Below are positions 1-64,000 of a stretch of 64,000 bases of DNA, piece by piece. The DNA comes from Apoda limacodes (taxonomy: Eukaryota; Arthropoda; Insecta; Lepidoptera; Limacodidae). Every line of letters begins with the position of its first letter. Positions within the stretch are counted from its first letter, which is position 1. The translations under genes and the position numbers were made by a program. The DNA lies in the NCBI GenBank assembly GCA_946406115.1, contig OX291551.1, positions 29,557,381 through 29,621,380 on the forward strand. The letters run 5' to 3'. The notes below the pieces were generated by a model. The model was not told where the DNA came from, did no database searches, and worked only from the letters and a program-made list of their open reading frames with translations.

Positions 1-167
1 TGTCCTAGAGTGGAGACCGCGTATGGGAAGGCGAAGCGCCGGACACCCTCCAGCCCGGTAAACCGACGACCTTAAAAAGTGGTGGCTGAATGCGGAAGGC
101 AGAGGACTGGGAAAAATGGCGCGCCATAGAGGAGGCTCATGTCCAGCAGTGGACCAATATAACCTGA
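1..167 (+). pseudogene. C-terminal end of an RTE-type LINE reverse transcriptase
   Basis: The window opens inside the last codons of a non-LTR retrotransposon ORF. Reading forward gives W-R-P-R…G-R-R, then T-D-D-L, then A-E-D-W…E-E-A-H-V-Q-Q-W-T before a TGA at 165-167. This spacing of RPR, DDL and the closing VQQW is the tail of the endonuclease-reverse transcriptases of RTE elements in moths (family knowledge). At least one frameshift separates the first and second halves, so the copy is dead. The start lies outside the window. A better-preserved RT segment of the same clade is on the minus strand at 22.9-23.5 kb; the two need not be the same subfamily. Confidence 0.7.
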
Positions 168-246
168 TATGATGAGGTTACTAATTTTATTAAATAAGTG
201 TCAATATATGCGTAAAATATTTATTTATATATCCTCCTTATCAGCC

Positions 247-469
247 TCATACTGTCCCCACTGTTGGGGCATGGCCTACCCTACCGAGGGTGATTTTTTT
301 GTCGTATGCAGGTTTCCTCACGATGTTTTCCTTTACCGAAAAGCCAGTGGTGTGAAAAATCAATGTACTTGAGAAATTAAGAAAATTACTCATTGGTGCA
401 CGCCGAGTCTCGAACCTCCGCCACTCAAGACACAAAGTGAAATCGAAACCCCTCCGCCACCACCGACTT
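247..469 (-). mobile_element. tRNA-derived SINE, degraded copy
   Basis: On the minus strand the element starts with a GTCGGTGGTGGCGG-type head, has a tRNA-like B-box region (GGAGGTTCGAGACTCGG) about 40 bases downstream, continues through a unique body (CACTGGCTTTTCGG, then AACATCGTGAGGAAACCTGC) and ends in CCCCAACAGTGGGG. The same order is seen in the better copy at 22,097-22,380. This copy lacks roughly 60 bases of the body that the other keeps. SINEs of this plan have an RNA polymerase III promoter in the head and borrow LINE machinery. Short TA-rich sequence flanks the upstream side. Confidence 0.75.
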
Positions 470-1094
470 TTATATATATATACACTAGTTTATGTAGATA
501 TAGATTTAGTGGTTTTTTTTTACTTTCGGGACCCTTAGCGTAAGCCCGACACACACTTGGGCGGTTTTTGTTATTAATTAATTGCTTTAATTTAGCACTT
601 ACACTATAATCATTGCAAGTTTGAAGCTTATATGTATTACCTTTTTTTTTTAGTCTTATGCTATTTGATACGATATTTGCTACAATAAGGTTAAAAAATA
701 GAGCCCTGTCGGAAAGGCAGAGAGACAGGCAGCGTAGTCTTACTAATACAAAAAATAGGTAAAGCCGTTTCGCTCGCTCTGAGTGCGGAACAATTTGAAG
801 TCTTCGAAGATATCCTCATGTATTCTATATGATTGCTAGCGTCTATTCCTCGCTACAGCATTTCAGGTGCATAGCAATCTATTGCATTAACAATCCCAAA
901 GAAGCTCTTGCAGTTGTTATAATATTGCTTGAATTCTTTTTCTTCTTTCTCATGGTATACTATCCAATTTATTTGCCAGAATTCCCACTAGTAGGCACTC
1001 CTGAGCCACACTGTAAGTTGTGGCTGTAAGTTGTCTTTTCCGTCATGTTTGTTTTAAAAGTGAATTTCTCATAAACTCACACCAGAACAAAAAG
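470..1094. other. AT-rich stretch, no gene recognised
   Basis: It begins with a short TA microsatellite (about 470-483) and contains only short chance ORFs. The open frame at 829-1029 has no recognisable domain. Nothing else here is interpretable. Confidence 0.5.
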
Positions 1095-1725
1095 GGAATC
1101 GTGTTGATTGGTGTTAAAAAACTATCACGGACGTTCAAATGCTGTGTATAAAATTATAACAGGAGTTGAGACATGGATATATTGTTACATGCCGGAAAGA
1201 AGGCAACAGTCTTCTGAATCGTTTATGGGTGTTCAAAGGTGACAGCAAACCAACAAAATTGAGGCAGGCCAAAAAGGTAGGCAAAAAAAGATTGCGTTTT
1301 TTTTCCCGGACGGGCCCTGTCCCCACTTAAAAGGCAGTTAATGCAGAGTGGTACACCACCATTTGTTTGCCCAGTGTCTTTAGGTCGTTAGGGAAAAACA
1401 ACCAAGAAGTCGCATTCTATTGACATGACAATGCTTCGGCGCAAACCGCGACAAAGACAAAGTAATTTTTGGCTTCTGAAAAGATAGAGCTGACCCATCC
1501 CGCACATGTTCCAGACCTGGCATTATGCGATTTCTTTATTTTCCAAAAAATTTACGGGCCCGGAATAGGTCGTGCATGATAGCTTTCAACTAGCACTTGA
1601 AAAACATGTTCTTACACCAATGGTCCTCATGGTTTCAAAAATGGTTAGATCAAATTTTTTTTTTTTTTTTTAATGTAATGAAGATTATTTTGAAAAGCAT
1701 CAAATATATAAATTTTACATTTAAA
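1095..1725 (+). pseudogene. mariner-family (DD34D) transposase relic
   Basis: Shifting between the three forward frames recovers the catalytic half of a mariner transposase in the right order. First comes a degenerate G-V-E-T-W-I-Y-C-Y block near 1,157 (family G-D-E-T-W-I-Y), then R-Q-Q-S-S-E. A K-P-T-K-L-R-Q-A-K-K-V-G-K block and V-N-A-E-W-Y follow. The H-D-N-A-S-A-Q-T-A segment near 1,420 holds the second catalytic Asp. Next are H-P-A-H-V-P-D-L-A-L-C-D-F-F near 1,500 (family HPPYSPDLAPCDFF, third Asp), F-Q-K-W-L-D, and the closing N-E-D-Y-F-E-K near 1,680. Several frameshifts and stops inactivate it. The N-terminal DNA-binding half and the terminal inverted repeats are not seen. Confidence 0.85.
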
Positions 1726-1748
1726 TTGTTTTATGAATTTGTTACGTA

Positions 1749-1897
1749 AAACTTTCAGTGTACCGCACGTAGCTACAAACTTTCAGTGTACCTCATGTAG
1801 CTACAAACTTTCAGTGTACCTCACGTAGCTACAAACTTTCAGTGTACCTCATGTAGCTACAAACTTCCACTGTACCTCACGTAGCTACAAACATTCC
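1749..1897 (+). repeat. 28-bp tandem repeat, five full units
   Basis: Five head-to-tail copies of a 28-bp unit begin at 1,749, 1,777, 1,805, 1,833 and 1,861, followed by a broken sixth. Each opens AAACTTTCAGTGTACC and closes GTAGCTAC. A C/T variant in the middle alternates between units (CACG, CATG), suggesting growth by 56-bp doubling. It lies just downstream of the mariner relic and upstream of the large degenerate array. Confidence 0.95.
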
Positions 1898-1919
1898 TTT
1901 CGACGCATTAAGACCAAAA

Positions 1920-1936
1920 CGCAAAAGGACAAATAT
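1920..1936 (+). repeat. left member of a direct repeat bracketing the degenerate array
   Basis: CGCAAAAGGACAAATAT here matches CGCAAAAGGACCAATAT at 4,532-4,548 with one difference. The pair brackets the whole array, as a target-site duplication would. Confidence 0.5.
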
Positions 1937-2049
1937 AACCATACTAACTTTTCGCCTGCGGCTTCGCTTGCATACACTATACGATTTACACAGTTCTTTA
2001 ATCAACATACTCTTTAGTTTACCCCCTTTCACCTGCATAGAGTTATAAT

Positions 2050-4450
2050 TACAAAATTGCCCACAACACCTACAATTAAAGTAATCCCTTCTCGAAATTT
2101 ATTATTTCTATCATGAGTGATTTAAGCCTAAAACAATAAAACAACATTTACCGCCCCTTCCACTCTCTTAGGGGTGAATTTCAAAAAATACCTTACGTAT
2201 CGCGATAAATGACTACACATAGAATATTCCATATAAAGTTGCTTCATTAACCTACCCTGTTCCACCACGTTTAAAACAGTTGTTTAACGTTTGTGCGTCC
2301 AGTTATTATGCGTAGGCATCTGCACGTGGTTCATGCCCTTAGGGGTTTAAAAAAAATCTATAGCGATGTCTACAATATAACCATACCCCTTCTTCAAATT
2401 TCAAATTTCTATCCGTAACAATTTGGAATTAGTTATGATGAGTCAGTACGTTTTTTCCACACACACTTTGCCTCCTCCTTTCTCACAATATATATAGAAT
2501 TTTCATAAAAACTCTAAAACACATTTTTCATAAATTGTGTTGAACAGCATGCAAACGAAGTTTTAAGTGAATTTGACCGTAAAATATTTGAATGACACCT
2601 TTCAAATTGTGCACCCCTTTGGGTTTGAATTTTCAGTAACCCAAATTGTGCACCCCTTTGGGTTTGAATTTTCAGTAGTGGTTTGTAAAGTGTATTGAAA
2701 AGCATAATAATATAGATATACCCAGCTTCAAGTTTTATTTTTTCCTATTAAAACTTTCGCACCCCTATTTTTCTCTTAGGGTTTGATTTAGAAAAACAAC
2801 GAAATACGTTTGTTATTTATTGGTTATAAATATTCATACTGAAGTCCGAGTAAATGCACATAAAAATATTATTTCCTGCACAAATTTTGTCACACCCTTT
2901 CTCTCTTCGTCGTTTGTTTGTTGTGTTGTGAAGCATATATACCAAGTTTAAATTTAATTGACTATAGAAATAATAAATCATACAAACTTTCGCACCAAAA
3001 CACCAAAATACGTATTTTACGATGCAACAAAAAATTTCTTACGAACCTTGCCATTTCTTTTAATCTTTAAGGAATCAAATATTAAATTTCCCTAAAACAC
3101 ATGTTTTGTTGATATTTTTATAAATATATTACTTATTTAACTCACAAATTTACATTTGATCCGTGTAAGTTAAATTTGAAAAAACACTGAAATGCGTAGT
3201 TTAATTGACATATTATATTCAAGAGCATTAATACAAAGTTTCGTGTTAATTTGACTGTTAAAATAATATTTTCCAATTATTCCTTTATTAATTATTCCTT
3301 TAATCCTTTCTCCTTTTAGAGGTTAAATTTTGAAAAACCTAAAACACGCTGTTCAATAAGTATGTTTAAAAGCAAAGCATATAATATATAAAATTTCAAA
3401 TTAATTGATCATAGTAATATTTTATCTTATACGAACTGAATTTCATAAAATGGCAAAATATCTGTTTTATTTTTGGGTTGGAAAGAATTTTTACTGTTTC
3501 GTGGAAATTTGATCGTATTTTTTCCAATCCCATACAAAATTAGCAAAATATTTTCTTTCCTTAGGATTTGCGTTTTGAAAATCCCTGATTATTATTTGTG
3601 TTGAAAAAATTTGTACTAAGTTTTAAGGTAATTTTCCACAAAAATATTTTATCGCAGATAAACTTACCTCTTTCTTCCCTTAGGGATAAAATTTTAAAAT
3701 TAAGAAATATGTATGTTATTAATTGTGTTGACGAGCACGAGTTTAATAAAAAAAAATTATCTGTCCAAATTTTGTCATTACTTTCACCCCTTAGGGGTTG
3801 AATTTTAAGAAAACGTGAAAGTAAGTATTTTTGATTTATATTGAAGAGCATTGATACGAAGTGTTTGTAAATTAGGCTATGATAATAAAGTTTCCCAATT
3901 GCATACAAACTTTGCCATCCCAACGGGGGAGTAAAACGTTACTCTTGATCTTTAACAAAAAATCACAAGCACCTCAAAATTTCTTATTTATAAATGTTTA
4001 ATACCAAGTTCCAAGTTAAAGAAATATTTTATCTCATACAAACTGTCTCATGTAATTACCCCCTTAGTGACGGAAATGAAAAAAAACTGAAACATGCACT
4101 TTATTGTGTAAAAGAGCTATTTGCTAGTTAATTTGACCATAAAAAAAATTATTTTTTCATACAATCTTTGCTACCCCTTTTTTACCCACTTAGGAGTTTA
4201 ATTTCGAAGAATACTGAAACACGTCATTCTTTATTTGCAAAAATACTGAATTCCTATTCAAATTTCACCCCCTATTTTACCCCCCGTAGGACGATTTTTT
4301 TAAAACAGTGAACAGGTTTTTGAACGAACTTCCAACTCCAATTTCGCCCCCTTAGGATTCGAATTTAACAAAATCCATTTTTAAACGACGCCTTCAATAC
4401 ATAACAAACACATTCTCCTCCATTCTCATTTCCAATTATCGTTGGTTTGG
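2050..4450. repeat. ancient degenerate tandem array, period about 110-140 bp
   Basis: A loose consensus recurs about fifteen to eighteen times: ACAAACTTT-GCACCCC, then CCCTTAGGGGTT-GAATTTT, then AAAACACTGAAACACG, then a segment like GTATTGAAGAGCAT…CAAGTTTAATTTGACC. The TTAGGG-GAATTT core is visible near 2,170, 2,340, 2,630, 2,780, 3,320, 3,560, 3,685, 3,790, 4,060, 4,195, 4,290 and 4,360. Units differ in length and have drifted strongly, so the array is old. The open frames across it (for example 3,561-3,923 minus) are incidental. No coding content is supported. Confidence 0.8.
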
Positions 4451-4531
4451 GCTGGGCGGTGATGAGTCGGTCAGGACTTTTATATATAAAGATGGTCTAA
4501 TTCCTTTTAGACATATTCGCATTTCGACCAA

Positions 4532-4548
4532 TCCGCAAAAGGACCAAT
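4532..4548 (+). repeat. right member of a direct repeat bracketing the degenerate array
   Basis: CGCAAAAGGACCAATAT, one mismatch from the copy at 1,920-1,936. Just inside it the sequence (GTGATGAGTCGGTCAGGAC, then TATATATAAAGATGG) resembles the end of a common moth interspersed repeat. Confidence 0.5.
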
Positions 4549-5227
4549 ATGCTTGATACCTTACTCTGGTAGGACAGAGCGGTGAAGGGGTCACCTCGGC
4601 CACCCATCCCATTCACCCCTTGAGCTCAGTTGGCTGTTGCCCCTGTTTTTCGAGGACCGGACGTGTCTACGCCCCGCCATTTCTTTCCTCCAAGGTGGAC
4701 CGACAACGGTTATGGGCGTCTGCGTAGCGACTCTTTCGTCATTGGTCGTAGACCAACCAATAAGTGCCTAATAAAACAGTGGGCAATATACTATAACTAT
4801 TTGAAGAGCTCCTTGTACTTTTGGTAGGAAATCAACTACTTTAATCAGCTAATTCTTAGAAATATTTGACCTCTTAACAAATACGAATAAAAGTACAAAA
4901 ATATTTTTAACATTAGCTTATATTACTTAGAAATGAAATGCTCTAAGTTTCTTAAAAATTAAAATAACTTCCTAAAGTTTCTTAAATATGAACTACCAGT
5001 GATAGTTAAAATTATTATAACTAAAAAAATCTGTCGAATTCTATATGTGCCATTATATATATATATATATATATTTATACGAGTAGGTAGTGTACTTTTG
5101 CACATGATTTTTTCTTATTCATTAATAAAGTAAACATTCTGCTGATATTTCTTTCTCATCTGCCAATATTGCTTAAACATAAAATAAAATCAGTTTCATA
5201 AACAAAACAGCTCGATTTTCTACTCTA
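4549..5227. other. intergenic: one GC-richer patch, then AT-rich filler
   Basis: The GC-richer part (about 4,560-4,780) resembles no family I can name, and its 65-aa frame has no domain. A TA microsatellite is at about 5,054-5,074. The rest is AT-rich. Confidence 0.4.
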
Positions 5228-5261
5228 ACATATAACAAATAGACTAATCAATATTTTTTTT
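5228..5261 (+). repeat. left flanking direct repeat of the Jockey LINE
   Basis: The 34 bases here recur at 7,090-7,123 with two differences; the core reads CAAATAGACTAATCAATA here and CAAATAGAGTAATCAATA there. The copies flank the minus-strand Jockey element, so they are best read as its target-site duplication. The T-run at the end may belong partly to the poly(A) tail. Confidence 0.75.
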
Positions 5262-7066
5262 TTTTTTTTCTGAACTGACATTGCAGTTGGCTGTTGCAGC
5301 CATTACTGCTTCACCGGACTTTATTTGGGCGAGTCTCTGAAGGAGCCTCAGCCCGTATAGCGCCCAACGCTCAAGGGCCTCGGCTTGGGTTGTCGCTCTC
5401 GGGGGCGTCCCTTCCGAACCCGAAGGTAAGTCACCGCCAGGAGGGGAGTTCCCCGTTACGCGGGTGCGGTTGCGATTGAGTGGGGGCGAGAAGCGCCCCG
5501 GCACTCTTTGATACCTCGTGTATCCGTTCGGGCGCCGACGAACCCGGGGACGTCGGCGTCGTGTTTGGAGGGAGGCCCTATTGGGGGAGGTCGTTGAGAC
5601 TAATCCGGATAGCGAGATCGTCATCTGAGGCCGTTAATACGTGCCGAGGCCGCCTAACTATAGTTTTACGATCGTGCCGAGGTCGATCGAGGGGATGGAT
5701 TGTGGATTGCACAATTAATCGATTCGGGTGATTTTGTGTACGCTCGAAAAAGCGGACTGCCAGATCTTGGAAGTACCAGGAGGCTCCGGAGGCCGCTCTG
5801 AGAATGGGGTTTTGGAGGGTCTGAAGTTTGTGGAGATTGCGCTTGGATAACGCAAAGACTACGCTAGCATAAGCTAGTATGGGGCGGATGCAAGTTGTGT
5901 AAAGATTTAGCTTATTTCTAAGCGACATCTTACTGTACTTGCCTATCATGGGATAAAGACGACCGAGGACAAAAGCGGCTCGGTCTCTAACTATTTTGCT
6001 GTGATCGCGGAAGTTCAAACGCCTATCCAGGGTCACACCGAGATATTTGGTCTTGTTTTGCCAGGGAATGGCACTACCGAAGAGTGAGATTCTCCATTTC
6101 CGAAACTATTCGCCTAGGGTGGTAATAGCGGGTTGGAGTCTCTTAGTGATTCGACTCACTTGCCTATCGGTGGTATAGATAGCGGTATCGTCCGCAAAGA
6201 GGGCTAATTGGGTACCTATCGTTTTAAGGATGTCGTTAGTGTACAGAAGGTACAAGATAGGGGCGAGCACGGACCCTTGCGGGACTCCTGCTTCTATGGG
6301 ACGGGGAGAAGAGAGAGTGCCTTCTACTTTGTAGCGAAAGCTACGATTCGGCAAATAGTCTCGTATGATGAGCACGAGACGGTCTGGCAACTGAAAGTTG
6401 TACAGTTTAAAAATTAAACCGTTGTGCCAGGCTTTGTCGAAGGCTTTCGCTACATCGAAGAAGACAGCGCCCGTGTGACGGGGCTTACCTGATACTGGTT
6501 GAAAGCCAATGAGAATATGTTCCGTGATGCGGAGGACTTGATGGACGCATGAGTGTTTGGCACAGAAGCCGAACTGCTCGTCTATTAAAATGCCTCTGGA
6601 GACTACAGCGTTCCGTAGGCGAGCGAGGAGGAAACTTATGGGGCGGTAGGAGGACGGCTCAGTACAAGCTTTGCATGGCTTGTGAATGCCTATAACAATT
6701 GCATCTTTCCATTGAGAAGGAAAGGTGCAATTTTCGATAGCAGCGTTGAAAATCGCTACTAGAAGGCAGAGAAGGGGAAGAGTGAGGCGCTTTAGGATAT
6801 CGTTAGAGATACCGTCCGCACCGGGGGCTTTACGGGGGCGTAGGTCTTTGATGACCTGTTTGACTTCGTTGACAGTGACTGGGGGCAGGGGGTCTTGTGG
6901 AGGCAGAGAAGTTCTGCGCTCCACTTCGCCGTCTACCACACGCACGTGGTCGGGATCGAACGGCTGTGTGCTTAAGGCACATTGGGCTTGGAGGCTAGAC
7001 GCCAGGCAATCCGATTTTTCGTCGTCATCGAACGCGGGAACGTTGTTGGGACGTGTTAACGGAGGA
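5252..7066 (-). mobile_element. Jockey-clade LINE, 5'-truncated copy
   Basis: This non-LTR retrotransposon lies on the minus strand. Its poly(A) tail appears as the T-run at 5,252-5,269, followed (in minus orientation, going back) by about 300 bp of GC-rich 3' UTR at 5,270-5,577 and the RT-coding region up to 7,066. ORF1 and the endonuclease are missing. The GC content contrasts sharply with the AT-rich surroundings, as expected for an insertion. A short piece of the same 3' UTR recurs at about 59,540-59,640. Confidence 0.9.
5578..7066 (-). pseudogene. Jockey-type reverse transcriptase, truncated and interrupted
   Basis: This is the RT and C-terminal region of a Jockey LINE ORF2. The frame is open to the truncation at 7,066 and continues upstream of the first Met at 6,945. 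In order it shows the R-K-A-P-G-A-D-G-I entry motif, S-S-Y-R-P-I-S, D-E-Q-F-G-F, the catalytic F-F-D-V-A-K-A-F-D, A-G-V-P-Q-G-S-V-L-A-P and L-F-A-D-D-T, where the usual Tyr of YADD is Phe. An in-frame TAG at 6,106-6,108 replaces an expected Trp before F-R-K-W-R-I. The text then jumps to the I-P-W-Q-N-K-T-K-Y-L-G region with clear loss of intervening residues, although the frame is kept (69 nt between the two open segments). The C-terminus runs to 5,578. Catalytic Asps persist, but there is no endonuclease or N-terminus, so the copy is non-functional. Confidence 0.9.
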
Positions 7067-7089
7067 AGTTTTTTTTTTTTTTATAACAA

Positions 7090-7123
7090 AACATGTAACA
7101 AATAGAGTAATCAATATTTTTTT
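7090..7123 (+). repeat. right flanking direct repeat of the Jockey LINE
   Basis: Partner of 5,228-5,261. Between this copy and the truncated 5' end of the LINE lie about 23 extra bases containing a second T-run (7,070-7,082). Confidence 0.75.
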
Positions 7124-8141
7124 ATCTAAGATAATTGGATTGCCAGTAATAAACTTAATTAAAATAAAACTAATTTGTTGAGCTCGAACAGTCCAGCGGT
7201 CGCGGTCAGCGTATGTACCTCACAGAGTTTTAAAAGCTTTCAGTATGTAACTAATGATTTTATGTTAGCAATAAAATTAAAAACTAAAACTAAATTAATT
7301 AAAAAGTTTTATTTTTGGTATACACATATATTTACGCACTTGCTTACACTAAGTAAGTAGTAGTAGTAGTAAAGTGTAGAGTGCAAAATTGAATTAAAAA
7401 AGTGGGATTCCTACGAGAATTTAAGATCATGGTAGAACCTATATCCTTCTCTGTGTTCGCGTTATTTATAGTTTAGGGAGCTGTTTACCTGGAGCTACCT
7501 CGATCATAGGAGCTTGTTGTAGTTTCCGTTTCCCTTATGAAACCCCGTTTCATAAGTGATTCTCATAAGATCGGTGAATTTTTCAAGTTACAGCCAAAAC
7601 ACCGTAATATTTTTTGATTTTGTTTGGAATTTTTAGGCACCTGTCTTGATGTAAGCCTGATAACAGTTTTTATCATGCTATTAAAGACTAAAAGAGCAAG
7701 AAAATCTATATTAAAGAGGAAAGATTATTTTAGGTACTGCAGCGGGTTTTGGGGAAGTGTGTTGGTCTTGAGACGGTGCGGGACAGCGGGACGTACCAGA
7801 ATGAAACGAGATATATGAGTGAAAGCACGTTTAGGTATATTATTCTCGATCATCTGAACAACGCTATAAACATAATACTTATTAATGATTCTATCTGTAT
7901 CACAAGTTATATATTATACAAATGAATACGTAACTCTCAACGATCTTCCTTGGCTGGATGAGGCTGCTGCCGCTTACACCAGCTCTTATCCTTTCATCAG
8001 GAATATAATACAATTTGATTGAAAGCATCATGATGAGCTGAAGGCTTGAGATTGAATCAATTCAATGGGTCTTGTTTTAAGCTATTAGATATTAATTATA
8101 CTAAAACTTTAGGCATAGGAATGCCTTATTTGTAAAGTACC
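7124..8141. other. AT-rich stretch, no gene recognised
   Basis: It contains a TAG trinucleotide microsatellite near 7,355-7,370. The 64-aa frame at 7,624-7,818 has no recognisable domain. Confidence 0.4.
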
Positions 8142-8872
8142 TTGGACAATTACAACACATGTTGCTATGCAGGTGACAGTAGTGGAGACACTTATTACAC
8201 GGGTCGTGCAAACATCGCTAAAAGCGCGGAGCACTTGTGTCTCAATACGAGACCACACTGTCCAAGGTCTGGACGGGAAAACTTGATCCGATTAAACCCT
8301 ACGAAGACACAAGTATGCGTGTTTACAAAACTTGGTGTACTTAACAAAGCGAAGCAGCACTTCGCTTCGGGGCAAAGGTTGCTGCTTTACAAGTCGGAAG
8401 TTCGGCCCAATATGGATTACTGTCGCTATCTCTGGGCGGGTGCACCCGGATACCAGCTTGGCCCTTCTGACTCGGTTTAACGACGAGCTGAGAGAATTGT
8501 TGACGATCCTAAACTCACTAGCCGTGAGACTAAGACTAGAGACTTTGCCTACATGTGTGTGTTCTACCGCTTGTACAATGGGATGTGTTCTGAGGAATTG
8601 TTCCAAATGATGTGAGGTCGCGTACAGTGCTATTTCAGAGAAACTTCTTCCCGCGAACGCTGGAGTTGAGGAATGAGCTCCCTGCCAATGTTTTCTGTAA
8701 GCACTACAGTATTAGGTGCTTTAAGAGAGAAGTTATTAGATTGTTGAAGGGTCGGCAACGCGCGAGTGATGCCCCAGATATTGCAAACGCCCATAAGCTA
8801 CGGTGACCGCTTGCCATCAGGGCCGTAAGCTTATTTGCCACCTTAGTGGTTTAAAAATAAAATAAAAAAAAG
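8142..8872 (+). pseudogene. CR1-like LINE, C-terminal RT fragment and 3' end
   Basis: Joined across two frames, the forward strand encodes the end of an insect CR1-like reverse transcriptase. It shows Y-A-G-D-S-S-G-D (a degraded YADD box) followed by Y-T-G-R-A-N-I, N-P-T-K-T-Q-V-C-V-F-T, and L-G-V-L-N-K-A-K-Q-H-F. It continues with Q-R-L-L-L-Y-K-S-E-V-R-P, L-W-A-G-A-P, and after a frameshift near 8,460 R-F-N-D-E-L and V-F-Y-R-L-Y-N-G. A third segment (8,612-8,806) gives F-Q-R-N-F-F-P-R-T-L-E-L and L-K-G-R-Q-R-A-S-D-A-P. A stretch between the KTQVC block and the LGVLN block is missing. The 3' UTR continues to an A-rich tail at about 8,852-8,872. A minus-strand copy of the same 3' end is at 61,063-61,568. 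Confidence 0.88.
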
Positions 8873-9446
8873 CTATCAATCAGCTATGTAAATCCATCAT
8901 AAATGTGCCGTATTCTGATCATATAAAGGTGATTCCAAGTAAAGATAGAAATCGGACATCAGAATCCACGTAGGACTTGCGGGCTTATATTTGACTTCAT
9001 GTAAAATATCGAAAAAGGGAAAGTAATTTGTGATTTTAACTGACTTCAAAAAAAGGTGGAGGTTCTCAATTCTGCTGCGTGATTTAAACCAATTTGGGCA
9101 ACTTTTACGTATAGGGAAGGATTAAACCACATATTGGTCCCATTTTAATTTAGTCAGTATTGGTCCAAGAAAACCAGAGTTCATTGATAAAACGTTTTCA
9201 AGTTGTACCTATCATTTTGATTATTTAGACGAGCTTCTACGTATTGACGTCTAGACTGGCCATGTAAGTTTCTGCGTGGCGGAGGCACCACTGTAAAAGG
9301 GATTAACAAAACAATATACGATAGAATTATCGCTCCGCATTTTAATATCTGCGAACTATATGACGCACACTCTAGTTTTCTTAACATTCTAAGTCTGGGT
9401 GCACTGCGGCGCGGCGTGTTGCTGTGCGTATTCAAAATTGTAAGGC

Positions 9447-9960
9447 TACGTTCACACGGTGCAATTTGTTCTCGTATACCGTAGACCTGATTTCATAGAA
9501 TATCGTAGTGACAACAAAATTTGTATGGCAAGTCTAAAAACCGATCACACGGCGTCTATGCGAGACATATTTTTTACCGTATACCGTAAGGTCTTGCTAC
9601 CGGGGATGCGAGATTCTCGAAACGATTTTATCCATTGCGATGCTCAGTGGCGCTTATGTTTACATTGATTCGTTCACACGGACAACTGGTTTCTCGTATA
9701 CGAGACGCGCGCAGGGACAGGCAGCAGGCAGTTGTGTTTGTGACGTCGTTGGCGAAGGTCTTGATGGAGCACGGATTGCCGATAACAATCGAGTTATCAA
9801 TCATGCTTATCGAGGATCGACCTATAATATGGGATAAATCAGTAGACAACTATAGAAAAAAATGGCGTGCTCTCAACGACTGGCACTGTTCGGCTGGCAA
9901 CGCGTATCGCATAGATCTGTGTGAACGGCGGCCACGTAGGCATCAGATTTGGTGTGCGCT
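9447..9960 (+). mobile_element. inner repeat unit with GTTCACACGG motifs
   Basis: The unit opens GGCTACGTTCACACGGTGCA and closes with the opposite-strand form near 9,918 (CTGTGTGAACGGCGG). Related words (ATCACACGGCG; CGTTCACACGGAC followed by TCTCGTATACGAGAC) occur inside. The inverted ends and internal repeats suggest a MITE-like element. It carries the MADF-like coding relic described separately. Confidence 0.4.
9772..9885 (+). pseudogene. MADF-domain-like fragment
   Basis: Within the open frame 9,635-9,964 a stretch reads I-E-L-S-I-M-L-I-E-D-R-P-I-I-W-D-K-S-V-D-N-Y-R-K-K-W. The order L-I-E…R-P-I/V-I/L-W-D…Y-R is the N-terminal half of the MADF domain, a Myb-like DNA-binding domain found in insect regulators and in proteins associated with Harbinger-type transposons. 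The C-terminal half does not follow. Sequence on both sides is ordinary element sequence, so this is a captured or decayed exon, not a working gene. The match is by eye only. Confidence 0.45.
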
Positions 9961-10058
9961 TTAAATTTGAATTGTACATAATAATTTGAGTTGGAGGCTA
10001 TAAGTAAAAAACATACAACCGAATTAAGAACCTCCTCCTTTTTTTAAAGTCGGTTAAA

Positions 10059-11762
10059 AATAAGAACATATAACATTTATAATTATCTGTAAAACGCGCA
10101 GTGACAACATTTTTTCATCGCGTTTTAAGCACTATTACAGCGATCTGGAGATGTTTTTGCGTATTGCGTGGGGTTTAATTTACTTAAGTGCATAGTGTGC
10201 AAAAATTCCGTGCTGTTTCCACAAACAGCAACAAATCTGTAGCAGACCACAGAAATCCGCATGCGATTATATCTCACCGTTTGCGCAATTTCGTTGTCAC
10301 ACCTTACAATTTTGAAAAAAAAACTTCCATCCGTCAAAATTAATCAATTGACTCCCTTTGTAAAATATTCAGGTTTATTTAAATGACCCTGACTTTACTC
10401 TAATAAATGCAAAAATAAAACAAAAAAAAGATATTCATTAACTTTTATGAATTATCTTCACCTTACCAACTTCCCAATAATCAAATTATTAAGTTTCAAC
10501 ATCATCATATGTCCAAATATTATGAGAATATTTTATATCAACCCATTAGTAATAATAAGATTTTTTTTATTACATATGTATTAAACATAACTTACGATTC
10601 GTAAGTCATGTTTATTGTACGGAACCAACGTCCTTTACCTTCGACTCGCGCTTAACACTAAAATATGTCAACATATCTTGACAAACTGCTATAATAAAAA
10701 AAAAATTATCCTACCTGTATTTTCCATTAACATAGTGCGCTATAGTTAAAGTAAGATATTACTATGTTATCTCCCTATCGTATCACTCGTCTCTAACTTC
10801 TCTATTTTTCGACTATTTTCTAGCTAATACGACAATACTAAGTTTGCTAAACCTAATTTTGACATACCCTAACATCAATCCTTATTTATTTTCCTGTAAA
10901 GTCAACTATCGATACGTCCTACACCCTTATCTGTACTCATCCGCTATTCGTATAACTACTACCCAATGTAATGTAGGCTATGCTCTACAATAACTTTCAT
11001 CCCATATCCTATTTCACAACTATTGAACTTTGCTCACCAACTGTTATTCAACTGTGATGTAAAACATGTACGAGTATATGTACAATCCGCATCCCTATAT
11101 CTTTTCGTCATACCAGTTCCTGGCTGCTATTTACTCATCCTACTTTATCTCTCAATAATTCATTTCACTTATGATTTCACTCCTATGTATATCTGCTAAT
11201 TGTAAACATTGATATTTATTTACCTTTTTTTTGACGTTACTCATTTGATCTATCAACCTGTCATAGAATTAAATCCCTTATCCAACCTCCCTATTCTATT
11301 CATAATCGCCATATACTAAATAAAAAAAACCAACCTAATTCATGACATATTTCTGACGCTATAACCTTTTCACCTAGAGCTCTTTATATATACATATAAA
11401 ATAAAATTTGTTCGTATGTACAACTAAAACTAAACTAACCTATTATATATAGAAAAATTAAACTATTTCATTATAACTTTGCCCTACTCCTAAATATCTC
11501 TCCTAGTCCGAATGTTTAGAAACATTGCATTTTTATTATGCAATACCCTTGTTATTACGTACGGGCCTTTAAAAATTTACCTTAATTTATAAGAAAAACC
11601 TGACGTGATTTTTTTTGCTATGTGGTGACGTCTTCATTGTTTAATATAGTTTCGGCGCAAACGCACTTTACCACTCAAGGAGAACAGGATTCAAATTTTT
11701 TTCGTCCCTAAAGCAACAGTGCTAACTTGCGATAGTTCAGCACAATATATTTTTTTTATATA
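10059..11762. other. AT-rich stretch, partly G-poor, probable decayed leader or gag of the Ty3 element
   Basis: From about 10,440 to 11,520 the plus strand has roughly two to three times more C than G on the rows I counted, and no long open frame. It leads into the Ty3/gypsy protease at 11,763, so it may hold that element's lost leader and gag. I see no gag motif, zinc knuckle or 5' LTR. Confidence 0.35.
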
Positions 11763-12020
11763 GGTAACAAAAAATGTAAGTTTTTATGGGACAGTGGTGC
11801 CTCAGTTTGCTTAATTTCTAAAAAAAGTATTAGGTACCTAGTAAATTTCCGTCACAATCCTGTAATCTCATCATAAATGGAATTGGTGGGAAAGTCTGAG
11901 CTTCCAGTCTCACAAATACTTTGCTAACAGCGCATAATGGCAGTCAGTCTCTATGTGAGTTATATGTACTTGACTATTTACCATGTAACGCAGATGGTAT
12001 AATTGGTTTAAACTTGCAAA
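11763..12020 (+). pseudogene. retroviral-type aspartic protease relic of the Ty3 element
   Basis: The frame at 11,763 gives C-K-F-L-W-D-S-G-A-S-V-C-L-I-S, with the D-S-G-A active-site loop of a retroviral-type aspartic protease. After a frameshift the flap and C-terminal parts appear: N-G-I-G-G, then a T…A-H-N-G-S segment and L-P-C-N-A-D-G-I-I-G-L-N, equivalent to the conserved D-G-I-I/L-G-L/M-D block. The enzyme would cleave the Gag-Pol polyprotein. Frameshifts and stops inactivate it. Confidence 0.75.
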
Positions 12021-12313
12021 AATATGCCTTATACATTAATGTACGAAGGAGGTTTATAATATTACAGATTGGCTATAATAAGTGCAAGTTGTTACTGTAC
12101 AGCGACAAACAAAGTATGCATACAGCGAATCGGTGAGAAGTGAATCGGTGCATTTTATACAGGTAGGTAGGTAATATAAACTATGACTGTTTAGTCTCAG
12201 GCTTAGAATTACGAGAAGGTATTTTTATTACTAATTCTATAGGACGACCGAGAAATGGTAAAATACCTATTCGCATACTGAACGCGACTGAAAATGAAGT
12301 CACATTAAATGAG

Positions 12314-13595
12314 GTGCGGCCTCACTTACAACGATTAAGCGATTATAAAATTTGTTCTTTTGATAGGAGTTCTGTAAATGCTGATAGAGTAAAAAATCTT
12401 TTTAGCTCATTACAATCAAACCATTTGTCCGACGAAGAAAGAACGTCTATAGAAAATCTATGTGCAAAATTTTCAGATATTTTTCATATTAAAGGAGATA
12501 AGTTATCTACAACGGATTTATACGAGCAAACTATTAATATTAAATCATACGCAGAACCAATTTTCGTAAAACAATATAGATTACCGCATGCTCATAAAGA
12601 CGAAATAAATAGGCAAATAGATAGATAATATGTATAAAGAAGGAATCATAGAACCAGCCAATAGTCAGTGGTCAAGCCCAATACTATTAGTTCCGAAAAA
12701 GATTGATTCCAATGGTCAGAAAAAATTTAGATTAGTTATCGATTACCGAAAATTAAACGAACGCATTCAGGATGACAAATTTCCGCTTCCTGACATTACG
12801 GAAATATTAGATTCGCTATCGGGTGCTATATATTTTACTCATTTAGACCGTCTTTCTGCCTACTACCAATGCAAATTAAATGAAAACAGCAGGGACGACA
12901 CCGCTTTTTCTTCAGGTAAATGGAGAATGAAACGACTACCCATGGGCCTAAAAATTTCACCAAATTCGTTTTCTAGAATGATAACAATGGCTTTATCGGG
13001 TTTAACGTATGAAAAATGTTTTGTTTATTTGGATGATATAATTGTTTTCGGAAATAACTTAGAAAATCATAACAAAAACCTATTGGATGTATTTTTACGT
13101 CTCAGAGATGTTAACCTAAAATAAAATCCAGAAAAATGCGATTATCTTAAGAAAGAAATTTTGTATCTGGGTCATACAGTCACTTCAGAAGGCGTTTTGC
13201 CAGATCCAGAAAAACTTAGAGTTTTAAAAGAGTGGCCTGTTCCAAAAAATGTGAAAGAGGTACAAAGATTTGTAGCATTTGCCAATTATTATAGAAAATT
13301 TATAAAAAATTTCGCCGAAATAGCAGGACCATTATATCAGTTATTAAATAAAAATGCTGTGTTTAATTGGGATATTACCTGCAAAAATGGATTTGAACAT
13401 TTTAAAAATTGTTTAACAACACCACCCGTTCTTCAAAAACTCGATTTTTCAGAAAATAATACATTTTGTTTAACCACAGATGCTTCAGGTTATGCAGTAG
13501 GAGCAGTTTTGTCAAAAGGAGACAATAGACCAGTAGCTTACGCGAGTAGACGATTGAATAAGGCAGAATGTAACTATCCCACGATAGATTTTTGA
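12314..13595 (+). pseudogene. Ty3/gypsy reverse transcriptase, interrupted
   Basis: The N-terminal linker (12,314-12,628) contains L-C-A-K-F-S-D-I-F-H and K-Q-Y-R-L-P. A one-base frame change near 12,629 leads into the RT core: G-I-I-E-P…S-P-I-L-L-V-P-K-K, then R-L-V-I-D-Y-R-K-L-N. Next is a catalytic block reading T-H-L-D-R-L-S-A-Y-Y-Q (family F-S-x-L-D), L-P-M-G-L-K, and the polymerase motif F-V-Y-L-D-D-I-I-V-F. A single in-frame TAA near 13,122 (probably from TTA) interrupts L-K/N-P-E-K-C. The frame resumes with Y-L-G-H-T-V-T-S-E-G and F-A-N-Y-Y-R-K-F-I. Both Asps of YLDD are intact. Confidence 0.92.
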
Positions 13596-13859
13596 CCCTA
13601 TCTCTATGGGCGCAAATTCAAAATTTACACGGATTATAAACCATTAGTATACTTATTTGGAATGAAAGATCCGTCAAGTAGGCTTATGAAATTTCGCTTG
13701 GCTCTGGAAGAGTATGATTTTACAGTTGAATATCTAAAGGGTGCTGAGAACGTGGCTGCAGACTCGTTGTCACTCCTAACAATGACATGTAAGGATTTGA
13801 AAGTGACGTCAGAGTGTTCTGTGAATGTTATGATGCGTGCACAGAAAAGAAAGTTGTAA
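13440..13859 (+). pseudogene. Ty3/gypsy RNase H, internally deleted
   Basis: T-T-D-A-S-G-Y-A-V-G-A-V-L-S and P-V-A-Y-A-S-R-R-L-N mark the start of the RNase H domain. At about 13,595 a TGA falls where the E-K-E-L helix normally lies, and roughly a dozen residues are missing. The frame then resumes with P-Y-L-Y-G-R-K-F-K-I-Y-T-D-Y-K-P-L and Y-L-K-G-A-E-N-V-A-A-D-S-L-S. Loss of the helix carrying a catalytic Glu should abolish activity. Confidence 0.88.
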
Positions 13860-14289
13860 GATGAGTGTGACAGGACTCCGACGGATGTTATGGTTCCTCC
13901 TGGGTTATGGCCAAAACTCGTAGAAACTCATATCAAACCGAAGGTGAAAATGACATTTATGAATGAAAGAGATTTACGGAAGTTACGAAAGTTAAATAAA
14001 ATTGAGAAAGAAAATTAATTATGTAGTTTTGTGCCAACGAAGCACACTTTATATATAAATCTATCTTACAATTCCCGGCAGCCGAATTTGTAAGAGAACT
14101 AGCAGAGTTTTGTAAGAAGATTAAAGTTGATGAATTATACGTATTAAGAGATAAAAATAATAAAGAGTTTATCGAAAAATTAGTAGAAGAAATAAAAGAT
14201 AAAAAATGGTTGCAAATGAACATTAGTATACCGCGATTATGTATATTAAATGACGTCATAAAAATTTATGACGACGATGACAGAAAAGT
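13860..14289 (+). pseudogene. spacer between RNase H and integrase of the Ty3 element
   Basis: This AT-rich, Lys/Glu-rich reading (for example R-E-L-A-E-F-C-K-K-I-K and I-E-K-L-V-E-E-I-K-D-K-K) is in broken forward frames. Its place in the polyprotein suggests the linker before the integrase zinc domain. No catalytic motif is expected here. The minus-strand frame at 13,957-14,259 is its shadow. Confidence 0.5.
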
Positions 14290-15245
14290 AATATTAAATG
14301 ATTTTCATATTCTGCCAACAAGCGGTCACGCAGGAATAAAGCGTATGTATAATAACATTAGAACGTTGTGATAGTTGTCAAAAACAAAAATATACGACTC
14401 ATATTAAAGAGCCAATGTCAATTACAAGTACGGCTCACACAGCTTTTGAAAAAATATTCCTAGATATAGTCGGACCATTAGATGTAGATAATAATAACTA
14501 TACGTATATTTCAACGCTTCAATGCGAGTTAAATAAATATGTGGAGGCATACCCTTTAGTTACAAAAACAAGTACAGAAGTAGCAAGAACGTTTGTCAAT
14601 AATTTTATCCTAAGGTACGGAATTCCAAAAGATATTGCCACAGATCGGGGCACGGAATTTCTGTCTACAATTTTCAAAGAAGTATGTAAATTGCTAAACA
14701 TCGAAAAATTTAACTCAACAAGTTATAGACACCAATCAATAGGTAGTTTAGAAGTATCACATAAACATTTAGGTTCATTTTTGAGAATAAATTGCGATAA
14801 AAATCCAACTAATTGGAGCACATGGTTACCATTTTGGTCATTTTCTTATAATACATCAGTACATTCTTTTACAGGCTATACACCTTATGAAATGGTTTTT
14901 GGTAAAAAAAATCCATTGCCATCTAATTTAACTAAAGAAGTAATAGATCCGTTATATAACTATGAAGATTATCCGTTAGAATTAAAATACCGATTACAAG
15001 TTTCGCAAAAATGTGCCCGAGATAACTTAATATCTAGTAAAGAACATAGAAAAGACAGGTATGACACCTTTATAAATCCAATTTCCTACAAAGCAAATGA
15101 CAAAGTACTTGTAAAAAGTGAAAATGTAAATAAACTTCAACAATTGTATCAAGGACCATTTTTAGTTATAAGAGAATTACCACCAAATGTGGAAATTAGA
15201 TTAGATAATGGTAAAACAGATTTAGTACAATCGAAAGAAGAATAG
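14290..15245 (+). pseudogene. Ty3/gypsy integrase
   Basis: The zinc-binding H-H-C-C domain is present in pieces: H-I-L-P-T-S-G-H-A-G-I near 14,310, then a stop and a deletion, then C-D-S-C-Q-K-Q. The core is one open frame of 276 codons from 14,415. It has D-I-V-G-P-L (first Asp), T-D-R-G-T-E-F (second Asp), the S-I-G-S-L-E block (Glu) and G-Y-T-P-Y-E-M-V-F-G, so the D-D-E triad is retained. The C-terminus has the G-P-F-L-V-I…I-R-L-D-N-G module typical of gypsy integrases. It would join element cDNA to host DNA in the nucleus. Only the zinc domain is clearly damaged. Confidence 0.92.
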
Positions 15246-15440
15246 AACAAAGTTATATAAAGAGTAGTAAAGTAAATCTGCGCAACTAATTTAATAAACA
15301 TAAATAAATAAAACTATGTAATACTTAATTCTCATGTGTCTGAAGATTTTTTTGTTGACTGTACTTATATGTATGTGATGTATTCTTAATGCTTAAGTAG
15401 GTACCTACGTATGATTAGAAAGCGCTTGTAAGAAAAATAG

Positions 15441-15832
15441 TGTAGTAAATAAGTTATTAGTATATAAAATCAACTACGTTCCCTAATATAACTAATCTTA
15501 GTACTTATTATGTGTTCAACAATGAGTGTCTTTTTAATCGTAATAAAGCGCAAGTCTTTCATAACATGAATATTGGTATACGAGTATGTATAAAATTGTA
15601 TAACTTGTAACTTAAGCTCCGTCTCGTTGCTTAGCGATAAGAGCGCGAGGCGTCCGGAATGCCACCCGTGCATAAATATGTACCTAAGTCGTACCAATGT
15701 GTTCTGAACCTGTAAATCATTATTCATTTTGTTCATATGTTTAATAATAACTCATTACGAAAAATAATAAAAAGAGTAGTAATAAATGACTCGTTGAACA
15801 TATAAGGTTGTTTCCTTTGTCCCGATCCTACA
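15441..15832 (+). repeat. probable 3' LTR of the Ty3 element
   Basis: The sequence starts TGTAGTAAATAAG and ends CGATCCTACA, giving matched TGTAG/CTACA ends. It sits about 200 bp after the integrase stop, preceded by a purine-rich AAGAAAAATAG that could be the polypurine tract. TATA-like boxes are at about 15,461 (TATATAAAATC) and 15,588 (TATAAAATTG), and AATAAA-type signals at about 15,541 and 15,778. With no second copy in the window the boundaries rest on the terminal motifs alone. Confidence 0.55.
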
Positions 15833-16318
15833 CTGTGGGCACATATTATATTTAATGTCACTCTGATGACACTGTCATAGAGTCTACTCCATCAACGACT
15901 AAATCTTCCGCAAATTTGGTGACTACACCAGACAGCTGTGCAATAGTTAATAATGACCTGCTTACCCTCTTTTTCAACATCGAGCCCATTCAAAATAATC
16001 TGTGCGTGCAAATTATCTAACGCAGTGAAAATATCCCTCTGCATAAGGCAGGTTATCTTTTCTATATCAAATATCGTTATGGCATTGTAATAAAATATTC
16101 GCTTTTGCACGGAATAATCGTAAACTATTCGCTTTTGCATGTTAAATTTACAAATAGAAATTAGCTTATGCTAATTTCCTTTTCGAGGTTTGGCTCGATT
16201 ACACCATAATATGTCACTGCCCCTCGCAACTCACTGGCGGGTTGTTCGCTAAGAGGTACTGGGGTTGTACCGCTACTCTTACCCCAGTAAGATTCGAGGA
16301 TTCTCGTCAAGATGTGGG
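15833..16318. other. intergenic, unassigned
   Basis: The minus-strand frame 15,892-16,140 (82 codons) and the GC-richer patch at 16,180-16,310 may be remains of mobile elements, but I see no motif. The word TATTCGCTTTTGCA is repeated near 16,097 and 16,127. Confidence 0.35.
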
Positions 16319-16440
16319 AATCAAACAGGATTAGGGGTGTTCCTTTTTGTTTTTTATTCACCCCTCTACTTTACTACATCGCTGACAATGTTTTACTATT
16401 AATATATATATAAAAGGTACACCCCTAATCCTGTTTGATT
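16319..16440. repeat. 22-bp perfect inverted repeat with 78-nt loop
   Basis: The left arm 16,319-16,340 (AATCAAACAGG, ATTAGGGGTGT) and the right arm 16,419-16,440 are exact reverse complements. The loop is AT-rich, and a TA microsatellite follows at 16,443-16,467. It could be a small fold-back element or paired element ends. Confidence 0.85.
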
Positions 16441-16467
16441 TTATATATATATATATATATATATAAC

Positions 16468-17441
16468 TCATTTTACTACATAACTTTAAGTTGTTTTGCT
16501 CCTGAACTTAAGACATCTTTGAGATATTGCTTGTACACAATATTTGCTTGTACACAATATTTTCTCTACCCTTAAGGACGAAGACGTCTTCATCGTCGTT
16601 TATCTAATTATTAATGGAAAATCATAAAAATCTACATATTTTTCTATATTTTTTCACTCAACTGTCATTCTACTTGTATTCGTTTTTCTTCCAATTGTTT
16701 TGGTATGAAAAACACTTCATTTTCCTTATAAAAGCGACTTAACGATAGATACGTGTAAGGTTAATAATAATAAGATTGTATCTCTTCCACTTCCTTTGTT
16801 ACAGTACCTGCTACAGTTACTCCCCGACCTGTTAAAGTACGTAGGCAATGTTTAAAAAAGTAATTCGAACGCTTATAGTTTCGTCATGTATTTTCAATCA
16901 TTTGTTTATACGATTCCCTAGATGTGTGGAAAAATACGAACACTTGTACTTACCTTTCCGTTTTTCTTATCATTCGTCCGTTTTACTGATTTATGGTTTT
17001 GACAAAATAACTAAGGAAAGTTCTAAGTTTCTTAATTATTGACTTTAAATAGGGTAACTAAAAATTAAAAAAAATAACTTTTTTTTAACAAAAACATAAA
17101 AATGATAATATTAATAATTCAAAATGATTCAAAAGTGCTGTTTTAAAGTCTACATGAGTAAAAAAGTTTTGAGTTTGACTATTATTTTAACAAAAACATA
17201 AACCGACTTTAAATCCGCTTAAAAGCAAAAAATGAGCCCATAAAGCAGACTTATTACAAAACATTCAACTACATGTTTAATTCGCGTTGAAGTCGAGTGC
17301 CCCTGCCCCTGCAAGCAGAAAAACTGACAGAACATTTAGTCACAGTTTCTTTATCAGGTGCCAACAGAACCTTTTACCTATCTTTACTTGCCTATATTTA
17401 GCAATCAATTTTAAGTGGAATAAAACATGTAGCTAATTAGC
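16468..17441. other. AT-rich stretch, no gene recognised
   Basis: A 17-bp word containing GCTTGTACACAATATT is tandemly doubled at about 16,528-16,562. The 64-aa frame at 16,848-17,042 has no domain. Nothing else is interpretable. Confidence 0.4.
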
Positions 17442-19833
17442 TTAATTGGTAGAGTTTTGAATTTTGGTGTGGTTGTTCACTAAGACCTCCCGTTGAACAT
17501 ACTAAAAGTCCCCATCGATAGCTGTTGTGCTCGCGCTACCATCTTGGAAAACAGGTACCCTTTTTTAATTTTTTGCTTATATCTCAGAAATTATTGCTGA
17601 TACGGAAAAACGTGTATGTAAAAATTATAGATTATTAAATATCCTATAATAAAGCTCATACTATATATTACTATTATATCTCTAGTATTTTATACTACTA
17701 CTAGCTGGAATCCGGCGTTAAAGAAGAAAATTATTATTTTTTTGCTGCCGATATACCGTTCGTTTCATGTTTACTCCAAAATGGCTTAAATATATTTTTA
17801 AGATTTATTTCGCGAAACTACGAAGAGAGAAAGAGAGATTAGCGGACGAGAAAGAAAGAAAAAGGGAGGGGAGGAGAATAGGTAAATACATTTTGTGACA
17901 TGATGTGTATGGCTCGGTCGGAATGTGTTTTTGGGCCACTTGATGGGTATAAGTACCACGAAATAGCCGCGACTGGCTATCAATACCGAAATGCCATGAC
18001 CAGCCATCAACTGATCGTAGGTGTGCCTCACTTTCCATAAAAACTTAGGCAACTTATTCTGATTTACGTGTATGTAAATGTTTATAGTTACCAAGCACCG
18101 TTTATAGTACTGCAATACTACCAATCGTCATAGGCTGGAAATACTTGATGTAGCGCGTTCACATAACGTAAGCCTAGGCTTCTGTATCTAGCTAGATGGA
18201 TTTGGCTTTGAATTTCTTCACCCATATGTCGCTTTGACTCCTATCCGACAAAGGCGTATTCAAGAAAGCCCTTAAAAACTTATTAGCTTAAAGCAACTAG
18301 ATGGCATCCACTCTTATTTATTAGATCTAACGACTAATTGACGTGACATCGAATCTTACCAGTCAGTAAGTTACGCTACCATCAGCGAGTGCTCTAAACA
18401 AGCGTTCACCCAACGCCGCACAACGACAACGTAACAATTATTCCTCTGCGGAAGACTAGACACCTTCTACAAAAGTGTCAAGAAGGCTACAGACGTACAA
18501 AAAGCAGTCACGAAAACGCGATGGAAGGGATGTAGCCTGGCCTCCAGGCTAACTGGAGCTATAAATCTATTGAAGTCGACACCCTAAGCGCCAAGCTTTC
18601 CTTCCAAAGAATAAATTAATTCCTGTGACGACGACTAAAAGCAGACTGCAGCACTAAACCAGTAGACACCAATCATGACCACAAGGTAGACAGTGAGGTC
18701 AAAAGTAGATGCGCTCTCGCGCCGCTTACCTCTCTACCTCCTGTTATTGCAGGCGAAGTTCTGCAGACTATCAAAATTAGGTTTACCCCTGGTTAATTAT
18801 TAATAATTATTTTTAACGGGGCGATGTCGAACAACATTGTTTCGCGACGTAGTTAGGCTAAAAATGTCCTAAGCACTCCTCATATAATTTAGTTAGCTTA
18901 TTGCTTTGAGTTAACTTTTTTAACGGGTACTACCACCACGGTTACGTAATTTCATAGAAACTAAGTATAGACTTCTTCACCAAAGTCATTTCGGATATTG
19001 GGCACCAGAACAGGGTTACTGCATCACAGATTTTACGGAGCACATTTATACCTATAGGTGCGCCATTTCTCGACGTGGCGACAGCGTTCAATAAATTCTA
19101 CACACCGGTTTTTAAGCTGTTACATTTATAAGCTGTTCCACATACACTGAGATCGCTCTTAACTGGTTTTTATTTTATGCACTTGACAATAGCAGCTTGC
19201 GAGTGACTGTTGGGAGACAGGTTCGAGGAGAGAGATCTAATGACAGCAGGAATAAGATCTAGTTGTGGTAAGCTGATTATTTCAGTCATAATGTTAGAAT
19301 TGAGTTTGTTTATCAGTCTGTTGAGAACCTTGCCATTGTCCTACTCAGGATAGGTGGTTTTTATCGGAATCAGACGCGATGATGATCGGCTGATGGCTGG
19401 TCGGTCTAGCCTATTATCTATTGTTACTCACCAAGCGGACTCCGCCCTGCTATACACATCATGTGGCATAATGCATCTGCCCCTGAATTACCTCTCCCCT
19501 TCTCTCTCTCTCTTTCTCTCTCATCATCTCTGTCGGTCTTTCTATCTCTAGGTAGTGTCATGGAATAAGTTTTTTGAAGATATATATGATCATTTTAGGA
19601 GGAAACAGAAACAAAACTGTACATCGATAGCAAAAATAATAAAAAAAAAAAGTGTATTAGTGATACATAAATAAGATATCTTATTAGTTTTTGTAAACAC
19701 GGTTTTATCGTATCAATAATTATTGCCAAGATATAAGCAAAAAACTGAAAAACGCAACAGGTATCGATGGTGGACAGGTAACGGGAGGTCTAAATGAACA
19801 TGTACGACCAAAATTCAAAAATCTACCAATTAA
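17442..19833. mobile_element. fold-back element with ~0.5-kb inverted arms
   Basis: The left arm (about 17,442-18,025) and right arm (about 19,360-19,833) are diverged reverse complements along their length. Matched landmarks include TTAATTGGTAGA then TTTTGAATTTTGGT, AGACCTCCCGTT, TTTTTTGCTTATATCT, a purine/pyrimidine tract (GAGAGAAAGAGAG against CTCTCTCTCTTTCTC) and the word TGATGGCTGGTC. The outermost bases (TAGCTTAATTGGTAGAG at 17,437) fit the tRNA A-box consensus, so the arms may derive from a tRNA-headed SINE. The spacer contains a Jockey relic. ORFs in both arms are mirror images of this repeat, not genes. Confidence 0.75.
18200..19280 (+). pseudogene. Jockey-type LINE ORF2 relic inside the fold-back
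   Basis: The clearest block, about 18,660-18,790, reads P-V-D-T-N-H, then V-D-S-E-V-K-S-R-C-A-L-A-P-L-T-S-L-P-P-V, then G-E-V-L-Q-T-I-K. This is the linker before the RT domain of Jockey elements; compare the equivalent region of the 5.2-7.1 kb copy. At about 19,010-19,125 a second block gives H-Q-N-R-V…Q-I-L-R followed by A-P-F-L-D-V-A-T-A-F-N-K, a decayed form of the catalytic F-x-D-V-A-K-A-F-D-K box. Near 19,195 L-R-V-T-V-G-R follows. The upstream part (18,200-18,650) has weak resemblance to the end of the endonuclease. The intervening RT motifs are lost. Confidence 0.65.
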
Positions 19834-19901
19834 TGTTTTTTCATTTTCTAATTTGTTTTGACTAGTGAGTTTACCTGAAACAGATACACTGCGATCGAAT
19901 C

Positions 19902-20840
19902 TTACCCTCCTACAAGTTCTTTCACACTTTTGGTTTTAGGAAGTGTAGGCAAGAACCAAATAACTCTCTTGATCCGCTTTAAACCTACACATTTAACTTC
20001 CTCCACATTTATAAATCTATCATAAAGGACGCTGCAGTTTATCAAATTTCTGCAGCTCCTGTTGTATTCATGTAATATCAAAAAATGTACCTCCTTAAGT
20101 TTTTTATCTAATTTTCGATAATCCACGCAAAATTTATTATTATCATACCCAACTAATACTATAGGACTTGCGTATTATCTTCGCGATTCACGTATTAACC
20201 CTATCTTTGATTACCCCTTGCACTAATTCTACAACAATCTATTGCTGAGCGTTCGTCGTTCTATATGGCTGTTGATACACTGGCGTATCTTCAATTAATT
20301 ATATTTAAACCGAAGCCAAGTTACACCTTCCTAACTTAGGTTCATCATGCAAACCTCCGCTATTATCGATTAAACAGAATGCAGCTTCTCTCGCTCATCC
20401 CTACCTTACTAATTCAAAATATTAAATTCATATGCTTATGGCCCTTTATCATACGAGTCGTTCATTACTATTTTAATAGCAAAAACATTATAAACATTTT
20501 ATGGCAATAAACATATGACATCAACCAGGAAAAAGACATATGTATCTTATTTGTGATACACTTGCTGCACATTTTTGACAAAAATCGAGCCCTAAAATTG
20601 GAAATTGACATTCTATAGCAACAATGAAATCTTTTAAGTGATTCCTCTGCTACCTTGATATGGATATGTCGCAGTCTATATTCTGAAAACATTGCTCCAT
20701 TAGTGGACACCATACCTGCCCTATATGTTTTCACGTTTTCTATGCGTAAATAAGCTTTCACAAACTCCTGGTAAAATCTACAATTCGGTTCCTGTGTAGG
20801 ATATCTTTTATCCACATAAATCAATTGGGATTCTGAACAA
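19902..20840 (-). pseudogene. second Ty3/gypsy pol relic (protease to RT)
   Basis: In minus-strand order, 20,468-20,824 carries Q-E-P-N-C-R-F-Y-Q-E-F-V-K-A-Y and S-T-N-G-A-M-F, plausible for the protease region. At about 20,235-20,275 the reading is P-V-Y-Q-Q-P-Y-R-T-T-N-A-Q-Q, followed by V-V-E-L-V-Q-G-V-I-K, the RT N-terminus. After a frameshift V-D-Y-R-K-L-D-K-K appears near 20,100-20,126, the conserved RT motif. The 19,902-20,090 part ends with L-P-K-T-K-S-V-K-E-L-V-G, the 'P-x-P-x-T-x-K-x-V-R-x-F-L-G' block of the connection region. The catalytic YLDD segment between these is deleted. It differs in sequence from the 12-15 kb element, so it is another lineage. Confidence 0.75.
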
Positions 20841-22096
20841 ATTAGATATCTTCCTAATTAAATTATAATGAACAGCATATTTTTCTTCTTCTCCCTCTTC
20901 ATTTCGTCAAAAGCAGTTTACATTACGTCGGGCTCCAAACTCAACTAAGAATCTGCCCCTTTGATTGAGGTTAAATTCCCTGGTAACTTCTCTTCTTTAG
21001 CGTCACTAGTTTTTAACTATGAATTCCTTATTTGGATTTGTATCCTCGTGCGACAGAAATCGAAATAATTCGAGCGGGAAAGTCACAAAGGAAATAGACA
21101 AAGTTGAGTAATGGTCATAAAACGAAGTCGCGTAACTTCGATTTAATATTAGTAGTCTCTTGGCAATATTTCAAAGGAACGGCTACAAAGTATTTTATAA
21201 ATAATTAAATATTTCATATTGAAGGACGAGATATTTTTAATATTAAGCTTGGAGAGAAATAAGATTTCCGTATTCGAAGTGCGGATCAAAGTACGTCCTC
21301 GAGCGACGCTCCTCCTGTCGCCGCCGCTGTAAGGACATTTCAATCGTAGAAGAAATAAATGAAACTAAAAAGAACCGCCAAGGTCTTGTCAAATGGTTTC
21401 CTTATTTTATTTGATATTCTAATTTTGTTTTAATTAAAGCTTATATATGACTAAAGACACAAGATGAGTAAATACAGTAACGAGTGCACAAGAAAGAGAC
21501 CAATATATTTTCTAGTTCTAAAATAATGTGCTAACATTAAAAAAAATCATCAGGGAATTATATAGCAAAATATTCATAAACAACTTTTAAGCTGCGTCCT
21601 GCGGATCAATGTCTAATATATAATGCTATATCGGAAAATTTACTATTTGTCTTCTACTAAAACCACAACTCTTCTCGGTCTCTCTCTACCTAATATGTTA
21701 ATTGTATCAATCAATATTAATTTTCTACTATAATGGAAAAACCATTTGACAATCTAATTGTTTTTAATATTTTTGATGCAATGTGTTAATTTGAGAAACA
21801 AATAAATAAGAATATTTTATTATAAAATAAAAGTCTGGTAACCAATGCGACTAACATGACCACTGTTCTCATAAAACTTTAAGAGCTTTAAACGAAGTCT
21901 AACGACTAACCTTGCGATAAACGCTTTCTGACGAACTACTTGTAAAAAGTTCGATATAACTAAGAGTTTCAGTTCAGTAGCGGTCATATGTACAATAGTT
22001 AAACGGCTACTGGATTTTATAAAAACATCTAATAACTGCATAACATTCCTTATTTCATGCATTGTAGCCATATACTTCTCGCCAGCCTTCAAAAGT
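20841..22096. other. AT-rich stretch, no gene recognised
   Basis: The 21,149-21,343 minus frame contains R-T-L-I-R-T-S-N-T-E but no domain I can name; it could be the upstream gag end of the gypsy relic. The 90-codon frame at 21,820-22,092 is unassigned. Confidence 0.35.
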
Positions 22097-22380
22097 CCCC
22101 ACTGTTAGGGCACGGCCTACCCTCATAAGCGAGGGTGAGATAGGTCATAGTCCACACGCAGGCACAGTGCGGATTGTGGACTTCACATACGTCTTTTTTT
22201 TTCTTGACGTATGCAGGTTTCCTCACGATGTTTTCCTTCACTGAAAAGCCAGTGGTGAGAATAAGTGTACATGAGAAATTAAGAAAAGGCTCATTAGTAC
22301 ACGCCGACCCGGGGTTCGAACCTCCGCCTCTTGGGCTATGAAGTGAAATTTAAACCCCTCGACCACCACCGACTTTTTTT
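22097..22380 (-). mobile_element. tRNA-derived SINE, good copy
   Basis: On the minus strand the head reads GTCGGTGGTGGTCGAGGGG with a tRNA-like A-box region. About 45 bases on comes a B-box (GAGGTTCGAACCCCGGGTC) matching GGTTCRANTCC. The body follows with AACATCGTGAGGAAACCTGC and the tail ends CCCTAACAGTGGGG. A run of A precedes the head on this strand. Compared with the copy at 247-469 it keeps an extra segment (CCGCACTGTGCCTGCG region). RNA polymerase III would transcribe it from the internal A and B boxes. Confidence 0.85.
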
Positions 22381-22910
22381 TTTGTAGTCATATACAGGAT
22401 ATCGGAATCAGGTTATATCAAACATTAGGATACTGAATGGTCCAATATCGTAATATCGAAATTTTCTATATTAGTTTTTTTTTGATAAAGCGTAAATATT
22501 GCCAACCCGCGCTAAACCTAAATATTGTCCAATGTAATGTTGTCTCACTAATTCTTTAATTAGAAGCTTAATAGTTACCAAACGCAATTGCAGCTATTGC
22601 GTATTGTTGTTTGTATTGTTTTCACACAACCAAAGTCCGGTTTTGAATAGATAGTGGTCAAATTATCCCTTTGCTGACATCATGCTGAGTAAATTTGACT
22701 AGCAATACCAATATATATAAATTCAAGTCTCATCAAATTGTGACTCTAAATCAAAAAAATCGGCCAATTGCGAGTCGAACACGCGCACCGAGGGTTCCGT
22801 ACTTACCACCATTAACGCAATTTACTTACAAACACAAACAAAAACAGTGCCGCTAAGTGGTCACCCATCCAATTACTGACCCCAAGCCCAACGTTGATTA
22901 ACTCTGAATA
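22381..22910. other. AT-rich stretch with one interspersed-repeat end
   Basis: At about 22,758-22,803 the sequence CGGCCAATTGCGAGTCGAAC then ACGCGCACCGAGGGTTCCGT is a diverged end of the moth repeat seen again at 52.9, 57.4-57.7 and 63.8-64.0 kb. The rest is uninterpretable. Confidence 0.5.
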
Positions 22911-23500
22911 TCAGTGCCAAAAAAAAAATATGTTACTATTTTGTTTAATAATAACTAGATGACGCTGTAACGGTGGTTTAAAATAGTAAATGGCTTTAGT
23001 TCTCCTACGGATTTCCTCTTTCCTGATTCGATCACGTAGGGAAACTCCGAGCATAGCTCTTTCCATCGCCCGGTGAGCGACCTTGAGCTTTCGTATAAGG
23101 CCCATAGTTAGCGGCCACGTCTCAGTGCCGTAAGTCATCACTGGCAACACACACTGGTTGAAGACTTTTGTCTTCAAGCACTGGGGTATTTGGGACGAGA
23201 AAATAGAACGCAGTTTTCCGAACGTTGCCCAACCGAGTTGGATTCGGCGATTAACTTCTTTCTCGAAATCGGACCTACCTAATCGAACAGTTTGTCCCAG
23301 GTATACGTATTCGTCAACAACTTCGAGTGTAGAGTTCCCAACAGTTATTGGAGTGGGTGCTACATGACCATTCGGCATGATTTTCGTCTTGTCTATGTTA
23401 TAACTACTGTTTGTTATTCATCGCAAAACATATATCATTAGCGACTTGGAGCATCGCAGTGACTGTGCTATGACCTGTACGAAATCCTTATTGAAATGGA
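22911..23500 (-). pseudogene. RTE-type LINE reverse transcriptase, C-terminal fragment
   Basis: The open minus frame of 155 codons reads E-Y-V-Y-L-G-Q, then V-N-R-R-I-Q-L-G-W-A-T-F-G-K-L. It continues with L-K-T-K-V-F-N-Q-C-V-L-P-V-M-T-Y-G and A-M-E-R-A-M-L-G-V-S-L-R-D-R-I-R, the very conserved post-catalytic region of moth RTE elements. Upstream of its first Met the same frame continues with N-I-D-K-T-K-I-M, and after a frameshift A-M-L-Q-V-A-N-D as far as about 23,500. The catalytic Y-A-D-D itself is absent. The downstream end stops abruptly at the K-A-I-Y-Y segment, near 22,980. The Jockey insertion at 23,514 abuts the upstream end. Confidence 0.9.
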
Positions 23501-23501
23501 C

Positions 23502-23513
23502 TGACCAGTGCAT
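23502..23513 (+). repeat. left target-site duplication of the intact Jockey element
   Basis: TGACCAGTGCAT occurs here and again at 29,108-29,119, on either side of the Jockey element. A 12-bp duplication is in the usual range for such insertions. Confidence 0.7.
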
Positions 23514-23977
23514 CGTGGGTATCTTCTCTTACACCCTACTGGGTGTTGAGGTGCGGGTGTCGGGGGAGGGGAGTTTACCTCCCACCATGACCCGGGCAGA
23601 AGCTCAGGGGTGCTGAACACCCCCGGTGAAATATTAGAAAGGAGGCCTACTTTTCAGGCCCCCTTGTGGGTAATAATTTTGTCGCCATAAGCGATACAGA
23701 AAGTAGAAGGTAATGCGAGAGTAGGCGCCAAAAACGAAAACAAAAATAAAAGCAAAATAAAACAAAAGTAAGAACAAAGCAAAACAAAAGAGCGAAATTA
23801 AAATAAAATAAGAACGAAGCGAAATAAAAACGAAAATAAAATAAAATAAAAACAAAATAAAAGCAAAATAAAAACGAAATAAAACAAAAAATAAGCAGAA
23901 ATAAAAGCAAGTATAGACGTTAAAAGCGGAATGAGTTAGGAAAGAAGGTGAGTAGGTAGGGGGGTGAATAAGTAAAC
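23514..23977 (-). other. 3' UTR of the intact Jockey element
   Basis: On the minus strand it begins after the ORF2 stop, passes through a T-rich tract built of TTTTATTTCG- and TTTTATTTTG-like words (plus-strand 23,725-23,915) and ends in a GC-rich part (23,514-23,690) that includes a hairpin-like GGGTGTT/AACACCC. The block around 23,580-23,670 recurs at 54,170-54,270 in the degraded copy. No poly(A) tail is visible. The T-rich tract creates two long spurious open frames. Confidence 0.8.
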
Positions 23978-26728
23978 TTATTCACCCACAGGAATAAGCT
24001 CTCGGGGGAGAGCCCTGCCTTCCGGCGGGCGGGCGTGTAAGGGGGCTATGCCCCTTAAGTGTACATGGTGGCTGTTGTCAGCGCGGGTGAATAAACGTTT
24101 CGACAAACCAGATATGAACTCTGCGAGTGGCTCGGTTTTGGTGTCTCTAGCAATGGTGGAGTTGCGGACGTAGCGTCCCGCGCCGGTGATAAATCTCAGC
24201 GACTTATTTTGGACTGCCTGGAGCTTAAGTTTGTTGGTAGAAGATAGAAGACCGTACCAAGCAGGGGCTGCATAGGTCAGTCTCGACCGTATGTACAATT
24301 TGTACAGGCGAATTTTGGTTCTGAGTGGCAAGTCAGAGGAAAGCACCGGTCTAAGGCACGCCCGTGACGCGACTGCGCCTGCTGACACATGGTCTAGCAT
24401 TTTGCGCATGCGCAAGGGGCGGTCTATAATACAACCTAGGTACTTTACGCTGGGTTGCCACTCAATAACTTGACCGCGAAACACAAGTTTCGGTGGGAGA
24501 AACTTTTGCAGGCCGGTCAATAATGCTGATGTCTTGCTGGCATTAACGGCTATTCTCCACTTGTCCAGCCAGCCAGGCAAAGTGTCCAATAGTCGCTGCA
24601 TTTTTTTGGCTGCTAAACTAGCTTTGCGGGAGGAGGACATATAGGCGCTGTCGTCCGCGTAAAGGGCTAGGATGACGTCTTCAACACCTTCAGCTAGACC
24701 GGAGTCACTGAGAGTGGGGATGTCGTTGGTGAATAACGCATAGAGCAGTGGCGATAGGCAGCTGCCTTGAGGTACCCCTGCTCTAATGGGTTTACATGCT
24801 GACTGTTTGTTCTCGACCGAGACATAGAAGCTTCGTTTGTCCAGAAACGAGGCTATTACTCGCCCGAGCATCGGTGGGATGTCCGTCTCTAACAGCTTGT
24901 GTATTAAGCCTTCGTGCCAAACTGGATCGAAAGCCTTCTCCATATCGAGAAAGACTCCGACTGTGCGTCTGCCCTTGTTTAGCTCGAAGGCCATGTGGTG
25001 GAGCACTCGTACAAGCTGAAGAGTGGTACTGTGGCTGTCTCTAAAACCAAACTGTTCAGGCCTAAGCTGGATATGCGGGGATATCCTAAGTAATAGTAGG
25101 CGTTCGAACAACTTGGCTAAATTGGACAGCAATGTAATCGGTCGGTAATGTTCTGGGCGATGACGATCTTTCCCTGGTTTCGGGAGAACAATGATTTTGC
25201 CGATCTTCCACGAAGATGGGAAATGTCCAGTGCGCAGTATCCCATTAAAGATACGGGTGAGTGCCACCAGACCCTTCCTAGGCAGCATAATAATCGCTGT
25301 GTTTGGGATCTCGTCGGGACCGGGTGATTTGCGCTTGTTAAGTTTAGAGGCCTCCTTCCTAACCTCTTTAGGCGAAATAAAATAATCACCTCTGAGTGGT
25401 GGGGCTGGGGCCGCGAGAAACTGCTCTACGCGTTCTGTAACTCCTAACGTGTGGGCAGGGTTGATAATGGGGTTCGGCTTAAATTGGTCCTCAAAGTGGT
25501 CCGCAAAAAGTTCCGCGCGTTCCGCTGCGTGGTAATGACGAATACCAGCGGGGTCGATGAGTGGACATATAGGGGCGGGTGTTTTGGTAATTTGACGGGC
25601 CAGGCGATAGAGAGCCGTGTCGTTCTCACTGGCTTTAAATATAACCTGGTCCCATGAGTGTTGTCTGTAGTTACTAATTTCAGCTGTCAGATCCGCGCTA
25701 ATCTTGTTGAGGTCCCTCTTCACCACTGGGCATCGGGTGTCGCACCAGAGCTTTCGGAGGTCCCTCTTAGTCTTAAGTTTAGCGCGAAGATGCGCCGGTA
25801 GCAACTGCTTACCAGAGGCCGTGGCTGAGACACTGGTGGACTCCCTTAGAGCCTGTGCAATGGCAGTTGTGAAAGTACTAACTGCCTCTTCGACTTCTAA
25901 GGGAGTGGAAATGCCGCCAGCCGGGAGTTTATAATCCAGCATGGCGCGGTGGAATGTGGCCCAGTCTGTTATTCTGCGGGGGTTGGGGAGCGGTTTACCA
26001 GCTGCGGACACTCCTAGGACCAATAAGATTGGCAGATGCTGAGTGTCAGTGTCGTGGAGGACCTCTAACGACAATGACCAGCTAATATTGTGGGCTAAGG
26101 CGATGTCCAATACGTCCGGTGCGTGATTGTCAGCAGTGGGGTAGTGCGTTGGTGATCCTGGACCGATGACTAAATAGTTTTTGCTCTCAGCATCTGCTTT
26201 TAATTCACGACCCGATTTGGATGAAATTCGTGAACCCCATTGTTGGTGTTTGGTATTAAGGTCACCTAAAATAAGTGTGGGGGTGGCATCGCAAAAGATA
26301 TTGTCGATGTCACTTGGAGCGAAGGGGGTTGCTGGTGGCTTATATGCGGCGAAGACTTTAAGCTCCGCATTGCCGACCTTTAGTTTTACACCTATAGACC
26401 GAATATATGTAAAAAGGGGAAGGGGTAGTAATTCGTGAATAAGGTCACGTCTAATTAATACAGCCGTACCCCTGAAGGCCATATTAGCGGGAGAAATTTC
26501 GTCTCGTCTATAGGTGAAGAAATTTGGAATGCGGAGCTCATTCTCACCTCGGAGTTTCGTTTCGCCCAGTAACACAATGTGAATATCGTGTTCCTGGACT
26601 AGCGTTCTGAGGGCGGCTGTCTTGCCAATTATGCCCCCAGGGTTCCAGTACACAATTCTCAATTTAAGGCCCCGATGAGGCCCCATTAAATTCCCACGTG
26701 AGAATTGTGGTGAGTTGTGCCAATCCAT
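23978..26728 (-). CDS. Jockey ORF2: APE-type endonuclease and reverse transcriptase
   Basis: This 916-residue enzyme nicks target DNA and primes reverse transcription there. Endonuclease, about residues 20-240: V-Y-W-N-P-G-G, L-L-G-E-T-K-L (Glu56), I-L-G-D-L-N-T-K-H (Asp156, Asn158), D-V-L-D-I-A-L (205-211). The terminal dyad appears as T-D-T-Q-H-L-P, with two residues between Asp228 and His231, whereas most relatives have S-D-H. RT, about 490-750: R-K-S-P-G-P-D-E-I entry, Y-R-P-I-T-L-L, P-E-Q-F-G-F, G-V-F-L-D-M-E-K-A-F-D (Asp595), A-G-V-P-Q-G-S-C-L-S-P, A-L-Y-A-D-D-S-A-Y (Asp692, Asp693). The C-terminus has the Y-K-L-Y-I-R-S-R-L-T-Y-A-A-P-A-W region and ends L-I-P-V-G-E. No stops or frameshifts. 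ORF2 starts inside ORF1, so translation probably needs reinitiation or another coupling. Confidence 0.93.
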   Translation of the reverse strand: MDWHNSPQFSRGNLMGPHRGLKLRIVYWNPGGIIGKTAALRTLVQEHDIHIVLLGETKLRGENELRIPNFFTYRRDEISPANMAFRGTAVLIRRDLIHELLPLPLFTYIRSIGVKLKVGNAELKVFAAYKPPATPFAPSDIDNIFCDATPTLILGDLNTKHQQWGSRISSKSGRELKADAESKNYLVIGPGSPTHYPTADNHAPDVLDIALAHNISWSLSLEVLHDTDTQHLPILLVLGVSAAGKPLPNPRRITDWATFHRAMLDYKLPAGGISTPLEVEEAVSTFTTAIAQALRESTSVSATASGKQLLPAHLRAKLKTKRDLRKLWCDTRCPVVKRDLNKISADLTAEISNYRQHSWDQVIFKASENDTALYRLARQITKTPAPICPLIDPAGIRHYHAAERAELFADHFEDQFKPNPIINPAHTLGVTERVEQFLAAPAPPLRGDYFISPKEVRKEASKLNKRKSPGPDEIPNTAIIMLPRKGLVALTRIFNGILRTGHFPSSWKIGKIIVLPKPGKDRHRPEHYRPITLLSNLAKLFERLLLLRISPHIQLRPEQFGFRDSHSTTLQLVRVLHHMAFELNKGRRTVGVFLDMEKAFDPVWHEGLIHKLLETDIPPMLGRVIASFLDKRSFYVSVENKQSACKPIRAGVPQGSCLSPLLYALFTNDIPTLSDSGLAEGVEDVILALYADDSAYMSSSRKASLAAKKMQRLLDTLPGWLDKWRIAVNASKTSALLTGLQKFLPPKLVFRGQVIEWQPSVKYLGCIIDRPLRMRKMLDHVSAGAVASRACLRPVLSSDLPLRTKIRLYKLYIRSRLTYAAPAWYGLLSSTNKLKLQAVQNKSLRFITGAGRYVRNSTIARDTKTEPLAEFISGLSKRLFTRADNSHHVHLRGIAPLHARPPEGRALPRELIPVGE

Positions 26729-28721
26729 TAAAGAGGGCTGGCAACGGGTTTTGGCCGGCTGCGATGGCCTCTATGGCTGCGTTGAACGCCGCTATTGCGG
26801 CTCTAGCCACGTTTAGGGCACCAGCTTGCATGCGGGGTGGGCCCTGTGTGCCACTGTGGAGGCTAGTCGCGGGCGGCTGAGATTGCTGGGCAGCTGCTGC
26901 ACGTGGTTGCGGTTTTGTGGATGGCTGAGACGTTTTGGGGGGTTGCGGGGGGTCTGCGAACTGGGGGGGTGGCATAAAAATGTTGGGCATAAAGGAATAT
27001 GTGTCCAGTGCAACTGAAACAGTATCCGGAACGGTTGTGGTGGTTTGAGGTGCGGATTTTTTCCGCCGTGGCCTCCTTTTTTTCCCGAGAGCTTGGGTTC
27101 TATCTGTAGGAGGGTTGGCGGGAGGCATTAAATTTGCTCCTGCAGTTAGGTCATACTCCTGCCGCTGCAATTGTGGCAGGGGAGTAGGCGATGGCGGGGG
27201 TAAGTTTGTTGCCCGCTGGGCTTTGTTGCGGGGCGGTGGGGGATTAATAGACACCCCCTTACGCCTCGCTTCACGCCTGAAAACCGGACAAGAGCGGTTA
27301 TTGGCCGTGTGCGCCTTACTGCAGTTGGCGCATTTTAATGCGACCTTTTGTCGGTCGCATTCAGACGCCGGGTGATCGCCGCCGCAGCGCACACATTTAA
27401 TCGGCCGGTGACAATTAGTAGAAGCATGGCCGAATGCCTGGCATCTATGGCATTGCGCGGGGCCTGGGCGTGAGCGCCACGCTTCTATGGATATGCCAGG
27501 CATGCTGAGTAGCTCATTGAGAGCGTAAAGCTCTTGTAGCTCGGCGTGAGTGTGCCTGTGCTGCAATTGTGCGTAGTAAATACAGTTAGGTCGGCCCCTA
27601 ACTGCAGGAATTTGCCGCACATGCGACACTGGAAAGCTGGCGAGAGCGAGGTCCTCTGCCAGCTCAACAAGCGAGGTGTCCTGAGGGAGCCCCTTGATGG
27701 CGATTTTCTGTGGTCGATCGCTGTCTAAGCTGTAGCAGTACCATGATACTGCATGGTCCAGCTTAGACAGCTCGTCTATATAGGCCACTACCGTACGATA
27801 TTCCGAGGGCGACTTTGGGAAGAAACGTACCCCTTTGCCGAACGGCCGGGCGTTGGGGGCGTGGCCTAATAAGGAGTGCAACTTTTTCAAGTGCGTCGAC
27901 CACTGGGGGAGGGACTCCACAACTATCGGGGGGTGTCTGTCTTTGACCTTGTCTTTGGCATTGTCATTGACAATGATAGGCTGAGCAGTTGAGTTCGTTG
28001 GGAGGACTTTTGCTGACTGGGCACTCGTTGCTTGCGCATAGGAGTGTCCGCTAGGCGGCGCTGCCATTGGAGGTGCAGAAGGCTGAGGGGGGGTAATTTC
28101 GTTAGTTTCCATCCCTTCCAGCGGGGTGGGGTCATGGTGGGACTCAGCGGCGGCCTTTGAGGTGGACGCCTGGCCGGCCAACGACTTGTGCCGATCGGCA
28201 ATGGCCTCTCGGGCCTCTAAGCGTGCTCGCTCGGCGGGGTCCTTCGATGGGCTGAGGGAGAAGGGTCTCGGCCTTGTATCCCTGCTGCGTACCCTAGGGT
28301 CTCTCTGCGGCAGCGGGATTGAGGGCGGATTGAAGTTCCGCGGGACTGGCATAGGGGGCGTTATCTTGTTTGCGCTGCCCTGTTTGGACGACGACGGGTT
28401 CGGGTCTGGCCGGGGCGGGGTGTCCTCAATTGGAGAGAGCATGGTTGGAAGGGTGGGGAGATCTTCATCCCTAAACATTTCATCGCCGGTGTCTGAGGCC
28501 GAGTAAATCGACGATTGGGATATGGCCGAGGCCATAGAAACCCTAGATGGGGGCCGAGAAGGTGGGAACGCGACCGAAAAGGGCCGGTCCGCGGCAGAAA
28601 TTTCGCCGGTAAACAAATTACGCGCCACGACGGCGGCTGAGGGTTGGGAGCGTAACCATACGCCCCGTTTACGTACGCCTCCTCTACGTACCGGTGGTGG
28701 GGGTCCTGGGGGTGGCGGCAT
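26664..28721 (-). CDS. Jockey ORF1: Gag-like nucleic-acid-binding protein with three zinc knuckles
   Basis: The 685-residue protein would coat element RNA and help carry it to the nucleus. Residues 1-240 are Pro/Ser/Thr-rich and low in complexity. About 330-415 looks like the PRE_C2HC-type domain found before the knuckles in Jockey Gag proteins (G-L-P-Q-D-T…V-R-Q-I…R-P-N-C-I-Y-Y-A-Q-L). Three knuckles follow at about 424-478: C-H-R-C-x4-H-x4-C, C-V-R-C-x3-H-x4-C and C-A-N-C-x3-H-x6-C. The C-terminal third is Pro/Gln-rich. The start at 28,721 is the first Met of the frame; a downstream Met (for example residue 63) cannot be excluded. The length is usual for this clade. The plus-strand open frames across this region are GC-rich shadows. 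Confidence 0.9.
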   Translation of the reverse strand: MPPPPGPPPPVRRGGVRKRGVWLRSQPSAAVVARNLFTGEISAADRPFSVAFPPSRPPSRVSMASAISQSSIYSASDTGDEMFRDEDLPTLPTMLSPIEDTPPRPDPNPSSSKQGSANKITPPMPVPRNFNPPSIPLPQRDPRVRSRDTRPRPFSLSPSKDPAERARLEAREAIADRHKSLAGQASTSKAAAESHHDPTPLEGMETNEITPPQPSAPPMAAPPSGHSYAQATSAQSAKVLPTNSTAQPIIVNDNAKDKVKDRHPPIVVESLPQWSTHLKKLHSLLGHAPNARPFGKGVRFFPKSPSEYRTVVAYIDELSKLDHAVSWYCYSLDSDRPQKIAIKGLPQDTSLVELAEDLALASFPVSHVRQIPAVRGRPNCIYYAQLQHRHTHAELQELYALNELLSMPGISIEAWRSRPGPAQCHRCQAFGHASTNCHRPIKCVRCGGDHPASECDRQKVALKCANCSKAHTANNRSCPVFRREARRKGVSINPPPPRNKAQRATNLPPPSPTPLPQLQRQEYDLTAGANLMPPANPPTDRTQALGKKRRPRRKKSAPQTTTTVPDTVSVALDTYSFMPNIFMPPPQFADPPQPPKTSQPSTKPQPRAAAAQQSQPPATSLHSGTQGPPRMQAGALNVARAAIAAFNAAIEAIAAGQNPLPALFNGLAQLTTILTWEFNGASSGP

Positions 28722-29107
28722 TCCGCTAGTTGGCTGCTACCAGCATCCCTTGATGCGAGTCCGGCTGCAGCTGGGTCTGAGGGGTGGCCCAAAAGGGCCG
28801 CCCTTAGAAGAGTGACAAACGAAAGCGATCCGTGGCAATAAATGCCGAGAAAATAGAATAAAAATCGCTTACCACTAAATCCTCCTCAAGACCGCTGAAA
28901 AAGCGGAAACCGTCTACCTTCAAGCGCTGCTTTTGTAGGCGCAAACACGCAGAACACAACAAACACCTAGTCTCGTCTGTGCACGCACGTCCGCCGTCTA
29001 CAGGAATTGTTGTCTTGAAGCACATACACTTTTTTCACTTGAGATATAATTTTAACTTGGAGAGTATTATACACAAGGATGAGGATGATGATGATGATAG
29101 GTATGTA
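28722..29107 (-). promoter_or_regulatory. 5' UTR and probable internal promoter of the intact Jockey element
   Basis: Jockey elements use a promoter inside their transcribed 5' end. This region is the only place for it, but I see no clear TATA box, and the initiator cannot be fixed by eye. It contains GGGCGGCCCTTTTGGGCCACC (shown here only in part: GGCGGCCCTTTTGGGCC), a self-complementary word near 28,790. Confidence 0.45.
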
Positions 29108-29119
29108 TGACCAGTGCAT
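29108..29119 (+). repeat. right target-site duplication of the intact Jockey element
   Basis: TGACCAGTGCAT, exact partner of 23,502-23,513. Confidence 0.7.
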
Positions 29120-29619
29120 TTCTTTAAGGATATTGTGTGAGTGGTTTATGAACTATACTTTCAAGAAGTGTTGGAGAGAGTAGGAAGTATAGAAATAGGT
29201 CTGTACTGTTGTAAAGGATGTAGGTTTTGTGGTTTTAGGGAGTGGTATGACGAATTCTTTCTGCCAAATAGCGGGAAATAAGCATGTTGTCAGAGAGCTG
29301 TTTAAAATGTGTGTAAGTATTGGTAACAGGTCATCTAGGAAAGCATTTTAAAACAGATATTATTAGAGCCAGTCGCTTTGGAGGAAATTGATAGGAAAGA
29401 TCTCTTAACGCCACACGTAGAAATTAAGGTGAAAGTGAACGAGTTGCTATTGGGTCGTGGTATATTTTTAAAATGAGATAATGTTTTTAATTTAATTTGA
29501 TCCTTAAGTACAACAAGAGATGTTGAAACATGTTGGTTTAGTACATTCAGATCAGCGTTAATCTGAGAAATATCTGAAGAATTATTAATCCCAATATGTT
29601 TTAGAAACTTCCAAACCTA
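29120..29619. other. AT-rich stretch, no gene recognised
   Basis: Just before it, a short ATG/GATGAT microsatellite (29,080-29,098) of the type that ends RTE LINEs is present. The rest is uninterpretable. Confidence 0.4.
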
Positions 29620-30780
29620 CGAAGTTTGTACGAGTTCGATTTTTGTTTCCAGAAACTTGAAGCTTAGTACAGAGGTTTCTGCTATGACATACGGAATCAC
29701 TTTAAATGCGGGTGAAAAATGGAATTCCGTCACTTTTGCAGTTAAATGCACAGAACTTAGTATTTCAAATTTAGAATGACCTATTTCACTGTTCATGAAT
29801 CCCCTAAAAGGTTAAATAGGGGATAAAAAATTGTATTAGAATTTCCATATTTTTGTGTCTAAAAACTTTAAATTTTGCACCGAGGATCTTGGTAAAACAT
29901 AGCCAAACAATAATCTAAGAAAGAATTAACAAAAACATCCTCTAAGTGGGTAAAATTGGGGTTAAAGGTTTGAAAAAAAAAAAATCTAGATAGTTGTAAG
30001 TTTGTAAAGAAGAATTTGAGTAGCCTTTATTCGGAAAATTCTAGGGGTTGAAGCAGGGAATAAAAAAAATTATATGAAGTTCTCATATAAATGTATTTAT
30101 GTCTAGAAACTTCAAATTTTGCAATGAAATTGCCGTTATTAGATAGTAAAATTGGGGGTTGGAGGTTTGCGTAGAAATCCGTCAGATTTGAACCTAAAAC
30201 CAAAAAAAAAAGGCGTTAGGTCTTGTAGTTAAATTGAGATTGACTTGTTTCGCGGTTTTTGAATTTAAATATGTTATTTTTTAAGGCTAAACGCATAAAA
30301 ATTGTTGTTTGGCCTCGAGGTACAAAATTAAAGTTTAAATATTTCGGATCGAAAATTTGCTTAATAATTCCAATATTTTTGTAGGTAATGCCATATGGTG
30401 TTAAAACTTTTTTTTTCAAAATTCCACTTAAGATGTGTTTTACTATATTTCAAAGTCGTCCTCTATAGTTCAAAATAGGGGATGGAAATTTCGTAATTTT
30501 CGTGTCTAGAGACTCAAAATTTTGCACAGAAAATTTTGTTGTAATACACGCGAGCAAATTGCAAAATTGATCTTCTATAAGGGGGTACAATAGGGGTTGG
30601 AAGAAGTGTGTATGGAAATTCGTCATTCTTTAAAGCTAAATGCATACATTTTGTATTTGGCCTTTAGGATAAACTGTTTTCGAAAAATTATCCCCTAGTC
30701 AGCAAAATAGGGGATGAAATTTTTTATGACAGTTCCGATATTATAGTAGGTAAACCCGACAACAGTCAAAAGCCGTCTTT
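29620..30780. repeat. degenerate tandem array, period about 200-250 bp
   Basis: A consensus recurs with heavy drift: GTGTCTAGAAACTTCAAATT then TTGCAC-GA (near 29,646, 29,860, 30,100, 30,505), then GTGGGTAAAATTGGGG then TTGGAGGTTTG (near 29,945, 30,150, 30,585), then TAGGGGATGAAAATTT (near 29,815, 30,050, 30,475, 30,705) and TTTTTGTAGGTAAA-CC (near 30,375, 30,740). It ends in a T-run at 30,779-30,790, just before the giant LTR element. No coding content. Confidence 0.7.
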
Positions 30781-30797
30781 TTTTTTTTTTCTTCAAA

Positions 30798-30801
30798 AGT
30801 A
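30798..30801 (+). repeat. left target-site duplication of the giant LTR element
   Basis: AGTA directly before the TGTAG start. The same AGTA directly follows the CTACA end at 51,905. Ty3/gypsy-type integrases make 4-5 bp duplications. Confidence 0.8.
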
Positions 30802-30992
30802 TGTAGTGGATCCAAGCCGTTAATAGAGAATTGTAGTAATCTGGACCCCACGACACGGTGTTGACATGCTAATTTAAGTTTTAAGAGAGCAGGTAAATTA
30901 AAGATGGAATTCATCAATAATAAATATAAATTAGATTAATCAATCAATCAATCGTAATTCATACCAATCGAATAGTCCTAATATATGGATAG

Positions 30993-32701
30993 CACCTACA
31001 GTCTTATCGAAAGTGATGTCGTGAAACGACGTGGCTGCCTGTTACACCGAAGGGTCGACTCAACGAAGATTTATTTTGTCTAGTTTTAAATTGTTTTATT
31101 TAGCTTCGTTTACTTAATTTAGAAAATGGGTCCTAATACCGATTCTTGTTCCAAACAAAAAGGTGATAAAGTAGATATAAATATACCTACTTATTAAATT
31201 TGTAAAGCTATTTGACGAATCACGTGAGAAATTGAACTTAAAGTGATTGCAGTTATGCTGTTTTTTAGCAAACAGTAATCAGATAACAGTCGTTTTGAAG
31301 TATATTATAAGTCAGCTGGAAGGCAACTCTGTAAGAGCTTGCTCCGTAAAAGAATTTCAGACTTGGGAACAATTACGCGAATTTTTGAAAACATAGCTTG
31401 GCGAAAAGAAACACTATAGTCATTTATTAACTGACTAGACTTTGCCAGCGGCTCCGGCCGCCCTAAATTCGGTTATCGGCGTGGGACTCCTTGATTTAAT
31501 CACAATATTAATACTCTGATTTACTCCTTACATAGCCCGCCCTAAATTCGGTTATCGGCGTGGGACTCCTTTATTTAATCACAGTATTAATACTGTGATT
31601 AAATTCTTAATTACTCTAATGAAGTTGGCTATACCAAGCTGTAGCTATAGCTATAGTTCGTTTAAGCTCGGATATAGTTATTCCCGCGGGAACTTTTGCA
31701 TTTTTCGGGATAAAGCCTAGAAAAGAGCCTATGTGTTATTCCGGTACCTGATCTATAGGTGTGCCAAGTTTCATCCCGATCCGTCCAGTGGCTGAAGCGT
31801 TATTCAGTAACAAACACCCATACTTACAAACTTTCGCGTTTATAATATTATACATAGTAGGATTTACAGCAATGCAAGCTTTACCTTTAGATGCTGTAAC
31901 CCAGTTTGGCCTTCGAGTGGAAACCTGTTTGTTGTGAGGCCCCTACCCTATAGCTTAGTAAAAGGCATGTATTATGATGTGATGCTTTATTTACTAGTTA
32001 TATTAGCTGTAGAAAAACATTAACAAAAACAGCAGTTGAAATAATACACGTTGTAGATCTCGTACGCGTTCGTCGTAAGTTAAACGCTGTAAATGAAGAT
32101 AAGTTAAAGGTCGACAATTATAATTTTATTGATTGTTCCCTCCTTTACACCGAATCCATATTATTAGTTCTATCGAGAATTTCATCAACGAAACTAAAGA
32201 TCGATTACCCGGGTATGACTTAGGTGTTATTCGCCATACCCCCTCAGATCCTATCATAAAACCATACCGAGCTTATGATATTTTTTACACGGGAACAATA
32301 GAATGATTCTAATATTTACTTTACGTTCATAAAATAGGTACCTATTTAAAACTCAAACAAAATCGACATTCAAAACAAAATAGGTACCGAATGAATTTAC
32401 GTCATATAAATAAATGTGTTGCTGAAATAATAAATACACATAATATTTACAAAGAGAGATCTCCTAAGTTATATCTACTTATATAACACAAATAAAAGTT
32501 CATGATTTGATGAATTTAAATATATCTCGTGCAAGATACGAAATCTACGTTATCACTTGAAACATTCAATTTTGATTATAAACGATTCAAAATTAAGGAA
32601 AAAGTACATTTATATTAGAATAATGACAGTTTGCTAAAGTTTATTACGCAGTTATACTTAGCTTTGAACCAAAGTCTCCGTACTCTAACACATTACACAC
32701 T
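30993..32701 (+). other. segment present only in the 5' LTR
   Basis: It begins CACCTACAGTC and ends ACACACTA, replaced in the 3' LTR by a single A (46,445 region). It contains the moth interspersed repeat at 31,430-31,865 and AT-rich sequence. I see no terminal repeats or target duplication that would make it one clean insertion. No coding region is supported. Confidence 0.7.
31430..31865 (+). mobile_element. moth interspersed repeat with a tandem 79-bp segment
   Basis: It opens with TTTGCCAGCGGCTCCGGCCG, a diverged form of the 'TTTTGCCCGCGGCTTCGCC' start. It closes with ATCCCGATCCGTCCAGTGGC…AACAAACACC…TATAATATTATACATAGTA, the usual end of this family. A segment reading CCCTAAATTCGGTTATCGGC then GTGGGACTCCTT is doubled (31,460 and 31,539). 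Class uncertain. A relative with its own internal doubling is at 57,947-58,300. Confidence 0.65.
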
Positions 32702-33216
32702 AACGAGATCAATGAAGTATGAAGTAAGTGAGTGGCCCGGATGTCCTCACCGGTCTTCGATTATTATGTTTATACCTACGTCATAAGGCATAAATAATTA
32801 CTCGTTAAATACGACCGATTCGTAAAGTAGCAGATAACCAGGAGGTTAAAGTATATGGAGAATATCGATCGATTATTCTCAGTTAATTGATATAAACGTT
32901 GTAGGGTGCGAGAGGGATGGTAGAGTAGGCTCCGCGCCGCTAACGGGATTCTAGTTGTAAATTTGGAGTAGAGAATGAAAAACCCTTACTTATTAAAAAT
33001 GCAGAGGTAGTTTGTTGACATTGTTGGCTATGTACTCTCTAAGGAAAAGAGATTGCCGATTTCTGCAGAAAATTTAGTGGAGAAAGGGGTTCCTGCCGGG
33101 ATCGGCGTCTTTTAACATGATGTTGTAAAATTTGTGATACCTTGTGGGAGGAAAACCCCGTAATTAGGCTCTGGTCTGATTAGTTAAGAAATCGTTTAAG
33201 ATTAGGGCTAAGGCTA

Positions 33217-33744
33217 GGCAAGCCCTTGTGTAAATCCTGTCCTGTGTATATGTATATCTTATTGACGAAAGCCCTACGCAAGTCCTGAGCAGAGACTCCG
33301 CGCTTTGATCGGATTCGAGGTGACGGGGCATGCTCACATGACTTGGCAGGCAAGCCCTTGTGTAAATCCTATCCTGTGTATATGTATATCTTATTGATGA
33401 AAGCCCTACGCAAGTCCTGAGCAGAGACTCCGCGCTTTGATCGGATTCGAGGTGACGGGGCATGCTCACATGACTTGGCAGGCAAGCCCTTGTGTAAATC
33501 CTGTCCAGTGTATATGTATATCTTATTGACGAAAGCCCTACGCAAGTCCTGAGCAGAGACTCCGCGCTTTGATCGGATTCGAGGTGACGAGGCATGCTCA
33601 CATGACTTGGCAGGCAAGCCCTTGTGTAAATCCTATCCTGTGTATATGTATATCTTATTGATGAAAGCCCTACGCAAGTCCTGAGCAGAGACTCCGCGCT
33701 TTGATCGGATTCGAGGTGACGGGGCATGCTTACATGACTTGGCA
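33217..33744. repeat. 132-bp tandem array in the 5' LTR, four units
   Basis: Units start at 33,217, 33,349, 33,481 and 33,613; a partial fifth starts at 33,745 and then diverges. Each opens GGCAAGCCCTTGTGTAAATC and closes CACATGACTTGGCA. Variants CCTGTCC/CCTATCC and ATTGACG/ATTGATG give the order a-b-c-b'. Because 132 is a multiple of three, two minus-strand frames stay open (187 and 82 codons), repeating a 44-residue unit beginning M-P-R-H-L-E-S-D-Q. I treat the ORF as a by-product of the repeat. Confidence 0.95.
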
Positions 33745-34899
33745 GGCAAGCCCTTGTGTAAAGTCTGTCTTGAGTGTATGTATCTTCATTGATGAAAATT
33801 CTACACGCTTTGGTAGATGCTCATTAGAATGGTACAGTTATGTTACATGTATTTGACGGTTATGTTAATGATATCTCTATATTCACTACTTACTATCTCA
33901 ATCATTTTAGTCCCGATGTCTTGTTGCGTTGCGGAATGGGTGACCCCCAAAGCAAGCAGACCCTTGGTAGATAGAGGTAGGTGAGGACGGGGCAATCACA
34001 GTAAGGGGGTCTTCAAGCGGGGTCTGGCTTGTTATAAGATCAGGGAAGATTGGGGCTTGATGTTAGAGACATGCTAGGTTAACTGCAGGCTTCAGGAATC
34101 TAAGGGTGTGAGGGGGCTGATAAAACCTAGATCTGGGTTGGCTCCAGTTCCACCCTTCACCGGCGTCGAGTAAGGAAGCTGAACTGTTAGATTCCGTTTA
34201 GGTAATGGGCGGCTAAAATTTAATGTGGGATTTTTAACCCAATCTCCTTAAGGAATTCGTATATAAATAAAACCTCCACTCCACCCATTACTGCGACGGA
34301 TAGATTTGGAAAGCTAAGTATTATTGTGTTCATATTTAAATATTTGTTTCCTGTGTAAAAATAAACGTAAACCTCATATGTTTTTCAGGGCCGCGACATT
34401 AATCTAGCGAGTCTAATTTTTAATTAGACTATCTAAGCTTTATTTTATTGTTTTATACTGTTTAATTTATGTTTTGACTGAGCCATTTAAGATAAAGATG
34501 ACAGAACCTCAACCTTGACCAAACTTTATTAACAGGCTATGAGGTGACGTTAGTGGGTCAGGATTTGTTCTATTCTTCACCATGAATCACCTCGTTGAAG
34601 ACGTTTTAGTATAACCATACACAATTCTCTACTAACTGATGAGGCTCTGAATTGTTGTATGGAAAGCCGAAACGTTAAGTTCTAAACACTCAGAAAAGGG
34701 CTAACCCTTACTTGATCTGGCTAATGCGCCAGGTCCTGAGTGTGGATATGTCTTCCTTACAAACCACCTTAATCATACTTATTGTGTGTCAAATTAGGTG
34801 TTCTGTCGCCTTAATTATGATGATGAACAATTTATCACTTAACCATGTGCGTAATCGCACACCTATTTTATTATTTCATGTGAACTTAGCTTGCACGAC

Positions 34900-34985
34900 A
34901 CATGTTTCGGGCGAGTATAGCCTCTCCGGACTAGCGGCTATTTGAACTTAAGGAGCCTCGGGTTCGAACCGACCGATCGTAGGTT
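34900..34985 (+). promoter_or_regulatory. tRNA-like B-box in the LTR
   Basis: CCTCGGGTTCGAACCGACCG contains a perfect RNA polymerase III B-box core (GGTTCGAACC) framed by a short stem (TCGG/CCGA). An imperfect A-box-like word (TAGCCTCTCCGG) lies about 45 bases upstream at 34,918. The same is present in the 3' LTR at about 49,140-49,225. It may be a buried SINE head. Transcription is not demonstrated. Confidence 0.4.
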
Positions 34986-36099
34986 GTATTCAAATAATAA
35001 CGAAATGGTCCCCTTAGTTCCGTAGTTAGTCATAGTAGTAAGGATAAATACATGGTCGCCTGGTTGTTTGCCATCTCCGCAGCGTTATAAATGTAGGAGT
35101 TGGTGGGGAGCACGACTTATCTATCCTAAAGAACAGTTTAAGGCACAGTGTACGAAAGACAAATGTTTATACACCTACTCAATTACTAAATGACAGGAAG
35201 GTGAAGCCACAAGGTAAGCTAGTCTGATTAAACCTATCTACGAGTATGTCGTTATATACCTTCCTTGTTAAAGGTTCCAAGGCGTTAGTCAGATAATAGG
35301 TACGATACATTTGACAACCGCTTAAGGCCGGATGGTACCCTAGGCCCTTAAGGCTATTCAAATTCAAGTTATACATAATTAATTTTCAATATTCATTTTA
35401 GCGATCAGGTAGGAACAGCCTAGGGTATAAGTTAGGCGAGCTTTAGGTTTCGTCTCAATTTTATAGTTTTGATTTTCATAAACTTTATATTCGAGTGTAG
35501 ATAATCGCCATAGGTTGTAAACATAAACCCAATTTTAGATCTAATGGCGAAATTCGTATTGACCGGGTCGCGAGATACTAAAACAAAACCGAACCAACGT
35601 AAATTAGTCGAAGGAAGGTCGAGTAACACGATTAGACTCTGTATCTGCGCAGAAGACTAAAATGTGAACTCTGCGCACCCACGTGACCACGAGACGCCAG
35701 CTGGGCACTTCGATGCACAGGCAAATGTATGAAAAGTCTGACCGTTTAGTCATTAATCGGCTGAAGGGATAATTTGGAGGCGGGCCCATCAATTCTGGAT
35801 AGGACAACTTACGAACCCTTAAGGAATGGTTGTATATGTGAATTTTCCTGGACGATTCCCAGTTAGGGTTACACGTAGATGACCCGGAAACTAGGATTAG
35901 TAGATTTAGATAAGATTCCATATTAAATCGTCTGCCAATAGTGTCCTCTATAAGGCCTTCTCAATATCTCCAAGATTATTAGACACTTAGCTAAGATATC
36001 GATCGACCGAGTAATGCTACGATTATTACACAGATGGCGTGAGCCACAGTGGTAAACAATAATCATGAACGTATGAGGATTTCTAGATACCTACGGTTA

Positions 36100-37090
36100 G
36101 GACTATGTTATAACTTTATTTAAAGGGTAGGCTGTAGATGTATTTCAGGGTTACATTTACTTCTAATCTGTTAGTTCGTCTTTACGGTGATTCTCCCTAT
36201 ATTATTATAATATTATAAGCCAGCTAAGGGAAGCTAGTAAGGATAGTGGTAGGGTTTTTTATATACTTAGATTTTCTATTTGCCTTTGGGGTGGCTTCTC
36301 GAATACCATTGCGATTTTATAATTTCACTTAGGGGGTTGTTAACGGGTTGTCAACGGATTATTTATGCATTTACTAAACCTGTCGGTCTGTCCGTGGGTG
36401 CACTTTTAAGTGTTATTATGACGGTTTTGTAATTTACTTAAGGGTTAGCCAGCGAGTATATTCGTGTGTTATATATATATATTTTCAATCTGTTAGTTCA
36501 TCCGTACGGTGACCTTTCATATTACATTACAGTTTTATAACTTCACTTAAGGGGTCGATAGCGAGTCTGCTAATAATTTAACTATGTACTTAGTAGGTCC
36601 ACTTGTCTCCTTAATGCTCTATATATATATTGTTATAAGTTCATACCTTCACTTAAGGGCAAGCTAGAGAACTGGTGATAGGTTAGCCATGTAGGTTATA
36701 GGTTAGTTAATAGTGAATCTGCTAATAGTTTAAATAAATTATATAAATAGGTACTAAATAGGCCTGTCTGTCTCTTTAATTATTTTGATATATTGTTATA
36801 AGCGCATAACTTTAGTTAAGGGGAAGCCAGTGAGGTTATTAGGAGTTAGTACTTTTATATGCCTAAGGGTTCTCCCTTTAAGGTGAACTTTCTAGATTAT
36901 TATGAGGTTACAATTTTGCTTAAGGGAAAGTTAACGAGTTTATTGATGGACTATTAAGAGTTCTTCCTTAAGGCGATTCTCATACATTACTATAAGATTA
37001 CGACTTCACTTAAGGAGTATGCGGTCTTAGGGTTTCATCCTTATAGTGGGATTTCTTATACTATCATAACGTTATAACTTTGAGGCCTAT
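36100..37090. repeat. degenerate ~110-130-bp subrepeats in the LTR
   Basis: A motif like ATTGTTATAAG…TATAACTTCACTTAAGGGG then AAGCCAGCGAG recurs about nine times (near 36,205, 36,320, 36,430, 36,540, 36,645, 36,800, 36,915, 37,005 and 37,070), with ATCTGTTAGTTC-TC or CTGTC-GTC words between. The identical block is at about 50,341-51,331 in the 3' LTR. It resembles in style, though not clearly in sequence, the arrays at 2.1-4.5 and 29.6-30.8 kb. Confidence 0.7.
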
Positions 37091-37664
37091 CGTGTTCGAG
37101 GGGTAACCGTGTTATTACGAGACATGTTCGGAGTTGTAAGGAGGTAGCTAGGCTCATGAATAGGGTGACTTAGCCTTAGGTACTCCGACTACGTTAGAAT
37201 AATAAACCGCATACATTTTAATCAGGAACTCGGATTTAGTAATTTAAATTCGGGTCTAATGCTAATTAGGACTTAGTGGCTCCGTGGTTAAGGATTACTT
37301 ATAGGCCATTGGCTTTAATGTAGGTAGAACGTAAGATTAGGGTTTTGATTTTATTCTTTCACACCTGGGACTGATTGAATCCATACCTCTTAGGATCTTG
37401 GGTTATTATCGGTCACAACGAGGGGTCCAAACTGTCGATTACGCCATTAGACGATCACAGCCACATAAAATATTAGCTTTCTTTAATAATAACATTAATA
37501 ACGGTTACAAAATATCATTAATGTTTAATAATAATAAAGGCAACAATAATATGTTAGGATTACGTACGTCATCACGTATTCAAATTGGCGAGTACGTCGG
37601 TATACTCCACTTGAGATGTAAAAATAAAACTAATTTTATTTCTGGAGAGGGGGGGGTTTCTACA

Positions 37665-37687
37665 TTATGTGTTGCCGTTATAGTCTA
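37665..37687 (+). other. expected primer-binding-site position, not recognised
   Basis: The 23 bases after the 5' LTR (TTATGTGTTGCCG then TTATAGTCTA) are all that remain before the nested transposon. They do not start with the TGG that pairs with a tRNA CCA end. Either priming is unusual or the site was disrupted. Confidence 0.4.
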
Positions 37688-38160
37688 AGATCCCGCTGCA
37701 GGATTGGTGCGCTCATCGACTTTTTGTTTAAAACCAAATTTTTATGTTTATTTATAATTAAGAGAATATATATTTACTAGGGTGCCTATCAAAATTTGGC
37801 CGCCATTATTTTTAAATAAATTATTTTTAATTGATTTTTGGTAAAAAATTTCGTTTATTTATTTTTTAAATAAAATAACGTCTACATCACGGTAATTAAT
37901 ATGAAGATTCTAAAAAATCACGGTTGCCGTTGCGCACCTGGCCGCACCTCTTTGCAGCCAGGTGTAAACAGGTATGATTTCGATAAATTTATACGTTTAT
38001 AACCTATTTTTATTAATTATATGTCAAATTGAAGCTAATTTTTTTCTATTAATTATCATATAAAGTTGCTTAATTAAATCTGGCCGCAAATAAGGGTTAC
38101 TGGCTGTTAAAGATAATAAATATTTAAGTAGAGTGAAAGAGAGTTAGCGCGTAACATCAT

Positions 38161-38367
38161 TTGTCAGACGAGGACAGCGATTGCCGGCTGTGCGACGCTT
38201 TTAAGCCATTGCGCATGCGTCGAATGTTAGTGTTCTCAACTGAACAGATGCAGCATTTTTATTCTAACATAAAAACCACGCTTTTAAGCAGTCCAAGAGT
38301 TTACGTGCCTTATGTATGGAATCCCAAAGTGTCAAAGTATAAATACCGCAAGATTTTTATTATTTAA
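38161..38367 (+). CDS. small ORF starting inside the left inverted repeat
   Basis: The frame encodes 68 residues beginning M-S-D-E-D-S-D-C-R-L-C-D. Its first 26 or so codons lie in the terminal inverted repeat, so the same start exists in mirror image on the minus strand at the other end. It overlaps the next frame (38,312) by 56 nt in a different phase. It might be the first part of one protein joined by splicing or frameshift to the 135-codon frame, or a chance frame. No domain recognised. Confidence 0.35.
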   Translation: MSDEDSDCRLCDAFKPLRMRRMLVFSTEQMQHFYSNIKTTLLSSPRVYVPYVWNPKVSKYKYRKIFII

Positions 38368-38719
38368 CAAAATGTACGCTTCAAAACAAAATAATGAAAA
38401 ATTTATGAAGAGAATTAAAGGTTTGGACTCGACGCACATTCCACCGTGCTGGAAATCTTTGAAACAAAAATTGTTGCGGACAATCTTTGTTAATTCGATG
38501 TGGTTAAATGCCACTGAACCAGACTGCATCAAATTCAGCCCAGAAAATAATGGCTGGCTGGTACTAGATGGTTTATTAAAACCAACATGGTTCCTGGGAG
38601 ACTTAACTCCAACGGAAGTTAATAGTGTGCTATGTGAATCTACGAACAAAGCTTCCGAAAACGACGATTCTGATATTTGTAGCGATGAAAGTGATAGCTC
38701 CGATGATTCAGATTTTTAA
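38312..38719 (+). CDS. 135-residue protein of the nested transposon, function unknown
   Basis: The predicted protein has a basic first half. Its middle reads I-P-P-C-W-K-S-L-K-Q-K-L-L-R-T-I-F-V-N-S-M-W (given here as residues about 44-65), then a G-W-L-V-L-D-G…P-T-W-F-L-G-D segment, and it ends in a strongly acidic Asp/Ser-rich tail (D-D-S-D-I-C-S-D-E-S-D-S-S-D-D-S). The spacing 'P-P-C…R-T/A-x-Y/F…W…G-W…W-F/D-G' reminds me of the C-terminal module of orphan proteins scattered in invertebrate genomes, but this is recollection without a search. An AT-rich 3' region with AATAAA signals (about 38,818) follows. The start is uncertain. Codon composition and position in the element make it more likely real than chance. 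Confidence 0.55.
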   Translation: MYGIPKCQSINTARFLLFNKMYASKQNNEKFMKRIKGLDSTHIPPCWKSLKQKLLRTIFVNSMWLNATEPDCIKFSPENNGWLVLDGLLKPTWFLGDLTPTEVNSVLCESTNKASENDDSDICSDESDSSDDSDF

Positions 38720-39824
38720 ATAAGAGTTACGGAAATATTAGAATTATAAGATAATTTTTTTAATTTTTTAATTTGCTTAATTGTTTAATTAATATGTAAC
38801 AGACAATTAAATACTTGAATAAAATCTAATAAAATTTTTAAATAATACTTTCGCAATAAAATTTTCTTTTACTTAAGTCACCTTGGTTTAATTTTTTTTA
38901 TTTTTTAAATTAATATTAAATATCGACGTTCTAATTAGCAAATTTTCTAACTCCATTTTAGAGAAACTTTTATTTGTACGAAAAAAAGAATTTCTTCAAA
39001 ATTTATTATCATTTTAAAAAACTATTTAATATCTAATAGAGATATAATATTTAAGTTTGAATCATTCAAATAATTTGTAATTGGATTATTGCTTCATCAA
39101 AATGTTAAAAAAATCACCCTTTAAAAAATAAGAGACAAATTCCTAATTAGACCGTCGATATATCAAATCAATATTAATTTTTGTTGCAATTTTTAAATTT
39201 GTCATTTTCAAAAAAATTACATATTTTTTGGAGTATTTATTATAATTCGTCTCTATTATTACTCACCGGTGGTTGAGAACACTAACGTTCGACGCATGCG
39301 CAATGGCTTAAAAGCGTCGCACAGCCGGCAATCGCTGTCCTCGTCTGACAAATGATGTTACGCGCTAACTCTCTTTCACTCTACTTAAATATTTATTATC
39401 TTTAACAGCCAGTAACCCTTATTTGCGGCCAGATTTAATTAAGCAACTTTATATGATAATTAATAGAAAAAAATTAGCTTCAATTTGACATATAATTAAT
39501 AAAAATAGGTTATAAACGTATAAATTTATCGAAATCATACCTGTTTACACCTGGCTGCAAAGAGGTGCGGCCAGGTGCGCAACGGCAACCGTGATTTTTT
39601 AGAATCTTCATATTAATTACCGTGATGTAGACGTTATTTTATTTAAAAAATAAATAAACGAAATTTTTTACCAAAAATCAATTAAAAATAATTTATTTAA
39701 AAATAATGGCGGCCAAATTTTGATAGGCACCCTAGTAAATATATATTCTCTTAATTATAAATAAACATAAAAATTTGGTTTTAAACAAAAAGTCGATGAG
39801 CGCACCAATCCTGCAGCGGGATCT

Positions 39825-42472
39825 CGTACTATTACCAGGATAGGATATAGAACTAAAATAGGCTTGTAAAAGCCTACATTTTGTTGTCGTAAAACCGATG
39901 GGAGGTCATTAAAATGGATTTGAGTTGGTGACTGGTGTGACAGAATAGAACCAATATCCAAGATATAAATCTTGTTTAGAAGGCATTTTGTAGTTGTTTG
40001 TTACTTAAGCTTAGTTATAGACACATACTTTAATATAGCATATAAGGGAATTGTAGGCCAAGTTTAGAATAAAACCATGTTAAATTAGTGTAAAAGAATG
40101 TTTTTTTTATTTTAGTATAGGGTATTGTCATAACACAGGTTTAAGAAAATGTCTAAAACTAGATTCGAATAAATTTATTAATGGATAGCATATTCAATTA
40201 TTATGGACCTTAGCTTAATGTTGTGAGTACGATTTGAATGAGATTGTGAGTGCTGGTTTGTACGTATACCTACATGTGTGTAAGTAGGTGTGGACGGGTG
40301 TATAATTTCGCAGTAGTATTATGGACAGATTTCGGAACTTTGTGATGGCTAATTGAAAGAGAGGCGGAGCTAGTCGTATTGTATTGACTGTGGTGGTCGA
40401 CCGCGAGGGGTATTACTGTATAGACATAGGTTAGATATCGGTATATTTGGCGTGGCCTTAATGAATTTTCTATATGCGTAGAATTATTTGCCAGAAGGGG
40501 ACACTGTGAAATAAGAGTCTAATATGCTCGGGGAGGGAAAGGACATAAGAAAATAACGAGCATTTAAGAGGGCCCAACGCGCATATACCTTTGTTTTATG
40601 GGTGTGGAGCGTGAGTCGATATTGTTGGTTTCAAATAGAGCTCATTTTCCAGTGGCGTAAATATACTATACGTAGACATACCACTTAGCGTAAAAGGGGG
40701 GGGGGGGGAATTATTTAATTACAGTTACATCGCATGCGATATAAAATTTAAATTGCAGCAATTTTCTAGCTTTGAAGTTACTTAACACGTCATGAAATAA
40801 ATCGTGTTCTCGCTACTTGTTGATAGTGAGTTACGAATTAAAAATAGAAGGACGAGAACTTCGGCCGTAATTTTCTTAAAAAAAAAAAAAAAATGTTTTG
40901 GACAGAAACCGTAAACCAAATACAGTAATCTGCTAGTCAAAGAATGTAGAAGGCCACGTTATTTTCCGGTTTGGAACTTACCATAGGACAGCGAAATCGA
41001 TTTTAAAACCGAGCAGAAACCTGTACATTGAAGTAGGGTGTAGCCTTAATGTATCACTTTACTATAGAAGAGTTAGAGCGAGTTCATTTATGATTAAGGA
41101 ATGAATTGAGAGGCGGGATAGCGAGCATTTGGAATGTTAATGCAGAAGTAAGGTCATAAAGTCACTAAGATATTAGCTGAAGTAGGCCCGCATCCATATC
41201 AGTTCTTTAATGTTATACTACTTAAGTAGCGCTGACTTAGTAAGTTCGGATCATCCCCAGATATTAGACATATCTGTGTATATGTATAATTATCGGATTA
41301 TAGGTTTCAGTTAAAAGGTTGTTCCAAAGTACGAACATCTAATAACTGTTTCACTTGACGGTGACGTCGGTTGAGCCCTTAGACCAGGTGAACTTCCTCC
41401 AACGGGAAGATTCATGACTGGTAGAAGGTAATCTTAAACACGTACACGTTAAAGTAAACAGTAGATGTTAAAACGACTATATGTACTTTGTGAGTTGTTA
41501 GTTTAGTAATATAATTTTGTAAAAGGAAAGTTTATAACAAATAATATAAACTAAAGAAGAAAAAAGGTGCCGGCTCGAGCGGGGATTTGAACTCGGAGTT
41601 TCTCGAGGTCTTAGCGCGAGCGTGAGGTGTTTGGCCAACGGAGCTGTCTGGGGTGATTCTGTGCGATCGAATGTAGACGTTAGGTTTAGATTATCTTTTA
41701 TAGATTCGTTGCTACCGTTCACGGGCTATTAGAATCAAATTTTAGGATACTTTTAGCTCATGCTTTTGCTTGCCAAATAATATTACGTTTTGATTGTCGA
41801 TAAATATTTTATTACTAGGCGGACCGGTAATGTCAACCGGTTTTAATATATTGTGGTGCCATTTATGAAAGTGATAGATTGACAGTGTGGCGATACTCAG
41901 GTGTAAACGAGAAGTGCACTTACATCGTATATAAATATATACATCTCTGGTTGGGAAGTTTAAAGTACTAAAAGGTAAGATAGGATAATGGCAGGTATTA
42001 GGTGATGTTCAGGTCGGCTATGCCTGGTAGCGTGTTCCTTTTTGAAGTAAATAGGTTATTGTTAATAGGTATTATCTGTTCAAAGGATTCTGTCGAGTAG
42101 GCGATAGGTAGCAATTGAGAAATGAGGTTGATGTCTGAGATTAAAACCATTGGCGTAGGTCAGGGACTGGTTTTGTTAGTGTAGTCATGTTAAGGGCGGT
42201 TAAAATTAAAATGTACATGACGAGAGGGGAGGGTCCCACAGGATAAATGGTTGAGTTGTTAGGGGAGGGGTCAACATAATAAATGTTTATTAAACTGCAT
42301 TAACGTTTATTCAGAATTAGGATTCGCATGAAATATATATATAAATAAATTAGGTTCAGTGTAAGATGGGAAGTGAGCTAGACCGTGGATAGATACTATG
42401 TAGATTTGAAACTAAGGCGAAATTATTAAACCCAGCCGAGTAGGACAAGGTTATTATTTAATTTGGAACGAG
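39825..42472 (+). other. interior of the giant element, non-coding, left part
   Basis: There is no open frame longer than about 74 codons and no retroelement motif. It includes a run of 13 G (40,696-40,708), a run of 16 A (40,878-40,893) and a tRNA-like SINE head at 41,570-41,690. The plus strand is mostly richer in G than C. Confidence 0.55.
41570..41690 (-). mobile_element. tRNA-like head, probable SINE fragment
   Basis: Reverse-complemented, the patch reads ACAGCTCCGTTGGCCAAAC, then ACCTCACGCTCGCGCTAAGA, then CCGAGTTCAAATCCCCG and GCTCGAGCCGGCACC. GAGTTCAAATCCC is a close B-box match, and CCGTTGGCCAAA sits where a tRNA D-arm would. Acceptor and T-stem pairing fails, so it is not a working tRNA gene. 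SINEs with this head are familiar from moths. A pyrimidine tract follows on that strand. Confidence 0.55.
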
Positions 42473-43010
42473 GAATTGAAATGATTTTGGATTTTTATAC
42501 ATGTGTGAGTTGCAGGGGGTCGTAATGTTTCGACAGGTACGATCCCTGAGTGACCGCGGGCGGTGCATGTCTATATGTGTGTATACATAGCAGTATGCAT
42601 ACATGTGTATATGTGTCGAAGTTGAGGTCGGGCCCTGCCTTAATGGTGGGAGAGTCAGGTCCTTAACTGAAAGAGCGAAAAGGGTTATGCTGGGGATGTG
42701 TTTAAATCGTCGCGAGTAAAGATTGTAAGTTGTTAGGGCCTGAATTGAAATGATTTTGGATTTTTATACATGGTTTGTGTAACCCCTGAGATTTTTGCCG
42801 TGTGAGTTGCAGGGGGTCGTAATGTTTCGGCAGGTACGATCCCTGAGTGACCGCGGGCGGTGCATGTCTATATGTGTGTATACATAGCAGTATGCATACA
42901 TGTGTATATGTGTCGAAGTTGAGGTCGGGCCCTGCCTTAATGGTGGGAGAGTCAGGTCCTTAACTGAAGAACCAAAAGGTGTTATGCTGGAGATGTGTTT
43001 AATTTGCGCG
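42473..43010 (+). repeat. 269-bp tandem duplication
   Basis: Two copies start at 42,473 and 42,742 with GAATTGAAATGATTTTGG, and share GAGTTGCAGGGGGTCGTAAT, CGATCCCTGAGTGACCGCGG and a palindromic-looking TATGTGTGTATACATAGCAG then TATGCATACATGTG. The second copy has about 27 bp extra near 42,773. A diverged third relative is at 43,078-43,250 and a shorter one at 45,070-45,170. Confidence 0.9.
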
Positions 43011-43289
43011 GAAAAAAAAAATTTTAAAAGGAAAATAATAAAAAAAAAATGGTGAGTCGTTAGATTAGACAAATTTGCCTTGTGGGATTCAGGGGGGTGT
43101 TAACGTTTCGGCCACTGCTGTTTTTGATGGGCCGCTTTCGGTGTATGTTTGTATATGTGTTTGGAGGTATGCGTACATATGTATATGTCGATAATGGAAG
43201 TCAGGCTTAACGTGAATGGTGGGTGAGTAGTTAAGGGGAGGAGGGGGATATGCGGAGTATGGGTTTAGACCGCTCTAACATCAACATTA

Positions 43290-45060
43290 GTATACAAGGT
43301 TCGAAATCTTCCAACCGGTTCTGATCGTTACTGATAACAATTTTTATGTTAGCTTCTGAATGTCATCAAATGGAAAACTCAATTGGTTGTATCCAAACGT
43401 CGTCGTCATACTCAGATTACTATATCTATCATAATTACCTACGGCCTATAAGGACAAACTCAACTGTTTGTTCCGGATTATCATCAAATGGACAAACTTA
43501 ACTGTTTGCTTCCGAATATCGTGAAATGAACAAACTCAACTGTTTGCGTCCAAAAATCATCGCCATATTGGAACTACTATATCTATCATAATAAGCCTAG
43601 GTTGAGTGAGGCCCTTGGTCCTTAATCGAAGCATATACATTATAATGAGCCTAGATTGAGTGAGGCCCTTGGTCCTTAACCGAAGCTTATCCGTCATAGC
43701 TATCTACCACTAATAGAGGACAAACTCAACTGTGTGTTCCGGATTATCATCAAATGGACAAACTTAACTGTTTGCTTCCGAATATCGAGAAATGAACAAA
43801 CTCAACTGTTTGCGTCCAAACATCATCGCCACCTTTTAGCTACTATATCTATCATAATTACCTACAGCTAATAGAGGACAAACTCAACTGTTTGTTCCTG
43901 AATATCATCAAAAGGGACAAACTCAAATGGTTGCTCCCGAATATCATCAAATGGGCAACCCAACTGTTTGCGTCCAAACATCTTCGCCATATTCAAACTA
44001 CTATATCTATCACAATTACCTACGGCTAAAAAAAAAATGTACAAACTCAACTGTTTGCTTCCGAACGTCATCAAATGAACAAACCCAATTTTTGGCGTCC
44101 AAACATCATCGCCATATTCAAACTACTATATCTATCACAATTACCTACGGCTAAAAAATGGACAAACTCAACTGTTTGCTTCCGAACGTCATCAAATGAA
44201 CAAACCCAATTTTTACATCATCGCCATATTCAGACTACAATATCTATCACAATTACCTACGGCTAAAAATGGACAAACTCAACTGTTTGCTTCCGAATGT
44301 CATCAAATGGACAAACTCAACTGTTTGTTTCCAAACGTCATCAAATGGACAAACTCAACTGTTTGCGTTCAAATATAATCGCCATATTAAAACTACTATA
44401 TCTATCATGACGAGCCGAGGTTGAGTGAGGCCCTTGGTCCTTAATCGAAGCATATACATTATAACGAGCCTAGATTGAGTGAGGCCCTTGGTCCTTAACC
44501 GAAGCATATCCGTCATGATTACCTACGACTAATAATGGACAAACTCAACTGTTTGTTTCCAAACGTCATTGCCATATTCCAACTACTATATATATCATAA
44601 TTACCTACATCTAATAATGGACAAACTGAACTGTTTGTTTCCAAACATCGTCGACATATTCAAACTACTATATCTATCATAATTACCTACATCTAAGAAT
44701 GGACAAACTCAACTGTTTGTTTTCAAACGTCGTCGCCATATTCAAACTACTATATCTATCATAATTACCTACATCTAATAATGAACAAACTTAACTGTTT
44801 GTTTCCAAACATCATCGCCATATTTAAACTACTATAACTATCCCGACAAGCCGAGATTGAGAGAGGCCTTTGGTCCTTAATCGAAGCATATTCATCATAA
44901 CAAGCCTAGATTAAGTGAGGCCCTTGGTCCTTAACCGAAGCATTTCCGTCGCACCCGTCCTGATTATCTACGACTAATAATGGAAAACCTCAACTGTTTG
45001 CTTCCAATCATATTTCCCTTCTTCGATCTACTATATTCTTCATAACTATCCATTATATCT
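43290..45060 (+). repeat. composite minisatellite in the giant element's interior
   Basis: Two unit types alternate. One is CTACTATATCTATCATAATT then ACCTACGGCTAATAATGG. The other is ACAAACTCAACTGTTTGCTT then CCGAATATCATCAAATGG. The second repeats within units as well as between them (more than a dozen copies of CTCAACTGTTTG). A third block, GAGTGAGGCCCTTGGTCCTT then AATCGAAGCATAT, occurs in pairs near 43,600-43,690, 44,410-44,510 and 44,850-44,945. ACTGTTTG-type words give short open frames (43,868-44,378) that are not genes. Confidence 0.9.
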
Positions 45061-46250
45061 GGTGTTTCCTATCGTAGCGTTGCAGGGGACTGACTTTGTT
45101 TCGACAGGGTGGGTCCCTGAGTAGTCGCTGGCTGAGGTTGAGTGAGGCCAGTGGTCCTTAACTGAAGCTGTGTTTGTCATAGTTATCTGCTGCATATAGA
45201 TCTCCGTTTGAGTAGAGCACGATCTTAAGCACTATAATTTCTTTTTAATCTCTTATGTACTATTTCAAGTAATTATTATGACGTGTCATTCATTATTATT
45301 AGGAGGCTCTTAGGTGATGATCGTAGCTTATTGGGTACAGCCCTTTAAACCAGTTTAGATTAGTGAGGAACATGATGAGACAACTAGTACCACGCTAAAC
45401 CAGGTTTGATTAGTCATTGTCTTGGTACGGAACTATAGTATGAGATTCATTAATATCTAAATGGAAGCAGACCTTGAACGATGAGATAACCTTGGAGTTG
45501 AGGGTGATTATAGGATGGGAGATGTCCATTAAGTTGATTAGTTAGAAATCAGTAGTGTCGAGAAGCTTTAGGCTAGTTTTAATAGGGTGAACGTATGATT
45601 ATATTTTAGGGTGAACTAAGTTGATTTTACGACGGGGGAATGGATGGAAAACCGTCGATAATAAGCGAGAGGGAATTGGAGGAAATGAAAGATAAGGCTA
45701 GGACTGAATGGGTAAAGTGCAGTTAAAGGAAGGGTGATCCTTATGAGAAGGCACATTGAAAGGAACAATTCCGGTCAGGGAATTTGATGAAAGCGCGTAG
45801 AACTGATAACTCAACTCTCGGAGGAGGTTACGAGAAATTTCGATGCGATTTCTTTTTTACTGACGGCGGGGCTAGGATTAAGGTTAGGATAATATTAGGT
45901 TTATTAGGTTCAGGTTAATTAGGTTTAGGTAAACTTGGGGTTTATAGGGTTTAGGTTAACATAAGGTTTATTAGGTTTAGGTGAACATGAGGATCTTTAG
46001 GTTTAGGTTACGGATATGTTTAGGAGGTCTAGGTTAACATGAGGGTTGTTAAATTTAGGTTAACGTAGGGATTTTTAAGTTAAGGTTAGCGTTATGGTTG
46101 AATGAAGGTCAGAATAAGTCTCGAGTAATTTATATGTTATTATTGAAGTAGGTTCGAGTTTTAAGTCGAGGTACTAAAACCTTTGGGTATAGATCCAGTA
46201 GTTAGTTAAGAAACAAGTCACAACTGATAGGTGTACATTTATGACTTGTT
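45061..46250 (+). other. interior of the giant element, non-coding, right part
   Basis: It is strongly purine/G-biased on the plus strand. A TTTAGG-rich tract at 45,870-46,090 is listed separately. No coding motif. It ends at the polypurine tract. Confidence 0.55.
45870..46090 (+). repeat. TTAGG-like degenerate tract
   Basis: Words TTAGGTTTAGGTTAAC, TTAGGTTTAGGTAAAC, TTAGGTTTAGGTGAAC and TTAGGTTTAGGTTACG recur every 30-40 bp. They contain the insect telomere unit TTAGG, but spacing and composition are irregular, so this is a decayed ~35-bp minisatellite and not a true telomeric array. Confidence 0.65.
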
Positions 46251-46259
46251 GGGGAGGAT
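46251..46259 (+). other. polypurine tract of the giant element
   Basis: GGGGAGGAT directly abuts the TGTAG start of the 3' LTR. A purine run at this spot primes plus-strand DNA synthesis in LTR retrotransposons. Confidence 0.75.
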
Positions 46260-46688
46260 TGTAGTGGATCCAAGCCGTTAATAGAGAATTGTAGTAATCT
46301 GGACCCCACGACACGGTGTTGACATGCTAATTTAAGTTTTAAGAGAGCAGGTAAATTAAAGATGGAATTCATCAATAATAAATATAAATTAGATTAATCA
46401 CCTTCTTAATTCATACCAATCGAATACTCCTAATATATGGATAGAAACGAGATCAATGAAGTATGAAGTAAGTGAGTGGCCCGGATGTCCTCACCGGTCT
46501 TCGATTATTATGTTTATACCTACGTCATAAGGCATAAATAATTACTCGTTAAATACGACCGATTCGTAAAGTAGCAGATAACCAGGAGGTTAAAGTATAT
46601 GGAGAATATCGATCGATTATTCTCAGTTAATTGATATAAACGTTGTAGGGTGCGAGAGGGATGGTAGAGTAGGCTCCGCGCCGCTAAC

Positions 46689-47327
46689 GACGAGCATTCA
46701 TTGCGTCAACTAATCGAAGCCGTATAATCGAGCCACGGAAAAGCGGAGAAGCTAGTTCAACGGATAAAGAATTTAGTAGAATAGGTTTGCGCCTTCGATA
46801 GAATTATACGATTATTACTATAAAGTAACTGGCCACTAAATGCAAACCACGTGCGTACACGTGGAAGTAAAATAAAGAAGAAATTAACTGGCGCCACAAT
46901 TTCTAGACACGCTATGTGTTCAGGCCGCGTCTATAGTGGGGAAGGGGAAAACGGTTATAAGCGATAGGCGTCAGTTGCGGCACCCTTTTTCACTGTCGTC
47001 GTGCCGAGAGGCTGGCCGTGCTCGAGATTCCTGAGGAAGCGGGAAGGACAGGACGCACAAAGATTTGAAGAAATTTAATACCGGCGCCGTGCACGTTTCG
47101 CCTACATCAAATATCAGTAAGTGTCTTTTGTGAGAACTGAGGCTAGCAATGTCAACTTATTATTGATGGGTTTGTACTATGGGGCTTTGTGAGGGACTTC
47201 CTTTATACGATGGCGTAAGGACTGTGTAAGGGACCGTGTAAGATGCCACCTTGGTTAAAGTGAAGGGTTGGTTGGGGAAAATTGAAAGTGGTTGACTTTT
47301 TGGTTGGGATTTAGTCCGGGATTCTAG
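46689..47327 (+). promoter_or_regulatory. block present only in the 3' LTR; possible promoter region
   Basis: It is GC-richer than its surroundings. It holds a palindrome CCACGTGCGTACACGTGG (two CACGTG E-boxes) near 46,846, TATA-like words (GTCTATAGTGG, GTTATAAGCG) near 46,930-46,955 and a TCAGT-type arthropod initiator (GCGTCAGTTGCGG) near 46,968, in that order. If this is the LTR promoter, the 5' LTR has lost it and the copy may be silent. The assignment is inference from motif order only. Confidence 0.4.
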
Positions 47328-47589
47328 TTGTAAATTTGGAGTAGAGAATGAAAAACCCTTACTTATTAAAAATGCAGAGGTAGTTTGTTGACATTGTTGG
47401 CTATGTTCTCTCTAAGGAAAAGAGATTGCCGATTTCTGCAGAAAATTTAGTGGAGAAAGGGGTTCCTGCCGGGATCGGCGTCTTTTAACATGATGTTGTA
47501 AAATTTGTGATACCTTGTGGGAGGAAAACCCCGTAATTAGGCTCTGGTCTGATTAGTTAAGAAATCGTTTAAGATTAGGGCTAAGGCTA

Positions 47590-47985
47590 GGCAAGCCCTT
47601 GTGTAAATCCTGTCCTGTGTATATGTATATCTTATTGACGAAAGCCCTACGCAAGTCCTGAGCAGAGACTCCGCGCTTTGATCGGATTCGAGGTGACGGG
47701 GCATGCTCACATGACTTGGCAGGCAAGCCCTTGTGTAAATCCTGTCCAGTGTATATGTATATCTTATTGACGAAAGCCCTACGCAAGTCCTGAGCAGAGA
47801 CTCCGCGCTTTGATCGGATTCGAGGTGACGAGGCATGCTCACATGACTTGTCAGGCAAGCCCTTGTGTAAATCCTATCCTGTGTATATGTATATCTTATT
47901 GATGAAAGCCCTACGCAAGTCCTGAGCAGAGACTCCGCGCTTTGATCGGATTCGAGGTGACGGGGCATGCTTACATGACTTGGCA
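47590..47985. repeat. 132-bp tandem array in the 3' LTR, three units
   Basis: Units start at 47,590, 47,722 and 47,854, with the partial unit at 47,986. By variant content they correspond to units a, c and b' of the 5' LTR, so exactly one unit (b) was lost here or gained there, as in unequal exchange or replication slippage. Confidence 0.95.
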
Positions 47986-50900
47986 GGCAAGCCCTTGTGT
48001 AAAGTCTGTCTTGAGTGTATGTATCTTCATTGATGAAAATTCTACACGCTTTGGTAGATGCTCATTAGAATGGTACAGTTATGTTACATGTATTTGACGG
48101 TTATGTTAATGATATCTCTATATTCACTACTTACTATCTCAATCATTTTAGTCCCGATGTCTTGTTGCGTTGCGGAATGGGTGACCCCCAAAGCAAGCAG
48201 ACCCTTGGTAGATAGAGGTAGGTGAGGACGGGGCAATCACAGTAAGGGGGTCTTCAAGCGGGGTCTGGCTTGTTATAAGATCAGGGAAGATTGGGGCTTG
48301 ATGTTAGAGACATGCTAGGTTAACTGCAGGCTTCAGGAATCTAAGGGTGTGAGGGGGCTGATAAAACCTAGATCTGGGTTGGCTCCAGTTCCACCCTTCA
48401 CCGGCGTCGAGTAAGGAAGCTGAACTGTTAGATTCCGTTTAGGTAATGGGCGGCTAAAATTTAATGTGGGATTTTTAACCCAATCTCCTTAAGGAATTCG
48501 TATAAAAATAAAACCTCCACTCCACCCATTACTGCGACGGATAGATTTGGAAAGCTAAGTATTATTGTGTTCATATTTAAATATTTGTTTCCTGTGTAAA
48601 AATAAACGTAAACCTCATATGTTTTTCAGGGCCGCGACATTAATCTAGCGAGTCTAATTTTTAATTAGACTATCTAAGCTTTATTTTATTGTTTTATACT
48701 GTTTAATTTATGTTTTGACTGAGCCATTTAAGATAAAGATGACAGAACCTCAACCTTGACCAAACTTTATTAACAGGCTATGAGGTGACGTTAGTGGGTC
48801 AGGATTTGTTCTATTGTTCACCATGAATCACCTCGTTGAAGACGTTTTAGTATAACCATACACAATTCTCTACTAACTGATGAGGCTCTGAATTGTTGTA
48901 TGGAAAGCCGAAACGTTAAGTTCTAAACACTCAGAAAAGGGCTAACCCTTACTTGATCTGGCTAATGCGCCAGGTCCTGAGTGTGGATATGTCTTCCTTA
49001 CAAACCACCTTAATCATACTTATTGTGTGTCAAATTAGGTGTTCTGTCGCCTTAATTATGATGATGAACAATTTATCACTTAACCATGTGCGTAATCGCA
49101 CACCTATTTTATTATTTCATGTGAACTTAGCTTGCACGACACATGTTTCGGGCGAGTATAGCCTCTCCGGACTAGCGGCTATTTGAACTTAAGGAGCCTC
49201 GGGTTCGAACCGACCGATCGTAGGTTGTATTCAAATAATAACGAAATGGTCCCCTTAGTTCCGTAGTTAGTCATAGTAGTAAGGATAAATACATGGTCGC
49301 CTGGTTGTTTGCCATCTCCGCAGCGTTATAAATGTAGGAGTTGGTGGGGAGCACGACTTATCTATCCTAAAGAACAGTTTAAGGCACAGTGTACGAAAGA
49401 CAAATGTTTATACACCTACTCAATTACTAAATGACAGGAAGGTGAAGCCACAAGGTAAGCTAGTCTGATTAAACCTATCTACGAGTATGTCGTTATATAC
49501 CTTCCTTGTTAAAGGTTCCAAGGCGTTAGTCAGATAATAGGTACGATACATTTGACAACCGCTTAAGGCCGGATGGTACCCTAGGCCCTTAAGGCTATTC
49601 AAATTCAAGTTATACATAATTAATTTTCAATATTCATTTTAGCGATCAGGTAGGAACAGCCTAGGGTATAAGTTAGGCGAGCTTTAGGTTTCGTCTCAAT
49701 TTTATAGTTTTGATTTTCATAAACTTTATATTCGAGTGTAGATAATCGCCATAGGTTGTAAACATAAACCCAATTTTAGATCTAATGGCGAAATTCGTAT
49801 TGACCGGGTCGCGAGATACTAAAACAAAACCGAACCAACGTAAATTAGTCGAAGGAAGGTCGAGTAACACGATTAGACTCTGTATCTGCGCAGAAGACTA
49901 AAATGTGAACTCTGCGCACCCACGTGACCACGAGACGCCAGCTGGGCACTTCGATGCACAGGCAAATGTATGAAAAGTCTGACCGTTTAGTCATTAATCG
50001 GCTGAAGGGATAATTTGGAGGCGGGCCCATCAATTCTGGATAGGACAACTTACGAACCCTTAAGGAATGGTTGTATATGTGAATTTTCCTGGACGATTCC
50101 CAGTTAGGGTTACACGTAGATGACCCGGAAACTAGGATTAGTAGATTTAGATAAGATTCCATATTAAATCGTCTGCCAATAGTGTCCTCTATAAGGCCTT
50201 CTCAATATCTCCAAGATTATTAGACACTTAGCTAAGATATCGATCGACCGAGTAATGCTACGATTATTACACAGATGGCGTGAGCCACAGTGGTAAACAA
50301 TAATCATGAACGTATGAGGATTTCTAGATACCTACGGTTAGGACTATGTTATAACTTTATTTAAAGGGTAGGCTGTAGATGTATTTCAGGGTTACATTTA
50401 CTTCTAATCTGTTAGTTCGTCTTTACGGTGATTCTCCCTATATTATTATAATATTATAAGCCAGCTAAGGGAAGCTAGTAAGGATAGTGGTAGGGTTTTT
50501 TATATACTTAGATTTTCTATTTGCCTTTGGGGTGGCTTCTCGAATACCATTGCGATTTTATAATTTCACTTAGGGGGTTGTTAACGGGTTGTCAACGGAT
50601 TATTTATGCATTTACTAAACCTGTCGGTCTGTCCGTGGGTGCACTTTTAAGTGTTATTATGACGGTTTTGTAATTTACTTAAGGGTTAGCCAGCGAGTAT
50701 ATTCGTGTGTTATATATATATATTTTCAATCTGTTAGTTCATCCGTACGGTGACCTTTCATATTACATTACAGTTTTATAACTTCACTTAAGGGGTCGAT
50801 AGCGAGTCTGCTAATAATTTAACTATGTACTTAGTAGGTCCACTTGTCTCCTTAATGCTCTATATATATATTGTTATAAGTTCATACCTTCACTTAAGGG

Positions 50901-51905
50901 CAAGCTAGAGAACTGGTGATAGGTTAGCCATGTAGGTTATAGGTTAGTTAATAGTGAATCTGCTAATAGTTTAAATAAATTATATAAATAGGTACTAAAT
51001 AGGCCTGTCTGTCTCTTTAATTATTTTGATATATTGTTATAAGCGCATAACTTTAGTTAAGGGGAAGCCAGTGAGGTTATTAGGAGTTAGTACTTTTATA
51101 TGCCTAAGGGTTCTCCCTTTAAGGTGAACTTTCTAGATTATTATGAGGTTACAATTTTGCTTAAGGGAAAGTTAACGAGTTTATTGATGGACTATTAAGA
51201 GTTCTTCCTTAAGGCGATTCTCATACATTACTATAAGATTACGACTTCACTTAAGGAGTATGCGGTCTTAGGGTTTCATCCTTATAGTGGGATTTCTTAT
51301 ACTATCATAACGTTATAACTTTGAGGCCTATCGTGTTCGAGGGGTAACCGTGTTATTACGAGACATGTTCGGAGTTGTAAGGAGGTAGCTAGGCTCATGA
51401 ATAGGGTGACTTAGCCTTAGGTACTCCGACTACGTTAGAATAATAAACCGCATACATTTTAATCAGGAACTCGGATTTAGTAATTTAAATTCGGGTCTAA
51501 TGCTAATTAGGACTTAGTGGCTCCGTGGTTAAGGATTACTTATAGGCCATTAGCTTTAATGTAGGTAGAACGTAAGATTAGGGTTTTGATTTTATTCTTT
51601 CACACCTGGGACTGATTGAATCCATACCTCTTAGGATCTTGGGTTATTATCGGTCACAACGAGGGGTCCAAATTGTCGATTACGCCATTAGACGATCACA
51701 GCCAAATAAAATATTAGCTTTCTTTAATAATAACATTAATAACGGTTACAAAATATCATTAATGTTTAATAATAATAAAGGCAACAATAATATGTTAGGA
51801 TTACGTACGTCATCACGTATTCAAATTGGCGAGTACGTCGGTATACTCCACTTGAGATGTAAAAATAAAACTAATTTTATTTCTGGAGAGGGGGGGGTTT
51901 CTACA

Positions 51906-51909
51906 AGTA
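51906..51909 (+). repeat. right target-site duplication of the giant LTR element
   Basis: AGTA, partner of 30,798-30,801. Confidence 0.8.
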
Positions 51910-52645
51910 CACACAGACAAAATCGCGGCAACAGCTAGTAACAAAATACTTTCCAACGATCTCGAGTCGTTGATACTTTCAGATTTCGACACTCCCTTCT
52001 CGAAAGTTTATTTTCATATTTTTTTAGCTTCTATAGATGCGGAAAAGCTACTTAGTAGTATAACAGTCCAAATTTTAAGTAAATAATATTTTTATTAAAT
52101 AAAAACATCAAAAATTGTAAAAATAACCGGTTTCAAAAAGATGCACTAAAAAGGTAAAAATAATCACATGTTGGCAATAATCTGATAACCTTTTCTAGTG
52201 CAGCTTTTTGAAGCCTATTTATTATTCTGATAACACTGAACACACAATGAAAAAATCCATACTTGTTACGAAATATTATACAATCATTAACATAAAAAGC
52301 GTGTTTCACCAGTTCGAAAGAAACAGAATTTTTAACAGAATTGATGGAAGACGTGTTTCGTATTTTATTGCAATTCATCCGCTAACGGGGTTAAAAAAAG
52401 GGGTGAGTTGTTTGGTTATTTTGGCGGTGATTTGGTTCGAAGTTGATATCAATACTCCTTAGTGATTTTGATTTCAATTACATTTTATTTTGACACATGT
52501 TTGAAAACTCAATCCGATTTTATTCAAAAATTGGAATGTCTCGAAAGTCACCACACAAGTTGAAGGTTTCTAAACTTAAAGAGGTTATGCACTTTTTAGG
52601 TGTTTGATTTTTTGTGTATAATAAATACTTATAGTTTTCATTTCT
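51910..52645. other. AT-rich stretch, no gene recognised
   Basis: The overlapping frames at 52,133-52,378 and 52,208-52,462 have no domain. Two short inverted words near 52,130-52,200 (ACCGGTTTCAAAAAGATGCA against TGCAGCTTTTTGAAGCC) may be ends of a small element. Confidence 0.4.
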
Positions 52646-53082
52646 TCCTATATATGTATAAAATGCTTCGTCCGGAATGACTGACAGACGGATCAACGCA
52701 CAGCCTAAGCCGCTGATCGTAGAGACCTGAAACTTGGAGGGTATGTTCTTTGTATGACGTTGGCATCCGATAGGTAAGGATTTTCTAAAAGGGTCAAATG
52801 CAAGTCGCAACTCGCGCAATAAGGGTAAACCAATTGTAATGACATTTTGGTAAGTTGCTATGCACACGCTGGAGAAAGATTCTGAGAAAGAAAAAAGGGT
52901 CAAGTGCAAGTGAGACAGGGTCAAATGCGAGTCGGACTCGCGCAATGAGGGTAAACCGATTGTAATAAATTTTAGTTAGTTGTTATGCACACGCCGTGGA
53001 ATGTTTCGGAATTAATACAAACCTTCACAATAGGTTTGTGCGGTAGTTATTTAAAAAAAACAAACAACGCCGGGTCAGCTAG
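52646..53082 (+). mobile_element. Helitron-like non-autonomous element
   Basis: It starts TCCTATATATGTATAAAATG and ends CGCCGGGTCAGCTAG followed by T, matching the TC…CTAG(T) ends of Helitrons. The interior has CAGACGGATCAACGCACAGC, GAGACCTGAAACTTGGAGG and two GTC-AATGCGAGTCGGACTCGCG-type segments. The word GGGTAAACC…TTGTAATGACATTTTGG…TTGCTATGCACACGC is doubled (about 52,825 and 52,950). Assignment rests on end motifs and family memory. Confidence 0.6.
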
Positions 53083-53670
53083 TAAACTATAAATGTATTC
53101 CATTCTTTCTGCTTATTTCACAATGTTTTTTTATATATGGCAGTTGCGCCATAAGTACCTAATACATTGATTTTCCTATAAACATTTTTATCTTTAATGT
53201 ATTCACCAATTTCGCAATAGTTATTTATAGCAAAATATGTAAAATACTTATCAATTTTAAATTTATGTTGAGGCAAATTAAAGACAAGAGAAATATATAT
53301 AATACTTTTCATAAAAATAACTCCTGAAGACGACGTTTTGGAACTACCAACCAAATTTATCCTTTTCCTTGTTTGTTAATCATTATTTTTGTAAATACAC
53401 ATAGAATCTAGTATAAATGGGTTTTAGTCCCGAGGTAAACACACCGCTTTTTAGTTCGAATGCGAGAACATAAATTAAAAAGGTAAAAAAGTCAAAACCG
53501 GTACATTTTATTAAAATACAGTACTTACAGTTAGAACAATTTTGAATATTTTACTTGATCCGTGTTGTTTGTATTTTTAAATTAGTAAGATCTTTATATT
53601 CACTTGGTGATATTCATAAAGGTAAAATTGCACTTAAGGGACTTTCGTCAAAAATGGGGGGAAAATTATT
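53083..53670. other. AT-rich stretch, no gene recognised
   Basis: The 78-codon minus frame at 53,118-53,354 has no domain. Confidence 0.4.
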
Positions 53671-53675
53671 TTTTT

Positions 53676-53870
53676 ACAAAAAATAGCTATTTTGGGGCCT
53701 ACAAATTAATAAAATAGGGGAGGAAAACATTTTTTTTTATTATTTGGGTACCCTTCAAGATTCTGGTTAGAAATAAAAAAAATAACCACGAAGGTTTACG
53801 ATTAATCTTCTAACCTAACCCGGCTGTGTGGGGAAACCTTGTTAGGGCACCCCCAAAATAGCTATTTATT
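53676..53870. mobile_element. short inverted-repeat (MITE-like) element
   Basis: ATAGCTATTTTGGGG near 53,683 and its reverse complement CCCCAAAATAGCTAT near 53,851 enclose about 150 bp. It could be a small TIR element. No target duplication was confirmed. Confidence 0.4.
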
Positions 53871-53899
53871 GAAAAAAAAAATTGTTTTACGCGGTACTC

Positions 53900-55502
53900 G
53901 TTGCTGTCATTGCTCGGCGTAGACATGGCGTGCTGGTACGGCGGTCAGGGAGACCTGATGAAACGGCTGACCGCTGGTCGCCCGCAGGTTAGACGGGTTC
54001 CCGAACGAATTCCCGAATTATTTAATCTCCGCCCTGGGAGGCTGATCCGCCAACCGGTGTAAAACCTCTGAAGTAGTAATCGGGCCGCAGAAGAAGACCG
54101 GAGTGGACCCGGCTACTACAACAGAGGAGGATCAGGGGCCCTTCCGCCCTTGTCGAGGTCAGAGTGTTATATTCCTTTCCCATGAACCGGGCAGAATCTC
54201 AAGGGTGAACACAACCCCGGTGGTTTGATGCGAGAAACCTACTTTTCGGGCCCCTCGTGGCTGAGATGGCCATTTAAGTCGAAAAATGGCATAAAGGGAT
54301 AACTAAATGAAATAGAATTAAATACAATGAAAACTGACATACAGAGACAGTGAAAACCTCTAGCTAGGGGGAGTTGATAAGCTCACGGAGGAGTTACCGT
54401 CCCTCAGGTGGACGGGCGTTTAGCAAAGTTGTGCAAGTGGGCGTGGCTGCTTCTATCCGCCCGGTCAAACAGACCAGTGGATAATTTTGTTATGAAAACG
54501 TCTAGAGAATCAACTAGTGTCACTAGTTATCGTAATGTTGCGAAAGCGTAGCACGTGATGAATGGCAGCGATTTATTCTGGATAACCTCGGGCTTTTTCT
54601 TTTTGGTGGAGTTGTATAGTCGGATTTTGGTTTTGTTTAGCAGTTCAGAGGAAAATACCGGTCGTAAAGTCGCCCTTGAGCCGACAAGCATGTTGGGTTG
54701 TCAATGACGCAACCTAGGTACTTCACACTGCTCTGCCACGCAATGAAATCCGTCACGCTGTTCGTGAAATACAAGCCTTTGGTATAGTCTTTGTTGACCA
54801 GTTAGGATGGCTGCCGTTTTAGTCGCGTTAGCTGCTATTCTCGACTTGTTAAGCCAGTTCGGTAGGATGCCCAGGGATCGCTGCATCTTATCGGCGGCTA
54901 ACTGAGCTAATCTCGACGAGCTCATGCAGGCGCTGTCGTCCGCGTACAATGCCAGAGTGACATCTTCTACGCCAGGCGATAAACAACTATCGCTGGTATG
55001 TCATCGGTGTATAGCGCATACAGCAGGGGAGATAGGCTACTACCCTGGGCGTCCCCCGAAACTACGTCCCTTCAGAAACGAAGCTATTAATCGGATGTAC
55101 ACGATGAGCAAATCGGTTTGAAGTAGTTTATGCAGTAAGCCTTTGTGCCACACACGGTTGAAAGCCTTCTCCATATCGAGAAAAAATCAGACCGTGTACC
55201 TACCTTTGTTAGGTTCAAAGGCCATGTGGTGTAATACACGAGTAAGCTGCAAAGTGATACTGTGGTTACTTCTAAAGCCAAACTGTTCTGGCCTAAGTTT
55301 GATGTAGGGTGAAATCCTTACCAATAAAATTCAAATAGTTGGGCTATATTAGATAGTTACGTGATGGAGAGATAATACTCAGGTTTCTGGCGGTTTTTTC
55401 CGGGCTTCGGGATGCCAACAATTTTGCCTGTTTTCCAGGCCGTGGAAAAGATTCCTGTGCGGAAAATCCCATTAAATGCGGGTTAAGGCCACCAACCCTT
55501 TC
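53900..55502 (-). pseudogene. second copy of the Jockey family of 23.5-29.1 kb, degraded and 5'-truncated
   Basis: On the minus strand, the 3' UTR block with GAACCGGGCAGAATCTCAAG and CTTTTCGGGCCCCTCGTGG (54,180-54,270) matches 23,585-23,670 of the intact copy. The ORF2 end at 54,370-54,430 and the RT segment follow. The minus frame 54,701-54,949 reads M-Y-A-D-D-S-A-C-M-S-S-S-R, then K-M-Q-R-S-L-G-I-L-P-N-W-L, corresponding to L-Y-A-D-D-S-A-Y-M-S-S-S of the intact protein. Several frameshifts and deletions occur. The copy stops at about 55,502 in the L-V-A-L region of ORF2, where a plus-strand LINE begins. Sequence beyond the matched 3' UTR (53,900-54,150) may be a longer 3' end. Confidence 0.88.
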
Positions 55503-56757
55503 ATGTCTATCATTCGCTCCCTAAATATATCACAATCAAAGGCACAATGGTTCCAATCGTGTCTTCAGGAGCGTCAACAACGTGTACGAATAGACGAGTT
55601 TTACTCTGATTGGTGCAATGTTGATTGTGGCGTACCTCAAGGCGGCGTGCTATCTCCTTTATTATTCTCAGTCTTTATAAACACTTCTGTCTCAGTAATC
55701 AATTTCAGCCATTACCATCTTTATGCTGATCTTCAGCTCTACAGATCTTTTAGGGTAGACGAAGTTATAGAGTGTATGAATATGATGAATAAAGGTCTTG
55801 AATCTAAAATAAACTGGACTGAACAATATGGCCTTTCTCTTAACCCTGCTAAAACACAAGTCATAATGGTAGGTAATAAAGCACTCCTTAAAAAAGTTGA
55901 CCAAAAAAATGTACGACCTTTAAGTTTCAACGGGGTGCTACTAAATTATTGCCAGCAGGTAAAAAATCAAAGCCTTATAATGGCAAATGATTTTTCTTGG
56001 TCACATCATGTCACCGAGGTAAGTAAAAAAATCTTTTCGACGATGCATTCCCTAAAAAGAATGAAACACTTTTTACCTCAATCAGCTAAGGTTACGCTAG
56101 TTAACTCCCTGTTGCTTCCCATAATTGACTATGCAGATTTATGCTATCCCGACATAACTGAAGAACTACTTAACAAACTCGACCGCCTTCTCAACTTATG
56201 CATCCGTTATATTTTCGGCTTGCATTTCATGTCTCCCAATATCGTACACAGTTAAATTGGCTCAATATCCGTTTTTGCCGAAATACTCATCTTCTGACAT
56301 GTATTTATGGCATTCTTAATAACCCTTTATCCCCTCCTTATTTAATAGAACGATTAGAGTTCTTGGGTTCCCAAGAGCGACAGATACGGTTTTGCCGTTC
56401 CAATCTCCCCCGCACCCCTACGCATAGTACGACATTTTATTCGGATTCATTCACAGTCACAACAGTTCGTTTGTGGAATAATTTACCATTAAATATTCGT
56501 AATGTAAAGTCACTAGAGAGCTTTAAAGCTTTACTGCATCAGTACTATATCGACATCCAAAATACATAGGTCAGGTATTAGTGCTTTCTTGTGAACTATG
56601 CCTTAATATATATGCAATATATATACATATATGTATGTTTATGCATAAAATTATATATAATTTATCCACCTTCTTATTTACATATTATACTTTATGATAT
56701 TATTCTTATATACTACCTTTTATCACTAAATCTATTATCAATCCCTCAAACTCAATG
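55503..56757 (+). pseudogene. CR1/Daphne-like LINE, 3' half, frameshifted
   Basis: The frame from about 55,503 encodes an RT C-terminal half: Q-W-F-Q-S-C-L-Q-E-R-Q-Q-R-V, then G-V-P-Q-G-G-V-L-S-P-L-L-F, then H-L-Y-A-D-L-Q-L-Y where the second catalytic Asp of Y-A-D-D is lost by a one-codon change or deletion. After that comes S-L-N-P-A-K-T-Q-V-I-M-V and the thumb/C-terminal region L-V-N-S-L-L-L-P-I-I-D-Y-A-D-L-C-Y. A 7-nt deletion near 56,221, compared with the copy at 58.6-59.3 kb, shifts the frame; the rest (to 56,569) continues R-T-Q-L-N-W-L-N-I-R-F. The open frame before 55,503 belongs to the Jockey copy. The 3' UTR is AT-rich with no poly(A), ending near 56,757. Confidence 0.88.
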
Positions 56758-57283
56758 TTTTTTGTTTTAACAAGACTAGACAACTAATATCTAGATCTGT
56801 GGTTCAGTTTTACGTTAAATTGTAAATTATTAGAGTGCAAAAACTTGTAATTTATGGTCAAAACAGCTGCAACTTCATACACTATAACAAAAACGTTTCC
56901 GAAAATTTTAAAGCACCACAGACCTAAATAATATAATAAATTTTCTAAATAAAAAAACTTTACTGTCATTCTTACTAAATTACATGAATAAAACCAAATA
57001 ATTCGAAACACAAAAATCATTAGTAAAATTTGCAAAAATCGAATTCTATCATGATGCTGGCTCGCTTGACAAACACGGGGGGCTTGAGACGGGGGAGGCG
57101 AGGCGAGGTAGCAGCCAAAATCAGTCGCGGGCCATCCGTGAGCGAATTTTCACTTGTATTGCGTTTGACGTAAGTAGGTAGGTACCTAAGGAAACAATTA
57201 CGAAAATATCACTGTTGCATGTTTCGTTGCAAGCAAGTTGATTAGATTTTTTTGACCTTTAACTAGGTAGGTATTTAGCGTAA
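56758..57283. other. spacer between the LINE pair, left part
   Basis: It is AT-rich except for a GC-rich patch at 57,055-57,110 (GGGGGGCTTGAGACGGGGG). No gene recognised. Confidence 0.4.
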
Positions 57284-57810
57284 TCTATATAAATAAAAAT
57301 GAATCGCAAAATTTGTTGCTAAGCGCGAAACTCGAAGACGGCCGGACCAATTCGGGTAATTTTTTTTGTTGTGTTTGATAGTGTTAGGGCAAAGTTTTTA
57401 TGAAAGAAAAAGCGGTCAAGTGCGAGACGGACTCGCGCACTAAGGAAAACTCGAAGACGGCTGGACCAGTTTGGGTAATTTTTTTTTGTTGTGTTTGTTA
57501 GTGTTAGGGCAAGGTTTTTTATGAAAAAAAAACGGTCAAGTGCGAGTCGGACTCGAAGATGGCTGGTACCAATTCAAGTAATTTTTTGTTGTGTTTGATA
57601 GTGTTATGGCAAAGTTTTTATGAAAGAAAATAACGGTCAAGTGCGAGTCGGACTCGCACTTTAAGGGTAAACTGATTTTAACAAAATTTTGGTAAGTTGT
57701 TATGCACATGTCGCGGAAGGTTTCTGAATTAGTACAACCCTTTCACAATAGGTTGGTGCGGCAGTTGTTAAAAAAAAAGAAACACAGTTCACTGGGTTAG
57801 CCAGTAATAC
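57284..57810 (+). mobile_element. Helitron-like element with a ~110-bp tandem triplication
   Basis: It starts TCTATATAAATAAAAATG then AATCGCAAAATTTGTTGC and ends near GGGTTAGCCAGTAAT, a decayed form of GGGTCAGCTAGT. Inside, three tandem copies of about 100-115 bp start at about 57,330, 57,447 and 57,550, each opening CTCGAAGACGGCTGGACCA and closing GGTCAAGTGCGAGTCGGACT. The last runs into GGGTAAACTGATTTTAACAA as in the element at 52.6 kb. Confidence 0.65.
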
Positions 57811-57946
57811 CTATAAAGAGCAGAGCCTAGAGCGTGCAAAATAATAGTAGGTAATAAAATTAAAAGTATTTACATTTGATTTGCAATTTATTGACCCTCA
57901 ATCAGACAGGATCATGAGTAAGTTACACTTATATAATACTAGCTTT

Positions 57947-58300
57947 TGCCCGCGTTATCGGTGTAGAATTTCAACGACAACTCCTCACATATAGAAAAAA
58001 AAAGACTAACACTTGACGTTTTCAAGTAGCTTATGTCCTTATTTAGGACTCAAACTATCTCCATGCCAAATTCGACCGCAGTTCCTTCCGCCCTGAATTC
58101 GAATATAGATGTAAGATTTCAACAGAAACTCCTTAATTATAAAAAAAACCGACTCACACTTGACGTTTTCAAGTAGCCTAAGTCCTTTTTCGGGAGTCAA
58201 ACTATCTCCATGCTTAATTTCATCTTAATCAGTACAGATGTTTAAGCGTGAAGAGGTACATATAGACAGATTTACTTGCGCATTTTATTATAATGTATAA
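57947..58300 (+). mobile_element. moth interspersed repeat with internal duplication
   Basis: It opens ACTAGCTTTTGCCCGCG and ends with TTTAAGCGTGAAGAGGTACA then ATTATAATGTATAAAG. The section ATTTCAACGACAACTCCT…ACACTTGACGTTTTCAAGTA…CAAACTATCTCCATGC occurs twice (about 57,966 and 58,110) at a spacing of about 145 bp. Class unknown. Related to 31,430-31,865. Confidence 0.65.
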
Positions 58301-58573
58301 AGCTGCAGACCCACTCACTGATTGACATAATTGTTCTCCAATAAGGAGAGGACTCTAAGAAGGGGGTGAAAATGATGTATGGGGTAAGTGATCAAAATGG
58401 TCCAGTGAGTATAGGAAAACTTCAAGGTCTTTGAAATCTACTTATCTTCAGGGAGTAAAGGTGCAGCCCGCCTTAACTGTTGCCTTGTCGGAGATAATTT
58501 TTGCAAATCGCCGGTCAAATTCGATCGCCGGTGAAAAAAAATCAAAATGGCGGAAAACAACATGGCCGCCATT

Positions 58574-59293
58574 GAGTTTAAGGGAATGATAATAGATTTA
58601 GTGATAAAAGATAGTATATAAGAATAATATCATAAAGTATAATATGTAAATAAGAAGGTGGATAAATTATATATAATTTTATGCTAAAACATACATATAT
58701 GTATATATATTGCATATATATATTAAGGCATAGTTCACAAGAAAGCGCTAATACCTGACCTATGTATTTTGGATGTCGATATAGTACTGATGCAGTAAAG
58801 CTTTAAAGCTCTCTAGTGACTTTACATTACGAATATTTAATGGTAAATTATTCCACAAACGAACTGTTGTGACTGTGAATGAATCCGAATAAAATGTCGT
58901 ACTATGCGTAGGGGTGCGGGGGAGATTGGAACGGCAAAACCGTATCTGTCGCTCTTGGGAACCCAAGAACTCAAATCGTTCTATTAAATAAGGAGGGGAT
59001 AAAGGGTTATTAAGAATGCCATAAATACATGTTAGAAGATGAGTATTTTGGCAAAAACGGATATTGAGCCAATTTAACTGTGTACGATATTGGGAGACAT
59101 GATCATACTTACGCAAGCCGAAAATATAACGGATGCATAAGTTGAGAAGGCGGTCGAGTTTGTTAAGTAGTTCTTCAGTTATGTCGGGATAGCATAAATC
59201 TGCATAGTCAATTATGGAAAGCAACAGGGAGTTAACTAGCGTAACCTTAGCTGATTGAGGTAAAAAGTGTTTCATTCTTTTTAGGGAATGCAT
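58574..59293 (-). pseudogene. CR1/Daphne-like LINE, 3' end, inverted copy
   Basis: The 177-codon minus frame (58,760-59,293) is the C-terminal part of the same reverse transcriptase. It keeps the bases coding G-L-R-K-Y-D-H-V-S-Q-Y that the other copy has lost, so it is uninterrupted as far as it goes. It is truncated at its 5' end at 59,293 (at M-H-S-L-K-R). The 3' UTR extends to about 58,574 and matches 56,570-56,757 of the plus-strand copy in reverse. Differences between copies are few, so both are young or were converted. Confidence 0.9.
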
Positions 59294-59539
59294 CCTCCTC
59301 TCTTTCTACAGTACGGCAAAGGTTCTGAAATGTTAAATTTTTAATGTAATATGAATTGTCATGTTTGTGTACAATAGCGCAATAAATGAATATTGTATTT
59401 TACCACATAAATGAAAGTACTTTTATACTGATAATTAAAGCAATTCGTGTAAAATTATTCCTAACCATTCCAAAATATCAAAAACTACACAACGTTAATA
59501 TTCAAATTTTCACTTCTGCCGGCACTCCCGGAGTGCAAC

Positions 59540-59645
59540 CTGTTTTTTTCTGTGTGACTACTACCGGGCTTTTGGGGCGAGACTCTAAAGGAGCCTCGGC
59601 TTGGGTTGTCGCTCTTGGGGTATTCCATTCGACCAGTATTCGACT
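59540..59645 (-). mobile_element. 3' UTR scrap of the 5.2-7.1 kb Jockey family
   Basis: GCGAGACTCTAAAGGAGCCTC then GGCTTGGGTTGTCGCTCTTG (plus strand) aligns with 5,330-5,400 (GCGAGTCTCTGAAGGAGCCTC region, then GGCTTGGGTTGTCGCTCTCG) with a deletion of about 40 bp between the blocks. No coding sequence is attached. Confidence 0.75.
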
Positions 59646-60438
59646 AGCGTATGCTAGTATGTGACAACATATATTGAGCTTCTACCGCGAGCCGAGTAAC
59701 TTTGTCCCACTTAACACTAAGTACAGTTTGAAGGACGAACCGTGAGGTGAGTTCGTCGGTATCTCCCACTATTCCGATTGCGGATCTCCATGGAGATTAT
59801 GGGAATTTTAGTACTATAAATTAAATAAGCATCGTCCCTTTCGAACCTTGCGAAACATTCGAAATGATGAGGCCAAGTATTTACATAGATCTCTATCATA
59901 AAAGCTGTTAGCAGGAAAGGCAACATAAAACCTTTTTTCTTCAAATTCTACTTGTCAAGCAAAGGCTTACTTTCACAGCCTAGACAGTAATATACTATTT
60001 CAGTTTAAAAGCAGGAGACCGCAACGCAACGCCACCTTCTCTTCTAAATATTGATATATGGACATTGCACTTGTAGATGCCGAAATAAGATACTATTTGT
60101 TTCTTATATTTTGGCACGGAACCCTAAAATCTTTGGCATCGTTCGCATCTGCTTAACGTAATCGTAAACACGGTTTTTTACTGTTTTATCTGTCGCAATG
60201 TGACCTCAGAATAGTCAAAGTTATACATAATAAATAACATTTGGGGGCATTGGAGCTACTCCCTCGCCACTCGGAAACCCAATAATATTATTATCTCTCG
60301 CAGCGGTTTTAAGGCAATTAAGATTGATAAATGATGATAAATAAAATATAATAAAATTATTAAAATTTCTACATTATTACTTAAAAATAAATTATTAATT
60401 TGGCAAACTACATTGTGTATTTTAGCAAATAATGTACT
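59646..60438. other. AT-rich stretch, no gene recognised
   Basis: Two 75-codon minus frames (59,717-59,944 and 60,256-60,483) have no domain. Nothing else is interpretable. Confidence 0.4.
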
Positions 60439-61978
60439 TATATAAATAGACTTATTTAGTATTTTGAACATCCCATATTTCATCAGAACAGGTAAATGTG
60501 ATTTTTATAGTCTAATAAAATAGTATAACTAACATTAAAAGGCGGCTGAACTTTGGACATTCAATTAACGGGTATGGAACGCCTTATATACTATAAAATC
60601 CCTAACTTTGGATACTAATAAATTATAAAATTGCTGTCATCCCCCTTGTCTCGGCTGCAGGCCAACATAAGGGGTTTTGTAATAAAATAAGAATCCTATC
60701 ATGAGCCCCGTTATTTCTTAGTAACAAATTAAAGTAAACAACTAAAATAAAATAAAAATTACATTGCTATTTTACTGTCCGGAAGCAGTAAGAAAACTAT
60801 TGCAAACTATTTATGGTCAAAAAAACATATTTCCAGAGTTGACATTTTTCGCCAAATAAGTGATAAAATTGCACTGCTGCCGCCGGCTTCTATACACTAT
60901 ACCACTGGAGCGTACGACATAAAGACACCATATTGAATACATACCGCCAATGTTACATTTAAATTATAATTCAATGACGCATTACATAATCTTAATCATA
61001 ACCTTTAATGTCTTCAGTCAATCAGTAGGCAGTGAACACGATTTTTAAAATTATAACTTAGTAATTTTTTTTATCCCACTAACGTGGCAAACAAGCTTAC
61101 GGTCCGCCTGATGGTAAGCGGTCACCGTAGCCTATGGACGCTTGCAACACCAGGGGTATCACTCGCGCGTTGCCGACCCTCAAGCAATCTAATAACTTCT
61201 TTCTTGAAGAACCCCATACTGCAGTCCTTAGAGCAAACCTTGGCATGGAGCTCATTCCACAACTCAAGCGTTCGCGGGAGGAAGTTTCTCTGAAACAGCA
61301 CTGTACGCGATCATTTTAGTTCCAAAGTATGAGAATGAATTCCCTGCCGATGGCAAGCGGCGCGATGGTAGAAAGTAGCCGTGGGCATCATTTCGAACAA
61401 TTCCTCAGAACACAACCCATGGTAGAACACACACAGGGAGTCAAAGTCTCTCCTAAGACTCGATACTCGCTCGTCTCTCCTAGGGCTCGATACCCCAAGT
61501 GAGTTTGGAATCGTTGACAATTCTCACAGCCCGTCGTTGAACCGAGTCAAAAGGGCCAAGCGGCCAATACTTAACTTTATCAACAACTGCGTTATAACTT
61601 TTAAAAAATGTGTTCACTGCCTACTGATAGAATGATGAAAAGATTATGTAAAGCCGGCGAGGGGCAGCACAGTGTCTGTCACTAATTTGGCAAAAAACGT
61701 CAACGGATACTACTCTGGAAATATTATTTTTTTGTCCACCAATAGCTTACAATAGTTTTCTTACTAATTCCAGACATTTAAATAGCAATGATAAATTTTA
61801 ATGGATTTATTAGTATCCTAAGTTAGGGGTTTTAAACCGTTAATTGAATAACCAGAGTTCGGCCGCCTCAAAATGTTTGTTATACTTTTTTAATAGACTA
61901 TAAAAATCACGGCCGAAATTAGGCTGCTCTAACAGAAATACAGTATATTAAAATACTAAATAAGTCTATTCATGTAAC
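60439..61978. mobile_element. fold-back element with a CR1-like LINE in its loop
   Basis: The left arm 60,439-61,060 and right arm 61,591-61,978 are reverse complements with indels. Matched words include AATAGACTTATTTAGTATTT, GTGATTTTTATAGTCTA, CATTCAATTAACGG, GGATACTAATAAAT, AAGAAAACTATTG, ATATTTCCAGAGT and TCAGTAGGCAGTGAACAC. The left arm carries about 120 bp extra near 60,640-60,760. The loop originally contained only about 30 bp, as shown by the relative at 62.8 kb, and now also holds the LINE fragment. Confidence 0.8.
61063..61568 (-). pseudogene. CR1-like LINE 3' end inserted in the fold-back loop
   Basis: On the minus strand, G-P-F-D-S-V-Q-R-R-A-V-R-I-V is followed by S-L-R-R-D-F-D-S-L-C-V-F-Y and C-S-E-E-L-F-E-M-M-P-T-A, then after a stop F-Q-R-N-F-L-P-R-T-L-E-L-W-N-E-L and L-E-G-R-Q-R-A-S-D-T-P. 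These match, residue by residue in many places, the plus-strand copy at 8,460-8,820. A short duplication of an R-R-D-E-R-V-like segment occurs near 61,460-61,490. The T-run at 61,064-61,075 is the LINE's A-rich tail. Confidence 0.88.
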
Positions 61979-62774
61979 TGTGTAGAAAAGTGTGTTTATA
62001 TTTTTTGACGTGACAACGTCTTATAAATTGGTTTGCCGGGTGACACTTCAAGAAACTGCGTTACGCTCCGCTCACGTTATGCGCTCACAAAGAGAGCGAG
62101 TGAGAGGCACGCGGCATGGTTAGCCCGCCTAAGAGCGAGAGAGACAGACATAAAAAGTGAAAGGCACAAGTTGTCACGATTCCGGACGGTTGTCCGACAC
62201 TAATTTTTTGCTGTATAACACAATGCTGTTTATTACATTAAAACTAGGTACCGTTGGAAATTTCAACAATTTATTTTATTTTATTTATCATCAATTTTCA
62301 AATAATAAGAAAAACAAGAATACATATATAACCTAATACGATTTCTATTTTAAAAGGTATTATAAAGAGTTAAAGTTATGCATGGTAAAGTTTCAACACA
62401 AATAAATAATTTCTATTGATATATTGCCCTTTTTACGATTCGACATTAGGATAGAAGAAGGCCGTAGTTAGGTAAAGGATGGCCGATATTAGGGAAATTT
62501 GCCGTACAAAACTTTAAATGCGTATTATTCTTTGTCACGTAATTTAAGATGTTTATAATCACTATATATACTCAATAACATAAAGTGTAAATGTCAAATA
62601 GCCGGACAATGCAAATTCAACGGTGGATAACTTCAAGGTTCAGGTATGGTTAGGACTGAAAGTTGCGTTTCATGTTAAGGGGCCGACATTTGGGTGTTTT
62701 ACCCTACTCCATTTTAAAAAATACTAAGTACGAATATTGTTTACGAATTACAACCTTTGTAGATTATTTTGGCA
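61979..62774. other. intergenic, unassigned
   Basis: A purine-rich patch (GAGAGCGAGTGAGAGG…GAGCGAGAGAGACAG) lies at 62,090-62,150. No gene or named repeat is recognised. Confidence 0.4.
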
Positions 62775-62910
62775 TTATTAATTATCTATTGACCGCCAAT
62801 GTTACATTTATGTTACGTTTCATTTCTTTAGTCAATCAGTAGGCAGTGTACATGTTTTTTAAAAGTTACAACTTACTACTTAACTTCATCAACAATTTCG
62901 TAACGTTATT
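62775..62910 (+). mobile_element. relative of the fold-back centre without the LINE
   Basis: ACCGCCAATGTTACATTTA, AGTCAATCAGTAGGCAGTG and TTTTTTAAAAGTTACAACTT match the left arm end (60,943-61,060). The next bases CTTAACTTCATCAACAATTT match the start of sequence after the LINE (61,569-61,590). It is thus a copy of the loop in its uninterrupted form. Confidence 0.75.
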
Positions 62911-62961
62911 TCGTACCGTACAATTATTTTGAAAAATACTTATTAAGTAGCCTATTATTAT

Positions 62962-63057
62962 AATAAATTAATACTTATATATAAAACCTATAATATATAA
63001 GTATTAATTTAAAAATGGTAAAAGGTAAGTAAATATTTGTACTTATATTTTACCATT
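62962..63057. repeat. two adjacent hairpins
   Basis: AAATTAATACTTATATATA and its reverse complement flank a loop of about 10 nt (62,965-63,012). Immediately after, AATGGTAAAA and TTTTACCATT form a second stem (63,014-63,057). Both are AT-rich and could be cruciform-prone or remnants of small TIR elements. Confidence 0.75.
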
Positions 63058-63825
63058 ATTAACATTATTATGATTTTAAAGTCAATTTTAAAAACGGCAG
63101 ATACCGTATGAGTTGCCAAGTTACCTACCTATTTTATTATCGTCCTTGCTGGTCTCCGTGAAAAGATAAACGAATGTTAGCTCAGAAACCTCCTCCTATT
63201 TCAATATTCATTCCTGCCTATAAATAAAGAATTTTTCAAAAAAAAAAACTCGCATAACCCTTATAAGGTTGGATATTTTATCGGAGAGCGCGCCGAACAG
63301 AACGTCTAATACCTTTTCCATTACAACCAATGACATTCTTTTATGCCTATAACTTTTGCGCAAGTGATAGCAATAAATTTACATAGTTTTATCGCAATCG
63401 GATAAACAATATGGCAGCACATTAAATACTTATCAAATTGAAAAATTAATGATGATAATTCATTTATACTTTGTTAATGCTCAAAATATAGTATTCTTGG
63501 GTGAAAGTTATATCGCTTATCAGAATACTGACGTTCCAGCTATACGCCAAAATCATGGGGGAAGGGGGTCTCGCGCCCGCATCGTGTTCGATAGGGACAG
63601 CTACATTTTAGCAAAAATGTAAAACGCGCGCGGGCGCCGCGAAATGTATTCTCTTGAAGTTTACAGAAGTTGATGTCACGAAAGTGAAGTGTGTTATAAA
63701 CTTAAGGTACATAGACACCAACTTCAAATTGTAATTCAGATCAGATCAGATCAGATTTGGAAACATCCAAATTGAGGACCTCCTCCTTTTTTGAAGTCGG
63801 TTAAAAAAATATTGAATTCCTTACC
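63058..63825. other. intergenic with small repeats
   Basis: It includes a GC-rich patch at 63,560-63,650 with the small palindrome ACATTTTAGCAAAAATGT, a GATCA microsatellite at 63,737-63,757, and at 63,775-63,805 a lone copy of the CCTCCTCC…GAAGTCGGTTAAAAA end seen at 10,018-10,058. No gene. Confidence 0.5.
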
Positions 63826-64000
63826 CAAAGGGTAATTAGCGGAACCTTATTACTAAGACTCCGCTGTCCGTCCGTCCGTCCGTCCGTCTGTCACCAGGCT
63901 GTATCTCATGAACCATGATAGATAGACAGTTGAAATTTTCACAAAAGATGTATTTCCGTTACCGCTATGACAACAAATACTAAAAAACAGAATAAAATAA
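63826..64000 (+). mobile_element. moth interspersed repeat, running off the window
   Basis: TTACCCAAAGGGTA then GCGGAACCTTATTACTAAGA, a short CCGT microsatellite (63,870-63,885), TCATGAACCATGATAGATAG, and TGAAATTTTCACAAAAGATG then TATTTCCGTTACCGCTATGA are familiar segments of a very common lepidopteran repeat whose other end has the CCGAGGGTTCCGT/GAGTCGGACTCGC motif (as at 22,790). Confidence 0.65.

Follow-up and report, generated by a model that had tools for sequence, protein, structure and literature searches.

The length of LTR retrotransposons has traditionally been regarded as capped at about 10 kb by the need to transcribe the full length, by the processivity of reverse transcriptase and by what a particle can package, and the sequence between the LTRs rarely exceeds 10 kb (PMC6431247, in the portion drawn on here). 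According to the same portion, known giants now move the limit for RNA-based elements to about 30-40 kb; Ogre of legumes has LTRs of 1.9-6.5 kb, and Burro of planarians exceeds 30 kb in total (PMC6431247). In the LARDs of barley and its relatives, the LTRs are around 4.4 kb long and the central domains around 3.5 kb, according to the part of PMC3532108 used here. In an insect, the honey bee, a LARD class of 301 elements, 16,406 fragments and 348 full-length copies is given in the excerpted text of PMC4028053. The portions of PMC3212995 and PMC5006616 considered contain no long-LTR precedent, and among the titles and abstract openings covered by our literature search, whose scope excluded most subscription journals, none describes the element reported here. 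This element, a 21,104-bp sequence (AGTA copies excluded) within a 64,000-nucleotide stretch of the Apoda limacodes genome (the window), is likely a non-autonomous LTR retrotransposon that was copied via RNA by the proteins of another element.

The sequence is bounded by two direct repeats, a 5' LTR of 6,863 bp (LTR1; 30802-37664, plus strand) and a 3' LTR of 5,646 bp (LTR2; 46260-51905, plus strand), both of which run from TGTAG to CTACA and thereby show the TG...CA ends of an integrated LTR retrotransposon. Between them lies an internal region of 8,595 bp (37665-46259, plus strand), which yielded no retroelement protein domain. The similarity of the two LTRs ends exactly at these termini, the adjoining bases being different, and both outer flanks carry AGTA (30798-30801 and 51906-51909, read directly), the short target-site duplication of such an element. 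These coordinates bear out the 21-kb element with 5.6-6.9 kb LTRs proposed in an earlier note on this DNA, and sequence and alignment likewise confirm the matched ends, the exact stop of similarity and the AGTA flanks claimed there. Among 200,000 random boundary pairs drawn within the window, a 4-bp match occurred at a rate of 0.0052 (0.5%) and 5-bp inverted ends starting with TG at a rate of 4e-5 (0.004%); both were combined in none of the 200,000 pairs, a zero that sets only an upper bound, with the product of the two rates at about 2e-7. Matched ends and a 4-bp duplication thus strongly support the integration of a single LTR-bounded element.

Alignment of LTR1 with LTR2 reveals 13 differences in 5,017 aligned positions. 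When six of these are dropped together with their stretches (four in a microsatellite, one in the tandem array and one at a junction), 7 in about 4,546 positions are left, resulting in a divergence of about 0.15-0.26%. Such high identity is consistent with recent movement, which the earlier note had taken it to imply; the identity itself fits, but gene conversion between the LTRs is an alternative source of it. The length difference between the LTRs is made up of a 1.7-kb block confined to LTR1, a 0.63-kb block confined to LTR2 and one 132-bp unit. Hereby, the unit belongs to a tandem array with 4.4 copies in LTR1 (33216-33797, plus strand) and 3.4 copies in LTR2 (47589-48038). In the alignment, the LTR1-only block spans 1,708 bp (30993-32700) and the LTR2-only block 629 bp (46690-47318, or equally well 46688-47316 owing to a 2-bp microhomology). 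Since no target duplication flanks either block, later deletion is favored for both: the 1,708-bp block was probably deleted from LTR2, and the 629-bp block is compatible with a deletion in LTR1. Judged from these blocks, the ancestral LTR may have measured about 7.4 kb.

Outside the nested element described below and the tandem array, the longest reading frames of the element have lengths that also arise in 200 mononucleotide shuffles. None of the 20 ORFs of at least 75 aa located in 30600-46500 contains a retroelement domain when scanned with Pfam at E <= 0.1; hereby, 17 of the 20 gave no match and three gave weak matches. The same library recognized reverse transcriptase, RNase H or integrase in six of nine ORFs from other elements in the window. 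A 218-aa minus-strand ORF in the 132-bp array was rejected as a gene (0 of 7,992 scored candidates at E <= 0.001); its five Pfam matches are weak, FokI_D1 lying just over the cut-off (25.5 versus 25 bits) with no single stretch passing. Likewise rejected were the matches of ORF 31978-32220 to Herpes_UL35 (E 0.006) and of ORF 33372-33632 to Peptidase_S74 (E 0.024), both under the cut-off. We read the weak Pfam matches of the three ORFs as repeat artefacts or chance. A tblastn comparison of eight retroelement ORFs encoded in the window with the element yielded a best value of only E = 0.021. By shuffles, Pfam and tblastn alike, gag/pol coding capacity is thus absent, as in LARDs. Rfam gave no match at gathering scores within the window, its best in 30600-52000 being a single match with E = 0.098 in a palindromic stretch of LTR1.

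The internal region harbors a nested DNA-transposon-like element of about 2.1 kb (37688-39824) with 553-bp terminal inverted repeats that differ by one mismatch; no target duplication was seen around it. This inverted-repeat transposon had been overlooked in the earlier note. It contains a 143-aa stop-to-stop ORF (38288-38716, plus strand), for which a protein-collection search returned 30 of 44 candidates at E <= 0.001, with relatives labelled Parnassius, Eumeta, Spodoptera, Brassicogethes, Henosepilachna and Bactrocera; neither a Pfam family nor, at E <= 1, a relative in PDB was found for it. Of the two ORFs submitted to the protein-collection search, only this one has relatives. The lack of coding capacity claimed earlier thus holds for the LTR element itself, as judged from the 20 ORFs scanned with Pfam, but not for the nested element, whose ORF has insect relatives. 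Without the nested element the internal region measures about 6.5 kb. A minisatellite-like array with units near 38, 82, 125 and 158 bp occupies 43347-45048; the G-over-C skew of the internal region reaches 0.43 per kb in parts and is reversed (about -0.3) over this array.

An LTR retrotransposon canonically carries a primer-binding site with TGG just inside its 5' LTR. Here, the 40 bases following LTR1 (37665-37704) contain no TGG, and the first one beyond LTR1, at 37705, lies within the nested element; the usual primer-binding site is therefore missing. A non-canonical or self-priming site is possible. Self-priming in the style of Tf1 was considered, but when the first 30 internal bases were compared with LTR1, the longest exact reverse-complement match covered 9 bases, which is unconvincing. 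At the other end, a short purine tract, GGGGAGGA (46251-46258, plus strand), followed by one T and then LTR2, represents a candidate polypurine tract. The purine tract noted earlier before the second repeat is thus present, though short: 148 of 8,575 internal positions (1.7%) equal GGGGAGGA in having an 8-purine run ending 0-2 nt upstream, which makes it weak evidence. A minus-strand orientation was rejected, with no TGG in the bases adjoining LTR2 and no purine run in those adjoining LTR1. ARAGORN found no tRNA within the window.

A Gypsy-like pol relic at 12167-15242 of the window was considered as a donor and rejected, since a comparison with the element gave no common DNA at E <= 0.001. 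No LTR pair surrounds this relic in 9500-17500, where direct repeats stay at chance level (E 0.19 or worse). One of its ORFs aligns with both LTRs over a weak stretch of 23% identity (E 0.021 and 0.12), which we take as chance. In public contig collections, which do not comprise insect genomes as such, exact matches to a 16-base pattern turned up in three viral contigs, and one bacterial contig matched an 18-base pattern; these matches stop at 17-18 bases and were dismissed as chance, and the array pattern had no match in viral contigs. The element itself was seen as one copy, at a single locus.

Since the element has no recognizable genes for its movement, helper-dependent copying is likely. 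Transcription would start in LTR1 and end in LTR2, whereupon the capsid of a donor would package the RNA, its reverse transcriptase would copy it and its integrase would insert the copy by means of a 4-bp staggered cut. Integrases of the Ty3/gypsy type often make such a cut. A 4-bp duplication is also on record for the insect non-autonomous LTR family PbTRIM (PMC3532108, in the portion used). After insertion, LTR1 and LTR2 probably lost different blocks. The nested inverted-repeat transposon would have entered the internal region at some point, before or after that insertion.

A tandem segmental duplication of several kb, whose two copies now lie 8.6 kb apart, would accommodate the single locus, the missing canonical primer-binding site and the lack of a recognizable gene in the repeats. 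We regard it as unlikely, because 5-bp inverted TG..CA ends and a 4-bp duplication mark the very borders of the repeats, a combination that none of the random pairs reproduced. Less probable still is a decayed autonomous, gypsy-like element whose genes were deleted and replaced by insertions after landing. At least one nested transposon is indeed present, indels in both LTRs indicate that blocks come and go, and the 23%-identity match of the Gypsy ORF (E 0.021) points in the same direction; however, the low LTR divergence leaves little time to erase all coding traces, no domain remnants were found among the 20 ORFs scanned with Pfam, and about 6.5 kb of internal sequence lies outside the nested element. 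An assembly artefact, for instance two misjoined haplotypes or repeat copies, is very improbable: long near-identical repeats do assemble poorly and the locus was judged from the assembled sequence, but such an error would not produce a duplicated 4 bp beside matched TG..CA ends, and the repeat copies differ by the 1.7- and 0.63-kb blocks.

If copying by a helper is the correct reading, the locus represents a recent insertion of 21-23 kb, of which about 60% is LTR and which lacks genes of its own, and a helper particle and enzyme handled an RNA of about 13-16 kb. This size would correspond to the internal region plus about one LTR, the lower figure applying if the nested element came later. 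The internal 8.6 kb stays below the 10 kb that is rarely exceeded between LTRs; it is the LTR itself that is unusual. Such an element would provide a concrete LARD-like case for study in an insect, and its lack of the usual primer site raises a question of priming that can be put to the test. A wider reading, in which an insect family of recently active non-coding LTR elements had ancestral LTRs of about 7.4 kb, exceeding the 6.5 kb of Ogre, and primed reverse transcription without the usual TGG-type tRNA site, is possible but doubtful.

Among known systems, the gypsy-like Ogre and Burro resemble the element in giant size; as described in the portion of PMC6431247 used, gag and pol domains are present in Burro and coding ORFs in Ogre, whereas neither Pfam nor tblastn revealed a gag-pol coding internal region here. 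PbTRIM of the harvester ant, in its partial description, measures 480-781 bp in total and has a leucine-tRNA primer site, in contrast to 21 kb and no such site. The honey bee LARD class shares the character of non-coding LTR derivatives in an insect; in the excerpted text of PMC4028053 it is an automatic REPET class, which its authors did not inspect in detail unless a member carried another element, and LTR sizes of the order of 5.6-6.9 kb do not appear there. Compared to the LARDs as partially described for barley and relatives, the element has longer LTRs (5.6-6.9 kb) and a larger internal region (8.6 kb, or about 6.5 kb minus the nested element), resides in an insect, is known from one copy and lacks the canonical primer-binding site. 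The likeness to plant LARDs drawn in the earlier note is supported for the non-coding character (20 ORFs in Pfam; shuffles) and is likely for the non-autonomous one, but because no canonical TGG site follows LTR1 we do not file the element as a confirmed LARD. By analogy, a LARD-like identity nevertheless appears plausible, the common features being long LTRs, a large non-coding internal region and enzymes presumably supplied in trans.

Self-comparison of the window yields one dominant direct repeat, formed by the 5' LTR (LTR1, 30802-37664) and the 3' LTR (LTR2, 46260-51905) of the 21-kb element, both of which start with TGTAGTGG and end with TTTCTACA. The bases immediately preceding and following the LTR1 copy differ from those at the LTR2 copy, so that the similarity stops at these ends, and AGTA directly adjoins both outer ends of the element. 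Among 200,000 random boundary pairs taken from the window, a 4-bp match was found in 0.52% and 5-bp inverted ends starting with TG in 0.004%; both signs together occurred in 0/200,000, the product of the two rates being ~2e-7. The matched ends and outer AGTA reported in an earlier note are borne out, with exact borders, and constitute the footprint expected from integrase-type insertion of one unit. The giant non-coding LTR element is thus judged a real and probably recent insertion.

In a MAFFT alignment, LTR1 and LTR2 show 13 mismatches in 5,017 aligned bases. For a second count, six mismatches were left out together with their stretches, i.e. four in a TCAATC microsatellite (of which three probably stem from the alignment), a single mismatch within the tandem array and another at a junction, which yields 7 in ~4,546 (0.15%). 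The copies additionally differ by gaps of 1,708, 629, 132 and 6 bp. Neither large block (1.7 kb, 0.63 kb) shows a target duplication at its flanks; the sequence at the 629-bp junction is consistent with deletion at a 2-bp microhomology, and that at the 1.7-kb junction with a deletion involving one filler base. Provided that the blocks were deleted and not inserted, adding the 1.7-kb block to LTR2, or the 0.63-kb block to LTR1, would give an original LTR of 7.36-7.49 kb.

The proposed lack of coding capacity holds for the LTR element. Longest stop-to-stop frames, compared with 200 mononucleotide shuffles, reach 81 aa in 30802-33166 (shuffle median 84, 95% limit 119), 118 aa in 33821-37664 (98 and 137) and 111 aa in 39836-46259 (105 and 141), and frames in the block confined to LTR2 measure at most 61 aa. 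Beyond the shuffle range are a 218-aa ORF in the 132-bp tandem array within LTR1 and a 143-aa ORF (95% limit for the whole internal region: 141) that belongs to a separate, nested element. A Pfam scan covered every ORF of at least 75 aa in 30600-46500 (20 of 20), leaving out LTR2, a near copy of LTR1, and the LTR2-only block; none of the 20 carries a retroelement domain, 17 being without match at E <= 0.1 and three having weak matches. As positive control, RT, RNase H or integrase was detected with the same library in 6/9 ORFs of the Gypsy-like relic and LINEs of the window.

The relic is a damaged pol at 12167-15242 (+) whose RT, RNase H and integrase each lie on an open stretch of their own, and no LTR pair is detectable for it. 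A LINE at 23981-28736 (-) contains two long open frames that overlap (690 and 930 aa), of which the second has endonuclease and RT domains and one relative named jockey-like; for its ORF at 23981-26770, the named relatives that come closest belong to Tuta absoluta (55% identity) and Eumeta japonica (48%), while the top match overall reaches 61%. Two copies of a LINE piece (56039-56757 and 58570-59297) lie in opposite orientation and are 97% identical by self-comparison.

The internal region (37665-46259) holds the nested inverted-repeat element (37688-39824), which starts after the first 23 bases past LTR1 and has 553-bp arms with one mismatch. Near-palindromic sequences, GTTATAGT and ACTATTAC, flank it, and the bases around it reveal no target duplication. 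Of 44 candidate proteins, 30 match the 143-aa ORF at E <= 0.001, and its family is present in moths or butterflies, beetles and a fly; named relatives include Parnassius apollo (best-scoring), Eumeta japonica, Spodoptera frugiperda, two beetles and one fruit fly. With these relatives and those of the LINE ORF, a lepidopteran host is likely. Pfam gave no family for the 143-aa ORF, and a scan of seven relatives left four without any match and gave the other three only weak ones below cut-offs. The rest of the internal region is minisatellite-rich, with G skew in places strong (0.30-0.43 per kb) and of opposite sign across the 43.3-45.0 kb minisatellite; strong skew is not unique to the element, since -0.44 occurs near 10.5 kb, outside it. 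By eye, 41563-41650 (-) looks like a tRNA, with a B-box-like GAGTTCAAATCC followed by a T run, and is perhaps the head of a SINE; an Rfam search found no tRNA there at E <= 1. Degenerate repeats of the form TTAGGTTTAGGTTAACATGAGGG at 45880-46100 resemble, without equalling, the insect telomere unit TTAGG.

Regarding priming, the purine tract noted before the second repeat is indeed present before LTR2, yet it is short and not statistically strong. As tRNAs terminate in CCA, a canonical primer site begins with TGG. No TGG occurs between LTR1 and 37705. The nested insertion does not explain this, since 23 bases remain ahead of it, whereas the site normally starts only a few bases from the LTR. 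The missing TGG may reflect non-canonical priming, a later change where LTR1 meets the internal region, or a misreading of the element.

The likeness to plant LARDs (large retrotransposon derivatives) stands in part: the presumed way of moving fits, whereas the canonical primer site was looked for and not found; for this reason, and with the element known here from one locus, we withhold formal membership. An insect LARD label is not wholly new, given the 301 LARDs of a honey bee annotation (PMC4028053). LTRs >3 kb are called infrequent (PMC3485330), and LTR1, at 6.86 kb, exceeds the figures for LTRs of Ogre (1.9-6.5 kb; PMC6431247) and LARDs (~4.4 kb; PMC3532108). No longer LTR appeared among the literature matches listed, a search with most subscription journals outside it, and no record is claimed. 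The 8.6-kb internal region lies within the usual range, as content between two LTRs is rarely above 10 kb according to a review (PMC6431247).
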